Assembly (NCBI GenBank): GCA_023268715.1
Contig: JALRLV010000006.1
Location: 1-48,532, forward strand
Direction: 5' to 3'
DNA from: Candidatus Thalassarchaeaceae archaeon
GTDB lineage: Archaea > Thermoplasmatota > Poseidoniia > Poseidoniales > Thalassarchaeaceae
DNA: 48,532 nucleotides
Shown one piece after another: positions 1 through 48,532 of the stretch; within the stretch, counting starts at the first letter, position 1; every line of letters begins with the position of its first letter. The notes beneath the pieces were generated by a model. It saw only the letters and a list, made by a program, of their open reading frames with translations, did not search any database and was not told the origin of the DNA. Both the position numbers and the translations under genes were made by a program.

Positions 1-21
1 AATCCAGGATTATTCAATGGG

Positions 22-315
22 TTAATTTAGTTCTTCTAACCTATGAGCAAAATATCCAGTATGTTCCGCCGCATGTCTAACCCAGCGAAGAATTCTCTTG
101 GCATCTTGATTATGGATCCGAACCACTAACTCTCCCGTTATCTCGTCCCAATCTGCCGTAGTAGTATCAAATTCGAATAGTACTTGTCCTGTATGTATTG
201 CCACTATTCTCTCATCTGCGGACATCCAACCTTTGGTTCTGCGAGTATCGTATACTCTCTCGTCCAGGCGGAATGCTTTGGCTTCTGGAATTGGTATTCC
301 TTTGGGAGCTGGCAT
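22..315 (-). CDS. Small conserved-looking protein of unknown function (97 aa)
   Basis: I do not recognise this protein. It is soluble by appearance, with no signal peptide or membrane segment, and is rich in charged residues and histidine, with a C-terminal stretch (RILRWVRHAAEHTGYFAHR) that looks like an amphipathic helix. The ATG is preceded by a clear Shine-Dalgarno-like AGGAGGT about 9 bases upstream, and a TATA-like GTATAATC lies at 341-348, so it is probably a real expressed gene. It lies downstream of tfb on the same strand with a gap of about 118 bases that contains its own promoter-like sequence. No function is proposed. Confidence 0.7.
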   Translation of the reverse strand: MPAPKGIPIPEAKAFRLDERVYDTRRTKGWMSADERIVAIHTGQVLFEFDTTTADWDEITGELVVRIHNQDAKRILRWVRHAAEHTGYFAHRLEELN

Positions 316-433
316 CAGTAGCCACCTCCTATTTCCGCCTCGATTATACTCAGGGCTGACTCTAGCCTACCTGCGTGCAGTAGGGCTTGGATTGCGACTA
401 AGACAGAACGGCTGGATTCCCCAGCGTCCACCA

Positions 434-1459
434 TCAAGCCTCAATAGGAGGCGCAAGATGATTCAGGATCTTTAGCAAGCCACGAAGGGTCACTTCACTG
501 ATTCCCGATACCTTGCAAACTTCACTTTGGGTTCTTGGTGAAGTACTCTCTTGGGAGACGCGATAAAGAATTACTCCAGCAATACCAGAAGGCTTCTTTC
601 CTTGCCAGGACAAGTCTTCACCGATTTTCTTCCACATGTCTCGAGCTGCCCCTAGTACGGGTGGAGGAAGTTGTAGGTCTGAATGAAACTTTTCAAAATA
701 CTCTTCAGGCCCTGTAATGTGATGTGTACCTAAGTTCCTTGCAACTAAGCGAATGGTTCTCTTCAACTCTTTTTCCTCTACTTCGGTTCTCATATCGAAT
801 GCTTCCGCAATCTCTTCGATTTTACGAGGAATTCTCGCTTCGCGCGCGGCGATGTAAACACAAGCAGCAGATACGCCGCGAATACTACGACCTGTTACCA
901 AGCCACGTTCTACAGAGTGACGGTAAAGGGAGGCTGCTTGCTGTTCAATCTGAGGAGGTAAGTCTCCCCTATCACGGATGAACTGCATTGCAGTCGTTAA
1001 GTTACGTGCACGCGAGTCTCTTGTCTTACTTCTCTGGTCAATTCGCTGACGCCTTCTCCAGTCACGAGCCGACTTACCAGTCATTCCATGACGCTTTGCA
1101 GCACCTGAAGTCAAGTCGATACGACTTATTTCGGTAGAGAGGCCTTTGTCAGAGATTGTCAGAGTTGTTGGCGCTCCGACTCTACTTCGGTCTGCAGCGT
1201 CGGAGTGGTTTACCCACTCTGCCCCAGGATCAATCATATTCTGAGCTGCAACAAATCCACAAATAGCACAACTCGTTTCACCGCGGACCTCATCCGTGTC
1301 CCACTCATCACTTCCACAAACTTCGCATGCACCTGAAACAATCTCGGTGTTCCTAGCCTGTGAAGGCCGTACACCGCTTACAAATGGCTTGTTTCTCTTT
1401 GTGTTTCTCATGGTACTATTCTCCTTAGGTTGCTGGCTCTTAGTGCTTCGTTCACTCAT
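434..1459 (-). CDS. tfb: Transcription initiation factor IIB (TFB)
   Basis: TFB bridges TBP on the TATA box and RNA polymerase and sets the start site in archaeal transcription. With the start at 1459 the protein has 341 residues. An N-terminal zinc ribbon is visible as C45-x2-C48-x15-C64-x2-C67, followed by the B-reader/linker region (GAEWVNHSDAADRSRVGAPTT) and two cyclin-fold repeats; GLVTGRSIRGVSAACVYIAA is the typical first-repeat signature. An in-frame ATG at 1492 lies inside the TATA box and is unlikely. The ATG at 1459 is 10 bases from the expected transcription start. The ATG at 1411 has the best Shine-Dalgarno-like motif (TAAGGAG) and would shorten the protein by 16 residues without touching the zinc ribbon. 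It is divergent from gcvT. Confidence 0.95.
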   Translation of the reverse strand: MSERSTKSQQPKENSTMRNTKRNKPFVSGVRPSQARNTEIVSGACEVCGSDEWDTDEVRGETSCAICGFVAAQNMIDPGAEWVNHSDAADRSRVGAPTTLTISDKGLSTEISRIDLTSGAAKRHGMTGKSARDWRRRQRIDQRSKTRDSRARNLTTAMQFIRDRGDLPPQIEQQAASLYRHSVERGLVTGRSIRGVSAACVYIAAREARIPRKIEEIAEAFDMRTEVEEKELKRTIRLVARNLGTHHITGPEEYFEKFHSDLQLPPPVLGAARDMWKKIGEDLSWQGKKPSGIAGVILYRVSQESTSPRTQSEVCKVSGISEVTLRGLLKILNHLAPPIEA

Positions 1460-1491
1460 GTTAACTCTTGGTTGTATAGTGCAGCCCATCA

Positions 1492-1500
1492 CTTATAAAC
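1492..1500 (-). promoter_or_regulatory. TATA box of tfb
   Basis: Read on the minus strand the sequence is GTTTATAAG. Its centre (about 1496) predicts transcription starting near 1469, ten bases ahead of the ATG at 1459. It overlaps the upstream in-frame ATG at 1492 and so argues against that start. Confidence 0.6.
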
Positions 1501-1600
1501 ATTTGTCCTATTTGTTTGGTCGAATTTTCCAGAAAAAGAGCATCTACTCACAAATTTGCCAATAGAGAGATTATTGCACCTATCGCTTCCGCAAAGGTTC

Positions 1601-2752
1601 GTGTCAGATAGTCCACCGGTACGTACTGCGTTGTATGCTTGCCATCTAGAGTCAGAGGCAAAGATGGTTGATTTCCATGGGTTTGAATTGCCAATATGGT
1701 ACAGCTCAATCCAAGAGGAACATCTGGCCTGCAGATCCTCAGCAGGAATGTTCGATGTTTCACACATGGGCTTCTTCTCCTTCCGAGGCGACAAAGTTAG
1801 ACAGTGGCTCGAGAGTATATCAACTCAGAGAGTTTCCTCCTTCGCCCCAGGCCGTTGCGGTTACACACATTTTCTCGACCATGAGGGTCAAATAATCGAT
1901 GACATGATTTTTGCAATTAAATCCGATGATTGCGTATTAGGAGTGCCGAATGCCTCCATGGTTCAAACCATGTGGGACTGGTTCAGTGACTTGTTACCAG
2001 ATGATGGCTCGGTTACTGTAGAGAATCTTTCAGATGAGACGAGTATCATTGCTATACAAGGGCCGAATTCTGGAGAAATTATCATCGCTGCATTGGGTGT
2101 AGAAAATAGCATTGGGCGCTTCAAGTGTCAAGCAATAGCGCCCAATCAAGCGGGAATAACCGGTTGGATTCAGGGCACAGGTTACACCGGTGAGAGTGGT
2201 GCAGAAATTTTTGTTCCAAACGAACAGGCGGGCTTACTATGGAATCTGCTTTTGGAGTCAGGTAAGCACCACGGTTTGGTTCCGGTTGGTTTGGGTGCAA
2301 GGGACACACTTAGGCTTGAGAAAGGCTACTTGTTATCCGGTCAAGACTTCCTCTGGCCAGGTTTAGGAATTCAGCCTGATGAATCTTTACCCTCAGATTT
2401 CCTTGCTCGCGACACAGCCGAAACAGCTGTTCCTTTCGGCCTAGATATAGATCACGATTTTGTTGGCCGTAGCCGCGTTCTATCTTCACTAGATTCAGGT
2501 GTAAAATGGCATGGTCTTCGATGTCTTGACAGGGGTCCTGCGCCTCGATTAGGTCACGCTGTAAAGTCATATGATGACGACGATTCAAAAATAGTCGGAT
2601 ACGTAACTAGTGGCTGTCCATCCCCGTCTCTATCGAGGACAGGAATCGCCATGGCCTACCTAGAAAATGTCGAAATTGGCACAGAGGTTTGGATTCAGGC
2701 CAGCCCAAGAAGGCGAGTAAGGGCGGAAGTAGTGCGCCCTCCTTTCGTTTGA
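1601..2752 (+). CDS. gcvT: Aminomethyltransferase, T protein of the glycine cleavage system
   Basis: GcvT takes the aminomethyl group from lipoylated H protein, releases ammonia and forms 5,10-methylene-tetrahydrofolate. Family hallmarks are present: RTALYACH...KMVDFHGFELPI near the N terminus, FDVSHMG, the IDDMI segment with the catalytic-type aspartate, and GLGARDTLRLEKGYLLSGQD in the folate-binding half. The frame can begin at a TTG at 1556, but family proteins start about ten residues before the R-T-x-L-Y motif, so the GTG at 1601 (383 aa) is preferred. A TATA-like GATTATTG at 1569-1576 would place the transcript start at that GTG. It is separated from gcvPA-gcvPB by two unrelated genes; gcvH and lpd are not in the window. 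Confidence 0.92.
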   Translation: MSDSPPVRTALYACHLESEAKMVDFHGFELPIWYSSIQEEHLACRSSAGMFDVSHMGFFSFRGDKVRQWLESISTQRVSSFAPGRCGYTHFLDHEGQIIDDMIFAIKSDDCVLGVPNASMVQTMWDWFSDLLPDDGSVTVENLSDETSIIAIQGPNSGEIIIAALGVENSIGRFKCQAIAPNQAGITGWIQGTGYTGESGAEIFVPNEQAGLLWNLLLESGKHHGLVPVGLGARDTLRLEKGYLLSGQDFLWPGLGIQPDESLPSDFLARDTAETAVPFGLDIDHDFVGRSRVLSSLDSGVKWHGLRCLDRGPAPRLGHAVKSYDDDDSKIVGYVTSGCPSPSLSRTGIAMAYLENVEIGTEVWIQASPRRRVRAEVVRPPFV

Positions 2753-2840
2753 TTGTATAGAGAATTATCTGTGAGAATTTACCTCTGCGCCGGCGTAATA
2801 CTCATGACCATTGTTGGCCAGCGGATAATTAGGTGAGCAT

Positions 2841-4646
2841 ATGAGTGCAAGATTTGAAGCGGTCGCACTTAAGAAACTGCAAGAGATAATCCAGGAAAAG
2901 GGGATTAGTGCTGAGGCAATATTTTCTAAATTCGATATCAACAATGATGGAAGTTTAGATCCTGAGGAATTCAGGAGGGCAATAGCATCAATTACAGGTC
3001 AAAATGCCCCTGAAGCAATTATCAGAGCAGTATTTTCGGCTCTCGACAGTGATGGTGACAACTCCCTAGATATCGCTGAAATTCTAGCCATAGCGGAGGG
3101 CGGACAAGCCGGAGTTGTTACGGGGGAAATCGGCGAAATCACGATTCAAGGGCATAAAATTCCCGAATACAATGGTAGTTATCTTCGCGGAGAAGACATT
3201 AACGGACAACCCAGTTATTCGAAATCATCTGGACATACACTTTACTTCTACAATATGGCGGCAGGAGGTGCTAACTCTTGGAGCTTACATAAACGTCTAA
3301 CTGACGGTAGCAAAGATCTCTATGACGGTGGATGGACTAGACCTCCATCATCCGGAGGCCTACCACTAGGTTCCAGAAGATGGGTTGGCGTAGGAATGCT
3401 AACCATCACTGCAGTCGGTGATCGATTAACCCCAAATGCCCAAGAAGCAGATGATGAAGAAACAACAGATATCAGAATTGAAATCGAAAAATCAAGATAC
3501 AAGTCAAACGAATCAATAACAGTTAATTTTACAGGACCTACACTAGGTTCTGATTCTTGGTTGGGTGTTGTACCTGCGGATATTGAGCATGGAGATTCAA
3601 CAGTAAATAGATCCAACCGAGTTTCGTATTTTGATCTGGAAGGGCAATCTATTGGAACTCACATATTTGAAAATCCAGGAGCGGGAGATTGGACAATCAG
3701 AATGAATGAGGGTTCCGGGGATGAATTGGCTTATGTTGAGTTCATTGTTGATATTGCTGAAGAGGAAGAAATCACTTCTATTCCAGTCGAATCTCTTGAA
3801 TCCAATATAGAAACCATGTCCAATGATGGGTTGTACTCTGTAGATAAGATGATGACAGATCTTGGTCCTAACTTTACCAACGACCTTGAGAGCTTACTTT
3901 CCAATCCTAACCAAAGCATAGATGAGGTTAGGGCAATAGCTGATGAAATGGCTGAAGAAAAGATAGCTGATTTACCATTCCTTTTCCAATCCCCAGCGAG
4001 GAGAGTCTGGTCAAATAATGCAGATTCAATTCTGGCGAAGATGGTGGAAAATTTACCCCCACCGGAGGATTTGGCAAAGGCCGCCGCTGTCGCTGGTGCA
4101 GTAGGCGTAGGGGCCGCAACTGTGGCGGCCCAAGCTGGGCTAGATGCTCAAACACCGGAAGAGGCGATCGTAGATGCGGTAGTGAATACCGTTGTTGATC
4201 ATACTGCCGAGGTAGTGCTGGATACAGTTTCTCCAACCTATGATTCTACACCCGATACATCCTCTCCGGTTGCTGTTGAGAAAACACCTCAACCAGAGGT
4301 TATTACCGAATCAAGTGGTCTAGATTTAGTTGCAATATCTACAGCATTGAATGAATCACGCTTCCTAAACGATCAAGTCGAAATTATCGAGTCGGCGAGG
4401 GGCAAAGTCGCTCAAGCATCGGTACGTGTGAACAAAATTGAGAGAACCTTCTCGATCGGTATTGATGATGAATATCGAGGAGGGCAGACAATAATTGGTA
4501 GAATCGATGGAGTCGGAGAAGTGGAGGTTCACCTCAAGGCGTCAGCAGACATTTCTTCCTTCATGCCAAACCATAATTCTGACTTATCTCTAACACTCCA
4601 TAAGTGGAATGGAATTAGAAAGAGGCTCGAATTGTACGCTCAATGA
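2841..4646 (+). CDS. EF-hand protein with beta-rich modules (601 aa)
   Basis: Two canonical EF-hand loops sit at the N terminus, DINNDGSLDPEE (about residues 31-42) and DSDGDNSLDIAE (about 69-80), arranged as a calmodulin-like pair that should bind calcium. A module follows with the pattern GSYLRGEDINGQPSYSK...LYFYN...W (about 110-190), resembling a G-x-Y...N-G-x-P-x-Y...LYF module I know mainly from eukaryotic multidomain proteins. Next is an Ig-like module (SNESITVNFTGP...DSWLGVVP, about 215-305). After an acidic linker, an Ala/Gly-rich hydrophobic stretch (about 411-433) precedes a beta-rich C-terminal domain. There is no signal peptide, so it may be cytoplasmic or weakly membrane-associated. 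GGTGA five bases before the ATG supports the start. It converges on the next gene with a 7-base overlap. Confidence 0.85.
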   Translation: MSARFEAVALKKLQEIIQEKGISAEAIFSKFDINNDGSLDPEEFRRAIASITGQNAPEAIIRAVFSALDSDGDNSLDIAEILAIAEGGQAGVVTGEIGEITIQGHKIPEYNGSYLRGEDINGQPSYSKSSGHTLYFYNMAAGGANSWSLHKRLTDGSKDLYDGGWTRPPSSGGLPLGSRRWVGVGMLTITAVGDRLTPNAQEADDEETTDIRIEIEKSRYKSNESITVNFTGPTLGSDSWLGVVPADIEHGDSTVNRSNRVSYFDLEGQSIGTHIFENPGAGDWTIRMNEGSGDELAYVEFIVDIAEEEEITSIPVESLESNIETMSNDGLYSVDKMMTDLGPNFTNDLESLLSNPNQSIDEVRAIADEMAEEKIADLPFLFQSPARRVWSNNADSILAKMVENLPPPEDLAKAAAVAGAVGVGAATVAAQAGLDAQTPEEAIVDAVVNTVVDHTAEVVLDTVSPTYDSTPDTSSPVAVEKTPQPEVITESSGLDLVAISTALNESRFLNDQVEIIESARGKVAQASVRVNKIERTFSIGIDDEYRGGQTIIGRIDGVGEVEVHLKASADISSFMPNHNSDLSLTLHKWNGIRKRLELYAQ

Positions 4647-5485
4647 CCGGCGAATTCGAAAGCTTCCTGAAGCATTTCTTCAAGACTGATTTCTGGTGAG
4701 AAGCCAAATCTCATTTCTAGGTCTCTAGCATCTACTATTCCGAACACTTCTTGTGAATCATCCTGTCCGTATTCAGATTCGCATCCAGTCTTTTGATTGT
4801 AAATCGCAGCAAGGTCAGCCATACTGATTGCCTTTCCGGAACCAACAGAGATGCTCTCGCGGGTAGGTGGTGGGTTTTCTAACACAGCTCCGATGATCGT
4901 CACAAGATCTTGTACGTGAACAAAATCCTTGACATCAGAGCCATCTCCAGGGATGTTTATCCAACCCATCATACATTCCATTGCCCATTGATGTAGTAAT
5001 CCATTGGCTTCCGAACCATCGAGAAAAACACCTTGCACGTTTGAAGCGCGAATGATGCTGACAGGCCTCTCGGCTTGCGCTCGCTCTAGCGCCATCTCTT
5101 CCATCCATAATTGCCCCTCAGCAGCAGTATCTCTTGGAGCGAGTGTAGAATCGTACCCATAATACGGCTCATCGGGCTCCCACTGGGGGTGTACTCTGAG
5201 GGTTCCAACAATGATTAGATGTAATTCTCCATGCCGGTCGACCGCATCCAATATCGGTCTTGATTGCTCCCGCATTCGAAGTAATGTTTCTCGGTCGTCT
5301 CTGCCGAAAGTAGAGTCTATTGGTTTAGAATTAATGTGAACAATTGCATTACATGATGTTAGCAGTGCATCCAGCGTCATTTGGTCTTTCATAGCCTCAG
5401 GTGGAATCTCAACAGCCGAGTCTCCAAGCATATCCAATATATATGGAGCAACGAACCTATCGGGCGCGCTAACAGCGACCTTCAT
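4640..5485 (-). CDS. Degenerate NAD-dependent epimerase/dehydratase-like protein
   Basis: The overall plan is an extended short-chain dehydrogenase: an N-terminal MKVAV strand, HINSKPI at the end of a Rossmann-type strand, LIIVGTLRVHP, SIIRASNVQGVF, a VQDLV segment and the C-terminal ISVGSGKAISMADLA motif typical of nucleotide-sugar epimerases. Two key elements are not seen: the first strand reads VAVSAPDRFVAPY instead of G-x-x-G-x-x-G, and the Y-x-x-x-K catalytic pair is not evident where it would be expected. The protein may bind a sugar nucleotide or another ligand without normal redox chemistry. An in-frame start at 5563 exists, but the ATG at 5485 has a GGTGAT ribosome site and begins right at the first strand (281 aa). 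It is divergent from gcvPA. Confidence 0.75.
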   Translation of the reverse strand: MKVAVSAPDRFVAPYILDMLGDSAVEIPPEAMKDQMTLDALLTSCNAIVHINSKPIDSTFGRDDRETLLRMREQSRPILDAVDRHGELHLIIVGTLRVHPQWEPDEPYYGYDSTLAPRDTAAEGQLWMEEMALERAQAERPVSIIRASNVQGVFLDGSEANGLLHQWAMECMMGWINIPGDGSDVKDFVHVQDLVTIIGAVLENPPPTRESISVGSGKAISMADLAAIYNQKTGCESEYGQDDSQEVFGIVDARDLEMRFGFSPEISLEEMLQEAFEFAGH

Positions 5486-5617
5486 TGTATCACCGATACT
5501 TGACCTTCTTGCATAACCTAAGAGTGTGTCGGTAAGTAGTGTTTGATTTGTGGAACGAACCATTGAAGCACCACCCGCAATTCAGCAGGACCGCCCGAGG
5601 GCTAGAGGTGCGTGTGG

Positions 5618-6985
5618 ATGGACCAATTACCAAATCTAGGTAGAGAGCAAGAGATGCTCGATTCTATGGGGCTAAAGTCGATTGATGATTTATTTTCGGA
5701 CATACCACAAGGTGTCCGTAGAGTTGATCCACTACCTCTGCGGGAACCCCAATCCGAAGAGGAAATTTGGGCAGATGCACAACATTTACTCGGATCCAAC
5801 ATAGATCTTGATTCCAGACCATCCTTCCTTTCTGCTGGTCTGGCTCGAAACTTTGTTCCTACTATGGTGCCTATGCTCGCAACTCGTGGAGAGTTCCTGA
5901 CCTCCTACACACCTTACCAGCCCGAGGTCAGCCAAGGAATGCTACAGGCTATGTGGGAATTCCAGACCATGGTGTCAGAATTAGTTGGATTGCCTGTGTC
6001 AAACGTCTCGATGTATGATGCTAGCACAGCGGCGGCAGAAGCCATTACTTGTGCGGTTCGAGTAAAAGGCCGCAAAGCCACTCAAAAAGGAGTAGTCTAT
6101 GTCTCACAATTTGTACCTCCCCATCGATTGTCTGTAATAGAGAATTACACTCAAGGTGTCGGGATAGAATTGCGTACTCTAGAACACGATTCAAATGGTA
6201 GAGTGAACCTAGAAGCCGCATCTTCGGCTGAAGGTGCTTGTGCGGTTTATGTCGAACAACCAAACGCCTTTGGGGAACTGGATGAGGGTATTACTCGCTT
6301 GAAAGAAATCATCGGAGAAAACACGGCTCTAATTGTTGGGGTTGACGCTGTATCTCTTGGGATTGTTGAAGCGCCAGGAAATTACGGTGCTGATATCGTA
6401 GTAGGAGAAGGCCAACCATTTGGAATAGGGCCAACCGGTGGTGGACCAATCTACGGTCTATTTGCTTGTAAGACGGACTACCTTCGGCTAATGCCTGGAA
6501 GAATTGTTGGTAAAACCCTTGACGAAGATGGTAAGGATGCTTTCACTTTGACACTATCAACTCGCGAGCAACATATTCGTCGCCACCGAGCAACTTCCAA
6601 TATTTGTTCCAATGAAACTCTAATCGCCTTGATGGGAGCAATGCACATGGCACTGCTCGGCCCAGAAGGTTTGGAGAAACTAGCCCTTCGTGTTGCCGCT
6701 ACAACCGAAATAGCAAAGCAAGCCATATGCGGAATTAATGGGGTCGAGTTAGTTGACCCAGATACTCCTAATTTCCGAGAGTTTGCTGTCAAGTTACCTG
6801 GTGATGCAAGCGATGCTGTCGCTTACATGGATGCGGCTGGAGTTCTTGGCGGATTCCCGATGGGAGAATGGTGGGATTCAATGTCATCTTGCTTGTTAAT
6901 CGGCTGTGATGAAAGAACGACAGAATCGGATATCGATTCACTCGTTTCTGCTCTTTCCGCTTGGGTCGAGGAGGTGTCCGCATGA
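5618..6985 (+). CDS. gcvPA: Glycine dehydrogenase (decarboxylating), subunit 1
   Basis: This is the N-terminal half of the P protein, which with subunit 2 decarboxylates glycine on pyridoxal phosphate and passes the aminomethyl group to H-protein lipoate. The motif TRGEFLTSYTPYQPEVSQG, then SMYDASTAAAEA, and the GEGQPFGIGPTGGGPIYGLFA segment are diagnostic. Length (455 aa) is normal for the split form. The usual G-Y-x-H-x-x-P segment reads GLARNFVP here. The ATG at 5618 has AGAGGTG seven bases upstream; a GTG at 5612 sits too close to that site. It overlaps gcvPB by four bases (ATGA), so the two subunits are surely cotranslated. Confidence 0.95.
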   Translation: MDQLPNLGREQEMLDSMGLKSIDDLFSDIPQGVRRVDPLPLREPQSEEEIWADAQHLLGSNIDLDSRPSFLSAGLARNFVPTMVPMLATRGEFLTSYTPYQPEVSQGMLQAMWEFQTMVSELVGLPVSNVSMYDASTAAAEAITCAVRVKGRKATQKGVVYVSQFVPPHRLSVIENYTQGVGIELRTLEHDSNGRVNLEAASSAEGACAVYVEQPNAFGELDEGITRLKEIIGENTALIVGVDAVSLGIVEAPGNYGADIVVGEGQPFGIGPTGGGPIYGLFACKTDYLRLMPGRIVGKTLDEDGKDAFTLTLSTREQHIRRHRATSNICSNETLIALMGAMHMALLGPEGLEKLALRVAATTEIAKQAICGINGVELVDPDTPNFREFAVKLPGDASDAVAYMDAAGVLGGFPMGEWWDSMSSCLLIGCDERTTESDIDSLVSALSAWVEEVSA

Positions 6986-8478
6986 GTGATATCTTCGAGT
7001 TTAACGGATCAAAGGGCTCTGGCTGGTCTCAACCAGAACCAATGAAGGAGGATGCAATAAACACTGTACCGACCTCATTACGTCGTTCTAATCTTCCTCG
7101 ATGGCCTCGAGCCAGTGAGCCGGAATTAGTCCGCCACTACACATTATTGTCCCAACGTAATTTTGGAATTGATACAGGATTTTATCCACTAGGGTCCTGT
7201 ACTATGAAGCACAATCCAAGAATCAATGAAAGGGTTGTGCAACTACCCGGAATTGATAGGATTCATCCATTACAACCTGAGCATCAGATTCAGGGTTTAC
7301 TTTCCATCTATTATGAGATGCAGGAAATGTTGGCGATTTGTGCTGGAATGGATGAAGTAACCCTGCAACCAGTTGCCGGAGCACAAGGAGAGTTCACTGC
7401 AATTCGATGTATTCAGGAATACCATCGCCGAAATGGCGACGACCAACGAAACAAGGTGATTGTACCTGATTCAGCTCATGGAACAAACCCTGCATCCGCG
7501 GCAATGTGTGGTTATGAAATTGTAGAAATTCCAAGCGGTGAAGACGGACGTCTAGATCTCGATGCCCTCAGAGCCGCGGTTGGAGATGACACAGCGGCGA
7601 TGATGATTACCAATCCAAGTACGCTTGGAATCTTTGAGCCTGAAATTGCCGAAGCGGCGGACATTGTTCACACTGCAGGCGGACAAATGTATTACGACGG
7701 GGCTAATTTCAATGCAATTCTAGGCAAAACAGACCCAGGTAGAATGGGATTCGATGCAGTGCACTATAATCTTCACAAGACCTTCAGTCAGCCACATGGC
7801 GGTGGAGGTCCAGGAAGTGGCCCAATCGGAGTAAAGGCACATCTAGCCGACTTCCTTCCATCTCCAATCGCTGACAGAGAAGGGGCTGAAGATGGGGGCG
7901 CTACAGGAGATGGTTATCGCTACTTTTGGCGAACCCCAACCGATTCTATCGGTAAGGTACAGCAGTGGCATGGAAATGCCGGGGCAGTGGTTCGATCTTG
8001 GGCATATTATCGCCGATATGGTAGAGAATTGGAATTGATGAGTGAGCACGCTGTTTTGAATGCGAATTATCTCAGACATAAAATCATGAATCCAACCCAA
8101 GAACAGTTGAACTCTATTCACTCAATGCCCGTTGATGGTGCACCTGCGGATTTTGTAAAGCATGAATTTACATTGAGCATGCTGCCTCTAAAAGAAACAA
8201 CCGGAGTTACAGGAAAAGACATTGCAAAACGCTTACTCGACTATGGCTATATGTCACCAACACTTTACTTCCCGATGATCGTTCCAGAATGTTTGATGAT
8301 AGAACCAACTGAAACCGAAAGCCGGGAGGTATTGGATAAATTCGCCGAGGATTTCTTGACAATTCTCAGTGAAGATCCCCAAGTGGTTCAATCTGCACCA
8401 CATAATACAGATGTTAAGCGAGTGGATGAAGTGCTTGCGGCTAGAAGTCTCGTATTGCGTAAGGAATTCGATGACTGA
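6982..8478 (+). CDS. gcvPB: Glycine dehydrogenase (decarboxylating), subunit 2
   Basis: This is the catalytic C-terminal half of glycine decarboxylase. The Schiff-base lysine is K266 in NLHKTFSQPHGGGGPGSGPIG. Other family marks are FYPLGSCTMKHNPRIN near the N terminus, the QPVAGAQGE segment, and PDSAHGTNPASAAMCGY. Length is 498 aa, normal for this subunit. The frame is open from a TTG at 6961, but the ATG at 6982 has a strong GAGGAGGTG ribosome site and overlaps the gcvPA stop by four bases. The electron-accepting partner genes (gcvH, lpd) must lie elsewhere. Confidence 0.96.
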   Translation: MSDIFEFNGSKGSGWSQPEPMKEDAINTVPTSLRRSNLPRWPRASEPELVRHYTLLSQRNFGIDTGFYPLGSCTMKHNPRINERVVQLPGIDRIHPLQPEHQIQGLLSIYYEMQEMLAICAGMDEVTLQPVAGAQGEFTAIRCIQEYHRRNGDDQRNKVIVPDSAHGTNPASAAMCGYEIVEIPSGEDGRLDLDALRAAVGDDTAAMMITNPSTLGIFEPEIAEAADIVHTAGGQMYYDGANFNAILGKTDPGRMGFDAVHYNLHKTFSQPHGGGGPGSGPIGVKAHLADFLPSPIADREGAEDGGATGDGYRYFWRTPTDSIGKVQQWHGNAGAVVRSWAYYRRYGRELELMSEHAVLNANYLRHKIMNPTQEQLNSIHSMPVDGAPADFVKHEFTLSMLPLKETTGVTGKDIAKRLLDYGYMSPTLYFPMIVPECLMIEPTETESREVLDKFAEDFLTILSEDPQVVQSAPHNTDVKRVDEVLAARSLVLRKEFDD

Positions 8479-8536
8479 TATCTAACGCGGAATTCAATCT
8501 GCGCGAACCAAATATGAGCGACCCAACGCGTTGGCC

Positions 8537-9397
8537 GTGAAGGGGGCTCGCGACTCAGAATGGATGAGGGGGCAATCCCAATGGTATCCCGCTAGTGAAT
8601 CAACCCCTCAGCATCTAATTGGAGAAGAAAATCCAGGAGAAAATTGGGATACAGCCTCTAGCTCTGAAGTTGGTAGAGGTTGGATGAGACAAAGGTTACA
8701 ACCTTTAGGGCCACGATTACTGTACACAACGGCATGGGCTCCATTTTTCTTCATCGCTTCCGCAATACCTCTAGCTTTTCCGGGCCGTACTCCAGATGAC
8801 CAATTGGTGGCAATATCATTATTTTCTTTTAGCTGGTTCCTATTGTTGCTTGGTTTTCGGAAATTACAAGATGGTTTACCGATTCCAGTTGAAGGATTAT
8901 TGAAAAAATTCTATCCCTTTGACATTGTACTAATGCTTCTCGCTGCAATAGTTTTCTTACTACATATTCTAATCGACAGCCGCCTAGGTTGGCTTTCGTT
9001 TTTGCTTTTTGCCGGCGCCCAATATCGGACAATTCAGAACCTTATTTCTGTGGCAGGTGAGAATTCTGCTCGGTGGCTTCTTCCAATCAATCCAGAAGAC
9101 TACTCCGAAGCAGTGCTAAATGATGGTTGGATGGAAGTTTCAAGGAAATTCAGAAACGGTACACTCGCACGGTGGGAGGAAGCGCTTCCTGAATATACAG
9201 CGGATTTATTTGGACTAACTCGAGGCAACTCAAGTTTTGTCGCATTTACTCTTACGCACCGTGTAGGTGTGATACATGACGCTTTCTCTGACACATTTGT
9301 TTCAGACCCTCGCTTTTCATCTCTTCTTTCCACGCCACCATTGCTGATTGCTGGAGAGGCGTGGCGGGAGAGGTTCCTGGCAATAACCGATGAGTAG
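8537..9397 (+). CDS. Four-helix membrane protein of unknown function
   Basis: A hydrophilic N-terminal tail of about 55 residues is followed by four likely membrane segments (starting LLYTTAWAPFFFIASAIPLA, LVAISLFSFSWFLLLLGF, IVLMLLAAIVFLLHILI and LGWLSFLLFAGA), then a soluble C-terminal region of about 110 residues. I do not recognise the family. It starts some 60 bases after gcvPB and may be read through from it. The start is uncertain: TTG 8531, GTG 8537 and ATG 8564 are all in frame. A TATA-like CAAATATG at 8509-8516 would place the transcript start at the GTG (286 aa), while no candidate has a good ribosome site. Confidence 0.7.
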   Translation: MKGARDSEWMRGQSQWYPASESTPQHLIGEENPGENWDTASSSEVGRGWMRQRLQPLGPRLLYTTAWAPFFFIASAIPLAFPGRTPDDQLVAISLFSFSWFLLLLGFRKLQDGLPIPVEGLLKKFYPFDIVLMLLAAIVFLLHILIDSRLGWLSFLLFAGAQYRTIQNLISVAGENSARWLLPINPEDYSEAVLNDGWMEVSRKFRNGTLARWEEALPEYTADLFGLTRGNSSFVAFTLTHRVGVIHDAFSDTFVSDPRFSSLLSTPPLLIAGEAWRERFLAITDE

Positions 9398-9422
9398 ATT
9401 TTGCAGTCATTGCTTTCGGCAG

Positions 9423-9429
9423 GCATTTT
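9423..9429 (+). promoter_or_regulatory. TATA box of purE
   Basis: The sequence ATTTTAA is centred 27 bases before the ATG at 9453, the spacing expected if transcription begins at the start codon (leaderless mRNA). Confidence 0.5.
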
Positions 9430-9452
9430 AACCGGCCGTTATGCGCTGTGGC

Positions 9453-9926
9453 ATGGACATATGTGTTGTTCTCGGTTCCAAGTCAGACATGCCAATCGCT
9501 GAGAAATGCAGAGGGGTGCTGGAAAAGTTCAATGTCAGCTACCAAATTAGAGTTGCATCAGCCCATAGAGCACCAAAATATTTGGAAGGGATAATTGAGA
9601 AAGCAGAAGCCGATGGTTGTCAGGTTTTCATTGGAATGGCGGGTGTCGCAGCCGCACTCCCTGGAGTTATCGCTTCAATGACTTCGAAGCCGGTAATCGG
9701 TGTTCCAGTCGGCGGAAAGGTCCCTCTCGATTCTCTTCTATCAATTGTTCAAATGCCACCCGGAATGCCGGTTGCAACCGTAGGTGTAGACCGTGGGGAT
9801 AATGCAGGTGCTTTGGCTGTACAAATTCTTGCTACTTCCAACCAATCTCTATCTGCAGCATATGCCGATTACAGATCAGAGATGACTGCAAAAGTGATTT
9901 CTGACGATGAGTCTATTCAGGGGTGA
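9453..9926 (+). CDS. purE: Phosphoribosylaminoimidazole carboxylase catalytic subunit PurE
   Basis: PurE forms CAIR in the sixth step of purine synthesis. The protein has the GSKSDMP nucleotide loop, the catalytic SAHR motif, AALPGVIAS and the [21 protein letters not shown]-terminal segment; 157 residues is the normal length. Bacterial N5-CAIR mutases have a histidine in the AHLPG motif, and here it is AALPG, which may mark the direct AIR carboxylase type; no purK is in the window. A start at 9441 is possible, but the ATG at 9453 fits the TATA box spacing and aligns with family N termini. guaAB follows after five bases, its ribosome site overlapping the purE stop, so the two form a purine operon. 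Confidence 0.93.
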
Positions 9927-9931
9927 AGTAA

Positions 9932-10879
9932 ATGATGAACACCCAGATGCTAGTCGATGAGGCCATCGAAGCACTGGAATCACAAATTAACGATACTGCA
10001 ATCATTGCCTGTTCAGGTGGTATTGACAGTTCGGTTGCAGCGGTATTAGCCCACCGTGCGGTAGGTAGCCTACTACATTGTGTCTATGTCGATACAGGAT
10101 TTATGCGCAAGGGAGAGACAGAAGAAGTTCGTGAGATGTTCGAAGAAATGGGTATCGGACTGCAAGTTGTCGATGCTTCTGATCGTTTCTTCAGTAATCT
10201 CGAAGGAGTCACTGATCCGGAAGAAAAGCGGAAGATAATCGGTGAACAATTCATTCGAGTTTTTGAGGAAGAACAAAGCAACTGCGGTGCAAAATTTCTC
10301 GTTCAAGGAACCATTGCTCCAGATTGGATTGAGTCCGGTGGCGGCGAACGAGATGTCATCAAAAGTCACCACAATGTGGGAGGATTACCTGAAGATGTCG
10401 ATTTGAAAATCGTCGAACCTCTGCGTGAATTCTACAAGGATGAGGTTCGCCAAATCGCAAGAGAACTAGGTATCAAATCAAGTGAAAGGCAACCATTTCC
10501 GGGTCCAGGATTGGCGGTTCGAGTTCTCGGTGATTTAACTCGGCCTCGTGTTGAGGCCTGCCGTGAAGCCTGTCATATCGTTGAGACTAGACTAAGGAAG
10601 GCGGCGGAGGAAGGAATCTGCGACCTTCCATGGCAGTACTTTGCCGCACTCCTTCCGGTTCGATCTGTTGGCGTTCATGGTGATGCTAGAGTACATGGCG
10701 AAACCGTCGTTGTTCGCGCAGTAACCAGTCTAGATGGTATGTCGGCTCGCTATTCTCCAATACCGCATGACGTGCTTTCAAAAATAAGCACGGAAATTAC
10801 AAATTCTTTGAAAGGTCAGGTGAATAGAGTAGTCTACGATATCACTCACAAACCACCGGGTACTATCGAATGGGAGTAA
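9932..10879 (+). CDS. guaAB: GMP synthase, ATP-pyrophosphatase subunit
   Basis: This subunit adenylates XMP and aminates it to GMP with ammonia from a separate glutaminase subunit. The ATP-pyrophosphatase loop SGGIDSSVAA is at about residues 29-38. IKSHHNVGGLP, PFPGPGLAVRVLG and the C-terminal ITHKPPGTIEWE are diagnostic. Length (315 aa) matches the archaeal stand-alone synthetase subunit without the glutamine amidotransferase domain, whose gene is not in the window. Two ATGs (9932 and 9935) are adjacent; GGGGTGA lies just upstream and overlaps the purE stop. Confidence 0.95.
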   Translation: MMNTQMLVDEAIEALESQINDTAIIACSGGIDSSVAAVLAHRAVGSLLHCVYVDTGFMRKGETEEVREMFEEMGIGLQVVDASDRFFSNLEGVTDPEEKRKIIGEQFIRVFEEEQSNCGAKFLVQGTIAPDWIESGGGERDVIKSHHNVGGLPEDVDLKIVEPLREFYKDEVRQIARELGIKSSERQPFPGPGLAVRVLGDLTRPRVEACREACHIVETRLRKAAEEGICDLPWQYFAALLPVRSVGVHGDARVHGETVVVRAVTSLDGMSARYSPIPHDVLSKISTEITNSLKGQVNRVVYDITHKPPGTIEWE

Positions 10880-10888
10880 TTACTGAAT

Positions 10889-11803
10889 TCAAAGTGGGAG
10901 ATGTTCCCCACAATACCCAATTTCTATGATTTGGTTAGCTCTATTCGCAGAGTAATGAATTCTCATTGTCCTCTCTGGGTTGCGGCTGACGCCTAATTTG
11001 ATGTGATTAAGCATCTGCTTGCTCCTAGAATCTCCTTCAAGTCTATGATAGAAAATTCGAGGATGGCGCTGGATTGCACTTCTTGATTCTGAGGGGGCAA
11101 TATCCAGACTCTTTGCTCGGAGAACATCTTCAAAACTCCCCGTCCCTTCAATTTCATTAAACCAAATTTCAGCACACTGGTCAACTGTTCGAAGTGTGTT
11201 TAAGACTCTTTCAAAATCCTCATAGATGCAATCTTTCGCTGCTTTGTATGCATCAGTGTAGAAGAACAGGCTTTGGCATTCTAAGTCTGCTCTGCTCAAG
11301 GCTTCAACGACATTGTTTGGTGCCTGGGATTCTTCTTCAATCTCAAGAACCATAAGTTGAGAGGCACGATGTCTGAGGGCTGCAATTTCTTCTTTCAGAT
11401 TGAAAATTTCTTCTTCAAGTGGATTGACCCAACTCTCCTTCCATTCACTCATGTCTGTTCTTCGCTGTTTCTTCAGTTCATCGTGGCGTTCTCTCCAAAG
11501 TAAATTTTGGCCCTTTAAATCCGAATTTTCCTCGTTTAGACGATTGATTTCCTGAGTCTTATCTAATAATTCTTGATGATGTTTTCTTCTAGATATCTTT
11601 CTTTCGTTTTCTGCTTTATTTATTGAATTTGTCAATTCTCTTTGATGTTGTCTTTTAGAGTGCTTTATTTTACGTTCTGCTGATTTGAGTGATTTATTCA
11701 GTTGTCTTACCTTTCGGCTTGTCCCAAAAATCAACCAACCAAACAAACGAAACTTGAGTTTATGGAACCAATCCATGAAAAGGTTCAGGAATTGTATAGT
11801 CAT
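10889..11803 (-). CDS. Coiled-coil protein with basic C-terminal domain, function unknown
   Basis: A short hydrophobic N terminus (FLNLFMDWFHKLKFRLFGWLIFG) could anchor the protein or be an amphipathic helix. About 130 residues of very charged coiled coil follow (repeated K/R/E/Q heptads, roughly residues 30-165). The last 140 residues look globular and end in RTMRIHYSANRANQIIEIGY followed by CGEHLP. That ending resembles the short beta-hairpin seen at the C termini of some defence- or toxin-associated bacterial proteins, but I cannot name a family. It converges on guaAB, nine bases from its stop. Isolated context, long coiled coil and AT-richer sequence than its neighbours suggest possible acquisition by transfer. 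Confidence 0.75.
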   Translation of the reverse strand: MTIQFLNLFMDWFHKLKFRLFGWLIFGTSRKVRQLNKSLKSAERKIKHSKRQHQRELTNSINKAENERKISRRKHHQELLDKTQEINRLNEENSDLKGQNLLWRERHDELKKQRRTDMSEWKESWVNPLEEEIFNLKEEIAALRHRASQLMVLEIEEESQAPNNVVEALSRADLECQSLFFYTDAYKAAKDCIYEDFERVLNTLRTVDQCAEIWFNEIEGTGSFEDVLRAKSLDIAPSESRSAIQRHPRIFYHRLEGDSRSKQMLNHIKLGVSRNPERTMRIHYSANRANQIIEIGYCGEHLPL

Positions 11804-11893
11804 AAACCTGCGGTCGTCATCATCGGGTCAGTCATTTCCATACAGGTTTGATAGCCGATTGATTGATGAAGGAATGTTCCAGCCGCAGGCTGG

Positions 11894-11969
11894 GCCGACA
11901 TAGCTTAGTTGGTGGAGCGGCGGACTGTTAATCCGCAGGTCGCAGGTTCGAGTCCTGCTGTCGGCGCCA
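11894..11969 (+). tRNA. tRNA-Asn (anticodon GTT)
   Basis: A full cloverleaf can be drawn: acceptor GCCGACA pairs with TGTCGGC, the anticodon stem GCGGA/TCCGC encloses loop CTGTTAA with anticodon GTT, and the T arm has GGTTCGAGTCC. The CCA end is encoded (11967-11969) after discriminator G. There is no intron. It ends one base before the stop codon of the oppositely oriented surface-protein gene. Confidence 0.97.
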
Positions 11970-11970
11970 C

Positions 11971-14610
11971 TCAATCCCTTCTAGCGAAAGCCGCAAGGCT
12001 GAGCATCGAAATTGCAGTCAAGATGCCAAATCCGGGTAGTAATCCACTATCATCATCTTCATTTAGATCACAAATTCCATCTCCATCTGAATCCTCTGGA
12101 ATACTGTTGGCGTCGGTGGAAATTGTCAGACATTGCTGTTCAGCATAATCGGACCATCCATCATTGTCATCGTCAAAGTCGGAATTATCTCCTTCTCCAT
12201 CTCCATCGGTATCTTTGTGTTCTAATGAATCGAATTGGAAATCGTCGAATACGTCCGCGACGCCGTCATTGTCATCATCGTCGTCCAATTCGTCACACTT
12301 GCTGTCTCCATCGAAGTTTGATGGTACTGAATCGACGTCTAATGGATTAGAGGCGCAGGCTTCTTCTTCAGCATCTGAGAATCCATCATTGTCATCATCT
12401 GTATCTGAATTGTCGGTTACTCCATCTCCATCTGTATCTAGGGGTGACGAGGATGGGTCCAGTGGGTCATATCCAGTAGAGGTCTCGTACTCATCACTCC
12501 ATCCATCGTCATCATCGTCATCATCGGAATTATCTCCTATTCCATCACTATCGGTATCTTTGGTTTCTAGGGGATTATTAGGGAATGTATCATCATCATT
12601 GTTGACCCCATCGCCATCCCTATCGCTGTCCGCATTATCTCCTAAACCGTCTTCATCCATGTCACTAGATTCTAATGGATCTAGCGGGAATACGTCTATT
12701 TGATCCTCTACTCCATCGTTGTCATCATCAGTGTCTAGGAAGTCACATTCCATATCTGAATCAGAATCGATTGGTGTGGACCTTTCATCGAGCGAATCTG
12801 TGGAGCAATTTACCTCATCGTGGTCTGACCAACCATCACCGTCATCATCTGGATCTTCGTTATTTCCGAGTCCATCCAGGTCTGTATCCGACCATTCCGC
12901 AGCATTCATCGGGAAAACATCGTTATCATCTGTGACGCCGTCATTGTCGTCATCGTCATCGACTAGATCACAAATCATGTCACTATCATAATCATCTGGC
13001 AGAACCAAACTGTCCCTAGGGTCTGTTCCACAAACCATCTCGTCAGTGTCTGACCAGCCATCATTGTCATCGTCTGTGTCAGCATTATCTCCAACACCAT
13101 CCATATCAAAATCTGAGGATTCTGTGCCATTCAAGGGGAATAAGTCATCGAGGTCTAATACACCGTCTCCATCGTCATCATCATCCTGTGAGTTACAATT
13201 TCCATCTCCATCAGTATCTATTGGGTAGTCGGAATTATTCAGAGGATCGGTCAGACAGTAGTTCTCAACTTCATCATCCCAACCATCTCCATCGTCGTCA
13301 AAGTCAGAATTATCTCCGGTACCGTCACCATCGGTATCTATCCACTCTGTTGGGTCAAGAGGGAAATCATCGACGGTGTCATTGTATCCATCTCCATCGT
13401 CATCCAAATCCTCTACATCGCATATACCATCTGAATCCGTGTCAAGCGGATAACTTTCAAAATCAGTAGTATTTGTTCCACAGATAACCTCGGTATTATC
13501 TAGCCAACCATCACCATCGTCATCTGAATCTAAAGAATTACAGGTGCCATCTGAATCAGTGTCTACTGGATAAGAAGTAGAGTCGATGGAGTCAGTGCCA
13601 CAGGCTACTTCATCCGTATCTAGCCAACCATCTCCATCATCGTCATCGTCTAGGTAATTGCAGGTTCCATCTCCGTCAGTATCTATCGGCGTAGAATTGT
13701 TGTTAATCGGATTGGTGTTGCAATTTATTTCTTCAATATCGTTCCATCCATCCCCATCATCATCTGTATCAAACTGGTCACATGTTCCATCAGAATCCGT
13801 ATCGGTTGGAACAGAACTGGAATCTGTTGAATTGCTTCCGCAATCAGCTTCGTCTGAATCACTCCAGCCATCATTATCGTCATCAGTATCTAGCGAATCA
13901 CAGGTACCATCGCTATCATAGTCGTCAGGGACTGAATTTGCATCATTTGGGTTAGAACCACATGCTTGCTCGGCACTGTCGCTCCAGCCATCGTCATCAT
14001 CGTCAGTGTCTACTGGGTCACAAATCCCATCGCTATCAGTATCAGTCGGTACACTAGAACTATCATTTGGGTCAGTACCACATGAACCTTCGTCAGCATC
14101 ACTCCAGCCATCTCCGTCAGAATCCGATGCCTCTTGAGCTAGAATCCATGAATCTGTACCATATCCATCACCACCAGTATTTCCGTTACCATTTACGAAA
14201 TTAACGCTAAGGTCAAACGTAACATTGCCCGAGCCTGATGAAGGAGCGGTCCAATCAACAGTCCATGTTCTCGAATTTGAATTACTATGTGTGACCTCTC
14301 CTGATAAAATTTGAGCATTAGCTCCAGGGTTTGAGAAACTCCCTAGATCTGCGTCTAGATTGAACCCTCCCTTAGTTCCACTTGGTCCACCGGTTCCGCC
14401 AATTGTCAGGCCATACGTGGTTGAAGGAGCATATCCAGCCGTAGGCAATCCACTCAAACTTGGAGTGACTTGGTTCGCCCCTGCTCCGTGACAACCGCAT
14501 CCATTGGCGGACTGACCGGTTTTTCCTCCCGAATTACCGAATGCGTCTTGTGGAACCGCCAGAACCAGTAACAGAATCAATACCATTGAGACCTTTTGTC
14601 GAGATGTCAT
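11971..14610 (-). CDS. Secreted thrombospondin type 3 repeat protein with PGF-CTERM-like anchor (879 aa)
   Basis: A signal peptide (MTSRQKVSMVLILLLVLAVP, probable cut after AFG) leads to an N-terminal beta domain of about 150 residues with an SANGCGCHGAG motif, resembling the choice-of-anchor V type domain. The next 650 or so residues are degenerate repeats of D-x-D-x-D-G-x-x-D calcium loops of the thrombospondin type 3 kind, many units holding a cysteine pair (EVACGTD... then DGTCNSLD) likely to form disulfides. The C terminus is PGFGILTAISMLSLAAFARR, a PGF-x-hydrophobic-Arg tail like archaeosortase A substrates. It is thus probably processed and lipid-anchored outside the cell, as a rigid calcium-stabilised stalk or adhesin. 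It follows its paralogue after 35 bases on the same strand. Confidence 0.9.
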   Translation of the reverse strand: MTSRQKVSMVLILLLVLAVPQDAFGNSGGKTGQSANGCGCHGAGANQVTPSLSGLPTAGYAPSTTYGLTIGGTGGPSGTKGGFNLDADLGSFSNPGANAQILSGEVTHSNSNSRTWTVDWTAPSSGSGNVTFDLSVNFVNGNGNTGGDGYGTDSWILAQEASDSDGDGWSDADEGSCGTDPNDSSSVPTDTDSDGICDPVDTDDDDDGWSDSAEQACGSNPNDANSVPDDYDSDGTCDSLDTDDDNDGWSDSDEADCGSNSTDSSSVPTDTDSDGTCDQFDTDDDGDGWNDIEEINCNTNPINNNSTPIDTDGDGTCNYLDDDDDGDGWLDTDEVACGTDSIDSTSYPVDTDSDGTCNSLDSDDDGDGWLDNTEVICGTNTTDFESYPLDTDSDGICDVEDLDDDGDGYNDTVDDFPLDPTEWIDTDGDGTGDNSDFDDDGDGWDDEVENYCLTDPLNNSDYPIDTDGDGNCNSQDDDDDGDGVLDLDDLFPLNGTESSDFDMDGVGDNADTDDDNDGWSDTDEMVCGTDPRDSLVLPDDYDSDMICDLVDDDDDNDGVTDDNDVFPMNAAEWSDTDLDGLGNNEDPDDDGDGWSDHDEVNCSTDSLDERSTPIDSDSDMECDFLDTDDDNDGVEDQIDVFPLDPLESSDMDEDGLGDNADSDRDGDGVNNDDDTFPNNPLETKDTDSDGIGDNSDDDDDDDGWSDEYETSTGYDPLDPSSSPLDTDGDGVTDNSDTDDDNDGFSDAEEEACASNPLDVDSVPSNFDGDSKCDELDDDDDNDGVADVFDDFQFDSLEHKDTDGDGEGDNSDFDDDNDGWSDYAEQQCLTISTDANSIPEDSDGDGICDLNEDDDSGLLPGFGILTAISMLSLAAFARRD
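12030..14130 (-). repeat. Degenerate tandem repeats encoding thrombospondin type 3 units (gene 1)
   Basis: Blocks of roughly 100-120 bases recur, built from runs such as CATCATCGTC and CCATCTCCATC on the plus strand, which are GATGATGACG / GATGGAGATGG on the coding strand. They encode Asp/Gly calcium loops. On the plus strand they give long Ser/Pro-rich false reading frames. Confidence 0.85.
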
Positions 14611-14645
14611 TGGTTCTCGGGGTCACTCCAGCCTTTTGGCCTTCA

Positions 14646-17444
14646 CTATCGCCTGCGTCCAACAATCATAGCTGCACAAAGCATGGCCAATGTTGCCAAC
14701 ACCAATCCAAATCCAGGAGTATTGTTGTCATCTGCGACGTAATCAGGACCATCTGTATTGTCGGAATCTAATAGGTCACAAATCTCATCGCCATCGACAT
14801 CTGCTGGTATTGATGTTGAATCTAGGCTATCACTTCCGCAGGAGTCTTCTTCGGTATCTAACCATCCATCGCCGTCATCATCCGTATCTGCATTATTTCC
14901 AGTTCCATCAGAATCTGAATCGCTCCATTCCGCGGAGTTAGACGGGAAAGCATCTACATCGTCTCCAAATCCATCTCCATCATCATCAGGGTCTTGTTCA
15001 TCGCACATTCCGTCAGCATCGAGGTCATCTGGAGTTGATAGGGAATCCATTGAATCCGAGCCACAATTATCCTCCACAGAGTCCGGCCAACCATCTCCGT
15101 CATCATCAGTGTCGGCGTTGTCCCCCACTCCGTCCTCGTCCAAATCTTTCGATTCACTGGAATCCACTGGGAATCTATCCTCAGAGTCCTCAACTCCGTC
15201 ATCATCACTATCCGAGTCTAGGGGGTTAGTGCCAGCCGCGATTTCCTCAGAATCCGTGATTCCATCATTATCGTCGTCAGTATCAATACTGTCACAATCA
15301 CCATCTCCATCAGAATCATTTGGTAATGAATTTCCATCTAATGGATCAGAACCACATAATTCTTCGATGGTGTCAGAAGTCCCATCTGCATCATCGTCCT
15401 CGTCAGTAACATCACAATCTCCATCACCATCGAAGTCGGCAGGCACTGAATTTGAGTCCATTGAATCTGACAGGCATATTTCCTCTATTGAATCTGAAAA
15501 TCCGTCATCGTCATCATCGTCATCGGAATTATCTCCAACTCCGTCTCCATCGGAATCTACCCATTCAGTTCCATCCAGGGGCGCCCAATCTTGAGAATCT
15601 AGTACTCCATCTCCGTCGTCATCTGAATCTAAAGTATCACACTCTCCATCGTTGTCTGTATCTTGAGGAGTTGAAATTGCATCCAGTGGATTGCTTCCAC
15701 ACACATCTTCAATGTTGTCTTGATGACCGTCATCATCATCGTCCATATCGGCATTGTTACCGACCCCATCCCCATCAGTGTCCAACCATTCGGCTCGATC
15801 TAACGGCGCCCAATCCACAGAGTCGTCATAGCCATCCCCGTCGTCATCTTGGTCGGCATTGTTTCCTACACCATCACCGTCGGTGTCTTCCCACTCATTC
15901 GGATCTAGCGGGAATGCATCCTCTGAATTTATCACTCCATCGCCATCATCATCGATATCTAGTGCGTCACAAGTTCCGTCACCATCGGAATCAATTGGAA
16001 TGCTTAATGAATCAACTGGGTCAGAGCCACAATCTTGCTCAATTTGGTCATTGTAGCCATCTCCATCATCGTCATCATCAGCATTATTTCCAACACCATC
16101 ATTGTCTGTGTCAGTATCTTCACTAGGGTCTAACGGGAAGTCGTCACTATCGTCATTGACTCCATCGCCGTCATCATCGGTATCCGCGTTGTCTCCGATT
16201 CCGTCTCCGTCAGTATCAGTATCCTCGGTGGGGTCTAGTGGGAAGTCGTCGGTATCGTCGTTCACTCCATCTCCATCATCATCTAAATCTAAAGTGTCGC
16301 ATTCTCCATCACTATCGGTGTCTGTTGGAATGCTGCTTGAATCAAGAGGATCAGAGCCACAATCATTCTCGATCGAGTCGCTGTATGTGTCGTCGTCGTC
16401 ATCATCATCTGCATTGTTACCAGTGCCATCTCCATCCGTATCGGTTGTCTCAGATGGGTCTAGAGGGAAATCATCGGCGGAATCATCGACTCCATCATTA
16501 TCATCATCTGCATCAGCATTGTCTCCTATTCCATCTCCGTCGTTATCCGCCCATTCGCTGGCATCCAGAGGGAATGCGTCGTTTACATCGAGATAACCAT
16601 CATTATCATCATCATCATCTTCAACAAGAGTTGTGGTAGTATTGCTACCTCCTGAATTGGAGAATGTAACATTATCGATATACAGAGATTCGCTAGCACT
16701 ATTTGATGAAAATTCTACCTCCAATGAACCCGTAGCTCCACCTAACCCCATTGTCTCAGTAGTCCAAGTGTCGAGATATGATGAGAAATCCGAATCGATA
16801 TCGTAGCCAGAGGTATTCAAGATATCTGTAGATGTACTAGAGGTAACCCAGCGAATAATCAGATAATCCACAGGGGTCGAGGTTTCATAACCAGTATTTT
16901 GCAGAAATATGTCCAAACTGACGCTATCTGCGGTTACTTGGTCAAGAGCAAGTGTTGTTATCCCATCGACATCAGACATTTGGTAACCTTGGTTTCCGTC
17001 GCTAAAATTACCCACAGTTCCTGTATAATTTACCGTACCGAAATAATCGCCATCTGTTAGTCCGACCCCTCCGTTCGACTCATAATAAAGTGTGAATCCC
17101 ATTTCACTGCCAGTGGTTTGATTGTGTGCAACGTGTGGTTCGTTAGCGTTGTTCCATAGGTAACGGTCAGTCAACTGATTTCCTGTATCAGTATACTTGA
17201 CGCTGGAAATTGTAAAGGGTTCTTCAAAGGAAGTGTATGCTACGACACCTCCCCCTCCGGGGCAACTGATTGTGTCAGGCATTCCATCCCCGTCGGTATC
17301 GGTGTCCGCACAGGGGTCATTAGGGAAATCATCAGCAGAATCATTGACACCATCTCCGTCAGAATCAGTTGCCATTACGGTTGGAACCCATGTAACCATG
17401 AGTAGGGCAATCAGTAGTACAAGTGGCTTAGCGGTGCTAGACAT
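14646..17444 (-). CDS. Secreted thrombospondin type 3 repeat protein with jelly-roll-like domain and PGF-CTERM-like anchor (932 aa)
   Basis: The signal peptide is MSSTAKPLVLLIALLMVTWV with a likely cut after VMA. A first calcium-loop unit (TDSDGDGVNDSADDFPNDP) is followed by a beta-sandwich domain of about 220 residues (AYTSFEEPFTISSVKYTDTG ... SLYIDNVTFS) that looks like a carbohydrate-binding jelly roll. About 600 residues of thrombospondin type 3 repeats follow, in two flavours: cysteine-containing units and DDFPLDPxExxDTDGDGxGDNAD units. The tail NTPGFGLVLATLAMLCAAMI plus GRRR is a PGF-CTERM-like signal. The frame is open to a start at 17546, but the ATG at 17444 begins the signal peptide and is about 30 bases from a TATA box. 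It is divergent from glyA and probably cotranscribed with the next surface protein. Confidence 0.9.
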   Translation of the reverse strand: MSSTAKPLVLLIALLMVTWVPTVMATDSDGDGVNDSADDFPNDPCADTDTDGDGMPDTISCPGGGGVVAYTSFEEPFTISSVKYTDTGNQLTDRYLWNNANEPHVAHNQTTGSEMGFTLYYESNGGVGLTDGDYFGTVNYTGTVGNFSDGNQGYQMSDVDGITTLALDQVTADSVSLDIFLQNTGYETSTPVDYLIIRWVTSSTSTDILNTSGYDIDSDFSSYLDTWTTETMGLGGATGSLEVEFSSNSASESLYIDNVTFSNSGGSNTTTTLVEDDDDDNDGYLDVNDAFPLDASEWADNDGDGIGDNADADDDNDGVDDSADDFPLDPSETTDTDGDGTGNNADDDDDDDTYSDSIENDCGSDPLDSSSIPTDTDSDGECDTLDLDDDGDGVNDDTDDFPLDPTEDTDTDGDGIGDNADTDDDGDGVNDDSDDFPLDPSEDTDTDNDGVGNNADDDDDGDGYNDQIEQDCGSDPVDSLSIPIDSDGDGTCDALDIDDDGDGVINSEDAFPLDPNEWEDTDGDGVGNNADQDDDGDGYDDSVDWAPLDRAEWLDTDGDGVGNNADMDDDDDGHQDNIEDVCGSNPLDAISTPQDTDNDGECDTLDSDDDGDGVLDSQDWAPLDGTEWVDSDGDGVGDNSDDDDDDDGFSDSIEEICLSDSMDSNSVPADFDGDGDCDVTDEDDDADGTSDTIEELCGSDPLDGNSLPNDSDGDGDCDSIDTDDDNDGITDSEEIAAGTNPLDSDSDDDGVEDSEDRFPVDSSESKDLDEDGVGDNADTDDDGDGWPDSVEDNCGSDSMDSLSTPDDLDADGMCDEQDPDDDGDGFGDDVDAFPSNSAEWSDSDSDGTGNNADTDDDGDGWLDTEEDSCGSDSLDSTSIPADVDGDEICDLLDSDNTDGPDYVADDNNTPGFGLVLATLAMLCAAMIVGRRR
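14790..16620 (-). repeat. Degenerate tandem repeats encoding thrombospondin type 3 units (gene 2)
   Basis: The repeats have the same nature as those in the downstream paralogue. The two blocks lie about 0.7 kb apart in the same orientation and share many short identical stretches, so unequal recombination between or within them could change repeat number. Confidence 0.85.
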
Positions 17445-17470
17445 GAGTTTGCGAGTGCGACTGCGATTGA

Positions 17471-17478
17471 AATATATG
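17471..17478 (-). promoter_or_regulatory. TATA box of the surface-protein operon
   Basis: The minus-strand sequence CATATATT is centred about 30 bases before the ATG at 17444, predicting a nearly leaderless transcript for the two repeat-protein genes. Confidence 0.55.
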
Positions 17479-17551
17479 ACTACGGAATAATCTTGTTTTT
17501 TAGAGCAATCTTCACCGTTACACTCTTTGACCGAATCTTCAACCATTGCAC

Positions 17552-18832
17552 ATGAATCCTGCAGAACAGGTAGATGCGGTTATGCAAGCGAGCGCGGCTT
17601 CAGGTCGGCATTATCGTAGTTCCATCCCGATGATTGCTAGTGAAAATATCCTATCACCGTTGGTCGCAAAAGCCATTCAAGGTGATCTTCATGGCCGCTA
17701 TGCAGAGGGTTTACCAGGTAAACGGTACTATCAGGGCTGTGACGATTTCGACACTATCGAAAGCATCGGAATTGAATCTGCAAAGCGAGTTTTCAATTGC
17801 CAATTTGCCAACATTCAATCGACTTCCGGAACTGTATCTAACCTAGGGGTTTTGAAGGCCTTAACAAAGCCTGGCGAAACAATTACCGCAGTTTCGACTG
17901 CTGATGGAGGCCACATATCACACCACCCTATGGGTGCTGTCGGCATGCGTGGTCTGAATCTTGTCACTTATCCATGGGACGAGGAAAGGATGGAGCCGGA
18001 TGTTGAGGCGGCTTCGAAGTTGATTCGTACTGAACAACCCGAATTATGTTTATTCGGCCAATCGGTAATTCTGTTCCCAATTCCCCTGCAAGAACTAGCA
18101 GATGTAGCTCACGAGGTTGGGGCCCGTGTGATGTATGACGGCGCGCATGTGTTGGGCCTGATAGCAGGAGGGGAATTTCAAGATCCACTCCGAGAAGGCG
18201 CCGATGTAATGACTGGGTCTAGCCACAAGACTTTCCCTGGACCTCAGGGTGGTTTTGTCTTAAGTGACTCAGACGATGAATTATTACAAAAGAAGCTCAA
18301 TAACGCAATATTTCCCGGTGTCTGTTCGTCATATCACCTTCATCATGTAGCGGGAAAAGTGGTGGCAATGGCTGAGTTTGAAGCTTATGGCAAACAGTAC
18401 GCTAAGGACATCGTATCGAACGCCAGAGCGTTAGGTTCCGCCTTGTCCTCAGAGGGCTTTGATGTGATAGCGGAGGAACGCAATTTCACCGCAAGCCATC
18501 AAATATTAACTCGTCATGGTGGACCCGATTCAGGCGCTGGAAAGAGAGCCGCACAGAGGTTAGAAGACTGTGGAATCATTACCAATATGAACATGCTTCC
18601 AGGCGACACTAAAGCAATGTCTGGGCCTAGCGGCTTGAGGCTTGGCACACCCGAGTTAACTCGTATCGGAATGGGTGTCGATGAGATGCAAGACGTTGCC
18701 AAATTCTTTGCCCGGTCTTTGTTGTCAGAGGAAAATCCAGAAACCGTAAAATCTGATATTGCTCTATTTAAATCCGAATTTCAAACAGTCAAATATGCAA
18801 TTCAAGAAGGCCCTGCATATCCCGAGATATAA
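17552..18832 (+). CDS. glyA: Serine hydroxymethyltransferase
   Basis: GlyA interconverts serine and glycine, transferring one carbon to the folate-type carrier. The pyridoxal-phosphate lysine is K226 in TGSSHKTFPGPQGG; other marks are MIASENILSP, RYAEGLPGKRYYQGCDDFD, STSGTVSN and MYDGAHVLGL. Length is 426 aa, as usual. The frame can start two codons earlier at a TTG (17546), but the ATG at 17552 is normal. It complements gcvT and gcvPA/PB in this window and supplies glycine for the purine route (purD). The upstream region of about 100 bases is shared with the divergent surface-protein operon. Confidence 0.96.
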   Translation: MNPAEQVDAVMQASAASGRHYRSSIPMIASENILSPLVAKAIQGDLHGRYAEGLPGKRYYQGCDDFDTIESIGIESAKRVFNCQFANIQSTSGTVSNLGVLKALTKPGETITAVSTADGGHISHHPMGAVGMRGLNLVTYPWDEERMEPDVEAASKLIRTEQPELCLFGQSVILFPIPLQELADVAHEVGARVMYDGAHVLGLIAGGEFQDPLREGADVMTGSSHKTFPGPQGGFVLSDSDDELLQKKLNNAIFPGVCSSYHLHHVAGKVVAMAEFEAYGKQYAKDIVSNARALGSALSSEGFDVIAEERNFTASHQILTRHGGPDSGAGKRAAQRLEDCGIITNMNMLPGDTKAMSGPSGLRLGTPELTRIGMGVDEMQDVAKFFARSLLSEENPETVKSDIALFKSEFQTVKYAIQEGPAYPEI

Positions 18833-18852
18833 TGCAGACATCATTTGGTTAG

Positions 18853-18859
18853 TATTTAT
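18853..18859 (+). promoter_or_regulatory. TATA box of the M60 lipoprotein gene
   Basis: The sequence TATTTAT is centred 30 bases before the ATG at 18886, predicting an almost leaderless transcript. Confidence 0.5.
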
Positions 18860-18861
18860 CA

Positions 18862-18880
18862 CGACCACCATAGGTGGTCG
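18862..18880. promoter_or_regulatory. Perfect inverted repeat between TATA box and start codon, candidate operator
   Basis: CGACCACC-ATA-GGTGGTCG is an 8-base perfect inverted repeat with a 3-base spacer. It fills the space between the TATA box and the predicted transcription start of the giant lipoprotein gene. A dimeric repressor bound there would block polymerase recruitment. As the region is probably not transcribed, an RNA hairpin is less likely. Confidence 0.55.
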
Positions 18881-18885
18881 AAAAT

Positions 18886-21800
18886 ATGGTAGCAAAGCCC
18901 GAGACGGCTGTCCTCCTCACTCTGCTGATGCTATCTTCTGGATGTTTGGGACTTTTCGAGGATACCTCTGTTGAACCTGAGGTGATTGATTGTGAGATGC
19001 AACCCAACCATCCAGATTGTATTGACGAACAGATAACCGAAGATGATTGTTGGCTGGATCAAGTCTTCACAGGTACCGAATGTCGTCAAATGCAAAAGCC
19101 CGAAGGCCTGTCTTATGGTTTGAGCACGGTGTCCCTGATTATTGGAGAAGAAATGCAATCATTAACTCCCTCATTTACAGGAGATGGCCCTCAATTTTGG
19201 GTAATTAATCCGAGCCTCCCCTCAGGAATCATATTCGACAGAGATAGTGGAGTGATTTCAGGCACTCCTGATGAGGTAAGCCAATCAGTTCGATACACAA
19301 TTATCGGGTCAAATGCTATGGGTTCAACAAATGTCTGGATTGACCTAGAGGTGATTATGATACCACCTTCTTCTATTCTTTATCTTGAAAATACTCTTGT
19401 TTGTGAGTTAAACAATCCTTGCGGTTTTACTGCCCCAACTAATGAAGGAGGAACAATTGAAGAGTGGTCTGTAAGTCCACAACTGCCCATTGGTTTCTCT
19501 ATTTTCGCTGATGGTTCTGTTTCTGGAATTCCTAGTAATTTCGGGGATTCTAACCATACAATAAGTGCCTCAAACAGAGCAGGTTCAGTTGAAACCACAA
19601 TACGAATCATCGTAATACATGAAGCCCCAATGGGGTTGGGATATGGAAGCAACAATTTGCAGTTTAGTATCGGTGATGTGGTTCAGGTAGTCCCTTCTAC
19701 TACCGGTGGAGAAATCACCTCATGGTCTATCGAGCCACCATTGCCTCAAGGTCTCGATTTATTGCAAATTGATGGTTCAATTCGCGGCTCGCCTACAGAG
19801 GTTCAGAGCCTCACAATGCATCGTATAACTGCTGCAAACTCAGGTGGTTCAATTTCAGTCGATGTTCTAATTAGTGTAGCAGACATTCCTGTAACAAACC
19901 TACTTTACAATCCTTGGGAACATGACCTAAGAATCGGAGAACAGATATCGATTACACCCTCATATGTCGGCGGAACACCCGACTCTTGGCAAATTTCTCA
20001 CAGTTTACCTTCAGGCTTCCAATTCAATTCTGCTGATGGTACAATTTACGGTATTGCGACTGATGTACAAAACTCTTGGGAAACTTGGACAATCTGGGCA
20101 AATAACACTGGAGGGTCGACTTCTACAATCTTCAGAATAAAAGTTACAAGCATGGCTCCCGATCTAATTTCATGGGACTTCACTGAATATATTCTCGAAG
20201 CGAATCAGAGTACATTTATTCAGGTGAACAATGATGGTCCAGGAATAGATACTTGGGAAATCGAGCCACAACTTCCAAGCGGCTTATCTATTCTCGACAA
20301 TGGTAGTATTTCCGGTACTCCTACACACAACACAGATTGGGTAGAATATACAATTTGGGCGAATAACTCGGGGGGCTCAGTTGGTCTCCTTCTTTGGATT
20401 GTGGTTCATGATTTACGAGCTGATCAAGAAGAACTCTTACGCGGTATGGGGGAAACCAATTGGGGCGGTTGGCCATCTCCAATTCTACCGATTGGAGAGT
20501 GGTCTTTCCCTGTTGGCTTTGCAGAGGGTGGCTATACAGATAGTATTCCAGTAATCTCTGCCAGCCATGTTGGCAGAGGCAAGATGCTTGGATATGGTCA
20601 CGAAAGTTGGGTCGATGGCGGTGGCACCGAAGAGACAGAATTTTCTCTTCGTGCGGTAGAATGGGTATGTGGTGAAAATGCAAACGTTGGGCTTGCTTAT
20701 GGTGCTGGATTCGACGACTTTGAAGACGAGTTGCAGGCCCAAGGGCACACAGTACATCTCTCTGTAACGCCTGCAGATCTTTCTGGAATTGATTGTCTAT
20801 TGGATGAATTTTGGAATGGGCACGACAATCAAGACAATCTGAATTTAATCAATTTCGTGCTTGCGGGAGGTGGGTTGATTATGGGGGGTCATGCTTGGTA
20901 TTGGTCATACTCAAATTCAGATGTAGCCCACAATTATCCCGGTAACAAGATTGCAAAAACCACCGGGCTTTTCGTATCCCAAGCATGGGGCTACAACACT
21001 GTAAATCTAGCCGAAATCCCTCACTTATTGACAAGACCACAATCCGCAATTCAGGCAATTTTTGATGATCGAATAAATAACCAAAAACTATCCCTCGCGG
21101 ATGCTTCAATCGCAGATTCTACGCTCTCGATTTGCACTGGAGTCGTGAGTTTGGATTTCCATGATTTCTGGTCTCCACTTCGTGACACTGTCAACGCAAC
21201 AGGATGGACAGTAATCGAATATGGAACTCTATGGCAGAATGTAGGGCATGACATGGGAGATGACCCAGTTGCCGACACTTTACTCAGGGTCGAGGCTGCG
21301 CTAACACAAGGCCTTCCAGCAAACGAATTACCAGCTCACCCTAGCCATGTGGAATTTCCTGGCGAGGTGCCTACAAATGCCACTAGAGTGTCAACCACTG
21401 TTTCGGTTGATGGTAACCAAAGTGGCCTTCCGAGTAACTTTGGTTATGCGGGTGCTAGAGCTCATGTTAGGATGAGCACTGGACTATATGCTGCACCAGG
21501 AGAAGTTGTGACAGTAACCCTTCCTTCGGAAATAGTCGACTCAGGAACCTACGTCTTGGTTGGTGCTCATAGTGACAGGTTGTGGTCAAAAACCCAGTTA
21601 CATCGACATCCAGAAATTGTTAGATGGTGGTATGTTGATAATGTTAGCATGGAGGTTGGGAATGCCTTCGGGGGACCAATTTACATTGCAATAGAACCGG
21701 GTTCAACGTTGGGCGTTTTCCAAGTTAATTTCTCAAATGCGGTAGAGGCTCCGATGTTTGTTCTTGGAGAGACTTCCGACTTTGAATGGATATATTCGCA

Positions 21801-22887
21801 AAGCGATAATCCCGCTCCTTGGGCCGAATTGGTTTCGGATAATTTCATTATGACAGTACCAAGCCATGAAATTCGGGATTTATCCAATCCAACAGATCTT
21901 ATGGACTGGTGGGATATTGCTCTAGAAATGGAGCATGAATTGTATGGTTACTTACCTTGGCCAAGAGTAGAGCGTGCGGTCTTTGATGCTCAGATATCAG
22001 CAGGTTGGATGCATTCTGGATATCCATTCATGGCTCATGATTTGAGCGTGGCAGGAGTAGTCAATCTGTCCTATATGTCAGAGAATGGAGATTGGGGGAT
22101 GTTCCACGAATTAGGACACAACCATCAATGGATGCCTTCAACCCTTCCGGGGACAACAGAAACTGGGTGCAACTTTGCTAGTGTCTATCTGATGGAAGAT
22201 TTGGTTGGAATAGAGGGCCACAACGCAGTTGACCCTGCTCAAAGAGCGAATCGTATGAGGGGCTATTTTGATGATGGCTCTAATATAGCCAATTGGTCCG
22301 TTTGGACTGCCTTGGATACCTATTTGATAATCAAAGAAGAGTGGGGTTGGGATCCGATAACTCAAGCCTTAACGGTATATTACACATTACCTGCGGCAGA
22401 GGTTCCAACAACTGGTGATGAAGAATTCAATGCCTGGGTTTTACATCTTTCAAATGCGACAGGGTTCAATTTAGCACCTTATCATGACGCGTGGGGATTC
22501 CCACTAACACAGAATACACACGATTCTCTTTCTCATTTGCCAATCTGGGTTGAAGATCCGTTACGAGGAGAATATTTCACCTATCAAGCGATACTTAGAA
22601 ATCTAGGGGTGAATAATACGACATCCAGCAGTTCAACATTTAGTTGGGAAACTTACGATAATGGAACGAATACCTCACTAACAATTTACTACGGGCCAAT
22701 GGATATGGGCAACCAATCTTGGGTTTGGGCCAATAGTGCACCCTTAGGTGACTCAGCAGTTGGTTGGTCAGATTACGAAATTACAGGTCTATCTAGTAAT
22801 TCGACGTACTACGCCAGAGTCAAGGCTTCGAATGAAAATGGGAACACATGGTTCGGGCCAGTAAATTGGACTACATCCGCTAATTGA
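18886..22887 (+). CDS. Giant surface lipoprotein with five Ig-like repeats and M60-family metallopeptidase domain (1333 aa)
   Basis: The N terminus carries a lipoprotein signal (LLTLLMLSSGCLG, lipobox LSSGC). Five putative-Ig (He_PIG-like) repeats follow, each with W-x-I/V-x-P-x-LP-x-G-x-x-x-x-x-x-G-x-I-x-G-x-P, over about residues 70-500. Next is an alpha/beta region (about 510-720) with GGGLIMGGHAWYWSY and YPGNKIAKTTG, as in the domain that precedes M60 in animal TCAF/FAM115 proteins. Then comes a peptidase M60 domain: HELGHNHQW with zinc histidines H1074 and H1078, and a following glutamate in GTTETGCNFASVYLME. A fibronectin-III-like domain ends the protein (about 1245-1333). M60 enzymes cut glycosylated or mucin-like proteins, so a role in degrading glycoprotein is likely. 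The ATG at 18886 is chosen over GTG 18874 from TATA spacing. Confidence 0.88.
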   Translation: MVAKPETAVLLTLLMLSSGCLGLFEDTSVEPEVIDCEMQPNHPDCIDEQITEDDCWLDQVFTGTECRQMQKPEGLSYGLSTVSLIIGEEMQSLTPSFTGDGPQFWVINPSLPSGIIFDRDSGVISGTPDEVSQSVRYTIIGSNAMGSTNVWIDLEVIMIPPSSILYLENTLVCELNNPCGFTAPTNEGGTIEEWSVSPQLPIGFSIFADGSVSGIPSNFGDSNHTISASNRAGSVETTIRIIVIHEAPMGLGYGSNNLQFSIGDVVQVVPSTTGGEITSWSIEPPLPQGLDLLQIDGSIRGSPTEVQSLTMHRITAANSGGSISVDVLISVADIPVTNLLYNPWEHDLRIGEQISITPSYVGGTPDSWQISHSLPSGFQFNSADGTIYGIATDVQNSWETWTIWANNTGGSTSTIFRIKVTSMAPDLISWDFTEYILEANQSTFIQVNNDGPGIDTWEIEPQLPSGLSILDNGSISGTPTHNTDWVEYTIWANNSGGSVGLLLWIVVHDLRADQEELLRGMGETNWGGWPSPILPIGEWSFPVGFAEGGYTDSIPVISASHVGRGKMLGYGHESWVDGGGTEETEFSLRAVEWVCGENANVGLAYGAGFDDFEDELQAQGHTVHLSVTPADLSGIDCLLDEFWNGHDNQDNLNLINFVLAGGGLIMGGHAWYWSYSNSDVAHNYPGNKIAKTTGLFVSQAWGYNTVNLAEIPHLLTRPQSAIQAIFDDRINNQKLSLADASIADSTLSICTGVVSLDFHDFWSPLRDTVNATGWTVIEYGTLWQNVGHDMGDDPVADTLLRVEAALTQGLPANELPAHPSHVEFPGEVPTNATRVSTTVSVDGNQSGLPSNFGYAGARAHVRMSTGLYAAPGEVVTVTLPSEIVDSGTYVLVGAHSDRLWSKTQLHRHPEIVRWWYVDNVSMEVGNAFGGPIYIAIEPGSTLGVFQVNFSNAVEAPMFVLGETSDFEWIYSQSDNPAPWAELVSDNFIMTVPSHEIRDLSNPTDLMDWWDIALEMEHELYGYLPWPRVERAVFDAQISAGWMHSGYPFMAHDLSVAGVVNLSYMSENGDWGMFHELGHNHQWMPSTLPGTTETGCNFASVYLMEDLVGIEGHNAVDPAQRANRMRGYFDDGSNIANWSVWTALDTYLIIKEEWGWDPITQALTVYYTLPAAEVPTTGDEEFNAWVLHLSNATGFNLAPYHDAWGFPLTQNTHDSLSHLPIWVEDPLRGEYFTYQAILRNLGVNNTTSSSSTFSWETYDNGTNTSLTIYYGPMDMGNQSWVWANSAPLGDSAVGWSDYEITGLSSNSTYYARVKASNENGNTWFGPVNWTTSAN

Positions 22888-22890
22888 AAA

Positions 22891-23946
22891 TCAATTACTG
22901 ACTCTTCTTAGTATCTCTTCGAGGCTTACTTTTGGACAGTAGCGCTGGTGTAAATTAGCTATCGGAATCCACATTAATGTATGTGCAAATGTCACCGCGA
23001 AAGCCTCAGCAATTGAGAGACGCGGTTGGTCCATCATGTATTCTGCAGCAACTCCAAGAATCGCAAAGTGAAGGACGTAGATGGTCAAAGTTAGGCGTCC
23101 AGAAGCTTCTATCACACTCAAATCAATGAGTCCCTTTTTGGAATTTCGCAGGAGTAATTCGTTTGCAATAAGGACGAACATTGCAGTTATACAAATGAAG
23201 AATGTTGTTGCGGGGAAGAATGTCAAAATGGCATCACCTTCGGTTAGTGCCCACACCTTTCCTGAAGTAAATGATAATCCTATACTAATCAAAAATATAA
23301 TTCCACCAATTGCCATTATGTTCTTTCTTGTTTCAAAATCATTTTCAAATTCTGCAATCATTGCGCCCAAAGTCGAAAACGCTAACCATGGGAAAACGGG
23401 GTATGTTCCACTGACTAAGAGCCGGTGGCCCCATTCTCCAATCCCAGAAGAATCAACCCTTGAGGCCCAGGATAATTCAGAACCATTGTATTCACCAAGG
23501 AGTAGTGGTGTTAGCGCTAGTAGCGAGAAAATTGCAATTAATTGCTTACTAGTAAATCGAGAAATAAGTGGAGCGAAAACAGCCGCGATCGCAATTAAGG
23601 TTAGAACACCAGGTGTGTGCCATTCGAATCTCCCACCTCGGTCAATGGCAAGTAGAAAATTGACAAGGAATTGACAAGCAGTTAGAATTACTACTCGTGG
23701 TAAAACCCAATTTATCCAAGCGGAGGAACCCAGGCTATCGGCAAATCTTTTCTTAGCCCCTCGATGCATTCCCCAACCTGAAACAGTAACGAATAGTGGA
23801 GCCGCCATGCCTCCAAATGCAGCAGCAACGAATGCGGCGGGATGGCCCACAGTTATCCCTTCAGGGGGCAAGATTGCTGCTGTATGAACCTCGACCATGA
23901 AGAGAATTGCAATCGCTTTCATTTGGTCGATATAGCCCAATCTCAT
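22891..23946 (-). CDS. Multi-pass membrane acyltransferase, HGSNAT/DUF1624-like
   Basis: About ten hydrophobic segments cover the whole 351 residues. The start MRLGYIDQMKAIAILFMVEVHTAA, an Asp followed by a hydrophobic segment and an E-V-H motif, matches the first helix of membrane acyltransferases of the heparan-alpha-glucosaminide acetyltransferase / DUF1624 type, in which the histidine is near the acyl donor. GSGRLTLTIYVLHF-like sequence (here ASGRLTLTIYVLHFAIL) near the end also fits. It probably moves acetyl groups across the membrane onto a surface sugar or lipid. It starts four bases after deoA, with its GGGTGAG ribosome site overlapping the deoA stop, so it is the last gene of the minus-strand cluster. 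Confidence 0.75.
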   Translation of the reverse strand: MRLGYIDQMKAIAILFMVEVHTAAILPPEGITVGHPAAFVAAAFGGMAAPLFVTVSGWGMHRGAKKRFADSLGSSAWINWVLPRVVILTACQFLVNFLLAIDRGGRFEWHTPGVLTLIAIAAVFAPLISRFTSKQLIAIFSLLALTPLLLGEYNGSELSWASRVDSSGIGEWGHRLLVSGTYPVFPWLAFSTLGAMIAEFENDFETRKNIMAIGGIIFLISIGLSFTSGKVWALTEGDAILTFFPATTFFICITAMFVLIANELLLRNSKKGLIDLSVIEASGRLTLTIYVLHFAILGVAAEYMMDQPRLSIAEAFAVTFAHTLMWIPIANLHQRYCPKVSLEEILRRVSN

Positions 23947-23950
23947 ACAC

Positions 23951-25228
23951 TCACCCGATAATCTGAGTAATTCTAGTTTCGACTTCTACTATTTCGGATA
24001 CAACCGAAAAGGCAGAAGAAATTGATTCGGAAAAGCCATCGGGTAATTCATTTCTATGATAGATTACAATCAATGGCTCACCAATCTCGATTTCATCACC
24101 AACTTGCGCTTCAATAATTGCGCCAACTGCGTGGTCTACACTATCGGTGAGAGTTTGTCTACCCGATCCTAGTTCTAGACACGCGAGTGCAATCGACATT
24201 GCATCGATATCCTGAATCCATCCGTTTTTCTCGACATAAATCTCAGTCGAAAGTAAATTATCGTCGAGTAAGCCAAGCGAACTTAGCATCGAATGGTCGC
24301 TTGAAAAGTCATTTCGATTTCCACCTTGGGATTCTATCATCTCTAGGAATTTTTCGAAGGCGCTTCCGTCGTTCAGAGAATTATGAATCATCAAAGCCCC
24401 CTCTTCCATATCTTCAACAATTCCGGATGCTGCCAAAAGAATTCCTGCCTGTACACATACTAGTTCTTCTAGATCATGCGGACCACGTCCACATAGTGTT
24501 TCGACGGATTCAACAATTTCTAGTGCATTTCCTACCGCGCAACCTATTGGTTGATCCATTGTTGAAAGGACGACAGAAGTGGTAATTCCCATGCCATTGG
24601 CGGCGTCTGCCATCGATTGGGATAATGCCTCGGCTTGTTCTCTTTCTTCCATGAATGCGGCTCTGCCATATTTGACATCTAGAACCAATGCAGAAAGCCC
24701 CTCTGCAGCTTTTTTCGAAACAATTGATGAAGTGATTAATGGAATAGATGCAACTGTTCCGGTTACGTCGCGTAGGGCGTACAACCTTCTATCTGCAGGG
24801 ACAAGTGAATCTGTCTGACCAACCATTGCTAATCCGATTCTTTCAACCTGTTTTTGCATTTCATCTATAGATAGGTCTACTCGAAAGCCAGGAATGCTTT
24901 CCAGTTTATCCAAAGTGCCTCCTGTGTGCCCCAAACCTCGTCCAGATATCATCGGCACTTTGAGCCCACAAGCGGCAAGGGCAGGGGCTAAAACGATTGA
25001 GACCTTATCACCTACTCCACCTGTTGAATGCTTGTCAACGACTAGATGACTCCACTCTTTTGGCCAAGTCAGAACTTTCCCGGAATCTCTCATTAATTCT
25101 GTTAGAGCGGTAGTAGATTTCTCATCCAGTCCGTTTTCGAATACACTTCGCAACCAATCGATGACTTGATCATCACCAAGTGAACCATCGACGACTCCAT
25201 TTACAATATCAGCGATTGAATCGCTCAT
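23951..25228 (-). CDS. deoA: Thymidine (pyrimidine-nucleoside) phosphorylase, bacterial type
   Basis: The enzyme cleaves thymidine with phosphate to thymine and deoxyribose-1-phosphate. Signature segments are DKHSTGGVGDKVS, MISGRGLGHTGGTLDKLESI, and LVLDVKYGRAAFM with the phosphate/pyrimidine-binding lysine. At 425 residues it lacks the N-terminal extension of archaeal AMP phosphorylases (about 500 aa) and matches bacterial DeoA/Pdp, suggesting acquisition from bacteria. The start overlaps the stop of the upstream PhoX/PLD fusion gene by four bases (ATGA), with GAGGAT as ribosome site, so the two are translationally coupled. This coupling to a secreted phosphodiesterase hints at use of nucleosides derived from external DNA. 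Confidence 0.93.
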   Translation of the reverse strand: MSDSIADIVNGVVDGSLGDDQVIDWLRSVFENGLDEKSTTALTELMRDSGKVLTWPKEWSHLVVDKHSTGGVGDKVSIVLAPALAACGLKVPMISGRGLGHTGGTLDKLESIPGFRVDLSIDEMQKQVERIGLAMVGQTDSLVPADRRLYALRDVTGTVASIPLITSSIVSKKAAEGLSALVLDVKYGRAAFMEEREQAEALSQSMADAANGMGITTSVVLSTMDQPIGCAVGNALEIVESVETLCGRGPHDLEELVCVQAGILLAASGIVEDMEEGALMIHNSLNDGSAFEKFLEMIESQGGNRNDFSSDHSMLSSLGLLDDNLLSTEIYVEKNGWIQDIDAMSIALACLELGSGRQTLTDSVDHAVGAIIEAQVGDEIEIGEPLIVIYHRNELPDGFSESISSAFSVVSEIVEVETRITQIIG

Positions 25229-28200
25229 GTCTCATCCTCGCCGTATTCATCGCGCAATTCTTCGATACTCATCCCCTTGTCCAAGAGGAACTGGACTTGA
25301 TTTCGGTCAAGTTTATCGAAGCCAAATCCATCTAAAACAATCTGACCGTGTACTCCATCATCTCTACCTTCTGTCCACTCCCGAGTATCCTCAGATTCTT
25401 CATCGAATCGTGTCCCCTTTAGAATAGCCTGTTCAGCATCAGCATCATCGAATCTATATCCTGAATCGTCGATTAGTCGAGAATCGGTTTTTATTCTTGG
25501 TCTTCTTACCATTGTTAGGCCTGCACCAATCAAAGAAGTCGCTGCAATTATCGTCAGTGCCAACAAGAATTTAGCACCCGGAGCCGAGAGCGGATCGTCT
25601 CGAACATTATTCTCTAGCCAACCCCTATTTCCTTCGTCATTATTATCTCCATCAATGCCATTGGTATTGTTTGTTTGACCGTTGTTGTTATCGATGATTT
25701 CTTCTTCATCACAGCCAAATTGTATTCCATCCGGGATCCCGTTATTATCTACGTCGCTAGAACTCATGGCCACTATTGGCGACCTTCCTAATGATTGAGC
25801 AAATTCAGCCTCTTGCCCATCCAGAATACAGTCATCATCAGTGTCGTTATCATTTGGATTTCCTCCCCAAAGGTATTCGTTTAAATTGTTTAATCCATCT
25901 TCATCTAAATCCAGTGATTGTTCACTTAGAGCAGTTCCAAGCACGGCTGCGGAATGTCGATTCAAACCGTATTGAATCTCCCACATATCCGGAAGTAGGT
26001 CACCATCTGAGTCTGTAGTTGCGTCAAGTCGATGCCAATCTTCGTTGAATGATTGTAGATAATCAGAAGTTATTGATTGATCATGAATTAATACACTCAT
26101 TTCTCTATTTCTCAATGCCGCATTTGAACCCCAATTCATGCTTCCAACAAGAACGCTCTCCCCATCGATTATTGCACCCTTATTGTGTAATTTTGTAATC
26201 GAGTCAGAATATGCCATTAGTCGTGCTGTGGTATCCAAGCCCTCTGTTGCATTCCAATTTGTATTGAACAGGTTAACTGCATCTCTAATTTCATCATCGC
26301 TGTTTGCATAAAACCCGTTCAATAGTAAGCGGACTTGTACTCCTCTTTGGGCCGCTTGGTAAATTGCTTCAATGATTGGATTATCACCGAATCCCCAATA
26401 CCAATCTAAGTCTAAGTATTGCAATGAAAGTTCAATTGTTGAATCCGCGGCGTCAATCATTTCGATAATTCCATCAACACAATCGTCTGGACATGTCATC
26501 AGTTGCATTTCCATAGGACCTGAATATGCTTGGGTAGTAGGTGCTTGTAACGAGGTCCCGCTGGTTTCGTCCATTATCCAATCGGAGGTTGGTGCATGAT
26601 TCGATGAGTGTGGTGAGATGTGTAGGTGATTCTGATTTTCGTCCCAAGAAAGACGAGACATAACTAGCTCAGCAAAGGAAACTGAGTTGACAATAACCGA
26701 CCACTCTCGATTACCTATTCCATCTGGTGGTAGGCTTGTATCCTTCCAGTTTCCTGATGAAATCCATACACTTTCAGTATCTCTAACAGCAACCTTGCTG
26801 TGAATGTAAGTATACGGAGAACTGATCAAACTTGGGTCCTCCATCCAAAGAACGGTTGCTCCAGCATCATGGAGTGTTTGGGCATGACCTCTTTGGTTAT
26901 TTTTTGTACTACTTCCATCGAGTATACCTTCTTCAAGTAGAATTGTGACTGAAACGCCTCGATTTATTGCTTCCAGTAATGCAGTAGTTAGGTCCGGGCT
27001 CATAAATTGGTAGACATGTAGATGAATCGATGTTTCTGCATCCTCAATCCAGTGCATTAAGTCATTAAATGATGTATCAGGACCAATAGAAGATGAGACT
27101 GTAGAGGATTCTTCTAGTGTAATTTTTCCTCCATCACAGAAGGTTGAGGCTCCAATTCTAATCCACCTGTATTCCCAATCTTCGCCCATATCTGTGTCAG
27201 GATTATCTCCACAGCCAGTGCCTCGCATCAAAATCAGTCCAGGCGTACCATCTCCGGGTACTGAAATCGCTGCACCATTCCATCCTTCGATTTCAGCATC
27301 ACCTCCTCCGTATACAACTGCGTCAACAACAGTTCCATCAGGAGACTTTAGTTGAAGGGCACTTCCAGAATCGACAAGCCAGGGCATATTGTTCATGACA
27401 ACATTTCCATCCATCGCAACAATTCCACCATCCGAGAATAGATTGTTCGGATTTTCAGTCAATACAACCGAAGCTCCTGCTGGTATAACCAGTTCGTTGA
27501 AGGTTGAAATCCATGGGGTTGTTGACCTTATTCTTTCAATTGTCCAACCAGTGAGGCTAATTTCTTCATCTCCGGTATTCGTCAATTCAAACCAATCATT
27601 ATCTCTGTTCGGGACCTCACCAGGCATAATTCTGGAAAACTTCACATCAAATTCGTTGTCCCAGTCAGATGGCTCAGCGGGAGGCTGCCAATGCCAAACC
27701 ATGTTATTTTCGTGTTTTCCAGTATCCTCTGCAATCAACAGACTGCCATCGTTGAGTACAGCCAGATTATCCGGTCCAGCAATTCTGTTTACATCACAAC
27801 GACCTGAAGAATAACTTCCACCCGCTTCTACAGGCTCCATTCTAGTAACATCCCACTGTTCGTTCACTGGTAAACTGTAAATTATTCCACATCGATTTTC
27901 AGAGAGTTGAATATCTCCTGAAGAATCTGTCATATCGTATCTGATGTCCGACATAGCAAGATAGAGGTATTCAGGTGAGTTCTCATTGAATACTACGCCT
28001 TCCATCTTATTCCATTCATCGGTTGCTCCCAATGCAGCCGCTGCCTTTCTCGATTCTAGGAACGCTACTCGATTATCAGCAGCAAAGCCAACATTTCCAT
28101 CGCCATCAAGGTCATCGTCAAGCCTATGCTCTGCCCAATCATTGATTTCTTGATCAGAAATGTACGAATTCTGACCGTTGATAAAGTCGGAAGTATCTAT

Positions 28201-29793
28201 TCCATCATATTGGTCAATCCAACTTGTTATTTGAGCAGAATTTGAGTTCCCTAATTCGACCCATGTGACATCAAATCCAGTGGTAGCTGGATTGCTCCCT
28301 GAGTCTTGGTTTACCTTCGCAGCGTAAAGAGTCCCTGAATGCAAATCTCCTGCGGAATCTGCAATAAATTTGAACAATACAGTACCATATTCATCATCTG
28401 ACAAATAAACCGTTTTCCTATCCGGCATTACCTGCGCATTTTCGTGAGAAAATCTTCCAAGAGGGTACAATCTTTCAAACTGAGGGTTTTCAGTTTCTGC
28501 ATCTTCAACTTCAATTATCCAACCGTAATCATACGGATTTGGATAGAATCCTAGATAGTCTGCCAACTCTAATTGGTCTTGGTGATAATTGTAATTGGGA
28601 TTATTCCAATCAATCGTATCATCAAAATATAATTCCTCAGAGAGTAGTGGGGTGCCCCATGGGCTCAACGAACCAAAGCAAAGGACCCAGCCTCCATTAA
28701 TTCCACTTAGGTCTAGCATTTTTCCACCGATAGTATCCCATTCACCGGACATATCGTTCCATTCGATATGGAGTTGGCTAACTCCACCGGGGCGGCTCTC
28801 CCAAGTGGAGTATAGGTAACCCTCAGTTCCTTGGGGATTCGTAGGTACAAAGACATTGAAATCAGGTTTTTCACTAGTGAACAATAATGCTCCATCATCT
28901 GCAGCATAAATTCCACCAGCAATATCGCCATTGCTGAGTGAGTCGCCTGATTGTGCCAATACCTGGTATGTACCTACTGATGTTCTAACTCCATGCCAAA
29001 TATCTGATTGACTAATTGTCGACGGAAGTTCAGGAATAGTCTCCGGTAAATCATTCCAATCAAACCCATTTACTACACCAATTGTCGCTTTGTATGGGTC
29101 ATCAGGGTGCATTGCGCTGACGAACAAATTGCCCATTGAATTGACGTGTAATCCAGTAGCTTCAGCACCGTCAGGAACCATCATTATTCTAGTTAGGTCG
29201 CTGGGAGTTGGTGGGTCAGGGTCGCTAACAGGATCCCCGCCAGAGTTCTCATTTCCTGGTGTCGGCTGATCAGAATCAACCCAATCTCCACCGGTTCCCG
29301 AAGGTATCTTTGAGACTCCATTGGCTGCTTGTCCTGTTGTGATTTCATGGATTATGATATCCTGAGAGTCTTTGAGAAATACTGTTTCTCCAGCATTATT
29401 CAAACGTAAAGTGCCGATTTCATTTTCTGCGATAACAGCGTATGCTCCTGGTTCTATGGTGTAAGGCGTGGCTAAATCTGCAAAGCCGACCCAACTGCTT
29501 TGGTTTATTGGATGGGTCCAACCACCGATATCGACAATTGTCCATCCCTCTAGGTTCACAGAATTAGAACCGGTATTGAGAAGTTCAACCCATTCACCTT
29601 GAGGAAAGATTCCCTGGTCGGATCCATCTGCATTGGGCATTAGTTCGTTTATACAAACTGTACATGAGGAATTCTTTATTGTCTCCCGAAATTCATTAGA
29701 GGAATCTACTTGTAAATTTGGAGAGGGACCAAGCAGACTTATCATCAATATAGCAATGATTGCCAGTGCAGGCCTTGCTGTCCGCCATTCCAT
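25225..29793 (-). CDS. Secreted fusion: lamin-tail / PhoX-like phosphatase / lamin-tail / phospholipase D, membrane anchored (1522 aa)
   Basis: A signal sequence (ARPALAIIAILMISLLG) leads to a lamin-tail domain (INELMPNADG...GEWVELLNTGS, about 45-150). A region resembling PhoX/DUF839 alkaline phosphatase spans about 200-740: SPWGTPLLSEE (W379), LGRFSHENAQVMPDRKTVYL, KMEGVVFNEN and PDNLAVLNDGSLLIAED. A second lamin-tail follows (about 750-860). A phospholipase D unit has two complete HxKxxxxD motifs, HSKVAVRD (H998) and HNKGAIID (H1203). Calcium-loop repeats, one membrane helix (FLLALTIIAATSLIGAGL) and an acidic cytosolic tail end the protein. Expected action is extracellular hydrolysis of phosphoesters in lipids or nucleic acids. 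The frame extends to a GTG at 29883; the ATG at 29793 suits the signal peptide. Confidence 0.85.
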   Translation of the reverse strand: MEWRTARPALAIIAILMISLLGPSPNLQVDSSNEFRETIKNSSCTVCINELMPNADGSDQGIFPQGEWVELLNTGSNSVNLEGWTIVDIGGWTHPINQSSWVGFADLATPYTIEPGAYAVIAENEIGTLRLNNAGETVFLKDSQDIIIHEITTGQAANGVSKIPSGTGGDWVDSDQPTPGNENSGGDPVSDPDPPTPSDLTRIMMVPDGAEATGLHVNSMGNLFVSAMHPDDPYKATIGVVNGFDWNDLPETIPELPSTISQSDIWHGVRTSVGTYQVLAQSGDSLSNGDIAGGIYAADDGALLFTSEKPDFNVFVPTNPQGTEGYLYSTWESRPGGVSQLHIEWNDMSGEWDTIGGKMLDLSGINGGWVLCFGSLSPWGTPLLSEELYFDDTIDWNNPNYNYHQDQLELADYLGFYPNPYDYGWIIEVEDAETENPQFERLYPLGRFSHENAQVMPDRKTVYLSDDEYGTVLFKFIADSAGDLHSGTLYAAKVNQDSGSNPATTGFDVTWVELGNSNSAQITSWIDQYDGIDTSDFINGQNSYISDQEINDWAEHRLDDDLDGDGNVGFAADNRVAFLESRKAAAALGATDEWNKMEGVVFNENSPEYLYLAMSDIRYDMTDSSGDIQLSENRCGIIYSLPVNEQWDVTRMEPVEAGGSYSSGRCDVNRIAGPDNLAVLNDGSLLIAEDTGKHENNMVWHWQPPAEPSDWDNEFDVKFSRIMPGEVPNRDNDWFELTNTGDEEISLTGWTIERIRSTTPWISTFNELVIPAGASVVLTENPNNLFSDGGIVAMDGNVVMNNMPWLVDSGSALQLKSPDGTVVDAVVYGGGDAEIEGWNGAAISVPGDGTPGLILMRGTGCGDNPDTDMGEDWEYRWIRIGASTFCDGGKITLEESSTVSSSIGPDTSFNDLMHWIEDAETSIHLHVYQFMSPDLTTALLEAINRGVSVTILLEEGILDGSSTKNNQRGHAQTLHDAGATVLWMEDPSLISSPYTYIHSKVAVRDTESVWISSGNWKDTSLPPDGIGNREWSVIVNSVSFAELVMSRLSWDENQNHLHISPHSSNHAPTSDWIMDETSGTSLQAPTTQAYSGPMEMQLMTCPDDCVDGIIEMIDAADSTIELSLQYLDLDWYWGFGDNPIIEAIYQAAQRGVQVRLLLNGFYANSDDEIRDAVNLFNTNWNATEGLDTTARLMAYSDSITKLHNKGAIIDGESVLVGSMNWGSNAALRNREMSVLIHDQSITSDYLQSFNEDWHRLDATTDSDGDLLPDMWEIQYGLNRHSAAVLGTALSEQSLDLDEDGLNNLNEYLWGGNPNDNDTDDDCILDGQEAEFAQSLGRSPIVAMSSSDVDNNGIPDGIQFGCDEEEIIDNNNGQTNNTNGIDGDNNDEGNRGWLENNVRDDPLSAPGAKFLLALTIIAATSLIGAGLTMVRRPRIKTDSRLIDDSGYRFDDADAEQAILKGTRFDEESEDTREWTEGRDDGVHGQIVLDGFGFDKLDRNQVQFLLDKGMSIEELRDEYGEDET

Positions 29794-29843
29794 TGCCCTT
29801 ACGTCTAGAGTACAACGATTGAACCCTTCGCGCAAGCGCGCAC

Positions 29844-29864
29844 GCGGCTGGCTGCGCCAGCCGC
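29844..29864. repeat. GC-rich perfect inverted repeat between two surface-protein genes
   Basis: Arms GCGGCTGGC and GCCAGCCGC (9 bases each) are separated by TGC, inside a stretch at 29821-29880 that is about 70% GC by my count, far above the surroundings. It follows the CD36-like gene stop in the direction of transcription. There is no T-run, so it may act as an mRNA-processing or stabilising hairpin or as an operator for the next gene. Confidence 0.55.
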
Positions 29865-29879
29865 TGTATCGCAACGGCC

Positions 29880-32567
29880 TCACTCTTCTTCTTTCGATTC
29901 TGCTAGAGGCCCTGTGCCAGAGAACCCTAGTGCTCCAACAGCAATCATCGCGATACTCGCAATATACAATGCTGCAGTTATGATATCGATTGTTGCAGTA
30001 CCCTCCAATTCACAATCTCCACTTCCGCCGAAATCAGTCCAGTACATAGGCTCCATATTGTCCAGCACCCGACACTTGAAAGTTTCAGCATCTTCATCCC
30101 CAATTTCTGAGAAGGTATGAATTTCGAAAACCGGATGTGTGTCTACATCCATCTCAGGATTAAGCATTCCAGGACCTCTTAGGTCTAGGTGGAACATAGA
30201 GATGGATTTACCGTACATCGCAACTTGGGTAACAGGCTCTACCTTGATGTCTACGGTTGAACCAAAGTATACGGGTAATGCACCCGGAAGTACATCCACA
30301 AAGGATGCAGAGCCAATTAATTTCGCTTGTATTTGGTTTTGTGATGGGTCTAGGTTTACTGTGTGCGCTCTCATTTCAATTCCCTTGTATGTTTCCATAT
30401 TCCCTGGTACTGATTCAGCCATAGCATATCCTACAAGGTTGACCTTGAATGAATTTTCACTGTCTGCGACCCCACCAACAGCACCAGCAACTACGGTGTT
30501 GTCGTTACCGACATGGGCTGATAGTAGTCCCAGAGTTGAGGTTTCTCTGTGTGGTGCCCTCCATGGGAGGTGCTCGGTGAATCCGTACAATTCGCCATCT
30601 TCACAGGGGTACATCCCACTTGAGTCTGCATTTGCCATTGTTCCATCCGAATTCAACTTGAAATCACAGTGTCCATCTCCGTCAGAATTGATGTATCCCT
30701 GGCGCAATCTTTGTCCCATATCTTCCCCATCTGTACTTGCGACATATACATCATAATCTCCAGTAGTAACGCTATCCGAGCCGAAGTATGTTTCATTTGT
30801 TTCGAGACTTACCCAACCCAATGCCATATTGTCAGGTTCTCCGTAAACAACATCGGCCACGATGATGTCTCTCCAGCCGAACAACCAGTTATCGACTGGC
30901 TGGGTGATGAAAGCGGATCCGCCGTATTGGAAGCCCAATAATGCCCCAATTACTTGGTCGAACATGAAATCCGCAACCCAACTTCGAACTGCCGAGGCAT
31001 CAGATTCCGAAATATCGTAAAGTCCTGCGACATACGCATCATTCCAATCAGTTGTTTCGCCTCCTTCTTCTGTTGGAAGAGTGCTTCCTGAAAGCTCTCC
31101 GTACATGAATACACGTGCGAAATCGGAAGTCAAAGCATAAGGAGATGTGTAAAGGATCTCCTGTACCTTAGCGACATCCATGTCGACTGCACCTTCGAAA
31201 TCTCCTCGATTAAGGCCAATAGGTATGTATCCTCCAGCAATTGGCTCCTCGCCCCCAAAGGAAAGTTGCCACCAATCATCAGCATTGATCGTACCTTGGC
31301 CACCTGCGAGAATCATTTCAAATTCAGTTGGGGTGCCAACTAGGCCAATCCATTGTCCAGCGTAATCCGACAATCCTAGTAGTTGAGTCAGTCCAATTCC
31401 ATATGTTGTCATAGTTCCGAATAAGTCTCCATCGGCACCGAGCAAGAATAATGCAACGCCGTTTAATGGGATTCCACTGTAGTCGGATACAGATAGAAGT
31501 CCGTTAGCAATGTCTGCATCAGGAGTTCCGAATAGAACCCCATTCAATACATCTGGATCTGCAATGTCGACTCCGCTGACTTCATCCAATCTCTCCCTCA
31601 AGTCTGTGGCTTCAGAGAGCTCGGCACCGCCTCCACGAGCAAGGAAAGTACCTCCTGCCAGAGAGTATACTGCCAGATCGATTGCATTCATTTGTTCGCC
31701 AGAATCTGCATAACCATACAAAGCGGCTCTAGTTTGGGTAGTCGCTCCACCATCCGGGGCACCCATGCCTGCGACAAGCATAGGGCCGATGTCACAGGTA
31801 AGAGCAATACAAGTTCCAGTAGAAGGGTCGACTGCATCAGTCATTATTCCATCAGTGTATGTTGAGAAATCAGGCATCCCGTCGCTGCTTCCACCATTTG
31901 CTTGCATGTAAGCGCCCGCCAGGGTCCCCACTGCTCCGTTAGCTGCAACCAATCCAGAAATGTCTTCTGAGGCCCAAATTGAAGGTGCTCGGTTTTGCAG
32001 ATCGTTGGCTATCATGCTGTTAGCGAATCCAGCCTTAGCAAATACTTCACCATAGATTATTCCGGTTGATATTCCGGCGATTCTTTGAGTATTCCATAAG
32101 ATGTTAACTTGAGTGATTTCAGTTGAACCAGAAACAGAATTGTGTGAATCTCCATTGTCATCTATCCAGGTACAGTTCTCGCACCATTCAAAACTATCAA
32201 ATTCAGAATAAGTTATTTCCCCAGCATCATAATCAAAATCTAGAATTTCTCTAGTTGTTGTGACTTCGTAGATGAAAGGCCCCATTTTCGTAAATTCATG
32301 TGCTTCTCCCGCATCTACACCTTCTGGGTTATCTAGAGAATATGCGAAATATACTCTCTCCGAGGTCGATACTAACCATTCATCATCATAATCATTGGTG
32401 TAGTTTTTGTTTCCGTCGTCATCATAGCCATCATAGCCATCGGCGACTGCATCAGCCACACCTGCTTCTACTTGCCCTGCTACAAACGGCGCTAATGCTA
32501 GGAAATTAATCCCAATTAACACAAGTCCAGTCACTAACAGTACGCTTGCCTTTTGTTGGTTGTCCAT
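29880..32567 (-). CDS. CD36/LIMP-2/SR-B family membrane protein (895 aa)
   Basis: Topology matches CD36: a short cytosolic N terminus, one helix (about 7-30), a large external domain, a second helix (about 860-882) and a short charged tail. Family motifs occur in the right order: VYFAYSLDNPEG...KMGPFIYEV (GPF at 96-98; CD36 has N-P-E...GPY-x-Y-R-E), EITYSEFDSFEW, then FITQPVDNWLFGWRD (W561-D567; CD36 has ELLWGYKD), VDIKVEPVTQVAMYG (CD36 has VDINPxTG) and MEPMYW near the second helix. It is about 400 residues longer than human CD36, mostly from an insert at about 190-540. Eukaryotic members bind or move fatty acids, lipoproteins and sterols. A function in lipid capture is inferred. The ATG at 32567 has GAGTGAT upstream. 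Confidence 0.8.
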   Translation of the reverse strand: MDNQQKASVLLVTGLVLIGINFLALAPFVAGQVEAGVADAVADGYDGYDDDGNKNYTNDYDDEWLVSTSERVYFAYSLDNPEGVDAGEAHEFTKMGPFIYEVTTTREILDFDYDAGEITYSEFDSFEWCENCTWIDDNGDSHNSVSGSTEITQVNILWNTQRIAGISTGIIYGEVFAKAGFANSMIANDLQNRAPSIWASEDISGLVAANGAVGTLAGAYMQANGGSSDGMPDFSTYTDGIMTDAVDPSTGTCIALTCDIGPMLVAGMGAPDGGATTQTRAALYGYADSGEQMNAIDLAVYSLAGGTFLARGGGAELSEATDLRERLDEVSGVDIADPDVLNGVLFGTPDADIANGLLSVSDYSGIPLNGVALFLLGADGDLFGTMTTYGIGLTQLLGLSDYAGQWIGLVGTPTEFEMILAGGQGTINADDWWQLSFGGEEPIAGGYIPIGLNRGDFEGAVDMDVAKVQEILYTSPYALTSDFARVFMYGELSGSTLPTEEGGETTDWNDAYVAGLYDISESDASAVRSWVADFMFDQVIGALLGFQYGGSAFITQPVDNWLFGWRDIIVADVVYGEPDNMALGWVSLETNETYFGSDSVTTGDYDVYVASTDGEDMGQRLRQGYINSDGDGHCDFKLNSDGTMANADSSGMYPCEDGELYGFTEHLPWRAPHRETSTLGLLSAHVGNDNTVVAGAVGGVADSENSFKVNLVGYAMAESVPGNMETYKGIEMRAHTVNLDPSQNQIQAKLIGSASFVDVLPGALPVYFGSTVDIKVEPVTQVAMYGKSISMFHLDLRGPGMLNPEMDVDTHPVFEIHTFSEIGDEDAETFKCRVLDNMEPMYWTDFGGSGDCELEGTATIDIITAALYIASIAMIAVGALGFSGTGPLAESKEEE

Positions 32568-32601
32568 GGTATCACTCAAGCCCCCCTCGTGTGCCCGAAG
32601 G

Positions 32602-32608
32602 AAATAAG
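32602..32608 (-). promoter_or_regulatory. TATA box of the CD36-like gene
   Basis: The minus-strand sequence CTTATTT lies about 37 bases before the ATG at 32567, giving a predicted leader of about ten bases that just holds the ribosome site. Confidence 0.45.
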
Positions 32609-32618
32609 CGATTCGACT

Positions 32619-32636
32619 CTAGTGTTACCTAGTGTT
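32619..32636. promoter_or_regulatory. Direct repeat CTAGTGTT x2 with 10-base period, candidate activator site
   Basis: CTAGTGTT occurs at 32619-32626 and again at 32629-32636, one helical turn apart, immediately upstream of the TATA box of the CD36-like gene. Same-face repeats beside the TFB recognition region are where archaeal activators often bind. This is inference from position and spacing only. Confidence 0.4.
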
Positions 32637-32674
32637 GCAGAGCACACCGGCTATATTCGCCTTTTTTTCCGAAC

Positions 32675-34330
32675 TTAAGCAAAGCCGAATGCATCTAATT
32701 CCCTTGCGAAGGTATACACCATGATTGGAACTAGAATCACACCCATTCCGTGCGACCTTCGGATACCAATTCTAGGTGCCATAAGACCGATCATTGTTCC
32801 AATAACTAAAGTTCCAACTCCAATCCAATCTGTAGATATCCAAACTAGAATGGTAATGAAAGCACTAACCGAAATCACTAGGTTTCTGAGAGGTACTAAT
32901 TCGTGCATTTTCAACATACCTTTTCCGACCTCAATCATTACTGGAACAGCAAATAATCCTGATGCGACTGTAATAGCAAGCAGTCTAACGAAATCGGCAG
33001 GCGGCTCAACAGCATTCCAAATGTCGATCGGATACATCATATTCAATGCTAGAGCGGCTCCAGAACGTGGCCTTCCTACCATGTACAGGAAACCCAGAAC
33101 CATAACAGTGACTGCGGTGTTGACAGACGATAGAATTGCAATAATCTCTAGGTCTCTTTGTTGATTATTGTTGACCAAATCCAAGTCTGGTGTAGCACCT
33201 GCTTCGGAGAGCGCCTCTTGGAATAACAAGCGATCATCATCCGATAGGTCATCCATCCCCTCAAACACCATCATCTGTGGCATCTGTTCAAATCCAGGTT
33301 GAGTTCCATGCTCGAAATCTGCTGGAATGTAGTTGGGGTCGGTAAGTTTACCCCAAAAGTTTCGAGCACTCATAACTACGACAGTTGCCTGTGCCGCAGT
33401 CATTCCTGGAAGGATTGCCATAACAGAAGAAACTACTGCTGAAAGGAATGTTGGAACTGCCAAGGGTTTAGGGTCTGGCATTTCCCAATTTTGTTCTTGG
33501 GGTGGAATTTCGCTTGTTGTTACGTAGATATCAATTAGGTTTGCAATCCCAAATAATCCAGCTAAGCTAGGGAATAACAACGAAGCAGATGGGATTCCAA
33601 CCGGTGATCTAGCGGGTAATTCGAATACCGCCCACCCATAGAATCCGGTAAGTAAGAAATAGGCCGTTGCAACTAGTATTCCAGCAACTCTAGAACTTTC
33701 CCCGAGTCGAAAATCAATCACATCATATCGTCTTCGAATACTGAGTCTCCCCATCGGTATAGTAAACTCCACTGGTTTTTTCAATGGCCATTTTAACTTC
33801 TGAGTTATTTTTTGTGACCAAACTGGCCATGGTAATCGCGTTGTTTCAGTCAAAATTAGGAATATGGAGATGAATAATAGAATCCATGGTAATTGTTCAC
33901 GGCTTGCTTCATACAAACCCAACCCCGGATTTTCTCCGAAAAGTAGGCGCGCAACAATTAGCAGAGGAATTGACATCAGCATACCCATTTGGGAGCCGCG
34001 AGCAGAATATGCAACACCTTGAGCGGCTTGACCAGAAATCAACATCCTATGTCCCGGAAGTAAAGCGAGTGCCATGTTGTCATCGGGTGCTCCTACCAAT
34101 GCACTTGGAATGTAATTAAGGAATGTGTGAACAGTTCCACATGCAACAATAATCCCTGCTACTGCATCTAAGGGGATACCAATGCCGACAGCAACAGGTG
34201 ATAGTGACAAAGCGATCAAAGCGACGTTATTTACGTGGAAACCAGGAATTAATCCAGTCAAACAACCAAGGAATATCCCAAAAATAAATGACCCAATTAA
34301 CCAACCAAAATCGATTAACCAAGGGTCCAT
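32675..34330 (-). CDS. TctA-family (COG1784-like) polytopic membrane protein
   Basis: About twelve hydrophobic segments fill the 551 residues. The N-terminal helix pair with FGIFLGCLTGLIPGFHVNNV is the glycine-rich TctA signature in the form seen in archaeal COG1784 proteins. TctA proteins are the large membrane subunit of tripartite tricarboxylate transporters, but archaeal versions usually stand alone, and no TctB or TctC partner is here. The substrate is unknown; an organic acid is a reasonable guess. GAGGTG six bases before the ATG overlaps the end of the upstream OB-fold gene, so both are cotranscribed. Confidence 0.85.
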   Translation of the reverse strand: MDPWLIDFGWLIGSFIFGIFLGCLTGLIPGFHVNNVALIALSLSPVAVGIGIPLDAVAGIIVACGTVHTFLNYIPSALVGAPDDNMALALLPGHRMLISGQAAQGVAYSARGSQMGMLMSIPLLIVARLLFGENPGLGLYEASREQLPWILLFISIFLILTETTRLPWPVWSQKITQKLKWPLKKPVEFTIPMGRLSIRRRYDVIDFRLGESSRVAGILVATAYFLLTGFYGWAVFELPARSPVGIPSASLLFPSLAGLFGIANLIDIYVTTSEIPPQEQNWEMPDPKPLAVPTFLSAVVSSVMAILPGMTAAQATVVVMSARNFWGKLTDPNYIPADFEHGTQPGFEQMPQMMVFEGMDDLSDDDRLLFQEALSEAGATPDLDLVNNNQQRDLEIIAILSSVNTAVTVMVLGFLYMVGRPRSGAALALNMMYPIDIWNAVEPPADFVRLLAITVASGLFAVPVMIEVGKGMLKMHELVPLRNLVISVSAFITILVWISTDWIGVGTLVIGTMIGLMAPRIGIRRSHGMGVILVPIMVYTFARELDAFGFA

Positions 34331-34339
34331 TTCAACACC

Positions 34340-35893
34340 TCATCTGACATCTATACAGAATTGCATTGTATTCCCAACAGAATCTTCGGTGGTAGATAAT
34401 CTTCCAGTCCAATCAAGAGGCCCTTGACCCTCTGCTTGGCTTGCCTCAGTTCCATCTCCAAGTAGACAGACCCTTTCTTCCGATCCAGACCTCTGAATCC
34501 ATTGGTTACCATCTGCGTCCATAACTGCCTCTCCATTAATAACGACCAGTTTCCCAATATCCCATTTCCAAGAGTTGTAACCGTCCCCCCAGTTCAGTGT
34601 GTTTGGAGATGGCGGTTGACCTAGAGTCCAAGAACGGGCTTCAAGAATAACTCGTCCATCGCTTTCGGACCAGATTATTGTCGCATTGAATCGTATTGAT
34701 TGACCTCCTTCGATATATTCTGCATGCTCACCAATTAGGTGAATTCTTAGTTTGGTTTGGCGTGCGAAGTAATCTGCTCCGTCTCCGACGTATCCTTTGT
34801 CGTAATCTGGAGGTATAGGGTCAGTAATCCATCCTTCGAATGTATGGTTCTGATTAAGATAACTAAATGGATTCTCGGCAACATCTAGTAGAGGAGTTAC
34901 ATCATCTCCAAAGTTACCTGCGTTATTTTCCGCCTTATATCCGTCTGCTCTCAGACAGATGGTTGCCTCATCTGTTGACCAGACCAACCGACCATACCAT
35001 TTTCTTTCGACACCCTCCAATCCTGCATCTACATCTTCTTGTGAAGGCAATAAACAGAGCCGGTCGGTTGGAGAATTTCCGATTAACCACCATGTGCCGG
35101 AAGATTTGGTTGCTGTTCCCTCAATTGATACATTCTTTCCAACTTCATAGGTCAGTGTGTAGGGTTCTAACTCCCATGATAAGTCAACAACGGATCCTTC
35201 GTTTAGAACTTCAATCGCGGTTGCTTGTACTAATAATCTCCAGCGAAGCGAACGCTGATCATATTGTAGCCACCCAGAAATTTCCACATGGCTTCCTGCT
35301 TCTATCCAATCGATTACTCTCCCTTCAATTTGCATGTACAACAAGTGGTCCGCATTTCCATAGGAGGGGTTGTCCATAAGGCTCAATGAATGGTACGTGA
35401 CATCAGGTTCAAGAGATTCGGACAAATAACCATCAACTTTTACCGACATGTTAGCGAAGTTCTGAGGATTCATTGCGACTTCGACCAATTGCATAGCCGT
35501 GTACTCTATCGAGTCGCAATCGGAATCAGCACACACTATAGCGCCGTATCCATTTGATGACAACCAAATTCGACCGTTCCATTCAGTCACTTCTCCTTCG
35601 ACAGTGATTACGGTACCAATAGGGGGAATCTCATTATTTCGGTCTACAAACCATCGGACTTCGACTACCGAGTGGCCATCCACTTCTCTAACTTGCAAAT
35701 CTATTCTGTCCGCTTGTTCACCATATGGGTCAACGACGAAACTAGTTAGCACTCCTTTGACCTTCACAGATTCCCTAGGATATTCATGAATCTCGTCAAT
35801 TTCAATCAAATCGGGTTCTCGTATTACCGCATAGAAATTCATTGTAGATACTAGCAAAAGAGATGTGAAGAACATCACCCAAAGTTTCGCCAT
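34340..35893 (-). CDS. Secreted or membrane-tethered protein of repeated OB-fold-like domains (517 aa)
   Basis: An N-terminal helix (LWVMFFTSLLLVSTMNFYAV) acts as signal or anchor. The remainder looks like three or four beta-barrel modules, each beginning with a V-x-V/I-x-G-x-x-x strand and ending with a cysteine segment: VKVKGVLTSFV, MSVKVDGYLSES, NVSIEGTATKSSGTWWLIGN and LVVINGEAVMDADGNQWIQR. This recalls the OB-fold (tRNA_anti-like) domains found in some archaeal exported proteins, a fold often binding nucleic acid or sugar. It is the first gene of the minus-strand cluster; a TATA-like GAATATTC lies at about 35924-35931. The family cannot be named with confidence. Confidence 0.75.
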   Translation of the reverse strand: MAKLWVMFFTSLLLVSTMNFYAVIREPDLIEIDEIHEYPRESVKVKGVLTSFVVDPYGEQADRIDLQVREVDGHSVVEVRWFVDRNNEIPPIGTVITVEGEVTEWNGRIWLSSNGYGAIVCADSDCDSIEYTAMQLVEVAMNPQNFANMSVKVDGYLSESLEPDVTYHSLSLMDNPSYGNADHLLYMQIEGRVIDWIEAGSHVEISGWLQYDQRSLRWRLLVQATAIEVLNEGSVVDLSWELEPYTLTYEVGKNVSIEGTATKSSGTWWLIGNSPTDRLCLLPSQEDVDAGLEGVERKWYGRLVWSTDEATICLRADGYKAENNAGNFGDDVTPLLDVAENPFSYLNQNHTFEGWITDPIPPDYDKGYVGDGADYFARQTKLRIHLIGEHAEYIEGGQSIRFNATIIWSESDGRVILEARSWTLGQPPSPNTLNWGDGYNSWKWDIGKLVVINGEAVMDADGNQWIQRSGSEERVCLLGDGTEASQAEGQGPLDWTGRLSTTEDSVGNTMQFCIDVR

Positions 35894-36047
35894 GCGGTGC
35901 GGATGGGTTTCTAATGCTTGAATATTCAGTGGTTGGAATCAGAGATATTTGACAATAATTCTCACTCGAGGTAGTACTTTTTGGACTGAAAATTTCTTGC
36001 CGAAGGAGAATAAGGTTCATCTCACCGATACTGTCGAGAGTCAGCCA

Positions 36048-36124
36048 GGACCCGTAGCTCAGTTGGTTAGAGCGCTCGGCTCATAACCGAGTGGCCATCG
36101 GTTCAAATCCGGTCGGGTCCACCA
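36048..36124 (+). tRNA. tRNA-Met (anticodon CAT), elongator type likely
   Basis: Acceptor GGACCCG pairs with CGGGTCC, the anticodon stem CTCGG/CCGAG encloses CTCATAA with anticodon CAT, the T arm carries GGTTCAAATCC, and CCA is encoded (36122-36124). The initiator tRNA is excluded because the anticodon stem lacks the three G-C pairs and position 1-72 is G-C. A tRNA-Ile2, whose CAT anticodon would be modified to read ATA, cannot be excluded by sequence alone. Confidence 0.92.
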
Positions 36125-36241
36125 AATTATCCTTATTTCGTTGGTTGATTCCATTCAAGAAATTTGTGAGCCAAAGAGTAATTTCAGACAAGAATTAGTG
36201 GTTAGAAAATGGAATACAGCGAAGCCGACGGTGCTAACCCC

Positions 36242-36248
36242 TAAATAC
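36242..36248 (+). promoter_or_regulatory. TATA box of the following surface-protein gene
   Basis: TAAATAC is centred about 26 bases before the ATG at 36271, as expected for a leaderless mRNA. Confidence 0.45.
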
Positions 36249-36270
36249 GGCCTAAGTCGGCCCCAAGATG

Positions 36271-37209
36271 ATGAGCACTGCAAACAAGGTTCGACCTGCC
36301 CTTATGATACTGCTAGTGTACTTCCTAAGCACATGGGCTGCAGCAGCACCTGTCCAGGCTCAAGGTGCAGTTCCTGACATCACCCTGACATGTGACCAAC
36401 CCCAACCAATTGATGTCTATCCGGGTGCAACCAGATCGAGTATAATCAATTGCAGAATTGAGAATCCAACCGTTCATCAAGAAAAGGTCAGAATTCAGAT
36501 TCAGGCCGGCGTTTTGGCCTTCTCCGGCCCTGCCACCATGTCTATCGGAGGAGGCTCTGAGGTGTCCTTCCAAGTTCTAGTTCGGGCTGAACTCCGAGCG
36601 CCTGAAGGACAGCACCAAGTAACGGTCAGCGCCGAGGTCACAATGGCTAATGGCGTCCCAGTTACCAGCGAACCATCCGCTGCTAACGTAATGGCGATTA
36701 TTCGCCAATTCAGTCGACTTCGAGTAGCATCTGAAGTAGCTTTCTTGCAACTACGCCCGAAGGTCGATTACAATTTGGTATTCGATGTTTACAACGATGG
36801 CAATGCCCTGGACCGATTCAATATAGAGATTGAAAATTATGACCAGTTGAATGATGACGGATTCCAACTTAGTATACCGCTAGTTAGTGTAGAAATCGAA
36901 TCAATGGCTCCTCCAGAGAAGATTAGAGTTCAGATGAGAACGCCAAAGAACCAAGGTTGGACGGATACATATTTCGGTTTACAATTCAAAGCCACGTCAG
37001 AATACTCGGTGAGGACGGAAGGTATCCCGAATTACCAAATTCAAACTATGACGATTTACATCAGAGGTGTTTACCTTCCAGGATTCGAATTGATTGGTAC
37101 ATTGATGATTACAGCTCTAGCCGCAGCAGCATTTGCAGGTAGATCCTCAGGGTTAACCAATGATGAGGAATCAGACGAACTAGAACCTCTGGATGCACGT
37201 TTGTTCTAA
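36271..37209 (+). CDS. Secreted beta-sandwich protein with C-terminal membrane anchor (312 aa)
   Basis: A signal peptide (ALMILLVYFLSTWAAAAPVQA, cut near AQG) is followed by two Ig/CARDB-like beta-sandwich domains: one with PGATRSSIINCRIENPTVHQ (about 45-150) and one with VDYNLVFDVYNDGNALDRFN (about 165-265), a sequence typical of archaeal NPCBM-associated or alpha-galactosidase-like additional domains. The end has YLPGFELIGTLMITALAAAA, a PGF motif leading into a membrane helix, then a 23-residue acidic tail; the tail makes it less typical of archaeosortase substrates. It is probably an envelope structural or adhesion protein. Two adjacent ATGs exist (36268 and 36271); TATA spacing favours the second. 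Confidence 0.82.
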   Translation: MSTANKVRPALMILLVYFLSTWAAAAPVQAQGAVPDITLTCDQPQPIDVYPGATRSSIINCRIENPTVHQEKVRIQIQAGVLAFSGPATMSIGGGSEVSFQVLVRAELRAPEGQHQVTVSAEVTMANGVPVTSEPSAANVMAIIRQFSRLRVASEVAFLQLRPKVDYNLVFDVYNDGNALDRFNIEIENYDQLNDDGFQLSIPLVSVEIESMAPPEKIRVQMRTPKNQGWTDTYFGLQFKATSEYSVRTEGIPNYQIQTMTIYIRGVYLPGFELIGTLMITALAAAAFAGRSSGLTNDEESDELEPLDARLF

Positions 37210-37298
37210 TAATCGATAATCCGTGCTCTGCCACCTATGGTTACATTGGGTTGATAACCGACACTAGGGACGCGATGTTCAATAGAGAGGTTACTGAC

Positions 37299-38537
37299 AT
37301 GAGTGATGGCGGATTGCTGAAGAAGGCTATGGACGTTCAACAACCAGCAGATGAAATAGTCGCCGTGGCGGCATCTTCACCGAATGAATCAAACGATTCT
37401 CCCAGTATTGGCAACATTCTCGGAACTATCGCATTGGGTATGGTTTTACCATTCTTCTTTCTGATGTGGTTCGGCGGGATAATTCCATTAATCCCCTCGA
37501 GCGTGCTTTCACTTATTGTAATATTAGTCTCGGTCTCATTCGTTTGGTGGAGATTGGATGGAGGACTTCCATCAATGGCAGGTGGAGCCGGGATAAATAG
37601 AACTGTAGCCGGCTCTATTTTTATGGCACTCATCCTTCTTTTAGGAACACCAGCATTACTATCCATTGTACTTACTGGAGACATGACTCTAGGCGAGATA
37701 GAGTTCGACGATGATGGCTCTGAAATGACAATTAAAATCAGGCAGAACGGTGGTTCAGGTTCACACGATGCAACAATCAGTATCAGCCAATCTGGTAGTG
37801 AAGTTATGAATGAGGTTCAATCATTTAAGATAAACAAAGAAGATAGTCGAGGTGATTATGGAGAGATTACAATTAACGTTGATGATTTCTATTCGTCCAA
37901 CGCTCTTCCTTCAGATGCAAATCGATATGTTATCAGCGTCTCAGTTGGAGGAAATACATTTACTGAAAACCTTGATTCTAATCTACTTACCAGAACCATA
38001 ACAGGTACAGAATCTTCTGCGACCGCTTCACTCAGCACCAATTCAGACCATTGTGGCGATAAAGAAAGATGTGTCAAAGGTGTTGCTTTGACTGGTTCTG
38101 CCGGTCTGGCTGGAGCAGTAGGATATCCGCCTGCAGGACTTCCATACGCCGATTATTCGATGCAGGTTACGATGTTTTACGAACGAGATAATGTTGCAAT
38201 AAATTACCCTACAATTACAGTAGACAGCACTAGCGCTACATGGGATGCTAACGGTGGCGAGTGGGGCTCTGGAACCGGTATAATTGGAGACGCGGGTTCT
38301 TCATTACCACTCGGAGGATCTGAGTATGCCTCTGATATTCAAGCAGATATTATTCCAATCAGTGCATGGGAGGAGAATGATTACGGTTGCTATACTGTAA
38401 AAATAGAAATCACTCAACAATCCCCTTGGAGTGATAGCACACCTGTGATATTCGAATCCTTCTATCTCTTCGAAAAGACTGGCGATCAGGAAAACGGGGA
38501 ATCCGAGACCTGGACCGAGTCTACTGTTGCATGTTAA
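37299..38537 (+). CDS. Membrane protein with C-terminal beta-rich external domain, unknown function (412 aa)
   Basis: After about 35 polar residues there are three likely membrane helices (LGTIALGMVLPFFFLMWFGG, VLSLIVILVSVSFVWW and TVAGSIFMALILLLGTPALL). The remaining 270 residues form a polar, beta-rich domain with six cysteines, likely external with disulfides. I do not recognise the family. The frame opens at a TTG (37251), but the ATG at 37299 has GAGAGGTT six bases upstream. It converges on the next gene with overlapping stop codons. Confidence 0.75.
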   Translation: MSDGGLLKKAMDVQQPADEIVAVAASSPNESNDSPSIGNILGTIALGMVLPFFFLMWFGGIIPLIPSSVLSLIVILVSVSFVWWRLDGGLPSMAGGAGINRTVAGSIFMALILLLGTPALLSIVLTGDMTLGEIEFDDDGSEMTIKIRQNGGSGSHDATISISQSGSEVMNEVQSFKINKEDSRGDYGEITINVDDFYSSNALPSDANRYVISVSVGGNTFTENLDSNLLTRTITGTESSATASLSTNSDHCGDKERCVKGVALTGSAGLAGAVGYPPAGLPYADYSMQVTMFYERDNVAINYPTITVDSTSATWDANGGEWGSGTGIIGDAGSSLPLGGSEYASDIQADIIPISAWEENDYGCYTVKIEITQQSPWSDSTPVIFESFYLFEKTGDQENGESETWTESTVAC

Positions 38538-40225
38538 TACAATTCTTCTTCATCCTCTTCAGATGTTTTGGTCATCCTGAAGAAGAACGCAGCCATTGCT
38601 ACAACTGCGATTACAAACGCAACAACAACAGGTAGAATTGAACCATCCTCGTCATCTTCTGCATCAACCCAGGTAATTTGCTCGCTTGAAGCGGTACCGC
38701 CCCCAAATGCATCTTCATCTACCAATTGGGTAGGTGTAAGTATCTCACAGGTCAAGCTTGCATTATCCACATCGCTATTCATCCAAGAGAATTGAATTGT
38801 GACTTCCTCTCCTGCTTCTACCAAACCGCCTGGATAACTTGTCATTTGTGCCGCGGCTCCAGTTTCGGTAACATCACATGTGAAGTATACAATGGCAGGA
38901 GCAGTTCCACGATTTGCTATTGTTGCCATCAAGCCAACGCCACTACTTCCTCGTGATACGCTTTCGGTTGGTTCTTGATAAACAAGAGAAATAAATTCAA
39001 TTTCTGGCGTATTTCCGTCGATTACAATTACCTCATCCCAAGTCAATGGGATTATTCCACCACCATAATCGTCCAGTGTTTCATCCATATTCCATCCGGT
39101 TCGATATTCTAGGATTTCTATGCTGGCGGATTCAGTCCAAACACTTCCATCTGCCCAACCTATCTCGACAGTTCTAGAATCACCTGAGTCAATAAGGCCC
39201 ACTCCGTTTTCATCACTGAAATATGTCGATGAAGTTATTTCATATTGACCAAAATTCAATATCCTGAACAAAACTCCAGCAGCATCAAAGTGAACTTCTT
39301 GAGAATCCATGATTTTCTCCCAGCGGTCTGTGTGGCCACCACTTCCCACCACATTTTCCCCCCAATGCAACCTTGAATTTGCATTTGCACGCACGTCATG
39401 GTCATCCTTACTCATAGAGAATGTAGTTTGACCACTGAGAATAAGTTCAGCATCCTTGTTGGAAATGATTGGTCCTGTTCTGTCTATTGTGGTTGAATGC
39501 AAGGTCATCATCCCATCAACAACCACCATGCATCCTAGAATGGAAGCCTCATCAAAATCAGCAGTTCCGGCGACATTTAGCACACAGGTATCACTATCCT
39601 GATCTAAGCCCATCATATTGCGATGTTCTAACTCAATAGCGTTGTAGGTAATTGCTGATCCTACATCAGGGGTCATGGTTACTGTAGCAAGATGAACTGA
39701 TTGATGTCCATATCCAACTAAACCAACCCAAACATCGTCTGTATTGGAATCGAAAGAGAGGGTAAATTCACTACCGTTCAGATCGATGGGGTCTTGCCCT
39801 TCAATGATAGCCTGACCTCCGTAAAATGTTCTTGTTTCTCCCGAATAAAATGTGGCATCGAACGCTCCATCATAATCTGAACCAGGGATTAATACGGCCG
39901 AACGATTATCTTCTTCCCAAAACCCGTAACCTGCTAATCCAGTCGGAGGATTATTGTCTTGGATTTGGGAGTTTTGGACGTTGAGCATACCCCCAGATTC
40001 CACGTAAATATTCACTCTGTCATTTATATCGAGAGTGAGTCCATTAAGCGTTAAATCCCCTCCGGAAACGATTCGTAAATCGACCTCTAGTGAGCGATCT
40101 TCAATCCATTCAACCCTTGAATCGATGATAATTTCTGATGGTTGTGCAACGACGTTAAGGGGGGTTGTTGTGGCTAAAGCGGTTAGCAAAAATGTTGCCA
40201 ATAGCATAGTCTTCGATTTTCTCAT
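38534..40225 (-). CDS. Secreted beta-helix-like surface protein with C-terminal membrane anchor (563 aa)
   Basis: A signal peptide (MLLATFLLTALATTTPLNVVA) leads to a segment with the look of a right-handed parallel beta-helix (LRIVSGGDLTLNGLTLDIN, YVESGGMLNVQNSQIQDN, then GCMVVVDGMMTLHSTTID and AELILSGQTTFSMS). A CARDB-type domain follows (VGLMATIANRGTAPAIVYFT). One membrane helix (ILPVVVAFVIAVVAMAAFFF) and an acidic tail end it. The frame is open 85 codons further upstream, but that part would overlap carS on the opposite strand and has no export signal, so the ATG at 40225 is used. It is probably an envelope protein; no enzymatic motif was seen. Confidence 0.8.
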   Translation of the reverse strand: MRKSKTMLLATFLLTALATTTPLNVVAQPSEIIIDSRVEWIEDRSLEVDLRIVSGGDLTLNGLTLDINDRVNIYVESGGMLNVQNSQIQDNNPPTGLAGYGFWEEDNRSAVLIPGSDYDGAFDATFYSGETRTFYGGQAIIEGQDPIDLNGSEFTLSFDSNTDDVWVGLVGYGHQSVHLATVTMTPDVGSAITYNAIELEHRNMMGLDQDSDTCVLNVAGTADFDEASILGCMVVVDGMMTLHSTTIDRTGPIISNKDAELILSGQTTFSMSKDDHDVRANANSRLHWGENVVGSGGHTDRWEKIMDSQEVHFDAAGVLFRILNFGQYEITSSTYFSDENGVGLIDSGDSRTVEIGWADGSVWTESASIEILEYRTGWNMDETLDDYGGGIIPLTWDEVIVIDGNTPEIEFISLVYQEPTESVSRGSSGVGLMATIANRGTAPAIVYFTCDVTETGAAAQMTSYPGGLVEAGEEVTIQFSWMNSDVDNASLTCEILTPTQLVDEDAFGGGTASSEQITWVDAEDDEDGSILPVVVAFVIAVVAMAAFFFRMTKTSEEDEEELY

Positions 40226-40304
40226 CAATGTCGCGTGCAATAAGTAATCAATGAAGGAATCGGCACCATGTGCAAGAAACCGAGAGTTCTTCTCGCATGA
40301 GGGT

Positions 40305-41003
40305 ATGGCGGGACTAATGTCAAGCATGGCGGACCTTGCTTTCTCCGATGCTACTGTCGGAGATTTTGCCATTAACGTGCTAACCGTCTTGATTCTATAC
40401 GGACCAGCGTATTTAGCAAATACAGGAGCAATGCTTTTTGGCAAATGGATACCTGATAAATTCGGCTTTGAAAACCACAAGATCGATGGAGGTAAAATTC
40501 ATTCTGATGGGAATAGGTTACTAGGGGATGGTAAGTCTTGGGAGGGACTCATCGGAGGGGGCGTCTTTTCTGGAATACTGGTTATGGTTTCGCATTTCGT
40601 TTGGGATGGAAATGCCCCTTCCTCAGACCAGCCATTCATCGACCCATTGTTAATCTCTGAACCAACGGATTGGTTTTGGATTGGGAATGAATGGAGCGCT
40701 GCATTTGTGCTAGGATTCACTCTAGGGTTTGCTTGTATGTTGGGCGATATGGCAGGTTCATTTGTAAAACGTAGACAGGGTCTGAAAAGGGAAGGAGAAG
40801 TTAGTTCAAAAGCCCCTCTATTAGACACTCTTCCATTTGCGATTTTCATATTCCTAGCCGCAGCAATTTTATTCAGAGATCAAATAATGATGCATTATGA
40901 TCTAACTACTCCAATAATTGCAATCATTGTTTTGACTCCAATAATTCATCGATCGTTCAATTTATTAGGTTACAGACTCGGATTGAAGTCTGTTCCATAT
41001 TGA
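40305..41003 (+). CDS. carS: CDP-archaeol synthase
   Basis: CarS transfers CTP onto the archaeal ether lipid precursor to give CDP-archaeol, the branch point of polar lipid synthesis. Diagnostic segments are LYGPAYLANTGAMLFG, the GDGKSWEGLIGG loop, LGDMAGSFVKRRQGL and APLLDTLPF. Five or so membrane helices are visible. The protein (232 aa) is longer than the common 170-180 residues owing to an N-terminal extension and an insert between helices 2 and 3. The start is uncertain: ATGs at 40251, 40305, 40317 and 40326 are in frame and none has a clear ribosome site. It directly precedes purD. Confidence 0.92.
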   Translation: MAGLMSSMADLAFSDATVGDFAINVLTVLILYGPAYLANTGAMLFGKWIPDKFGFENHKIDGGKIHSDGNRLLGDGKSWEGLIGGGVFSGILVMVSHFVWDGNAPSSDQPFIDPLLISEPTDWFWIGNEWSAAFVLGFTLGFACMLGDMAGSFVKRRQGLKREGEVSSKAPLLDTLPFAIFIFLAAAILFRDQIMMHYDLTTPIIAIIVLTPIIHRSFNLLGYRLGLKSVPY

Positions 41004-41043
41004 TCTTTATCCATCAAGTTGCAAGAGATTTACTATTGCAATG

Positions 41044-41051
41044 CATTAATT
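41044..41051 (+). promoter_or_regulatory. TATA box of purD
   Basis: ATTAATTT is centred about 27 bases before the ATG at 41075, the spacing of a leaderless transcript. Confidence 0.45.
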
Positions 41052-41074
41052 TGTTATTGGATTTCGAATATAAT

Positions 41075-42343
41075 ATGGCCGGAATGAAGGTGCTGATAGT
41101 TGGAAGCGGTGGAAGAGAGCACGCCCTCGCAATCGGACTATCGGAAAGCCCCTCAGTCGACTCAATTCACACTTGTCCAGGTAACCCAGGCACCTCAATG
41201 TTAGGAGTCAATCACGATGTTTCTGCTACCGATGTAAACGCAGTAGTTGAACTTGCAATTGAATTATCGGTTGACCTAGTGGTAGTTGGTCCCGAAGCCC
41301 CGTTGGTCTTAGGACTATCAGACTCATTAAGGGCAAAGGGAATACCGAGTTTTGGACCTCATTCGGAAGGTGCTGAATTAGAAGGTTCCAAAATTTATGC
41401 AAAGCAGGTGATGGAAGAATTAGGAATACCCACAGCAGGTGTGCAAATTTTGAAGGCAGATTCCGACATCGATACAGCCCTATCTCGATTTTCACCACCT
41501 TGGGTAATCAAGCGAGATGTACTAGCTGCCGGAAAAGGTGTGGTAGTAACTGAGGATTTTGAGGAAGCAAGCGTTTTCATCCGAGAATCGATTTCCACTG
41601 ATGGTTTTGTATTATTAGAAGAATTCCTCACAGGCGAGGAAGCTTCTATGTTGGTAATTATGGATGAATCCGGATACATTTGCCTACCCGCAAGCCAAGA
41701 TCATAAGAGAGTTGGAGACGGAGATATTGGGCCAAATACTGGCGGCATGGGCGCATATGCTCCAGCTCCTGTTGTAACCGAATCAGTGAGGCAAAGGGTG
41801 ATTCACGAAATAGTCGATCCGATGCATCATCATTTGCGCAATCAACCAATTCCATATCGAGGAGTTCTCTATGTTGGGCTTATGATTAATGATGAAGGTG
41901 CTCCAAGCGTAGTCGAATACAACGTTAGGTTCGGAGACCCAGAAACTCAAGTCACAATTCCACTGATAGAAAGTGACCTTGGTGAAATGCTTCTGGCAGC
42001 TGCTGAAGGTAGGATTGAGAGTTATCATCCAATTTTTTCCAACAAGTCCGCAGTCACTGTAGTTTTAGCCTCTGAAGGATACCCAGGTCCTTCAATTACA
42101 GGTAGAGAAATTACCGGTGAAAATACTCGGATCGAAGAAGGTGAAATTCTCGCATTTGTACACCAAGCCGGTACCCTTCGGAATGAACAGAAAAAACTTA
42201 TTTCCAGTGGAGGAAGAGTCTTATCCGCAACCGCTGTAGCGCCTAATCTTGCGATTGCCGCAAACACTGCCTACGCCATTATGGAAGAAATCAATTTAGC
42301 TGGCTCACATTATAGGAGAGATATTGCTTATCGTGGGCTTTGA
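41075..42343 (+). CDS. purD: Phosphoribosylamine-glycine ligase (GAR synthetase)
   Basis: PurD is an ATP-grasp ligase that joins glycine to phosphoribosylamine in the second step of purine synthesis. The N terminus KVLIVGSGGREHALA, VVGPEAPLVLGL, DHKRVGDGDIGPNTGGMGAYAP and the metal-binding EYNVRFGDPETQV are all present. Length (422 aa) is standard. The frame reaches back to an ATG at 41000 inside carS, but the ATG at 41075 fits the TATA box, and the ATG at 41084 is the closest to family N termini. It consumes the glycine made by glyA and the glycine cleavage genes nearby. A T-run follows the stop. Confidence 0.96.
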   Translation: MAGMKVLIVGSGGREHALAIGLSESPSVDSIHTCPGNPGTSMLGVNHDVSATDVNAVVELAIELSVDLVVVGPEAPLVLGLSDSLRAKGIPSFGPHSEGAELEGSKIYAKQVMEELGIPTAGVQILKADSDIDTALSRFSPPWVIKRDVLAAGKGVVVTEDFEEASVFIRESISTDGFVLLEEFLTGEEASMLVIMDESGYICLPASQDHKRVGDGDIGPNTGGMGAYAPAPVVTESVRQRVIHEIVDPMHHHLRNQPIPYRGVLYVGLMINDEGAPSVVEYNVRFGDPETQVTIPLIESDLGEMLLAAAEGRIESYHPIFSNKSAVTVVLASEGYPGPSITGREITGENTRIEEGEILAFVHQAGTLRNEQKKLISSGGRVLSATAVAPNLAIAANTAYAIMEEINLAGSHYRRDIAYRGL

Positions 42344-42344
42344 C

Positions 42345-42360
42345 GGTTTTTTTGGAAACC
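42345..42360 (+). terminator. Poly-T terminator after purD
   Basis: A run of seven T follows the purD stop by a few bases. The flanks GGTTT and AAACC can pair around it. A T-run is the main element of intrinsic termination in archaea. Confidence 0.55.
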
Positions 42361-42396
42361 TAGGCTCGCTACTACGTAGCGTAAACTCCGAGAACG

Positions 42397-42404
42397 GTTA
42401 TAAC
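42397..42404 (+). promoter_or_regulatory. TATA box of the oligosaccharyltransferase gene
   Basis: GTTATAAC, centred near 42400, predicts transcription from about 42427 and a leader of some 37 bases. The leader contains a small hairpin (AGCC-TTTA-GGCT, 42430-42441) and the ribosome site. Confidence 0.5.
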
Positions 42405-42463
42405 AGAAGTTTGGGTCGCCGCGACGCTGAGCCTTTAGGCTGCAAATAGACGGTGATGAAATA

Positions 42464-45400
42464 ATGCCATATGAAAACGGGAAAACGGGGGACGTCGGCC
42501 AGTACAATGGACTGGTTTCGACACCAGCGGTGTTAGCAGGATTGCTTCTGTTACTCTTCGCTGCAACATCCCTCTCTGATGATGCGATGATTGACACAGG
42601 AAAGTTGGTTATCCTTCCCGTCGCAGCTGCGTTAGCGGCTGTAATGGGAAGGTTTTGGGTATCTGCCCTTCCAGAAGATTCACCTCTAAATCGAAACTCG
42701 ATATTCGTACTAATCTTTGCTGTAGGACCGGTAGCCCTAGAAATACTCGGATTTATTGACGCCATACTAGCAACTACTGTTGCATTTGTGGCTGTATCAA
42801 CACTCATTCTTGTAAAATCCAATAGAAATGAGGAAGCAACAATCGTATTCTCTATGGTCGCTGGGTTCCATGTTTCTGTGGCCTATGCCGCATCTATGCC
42901 TGAATTGGCACTATCCGAAGGAGATAGCTTACAGAATCTATTAATCGATGTCCAAAGGGCTGGTATAGCTGCTAATTTCTTCTCATTCTATGCTGCATCA
43001 TTGATGCTTGGGACAATTTTTGCTGTATTATTCAGAGGAGTATTGTATGAGGGTGGAAATGGGTCTTTATTCGAAAGGCTTCCAAAGAAAATAGATTTCT
43101 CAGAGCATCGTGATATACTAATCACTTCATTCATTCTCTTGATTGTTAACTTAATTCCGCTCTTCTCAATAGCAACCATTTCAGATGCTGCTACCTTTGA
43201 GGGGCACCATTACCTTGGAGGGGTATGGGCTTTAGTAACCTCAGCAGTAGTGATGTTTGTAGCCTTCTGTCGTGCTGAGAGATGGCACGTTCTGGGGGCA
43301 GTAGTAGCCGTAAATTGGCTGATCTACACTATCTCTCACTTGGTCGAGATCGGAGTTAGCCTCCCCGAACAATTAGAATTCCTAGCCGGCAATGACTTCG
43401 GTGGTGCGTTCTCTTGGTTCTTCATCACATTCTGGCTGAATGTACTTGCAATCATGCTTGCATCTAGTGGAAGGTTCGGAGATATTGCTCCTCGCCGTGA
43501 GCCCAGTCAGTTCCGCTTATGGTGGAGAGATAATTCCTATTCTATCCTAGTCGGCTCCGCAGTAATTACTGGTCTCCTGATTAGAACCGGTTGGAACGTC
43601 CTTCCTGCGATGAATGCAAACATAACAGGGCTATGGGATATGACTGGAGGCTCAGATCCATGGTACATGAAGAGGGTTGTAGATTACATTGTAGCAGAGC
43701 ATGCACACTTCATTTTCGATGCTGACCGGTCTTACCCTAGTGGAGGAATCAATCCTCGACCTCCACTGTTTTCTTGGTGTCTAGCACTAGGTGGCCTCGC
43801 TCTTGAATGGCTAACTGGCATAGCAGCCGAAGAAGTCGTTTGGTGGTCCGTTGCAGGTTTGCCAGCAATTTTCGGAGCATTAATTGTCCTACCAGTTGCA
43901 GGAATTGCAAATCGCCTTCACAGCGCACAGGCAGGAATATTCGCTGCTTGGCTCATGGCATTGATGCCCGGACACATTAGCCACTCAACGTTTGGTCTAG
44001 CAGACCACGACTCTTTCGCACTTCTTTTCCTAACCCTAGCCATCTACTTCTGGGTTAGAGCGTTAGGAGAAATTGGCAGTGAGAGGGTATTCCGCGACCC
44101 AAGTGCCAATCCACTCTACTTGGTAGCCGGAATTCGAGAGATGTGGAATAGAAATCCTGTTATGATGTCCTATGCAACATTAGCAGGTATTAGCTTCTCA
44201 ACAGTAGCACTTGGTTGGAAAGGATTCGTTTACGGTCCCGGTATTCTTTTCCTAGCATTTGCTTTTCAGATAGTTCTCAATATGTTCCGCCGCCGTGACA
44301 GCCTGCCCCTTACCTCGGCAGCTTTGCAGATGATGTTTACAACATTCCTAATCCCATTACCTTTCTACATATGGCCCGGACTTAACCTACTTTGGGCCCC
44401 AAGCGGATTCCAACCTATGTTCTATATTGTAGGGTTCACGATTGCATTAGGTTGGGTCGCATCTAGCTTCCGCGACAAACCTTGGCTATTGGTTTTAGGC
44501 AGCGGTGGCTTACTATTTGGCGGAATTCTATCGGCATTGTGGATTCTACAAACCGCTGAATATTACGACGGCTGGGATATCTTATTCACTGGCGGATTCT
44601 ATTTCTCAAAGAACAAGATTTTCGGAACAATCGGTGAGGCTCAGGCCCCGAGTAGAGGTGTACTATTCGCTTCCTTCGGCCCGATTGTTACACTGATTGC
44701 GTTAAGTTATGCATTCATCTTACTCTGGCGAGGTGCCCGAGAAGAAAAGCAGGGCCTTTCGCTCGTTGGTTTGTGGGTTCTTATTGCCTCATACATGGCT
44801 TGGACTGCTGGTAGATTCATTCTCAACGCAACTCCTGCTATGGCCGTTGTTGGGGCTATCGGAATAGCCGCTCTTTGGAATATGGCTGATTTCTCCGGCT
44901 TCATCAAAGAATGGCGTCGCGCGGGAATTGGAACTCCAAGAGCCCGTTTCCGCTCTGCTAGAACTGCTAGTGTGAAGAAGCCGATGATTCCAGCCTTGGT
45001 GCTAGTGTTCATGCTGGTGGCAACTCAACATGCAACCTACGGTATCGATTCAGGTATTCCAAGAGGTGAGACAGCCTCGGGAGATGTTGATCAGGTAATT
45101 TACGATATTACCCCTGACGTAATGAGATTTGATATCGGTGGGCTATCACTTCTAGATAGTAGTACATACAATCCAACAGCGAACTGTGGAAATGGTTGTT
45201 GGTACATGGGAACATTCGGCCCTGGATTCAACGGCGGGGGTTGGAATATGGCCTATGAATGGCTTTCAGAACAAGATTCTGATACTGATTTTACCCAAAG
45301 ACCTGCTTTCGTCTCTTGGTGGGATTATGGATTCCAAGCATTGGATTCTGGAGAGCACCCTACCGTTGCTGATAACTTCCAGTCCGGTATTCCTCATAGT

Positions 45401-48400
45401 GGTGGAATGCTACTATCCTCTAGTCAAGAAGATACACTTGCTATGTTTATCGCCACATTGGCTCAAGGAGACAGACAATATTCCGGAAACGGAGAATTTG
45501 GCGAGGAATTTACCCAAGCCATTCAGAACCACCTAACTGCAGAACAAATTGAAGAGTTCCATGATATTCTATCACTTGGACCCGGTCAGAAGCAATTCGT
45601 AATCGATCGTTCTTTGGTTCTTATCTACCAAAATGTACAGGAGGTACAAGATTCATCCTTCACAGCAGGAAACCTAAAGATTACCACAGATCTGATGCAC
45701 GGTACAATACTTGATGAAAATGGGCTTCCAACCGAACCTATGTGGTTTGTCTTTAAGGATGGAAAGCAAGTTGGAAATGCGACTCTAAATGAGACAGAGG
45801 CTAAATCGATTTTCAACCAGGCACGTGGATCTAGCCAACCCTATGAGGAGCAAACAACGCATTACGAAATTGGTGGTTACAGATATACTGCCGACTTAAT
45901 CGAAAGTTATGATGACGTTTCAACAAATCTACATCGTGCTAATGCCAAGTTAGGTCTGTCACGTGCTTTCCTAACCACGGCACTTACCCTAGATGAATTA
46001 GTGGAAATGTACCACGATATTTCTTCTCAGGTTGTCTACGAAGTTCAGGATTATGAAGGTAGTTTGGGAGAAACTATCGAACGAAATAATGAGATTCGCT
46101 ATTTCGCAATAGACGATAGATTGTATCCGCTTGGTGGAGCGTATTACGCGGACCAAAGTTACCATAGAGGTCAAACAACTGGAATCTTCTACGCGCCAAC
46201 CACCCTTTCTGGTCTAGATCCCAATCATTACATTGAATCGGTCTATGAGACTCAGCGAGGAAATAGACCCACAGTCTTCATGAGTTCTGAGCGCTATGAA
46301 CAGGAGTATATGTCGGATGTTGTCAAACAGCAATCTGGAGCAATGGAAGATTCCACAGATATGATTCAGCTTGTCGATATACAGTATCAGCAAACCGAAT
46401 CTTTCTTCGAGACCATGGTTGCAAGAATCTATGTCGGATATGGGACTTCAAGTTTGGGACTAACAGTTGACCCGTCACAACCAGGGCCAACATGGGCTAT
46501 CAGCGGAACCCCAGGTTCCCCGCTCGAGAACGCTTTCCCGCTTCCAGGTGCAATGATGAATCACTTCGTCATTGCCAATTGGTATGATGACGGCTCAGAC
46601 TCCCCTGATGAGGACAACAACAGCGTCCCAGATATTTTCGACGGTGGTTATGCGGCAATAGGCAGAGCTAATTCCAATGTTAAGGTTGTAAAATATTACA
46701 GTGGTGCAACTATAGAAGGTACAGTTGAATTAGACGGAATAGGTCCTGTCCCAAATGCCAGAATATTAATCGAGAGGGATGCCTTTAGTGGCGAAGAGGT
46801 TGCCGATGAAAATGGCAATGTAATAGACCAAGACCCTCGAACTTACTGGATTCCTATTGGAACAGTAGATGCAGATGAAAACGGACATTATTCCTTCACT
46901 GTCCCAGCGGGTAAGATTAGAGTTTCAGCCTTCTTTGGTGAGTCTGATCTTAGGGCGGCTCGGGATGAACTAACAAGTGGTGGTGGAGGTATGCTACAGG
47001 ATGTAGCAACCGAATCAACAACTGGCGAAAGAAATGTCAATCTTGTCACTGGAATATTGGGTAATGTTTCCGGCTCTCAGTGGTTATCTGAGACTATCAT
47101 TAACGTTTCAGGAGAAGATGGCCATTCCAATGGTCAAGCACTCATTAACGGGGATATCATCGTAGAACCCTCATTCTCCACAGGCCGATTAATTTGGAAT
47201 GGCGCCGGCTCGTTTGGTGGTGAAGCAATCACCGATGCTGTTGTTGAATTGTCTCCTACTTGGGACCAAATCGAGATGCAACCAATTATGTTGGAAACTT
47301 CCACAGGTAGCGTAAACGGCCCTGACCTTGCTTTCCAAGGAATCGGCCAAGTGACATTTACTGGTGAAGGAGAGGTCATCAGCAATGGTCTGATGACAGT
47401 CAGCGATTTCGTAGGAACTCATACACAAACAATTCTTTCCGGGCACAGCCTTGCTGGGTCAGGTGAATTTACCGGTCGAGGGACTCTCTCCGGAGTAATT
47501 GATGGGGAGGACATTGTCGATGGTGAATGTAACGAAAATGGAACAATGCCCGAGAATTACTCTGTTTGTTCCCTATCAGATGGAGACTTCTTGATTGACG
47601 GTGCTGTTAATGCAACTGGAAGATTTACCTCAAACGGTACATCCTCATTCTCACAAGAACACAATGGTTCGTCACTAATTGGAGCAGGTGTATTCACCGT
47701 AGATGCCAGTAATGAGGAATTAGACTCCTATGGAACCCTAAACGGCACAGGTACTTTCAGTGGAGAGGGAGAGTTCAGCGGACCTATGGTTCAAGCTGGA
47801 ACATTCCATCTAATCGACGCCATACCAGGAAATTACAACGTAGCAGTTATCTTCAACGATGGAACTAGAATCGAAATCATTGATGGATTTAACGTTCCTT
47901 TTAGAGGGGTGCCTTCACTTCATGAAATCGATGTTGCAGGTGGATCCATTTCCGGAATATTAACGGATGAAAATGGAAACATTCTGGCTGGTTCCGTAAC
48001 TATGGTTCACTCCGAATCTGATAATGATACTATTCTCGGAGAATGTAGTGACGTGATGTACGCTCCTTGTCGGTTAACTGCAGATGAGAACGGTTCTTTC
48101 GAGTTTGGCCCCATCATTCCAGGAGAATACACATTTGCTTTGGATATGGATGAAGACGGCTTCAATGAAGTAGAGTTGATGCATGAATTCGATGCAGAAA
48201 TGGATTCGCAAGTTGAATTCCCAACTCCAATACCTACCGTGTTCGATTTGAGATTCTCACTAAGCCAAATCGTTGATGGTATACAAACCCCAGTTGATGG
48301 TCTAGAAAATTTGACACTGGTGAAGAGTGATAATTCAGCACCACCAGTAGTTGCAGTATTCGATAACATCAGTGGAGAATACATGGCAGAATTATCCCAA

Positions 48401-48532
48401 GGTCAATGGATTCTCAGCCATGACTTGAGTGATTCCGAGCAATTATGGGAACAAATTGAACTTGAATCAGACATTTCTACTTCATTTACATTCAGAGAAT
48501 CAATGAATGTTATTGGAACAGTCTATTACGAC
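42464..48532 (+). CDS. aglB: STT3/AglB oligosaccharyltransferase fused to extra N-terminal membrane domain and C-terminal surface repeats (partial, 2023 codons, no stop in window)
   Basis: The catalytic subunit transfers a lipid-linked glycan to asparagine in N-x-S/T sequons on the outer face of the membrane. STT3 marks are GGSDPWYMKR (D398, first acidic motif), GLADHDSF (D514-D516, second) and the hallmark WWDYG at 952-956. Ahead of D398 there are about 350 residues with roughly eight membrane helices, far more than the single helix that normally precedes this motif. After the STT3 globular domain come carboxypeptidase-regulatory-like modules (TIEGTVELDG...GHYSFTVPAG) and Gly-Thr-Phe-Ser-Gly-type repeats to the window end. 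GGTGAT five bases before the ATG supports the start. The frame is continuous to 48532. Confidence 0.9.
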   Translation, partial: MPYENGKTGDVGQYNGLVSTPAVLAGLLLLLFAATSLSDDAMIDTGKLVILPVAAALAAVMGRFWVSALPEDSPLNRNSIFVLIFAVGPVALEILGFIDAILATTVAFVAVSTLILVKSNRNEEATIVFSMVAGFHVSVAYAASMPELALSEGDSLQNLLIDVQRAGIAANFFSFYAASLMLGTIFAVLFRGVLYEGGNGSLFERLPKKIDFSEHRDILITSFILLIVNLIPLFSIATISDAATFEGHHYLGGVWALVTSAVVMFVAFCRAERWHVLGAVVAVNWLIYTISHLVEIGVSLPEQLEFLAGNDFGGAFSWFFITFWLNVLAIMLASSGRFGDIAPRREPSQFRLWWRDNSYSILVGSAVITGLLIRTGWNVLPAMNANITGLWDMTGGSDPWYMKRVVDYIVAEHAHFIFDADRSYPSGGINPRPPLFSWCLALGGLALEWLTGIAAEEVVWWSVAGLPAIFGALIVLPVAGIANRLHSAQAGIFAAWLMALMPGHISHSTFGLADHDSFALLFLTLAIYFWVRALGEIGSERVFRDPSANPLYLVAGIREMWNRNPVMMSYATLAGISFSTVALGWKGFVYGPGILFLAFAFQIVLNMFRRRDSLPLTSAALQMMFTTFLIPLPFYIWPGLNLLWAPSGFQPMFYIVGFTIALGWVASSFRDKPWLLVLGSGGLLFGGILSALWILQTAEYYDGWDILFTGGFYFSKNKIFGTIGEAQAPSRGVLFASFGPIVTLIALSYAFILLWRGAREEKQGLSLVGLWVLIASYMAWTAGRFILNATPAMAVVGAIGIAALWNMADFSGFIKEWRRAGIGTPRARFRSARTASVKKPMIPALVLVFMLVATQHATYGIDSGIPRGETASGDVDQVIYDITPDVMRFDIGGLSLLDSSTYNPTANCGNGCWYMGTFGPGFNGGGWNMAYEWLSEQDSDTDFTQRPAFVSWWDYGFQALDSGEHPTVADNFQSGIPHSGGMLLSSSQEDTLAMFIATLAQGDRQYSGNGEFGEEFTQAIQNHLTAEQIEEFHDILSLGPGQKQFVIDRSLVLIYQNVQEVQDSSFTAGNLKITTDLMHGTILDENGLPTEPMWFVFKDGKQVGNATLNETEAKSIFNQARGSSQPYEEQTTHYEIGGYRYTADLIESYDDVSTNLHRANAKLGLSRAFLTTALTLDELVEMYHDISSQVVYEVQDYEGSLGETIERNNEIRYFAIDDRLYPLGGAYYADQSYHRGQTTGIFYAPTTLSGLDPNHYIESVYETQRGNRPTVFMSSERYEQEYMSDVVKQQSGAMEDSTDMIQLVDIQYQQTESFFETMVARIYVGYGTSSLGLTVDPSQPGPTWAISGTPGSPLENAFPLPGAMMNHFVIANWYDDGSDSPDEDNNSVPDIFDGGYAAIGRANSNVKVVKYYSGATIEGTVELDGIGPVPNARILIERDAFSGEEVADENGNVIDQDPRTYWIPIGTVDADENGHYSFTVPAGKIRVSAFFGESDLRAARDELTSGGGGMLQDVATESTTGERNVNLVTGILGNVSGSQWLSETIINVSGEDGHSNGQALINGDIIVEPSFSTGRLIWNGAGSFGGEAITDAVVELSPTWDQIEMQPIMLETSTGSVNGPDLAFQGIGQVTFTGEGEVISNGLMTVSDFVGTHTQTILSGHSLAGSGEFTGRGTLSGVIDGEDIVDGECNENGTMPENYSVCSLSDGDFLIDGAVNATGRFTSNGTSSFSQEHNGSSLIGAGVFTVDASNEELDSYGTLNGTGTFSGEGEFSGPMVQAGTFHLIDAIPGNYNVAVIFNDGTRIEIIDGFNVPFRGVPSLHEIDVAGGSISGILTDENGNILAGSVTMVHSESDNDTILGECSDVMYAPCRLTADENGSFEFGPIIPGEYTFALDMDEDGFNEVELMHEFDAEMDSQVEFPTPIPTVFDLRFSLSQIVDGIQTPVDGLENLTLVKSDNSAPPVVAVFDNISGEYMAELSQGQWILSHDLSDSEQLWEQIELESDISTSFTFRESMNVIGTVYYD

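Follow-up and report, generated by a model that had tools for sequence, protein, structure and literature searches.

A lamin-tail protein of Marine Group II archaea that joins a circularly permuted PhoX module to a phospholipase D unit

The window, a stretch of 48,532 nucleotides, carries a gene in which lamin tail domains (LTDs), a PhoX-type phosphatase module and a two-part phospholipase D (PLD) unit share one chain. The named relatives with the same gene are Candidatus Thalassarchaeaceae or Marine Group II archaea, and the host itself also belongs to Marine Group II (Thalassarchaeaceae). These archaea are abundant and uncultured, their phosphorus acquisition is poorly known, and nothing on this protein was found in the open-access literature on their phosphorus or PLD enzymes. 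The locus comprises the following genes and features, with residue numbers referring to the fused protein:

23951..25228, minus strand: thymidine/pyrimidine-nucleoside phosphorylase, its start overlapping the stop codon of the fused gene by 4 bases (ATGA) (NCBIfam)
25225..29793, minus strand: LTD-PhoX-LTD-PLD-PLD-anchor gene, 1522 aa (ORF and Pfam)
29728..29793, minus strand: N-terminal hydrophobic signal, residues ~1-22, Sec-like, without twin-arginine (sequence)
29335..29667, minus strand: lamin tail domain 1, residues 43-153 (Pfam PF00932)
27676..29208, minus strand: PhoX module, residues 196-706, an in-frame insert absent from many orthologues, modelled as a propeller (Pfam, orthologue comparison, model)
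27274..27675, minus strand: lamin tail domain 2 region, residues ~707-840 (second Pfam LTD stretch and alignment)
26656..27057, minus strand: PLD half-domain 1 (PF13091)
26779..26802, minus strand: HKD motif 1, HSKVAVRD, residues 998-1005 (exact match)
26035..26469, minus strand: PLD half-domain 2 (PF13091)
26164..26187, minus strand: HKD motif 2, HNKGAIID, residues 1203-1210 (exact match)
25684..26022, minus strand: inferred Asp-rich, calcium-type loops, thrombospondin-3-like (sequence; Pfam TSP3_bac only in an orthologue)
25510..25578, minus strand: membrane anchor, residues ~1406-1428 (hydropathy)
25228..25482, minus strand: 85-residue acidic tail, probably cytoplasmic, kept in the genus (sequence comparison)
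29880..32579, minus strand: upstream CD36-family surface protein, in family f1 only (PF01130, 31.2 bits)
32675..34330, minus strand: TctA-family transporter, conserved upstream partner (locus comparison)
34340..35893, minus strand: predicted surface protein, an upstream partner that is also conserved and that weakly matches OB-folds (nucleic-acid-binding) (profile matches, locus comparison)

The open reading frame is intact over 1,522 codons, from an ATG at 29793 to a stop at 25225 on the minus strand, and encodes in order the N-terminal signal, LTD, PhoX, LTD, two PLD half-domains, the Asp-rich calcium-type loops, the anchor and the tail. A domain search had been proposed as a check in an earlier note on this DNA, which described the fusion from the sequence; Pfam finds all three families together on the chain, well above their curated cut-offs (LTD, PF00932, two stretches, 116.6 bits; PhoX, PF05787, 94.5 bits; PLDc_2, two matches, 133.3 bits). 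Because the same fusion recurs in other independently assembled genomes, whole in at least 10 of them and full-length or cut by contig ends in ~16 other assemblies, the gene is not an assembly artefact or chimera. Purifying selection was detected on the PhoX, LTD and PLD parts where dS was estimable, with a dN/dS of ~0.03-0.07 for PhoX. The hydrophobic N-terminus and the single C-terminal membrane segment also agree with the surface tether proposed earlier.

The PLD unit carries the HxKx4D signature of the PLD (HKD) superfamily twice, and both motifs are intact in all 49 distinct relatives. No further PLDc_2 protein was found in the 86%-complete genome. Compared against the PDB, the PLD profile ranked the endonuclease Nuc first (1byr, 1.2e-16) and MitoPLD second, whereas the first phospholipase, the secreted 7e0m, followed at 5.8e-12, about level with the nuclease NucT (7.8e-12). 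The Nuc/NucT and MitoPLD-type nucleases (PDB 1byr, 6ehi, 4ggj) thus share the HKD motif and provide the closest sequence matches, but they are single-HKD chains, whereas the window protein places two HKD halves on one surface-anchored chain. This ranking favours, but does not settle, a nuclease rather than a phospholipase; since the HKD motif is common to both kinds of enzyme, the substrate call combines a weak homology ranking with the gene neighbourhood.

The downstream neighbour is a thymidine/pyrimidine-nucleoside phosphorylase (456 bits against an NCBIfam cut-off of 269). It lies on the same strand downstream in 41 of 43 loci, across two families of the order to which the host belongs, a count taken without a background rate of gene-order conservation for that order; the two loci without it run into contig ends with less than 1.2 kb of sequence left. 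Upstream, a TctA-family gene recurs in 32 of the 43 loci and the predicted surface protein in 31, with weak OB-fold matches in 9 of 15 members. Neither a Pi transporter nor a nucleoside transporter was identified in the gene block.

The conserved phosphorylase makes nucleic acid more likely than phospholipid as the substrate, and this gene is the strongest pointer to it. A phospholipid-harvesting system, in which the PLD unit would attack membranes or lipid debris as a genuine phospholipase D and PhoX would dephosphorylate the released head groups or phosphatidic acid, could draw on the profile match to the secreted phospholipase and on the adjoining CD36-family gene, as animal CD36 proteins bind lipids. 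The CD36 gene, however, occurs in 17 loci, all of family f1, and is missing from the sister family's locus, while the partner conserved in both families is the nucleoside phosphorylase and the top structural relative by sequence is a nuclease. With classical PLD, moreover, the phosphate stays attached to the lipid, and PhoX is poorly suited to such a substrate. We therefore regard phospholipid harvesting as unlikely, and the phospholipid substrate that the earlier note had allowed for the PLD unit loses ground to nucleic acid.

For the phosphatase module, the metal-site positions of Pseudomonas fluorescens PhoX were located by alignment, with Cys179 taken as the thiolate ligand of the iron. 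The aligned positions are:

28678..28680, minus strand: Cys372, equivalent to Cys179 of P. fluorescens PhoX (alignment)
28633..28638, minus strand: Glu386 and Glu387, equivalent to Glu193 and Glu194 (alignment, 26/26 sequences)
28441..28443, minus strand: Glu451, equivalent to Glu273 (alignment)
28393..28395, minus strand: Asp467, equivalent to Asp292 (alignment)
28000..28008, minus strand: Lys596-x-Glu598, equivalent to Arg385-x-Glu387, with Arg replaced by Lys (alignment; PMC11098088)
27769..27771, minus strand: Asp675, equivalent to Asp479, in a PDN motif (alignment)

The numbering was cross-checked with the R385 and D292 that PMC11098088 cites, and ligation of the PhoX iron by a thiolate is described in PMC4223295. 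Every position of the metal site taken from 3zwu (Cys179, Glu193/194, Glu273, Asp292, Glu387, Asp479) is conserved in all 26 aligned proteins, as is the equivalent of Asp291 (Asp466 here). The PhoX motifs listed in the earlier note are genuinely present and, together with the exact HKD motifs, make both catalytic motif sets complete, as it had claimed. One of them, WGTPLLSEE, has Ser at the position of the second Cys of standard PhoX (Cys192). Loss of the iron site through this replacement was considered and rejected, as the ligand position, Cys179, aligns with the Cys in GWVLCFG.

The exception is Arg385, replaced by Lys in the window protein and in 22 of the 26 aligned relatives. This substitution, together with export lacking the Tat motif typical of PhoX, could point to a catalytically dead propeller serving adhesion or DNA binding. 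Position 385 is nevertheless variable and does not exclude membership of the PhoX family, since Psip1, an active Fe/Ca phosphatase, shows the same Arg-to-Lys change (PMC11098088); the other metal-site positions examined are invariant across archaeal and bacterial relatives, and the strong purifying selection also speaks against a dead module, which we consider very improbable.

Structure prediction agrees with a PhoX-like propeller. An AlphaFold2 model of the module built from 64 diverse sequences reached a pLDDT of 90.1 and a pTM of 0.91; alignment depth mattered, as 15 near sequences gave a pLDDT of only 62. Foldseek against the PDB placed the PhoX structures 4a9v and 3zwu first and second (E 2.8e-14 and 1.2e-13), the next match following at 8.9e-6. 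With this ranking and the invariant ligand positions, the outcome that the earlier note named as refuting, a plain propeller without PhoX ligands, is not borne out. The superposition nevertheless gave an rmsd near 10 A and a TM of ~0.5, the latter probably because a sequential alignment cannot follow a permutation. VIA-align put DFPase-like propellers on top (Z 23), with PhoX absent among its best rows, which reads as an effect of a comparison made in sequence order on a propeller that is permuted and rich in loops, rather than as evidence against PhoX.

Three observations support such a permutation. The PF05787 match (residues 365-697, 94.5 bits against a cut-off of 24, E 1.1e-26) spans only profile positions 157-454 of 515, and the first residues of a profile built from the archaeal module match the C-terminus of PhoX. 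In 11 of 12 standard-order proteins (from Paenibacillus, Bacillus, Sulfurovum and others), N-terminal positions ~6-46 of the archaeal profile match immediately after the point at which the match to its positions 518-520 ends; the individual matches are weak, and the evidence lies in their regular adjacency. Finally, hhalign paired the N-terminal 58 columns with the C-terminal segment of standard-order proteins (96.2% probability, E 1.5e-9, 32% identity), the two having the motifs EvTG, HP and IG-y-G in common. Partial Pfam coverage, adjacency and the profile-profile match together indicate that the blade which comes last in standard PhoX stands first here:

29065..29199, minus strand: permuted segment, residues 199-243 (TPSDLTRIMM...NGFDWN), equivalent to the last blade of standard PhoX (profile comparison)

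On this sequence evidence, the module is a circular permutant whose first ~50 residues represent the last blade of standard PhoX, and we class it as a permuted variant rather than a standard family member. Relatives in alphaproteobacteria have the same blade order as the archaeal module, and in Pseudoalteromonas and haloarchaea the matches run colinearly over the full length, which suggests that the permuted form is widespread. No mention of circular permutation in PhoX was found in the open-access literature. Part of the PhoX family is accordingly permuted with its unusual iron-calcium site kept, which affects the annotation of marine phosphatases, as a profile will match such proteins over only part of their length.

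In addition to blade order, the module differs from P. fluorescens PhoX (PDB 3zwu/4a9v, PF05787) in carrying Lys for Arg385, in lacking a Tat signal and in being embedded between LTDs in a PLD protein, while resembling it in propeller fold, in the Fe/Ca ligand set and as its top Foldseek match in the PDB. PhoX is usually exported through Tat with its metals already aboard (PMC4223295), and a twin-arginine signal is present in all three P. fluorescens-type PhoX proteins compared. The motif is absent from the window protein and from 43 archaeal standalone PhoX copies; without it, metal loading would differ from that of Tat-exported PhoX, with assembly of the metal site probably taking place outside the cytoplasm, unless it is export that differs.

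Psip1 of marine picocyanobacteria (PMC11098088) is likewise an Fe/Ca propeller resembling PhoX, and it too has Lys in place of Arg385. Membership of the Psip1 group, raised by this shared Lys and by the occurrence of both types in alphaproteobacteria, was not adopted: no PhoX domain is detectable in the sequence of Psip1, which also lacks Asp292, whereas the window module is recognised by PF05787 at 94 bits and keeps Asp292 as Asp467. This separation follows the published description of Psip1 (no conserved domain, Lys at 385, no Asp292). The permuted form is nonetheless relevant to the proposed convergent origin of Psip1 and other PhoX-like phosphatases.

Comparison of orthologues indicates that PhoX behaves as an in-frame gain-and-loss module, the rest of the LTD-PLD protein being conserved. 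Outgroups carry up to six LTDs and PLD with PhoX absent, and many orthologues without PhoX keep both PLD and the phosphorylase. Within the Thalassarchaeaceae clade, the distribution of PhoX over the PLD tree takes a minimum of five changes to explain, a count that includes one doubtful label (L175), a frameshifted ORF that reads as PhoX-less for that reason alone. One group of PhoX-less copies carries the junction ETPTDL|QPSEW, which resembles the joined edges of the PhoX module (TPxDL and QPPAxPSxW) and suggests a deletion scar rather than primitive absence. The fused PhoX of UBA58 (L166/L178) shares 94-97% identity with a free-standing PhoX from a different lineage, whereas the LTD and PLD parts of the protein group with those of its own relatives. 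Both junctions are internal to contigs; barring misassembly of the two contigs, PhoX was captured here a second time, independently, at the same linker. Recombination is exemplified by L117, in which an L115-like LTD1-PhoX-LTD2 segment (94-100% aa) sits within an L068-like background, with breakpoints at the gene start and near residue 900, a mosaic consistent with homologous recombination bringing PhoX back. Taken together, PhoX appears to have entered the LTD-PLD gene at least twice, to have been lost several times and to have been swapped by recombination. Such a patchy, repeatedly captured phosphatase module offers a natural experiment on when phosphate scavenging pays.

Dozens of related species also encode the same PhoX as a free-standing protein that has a signal of its own. 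No phosphate-transport context was found beside the few standalone genes checked, and no second PhoX copy was found in the window's genome. The standalone copies, and the frequent absence of PhoX from the LTD-PLD protein, would fit two independent enzymes that merely share an anchor, PhoX serving seawater monoesters and PLD an unrelated role, with no product relay. That PhoX was apparently joined to this one gene on at least two independent occasions suggests an advantage in keeping the units close together, and we give an arrangement of independent enzymes little credence.

We consider it fairly probable that the protein is a tethered scavenger of nucleic acids at the cell surface, combining a PLD nuclease with a PhoX phosphomonoesterase. 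The exported chain would be held in the membrane by its C-terminal anchor, with LTDs flanking the two catalytic units. The two HKD halves would form one active site, cutting extracellular phosphodiesters, most likely DNA or RNA, and leaving 5'-phosphomonoesters on the nucleic acid; PLD-type nucleases leave 5'-phosphate ends, as established for the Nuc-type enzymes. PhoX could then free phosphate both from these ends and from dissolved nucleotides, and the released nucleosides would be imported and split by the co-encoded phosphorylase. The locus thus represents a testable phosphorus route of surface nucleic-acid digestion, phosphate release and nucleoside uptake, in which we infer activity, substrate, metals and the cooperation of the two units.

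The fused PhoX may raise the local phosphate yield, yet it is optional. Since relatives retain PLD and the phosphorylase without PhoX, two-step action is plausible but not obligatory, and the phosphatase is better seen as an add-on. Of the function first proposed for this gene, phosphate harvesting stands as the most natural reading, while an essential PhoX step does not. Three features had escaped the earlier note: the permuted blade order, the acquisition of the module more than once and the conserved nucleoside-phosphorylase linkage. A single-chain machine converting DNA to phosphate and nucleosides, spread horizontally by repeated permuted-PhoX insertion and passing products directly from nuclease to phosphatase, is conceivable but doubtful.

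The molecule is assembled from known parts, and its novelty lies in the permuted order of PhoX, in the recurrent acquisition of this module and in the link with a gene for nucleoside breakdown. LTDs belong to the characterised extracellular nuclease ExeM (PMC6085458) and are present in DNA-degradation loci of marine-sediment bacteria (PMC8289736). The ExeM/Xds nucleases (LTD, OB and EEP; PMC6085458) share with the window protein a signal, an LTD, an extracellular phosphodiesterase (predicted here) and a C-terminal anchor, but use an EEP rather than a PLD nuclease fold, lack PhoX and carry OB folds in the same chain, which at the window locus possibly reside in a neighbouring protein. The DNA-degradation loci of Ca. 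Izemoplasmatales (PMC8289736) likewise set an LTD and nuclease gene beside genes for nucleotide and nucleoside breakdown, but these loci are bacterial and encode separate nucleotidases where the window protein has a fused PhoX.

In locus L117 of a relative (4210-9614), sharp identity breaks set an L115-related LTD1-PhoX-LTD2 half within an L068-like background (L115 and L068 being loci of other relatives), and because of these breaks the half appears to have been swapped in from an L115-related donor. This arrangement is consistent with spread of the PhoX module by recombination. A frame break lies inside LTD2 in L175 (1-3164), also from a relative, with identity to the window falling from 99% to 68%; judging from this pattern, the contig is probably chimeric, recombination being a possible alternative.

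Permuted PhoX proteins of Poseidoniales also occur free-standing (L119-L164), and L145, the only one of these scanned, carries a near-cut-off PGF-CTERM sorting signal at its C-terminal end (23.8 bits vs 24.5). Psip1, the marine picocyanobacterial phosphatase, has been called convergent with PhoX because the sequences fail to align (PMC11098088); circular permutation or deep divergence may offer an alternative to convergence.

The window also encodes the following products:

11971-14610 and 14646-17546, (-): neighbouring proteins of 879 and 966 aa, both very rich in aspartate
18874-22887, (+): M60 (enhancin-like) surface peptidase bearing Ig-type repeats
29880-32579, (-): archaeal CD36-family protein (PF01130, 31.2 bits, above its cut-off)
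32675-34330, (-): TctA-family transporter
34340-35893, (-): predicted surface protein, weakly matching the OB fold

Thrombospondin-3-like calcium repeats make up most of each aspartate-rich chain. Animals are the best-known source of the CD36 family; here, adjacency of its gene to the LTD-PLD gene is conserved in only one (f1) of the two families compared, and in f1 the M60 peptidase gene likewise keeps its place next to the locus. Conserved in both families is the upstream pair of surface protein and TctA-family transporter, a possible uptake system for nucleic-acid products.

Follow-up and report, generated by a model that had tools for sequence, protein, structure and literature searches.

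The stretch of DNA analysed (the window) comprises 48,532 nucleotides of contig JALRLV010000006.1 (assembly GCA_023268715.1) of a Candidatus Thalassarchaeaceae archaeon, the genome of which amounts to 1.55 Mb in 92 contigs and the closest relatives of which are Marine Group II (MGII) and Candidatus Thalassarchaeum assemblies. The gene of interest is an ORF of 895 aa on the complementary strand (29880–32567), which begins with an ATG at 32567 and ends with the stop codon at 29880–29882; an alternative TTG start at 32579 would add four more codons. Hydropathy analysis revealed only two transmembrane segments in the product, one at each terminus (residues 7–25, 32493–32549, and residues 862–880, 29928–29984, both on the complementary strand), and both terminal helices were detected in the same way in 64 of 73 relatives. 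The ORF and the two-helix topology described by the first-pass annotation were thus borne out, and the motifs that it had listed, NPEG...GPFIYEV, NWLFGWRD, VDIKVEPVTQVAMYG, and MEPMYW, were each found in the translation. Three blocks, all on the complementary strand, relate the protein to the CD36 superfamily: block 1 with GPFIYEV (residues 73–159, equivalent to positions 54–133 of PF01130; 32091–32351), block 2 with NWLFGWRD (residues 533–607, positions 142–222; 30747–30971), and a C-terminal block, PVFEIHTFSEIGDEDAETF... (residues 812–840; 30048–30134), which is collinear with PVMYLNESVHIDKETASRL of LIMP-2 in the profile alignment and the match of which is not significant taken alone. Blocks 1 and 2 are separated by a predicted helical insert at about residues 164–530 (30978–32078, complementary strand), the boundaries of which, drawn from models and alignments, are approximate.

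Directly downstream lies a gene (25225–29883, complementary strand) for a secreted-looking product that, according to domain matches, unites a lamin-tail domain (LTD), PhoX, and two PLD-like (NucT/DrmC-like) domains in one chain. Because its mechanically assigned GTG start overlaps the stop codon of the CD36-superfamily gene by 4 bases, the two genes are probably co-transcribed in the clade of the host. The next gene encodes a thymidine phosphorylase (23951–25228), and the PLD/PhoX protein and this enzyme possibly act in extracellular DNA breakdown and nucleoside salvage. On the upstream side, a TctA-family membrane protein (32675–34330, complementary strand) and an OB-fold-like protein are encoded. 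Compared with the host locus, locus L010 showed 63% identity for the CD36-superfamily protein, 94% for TctA, 84% for the OB-fold protein, 77% for the PLD protein, and 72% for the phosphorylase; over loci L002–L007 and L010, TctA was 94–99% conserved and the CD36-superfamily protein 63–91% identical. The latter is the fastest-changing of its block, as expected for an exposed protein. In five other loci (L013, L014, L015, L017, and L018) the gene has a choice-of-anchor gene as its immediate neighbour on one side and an acyltransferase on the other, with no PLD/PhoX or TctA neighbours around it, and the flanks in one Poseidoniaceae-type genome revealed no lipid gene in common and merely an esterase close by. 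Since the neighbours are not conserved across the family, they do not define the function of the protein, and an operon-based assignment was rejected on the basis of the five loci that lack PLD/PhoX and TctA and of the Poseidoniaceae-type flanks. An M60/enhancin-like peptidase with Ig-like repeats (18874–22887, forward strand) also occurs in the window, and its homologue was found near the CD36-superfamily gene in L013–L015 and L017–L019. Elsewhere in the window, a 601-aa archaeal protein carries an EF-hand pair at its N-terminus (2841–4646, forward strand), and two adjacent large proteins (11971–14610 and 14646–17546, complementary strand) both contain TSP3 repeats, the former together with a borderline Reeler domain (21.2 bits, cut-off 21), a domain known mainly from eukaryotes. 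An ORF of over 2,023 aa (42464–48532, forward strand), which runs past the end of the window, includes an STT3 oligosaccharyltransferase domain and further on a sub-threshold carboxypeptidase-regulatory-like match.

The claim of the first-pass annotation that the protein is a CD36/LIMP-2 homologue was examined by profile searches. PF01130 (CD36) was the sole Pfam family matched by the 895-aa protein, and the score exceeded the curated cut-off (31.2 vs. 26.5 bits, E 1.1e-7). The same family was matched in 16 of 17 close relatives, the 17th being a fragment that begins past the N-terminal block, and the scores reached 73 bits (E 1.7e-20) in more distant genera and the sister family. When a profile of 20 relatives was searched against all PDB sequences, LIMP-2 (4.6e-5) and CD36 (9.5e-5) ranked first, and the first unrelated protein appeared at E 0.058; with the 895-aa protein as a lone query, the PDB matches were at E of about 1.4. 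The region past residue 400 alone gave an E value of 0.083 against CD36 for the protein itself, and independent CD36 matches for the relatives L073, L074, and L077 (1.5e-8, 1.1e-7, and 3e-5), so that the CD36 signal flanks the insert on both sides and in the right order. The profile alignment also gave the conserved blocks in the order found in LIMP-2, that is, block 1, block 2, and the C-terminal block, and the distance between WLxGW and PVFEI, counted from the alignments, was 251 aa in the archaeal protein and about 229 in LIMP-2. Chance similarity was ruled out by the phylum-wide pattern of PF01130 matches, by the E values of the relatives, and by the matches on both sides of the insert.

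Structure predictions were made for the 895-aa protein (model 1) and for L016 (model 2) with AlphaFold, each from an alignment including 16 relatives. Both models were poor (pLDDT 50 and 52, pTM 0.35 and 0.40), with fair confidence mainly in the helical insert. In Foldseek searches of 350,542 PDB chains, the top 16 matches of model 1 were all CD36, LIMP-2, or LmcA, as were the top six of model 2. The match of model 1 to CD36 reached E 0.018 with probability 0.99, the other E values were worse, and the TM-scores were low. LIMP-2 and CD36, with which the first-pass annotation had proposed a comparison, were thus among the best PDB matches, but the central tunnel could not be judged on models of such confidence. 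The fold matches nevertheless favour a CD36-type fold. Considering the Pfam score, the 73 bits of the relatives, and the profile ranking, which uphold the homologue claim, we concluded that the 895-aa protein is almost certainly homologous to the CD36 superfamily, as an archaeal branch of it.

The insert that had been described as lineage-specific and 350–400 residues long proved to be real, although it is common to all relatives aligned. The distance from the GP of block 1 to WLxGW is 465 aa in the 895-aa protein, 465–545 aa in 20 relatives, and about 90 residues in LIMP-2 (counted from alignments), which corresponds to approximately 375–455 extra residues in 20 of the 20 relatives. The archaeal proteins are about twice as long as LIMP-2 or CD36, and the addition, the most confidently modelled part of which spans residues 181–360, maps between about residues 125 and 155 of LIMP-2 in the profile alignments, if E93 of LIMP-2 is placed as described below for the tunnel. 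Judged from these alignments, the site would be the region of the apical helical bundle, where LIMP-2 H150 and CD36 F153 are located, so that the small alpha4/alpha5/alpha7 bundle has a much longer predicted-helical counterpart in the archaeal protein. The apical bundle, to which GCase docks in LIMP-2 and PfEMP1 in CD36, is near the main opening of the CD36 cavity (PMC5052687, PMC5712522).

The archaeal proteins share with LIMP-2/SCARB2 and CD36 the PF01130 match, the order and spacing of blocks, the two terminal helices, and the best PDB sequence and fold matches; in contrast to the metazoan proteins, they lack the disulfide cysteines and most of the alignable tunnel charges. In metazoan class B scavenger receptors (SR-B), six cysteines of the ectodomain are conserved and form disulfides (PMC4912623). 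The 895-aa protein contains eight cysteines (129, 132, 253, 258, 634, 655, 832, and 852), and the relatives carry 0 to 14, with no fixed set among them. For comparison of the tunnel, E93 of LIMP-2 was taken by us to be the first E of YRELRNK, as suggested by the E-x-R-x-K pattern. The charged network of the LIMP-2 tunnel consists of E93, R95, K97, D252, K381, and E413 (numbering of PMC4912623), and of these the three alignable residues E93, R95, and K97 align with V102, T104, and R106, the last alone being basic. Since these hallmarks of SR-B proteins are missing, the label "scavenger receptor" in the first-pass annotation goes too far, and the protein is best filed in an archaeal branch of the CD36 superfamily, not as an SR-B receptor. 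The insect CD36 protein SNMP1 is similar in its two-anchor ectodomain and in the proposed funnelling of hydrophobic ligands to the membrane (PMC4912623), but it is a partner of olfactory receptors and has the six conserved cysteines. The view of CD36 proteins as eukaryotic also calls for correction, since prokaryotic CD36-like folds were known before from the actinobacterial DUF3068 proteins LmcA/PgfA (PMC8972800, PMC9678360), which are described as exclusive to actinobacteria (PMC9678360). The crystal structure of LmcA shows a CD36-like asymmetric beta-barrel with cavities, resembles LIMP-2 and CD36 (DALI Z 11–12), and lacks the apical helix bundle (PMC8972800), the region that is enlarged in the archaeal proteins. 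In the region past residue 400, four relatives gave weak matches to DUF3068/PorA (PF11271; best E 3.7e-4), yet the cut-off was never reached in the relatives (best 20.4 vs. 29.5 bits) and the host genome itself had no match. Assignment to DUF3068 was rejected, given 73 bits for PF01130 vs. 20 bits for PorA.

The family profile detected members in 204 of 244 Poseidoniales genomes. In a phylum-wide sample, 80 of 345 genomes were positive, all of them Poseidoniales, and the non-Poseidoniales Thermoplasmatota sampled contained no family member. A search with PF01130 gave the same picture (65 of 293 Thermoplasmatota genomes, all Poseidoniales, and 0 of 14 control genomes), and no relatives were found on the viral contigs searched. 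Among the genomes listed, the gene is absent in genera g8 (0 of 9) and g16 (0 of 4). In the genome search, the host family Thalassarchaeaceae was labelled f1 and the second family of Poseidoniales f2, which, the order comprising these two families, we take to be Poseidoniaceae. A quick tree of 73 sequences with some long branches contained, besides a main clade of Thalassarchaeaceae, a second one, in which all f2 sequences grouped together with copies from three Thalassarchaeaceae genera. This mixed clade fits an old Poseidoniales gene that, as far as the tree suggests, may have undergone duplication or exchange inside the order. Two loci (L069 and L083, in genomes G185 and G070) carry two adjoining, divergently oriented CD36-superfamily genes, one copy being of the Thalassarchaeaceae type and the other grouping with the f2 clade.

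As for function, lipid uptake from outside the cell to the membrane appears to us the best inference and a moderately probable one. It rests on lipid-binding homologues, on the acyl-CoA and 3-hydroxyacyl-CoA dehydrogenases encoded in the host genome, and on fatty-acid degradation by MGII archaea. The solved relatives carry lipid in an internal cavity, palmitate in the case of CD36 (PMC5052687) and cholesterol as well as phosphatidylcholine in that of LIMP-2 (PMC5712522), and for PgfA there is a link with the transport of trehalose monomycolate (PMC9678360). MGII archaea are reported as fatty-acid degraders in passages of two papers, and these passages on fatty acids name no lipid importer (PMC6336850, PMC9723583). 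The two terminal helices would anchor the protein and hold a single large ectodomain outside the cell, which by homology may form an asymmetric beta-barrel enclosing a hydrophobic passage down to the membrane. The helical domain of about 400 residues, in place of the small apical bundle, could serve at the outer mouth as an enlarged cap or docking site. Lipids, such as fatty acids, would be picked up from particles, detritus, or vesicles, led through the barrel into the membrane of the cell, and would then enter beta-oxidation. Against uptake speak the neighbouring genes (PLD/NucT-like, PhoX, and thymidine phosphorylase), which point to salvage of DNA or nucleosides rather than to lipids, the replacement of the LIMP-2 tunnel charges E93/R95 by V102/T104, and the genera g8 and g16 without the gene.

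A protein of the same superfamily and fold might instead serve the envelope, carrying lipids or lipid-linked sugars made by the cell itself outward or from one envelope layer to another, a role that has been proposed for PgfA and LmcA. Both models have LmcA among their best fold matches, a weak PorA/DUF3068 similarity lies in the C-terminal half, and PgfA is required for lipid trafficking in mycobacteria (PMC9678360), but the CD36 scores are far above those of PorA, no envelope-lipid synthesis genes were seen adjoining the gene, and its absence from whole genera suggests that it is not essential; we consider this alternative unlikely. Still less probable, in our estimation, is a protein that acts at the cell surface as an adhesin or as a receptor of particles, proteins, or other cells, in which the CD36 core would be a scaffold and the variable insert the working part, and which, as an extension, could serve as a virus target. 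The rapid change of the gene within its block (63% vs. 72–94% in L010), the position of residues 201–250 among the least conserved of the family, and the docking of protein partners at the apical bundle in both CD36 and LIMP-2 (PMC5052687, PMC5712522) agree with such a role, but no part of the insert exceeds the CD36-core blocks 66–130, 551–600, and 761–800 in conservation, which argues against a mere scaffold. A non-homologous surface protein with local look-alike motifs, to which the lone-query PDB matches and the protein's own C-terminal half would lend themselves, is very improbable in view of relatives at E 2e-20, the separate matches on each side of the insert, and the convergence of the sequence profile and both fold searches on one superfamily.

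Among the planktonic archaea of ocean surface waters, Poseidoniales are reported to be the most abundant, and they have no cultured representatives (PMC6461757). No description of an archaeal CD36 was found in the literature searched, which did not extend to many subscription papers or to automatic database annotations, and the term CD36 did not occur in the MGII literature searched. A CD36 relative in most of Poseidoniales, with lipid uptake as its favoured role, is a concrete candidate lipid importer for fatty-acid-oxidising archaea, and it adds an archaeal branch to a receptor superfamily that has been investigated almost exclusively in animals. With this branch and the DUF3068 cousins, the origin of the CD36 fold becomes a question for trees and structures. 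A bolder reading, which we regard as rather unlikely, takes the family for an ancient archaeal CD36 branch and the main surface lipid importer of Poseidoniales. If so, the CD36 fold, considered together with actinobacterial DUF3068, would be of prokaryotic origin and no eukaryotic invention, or else the ancestor of Poseidoniales and eukaryotes would have exchanged it by transfer in one direction or the other.
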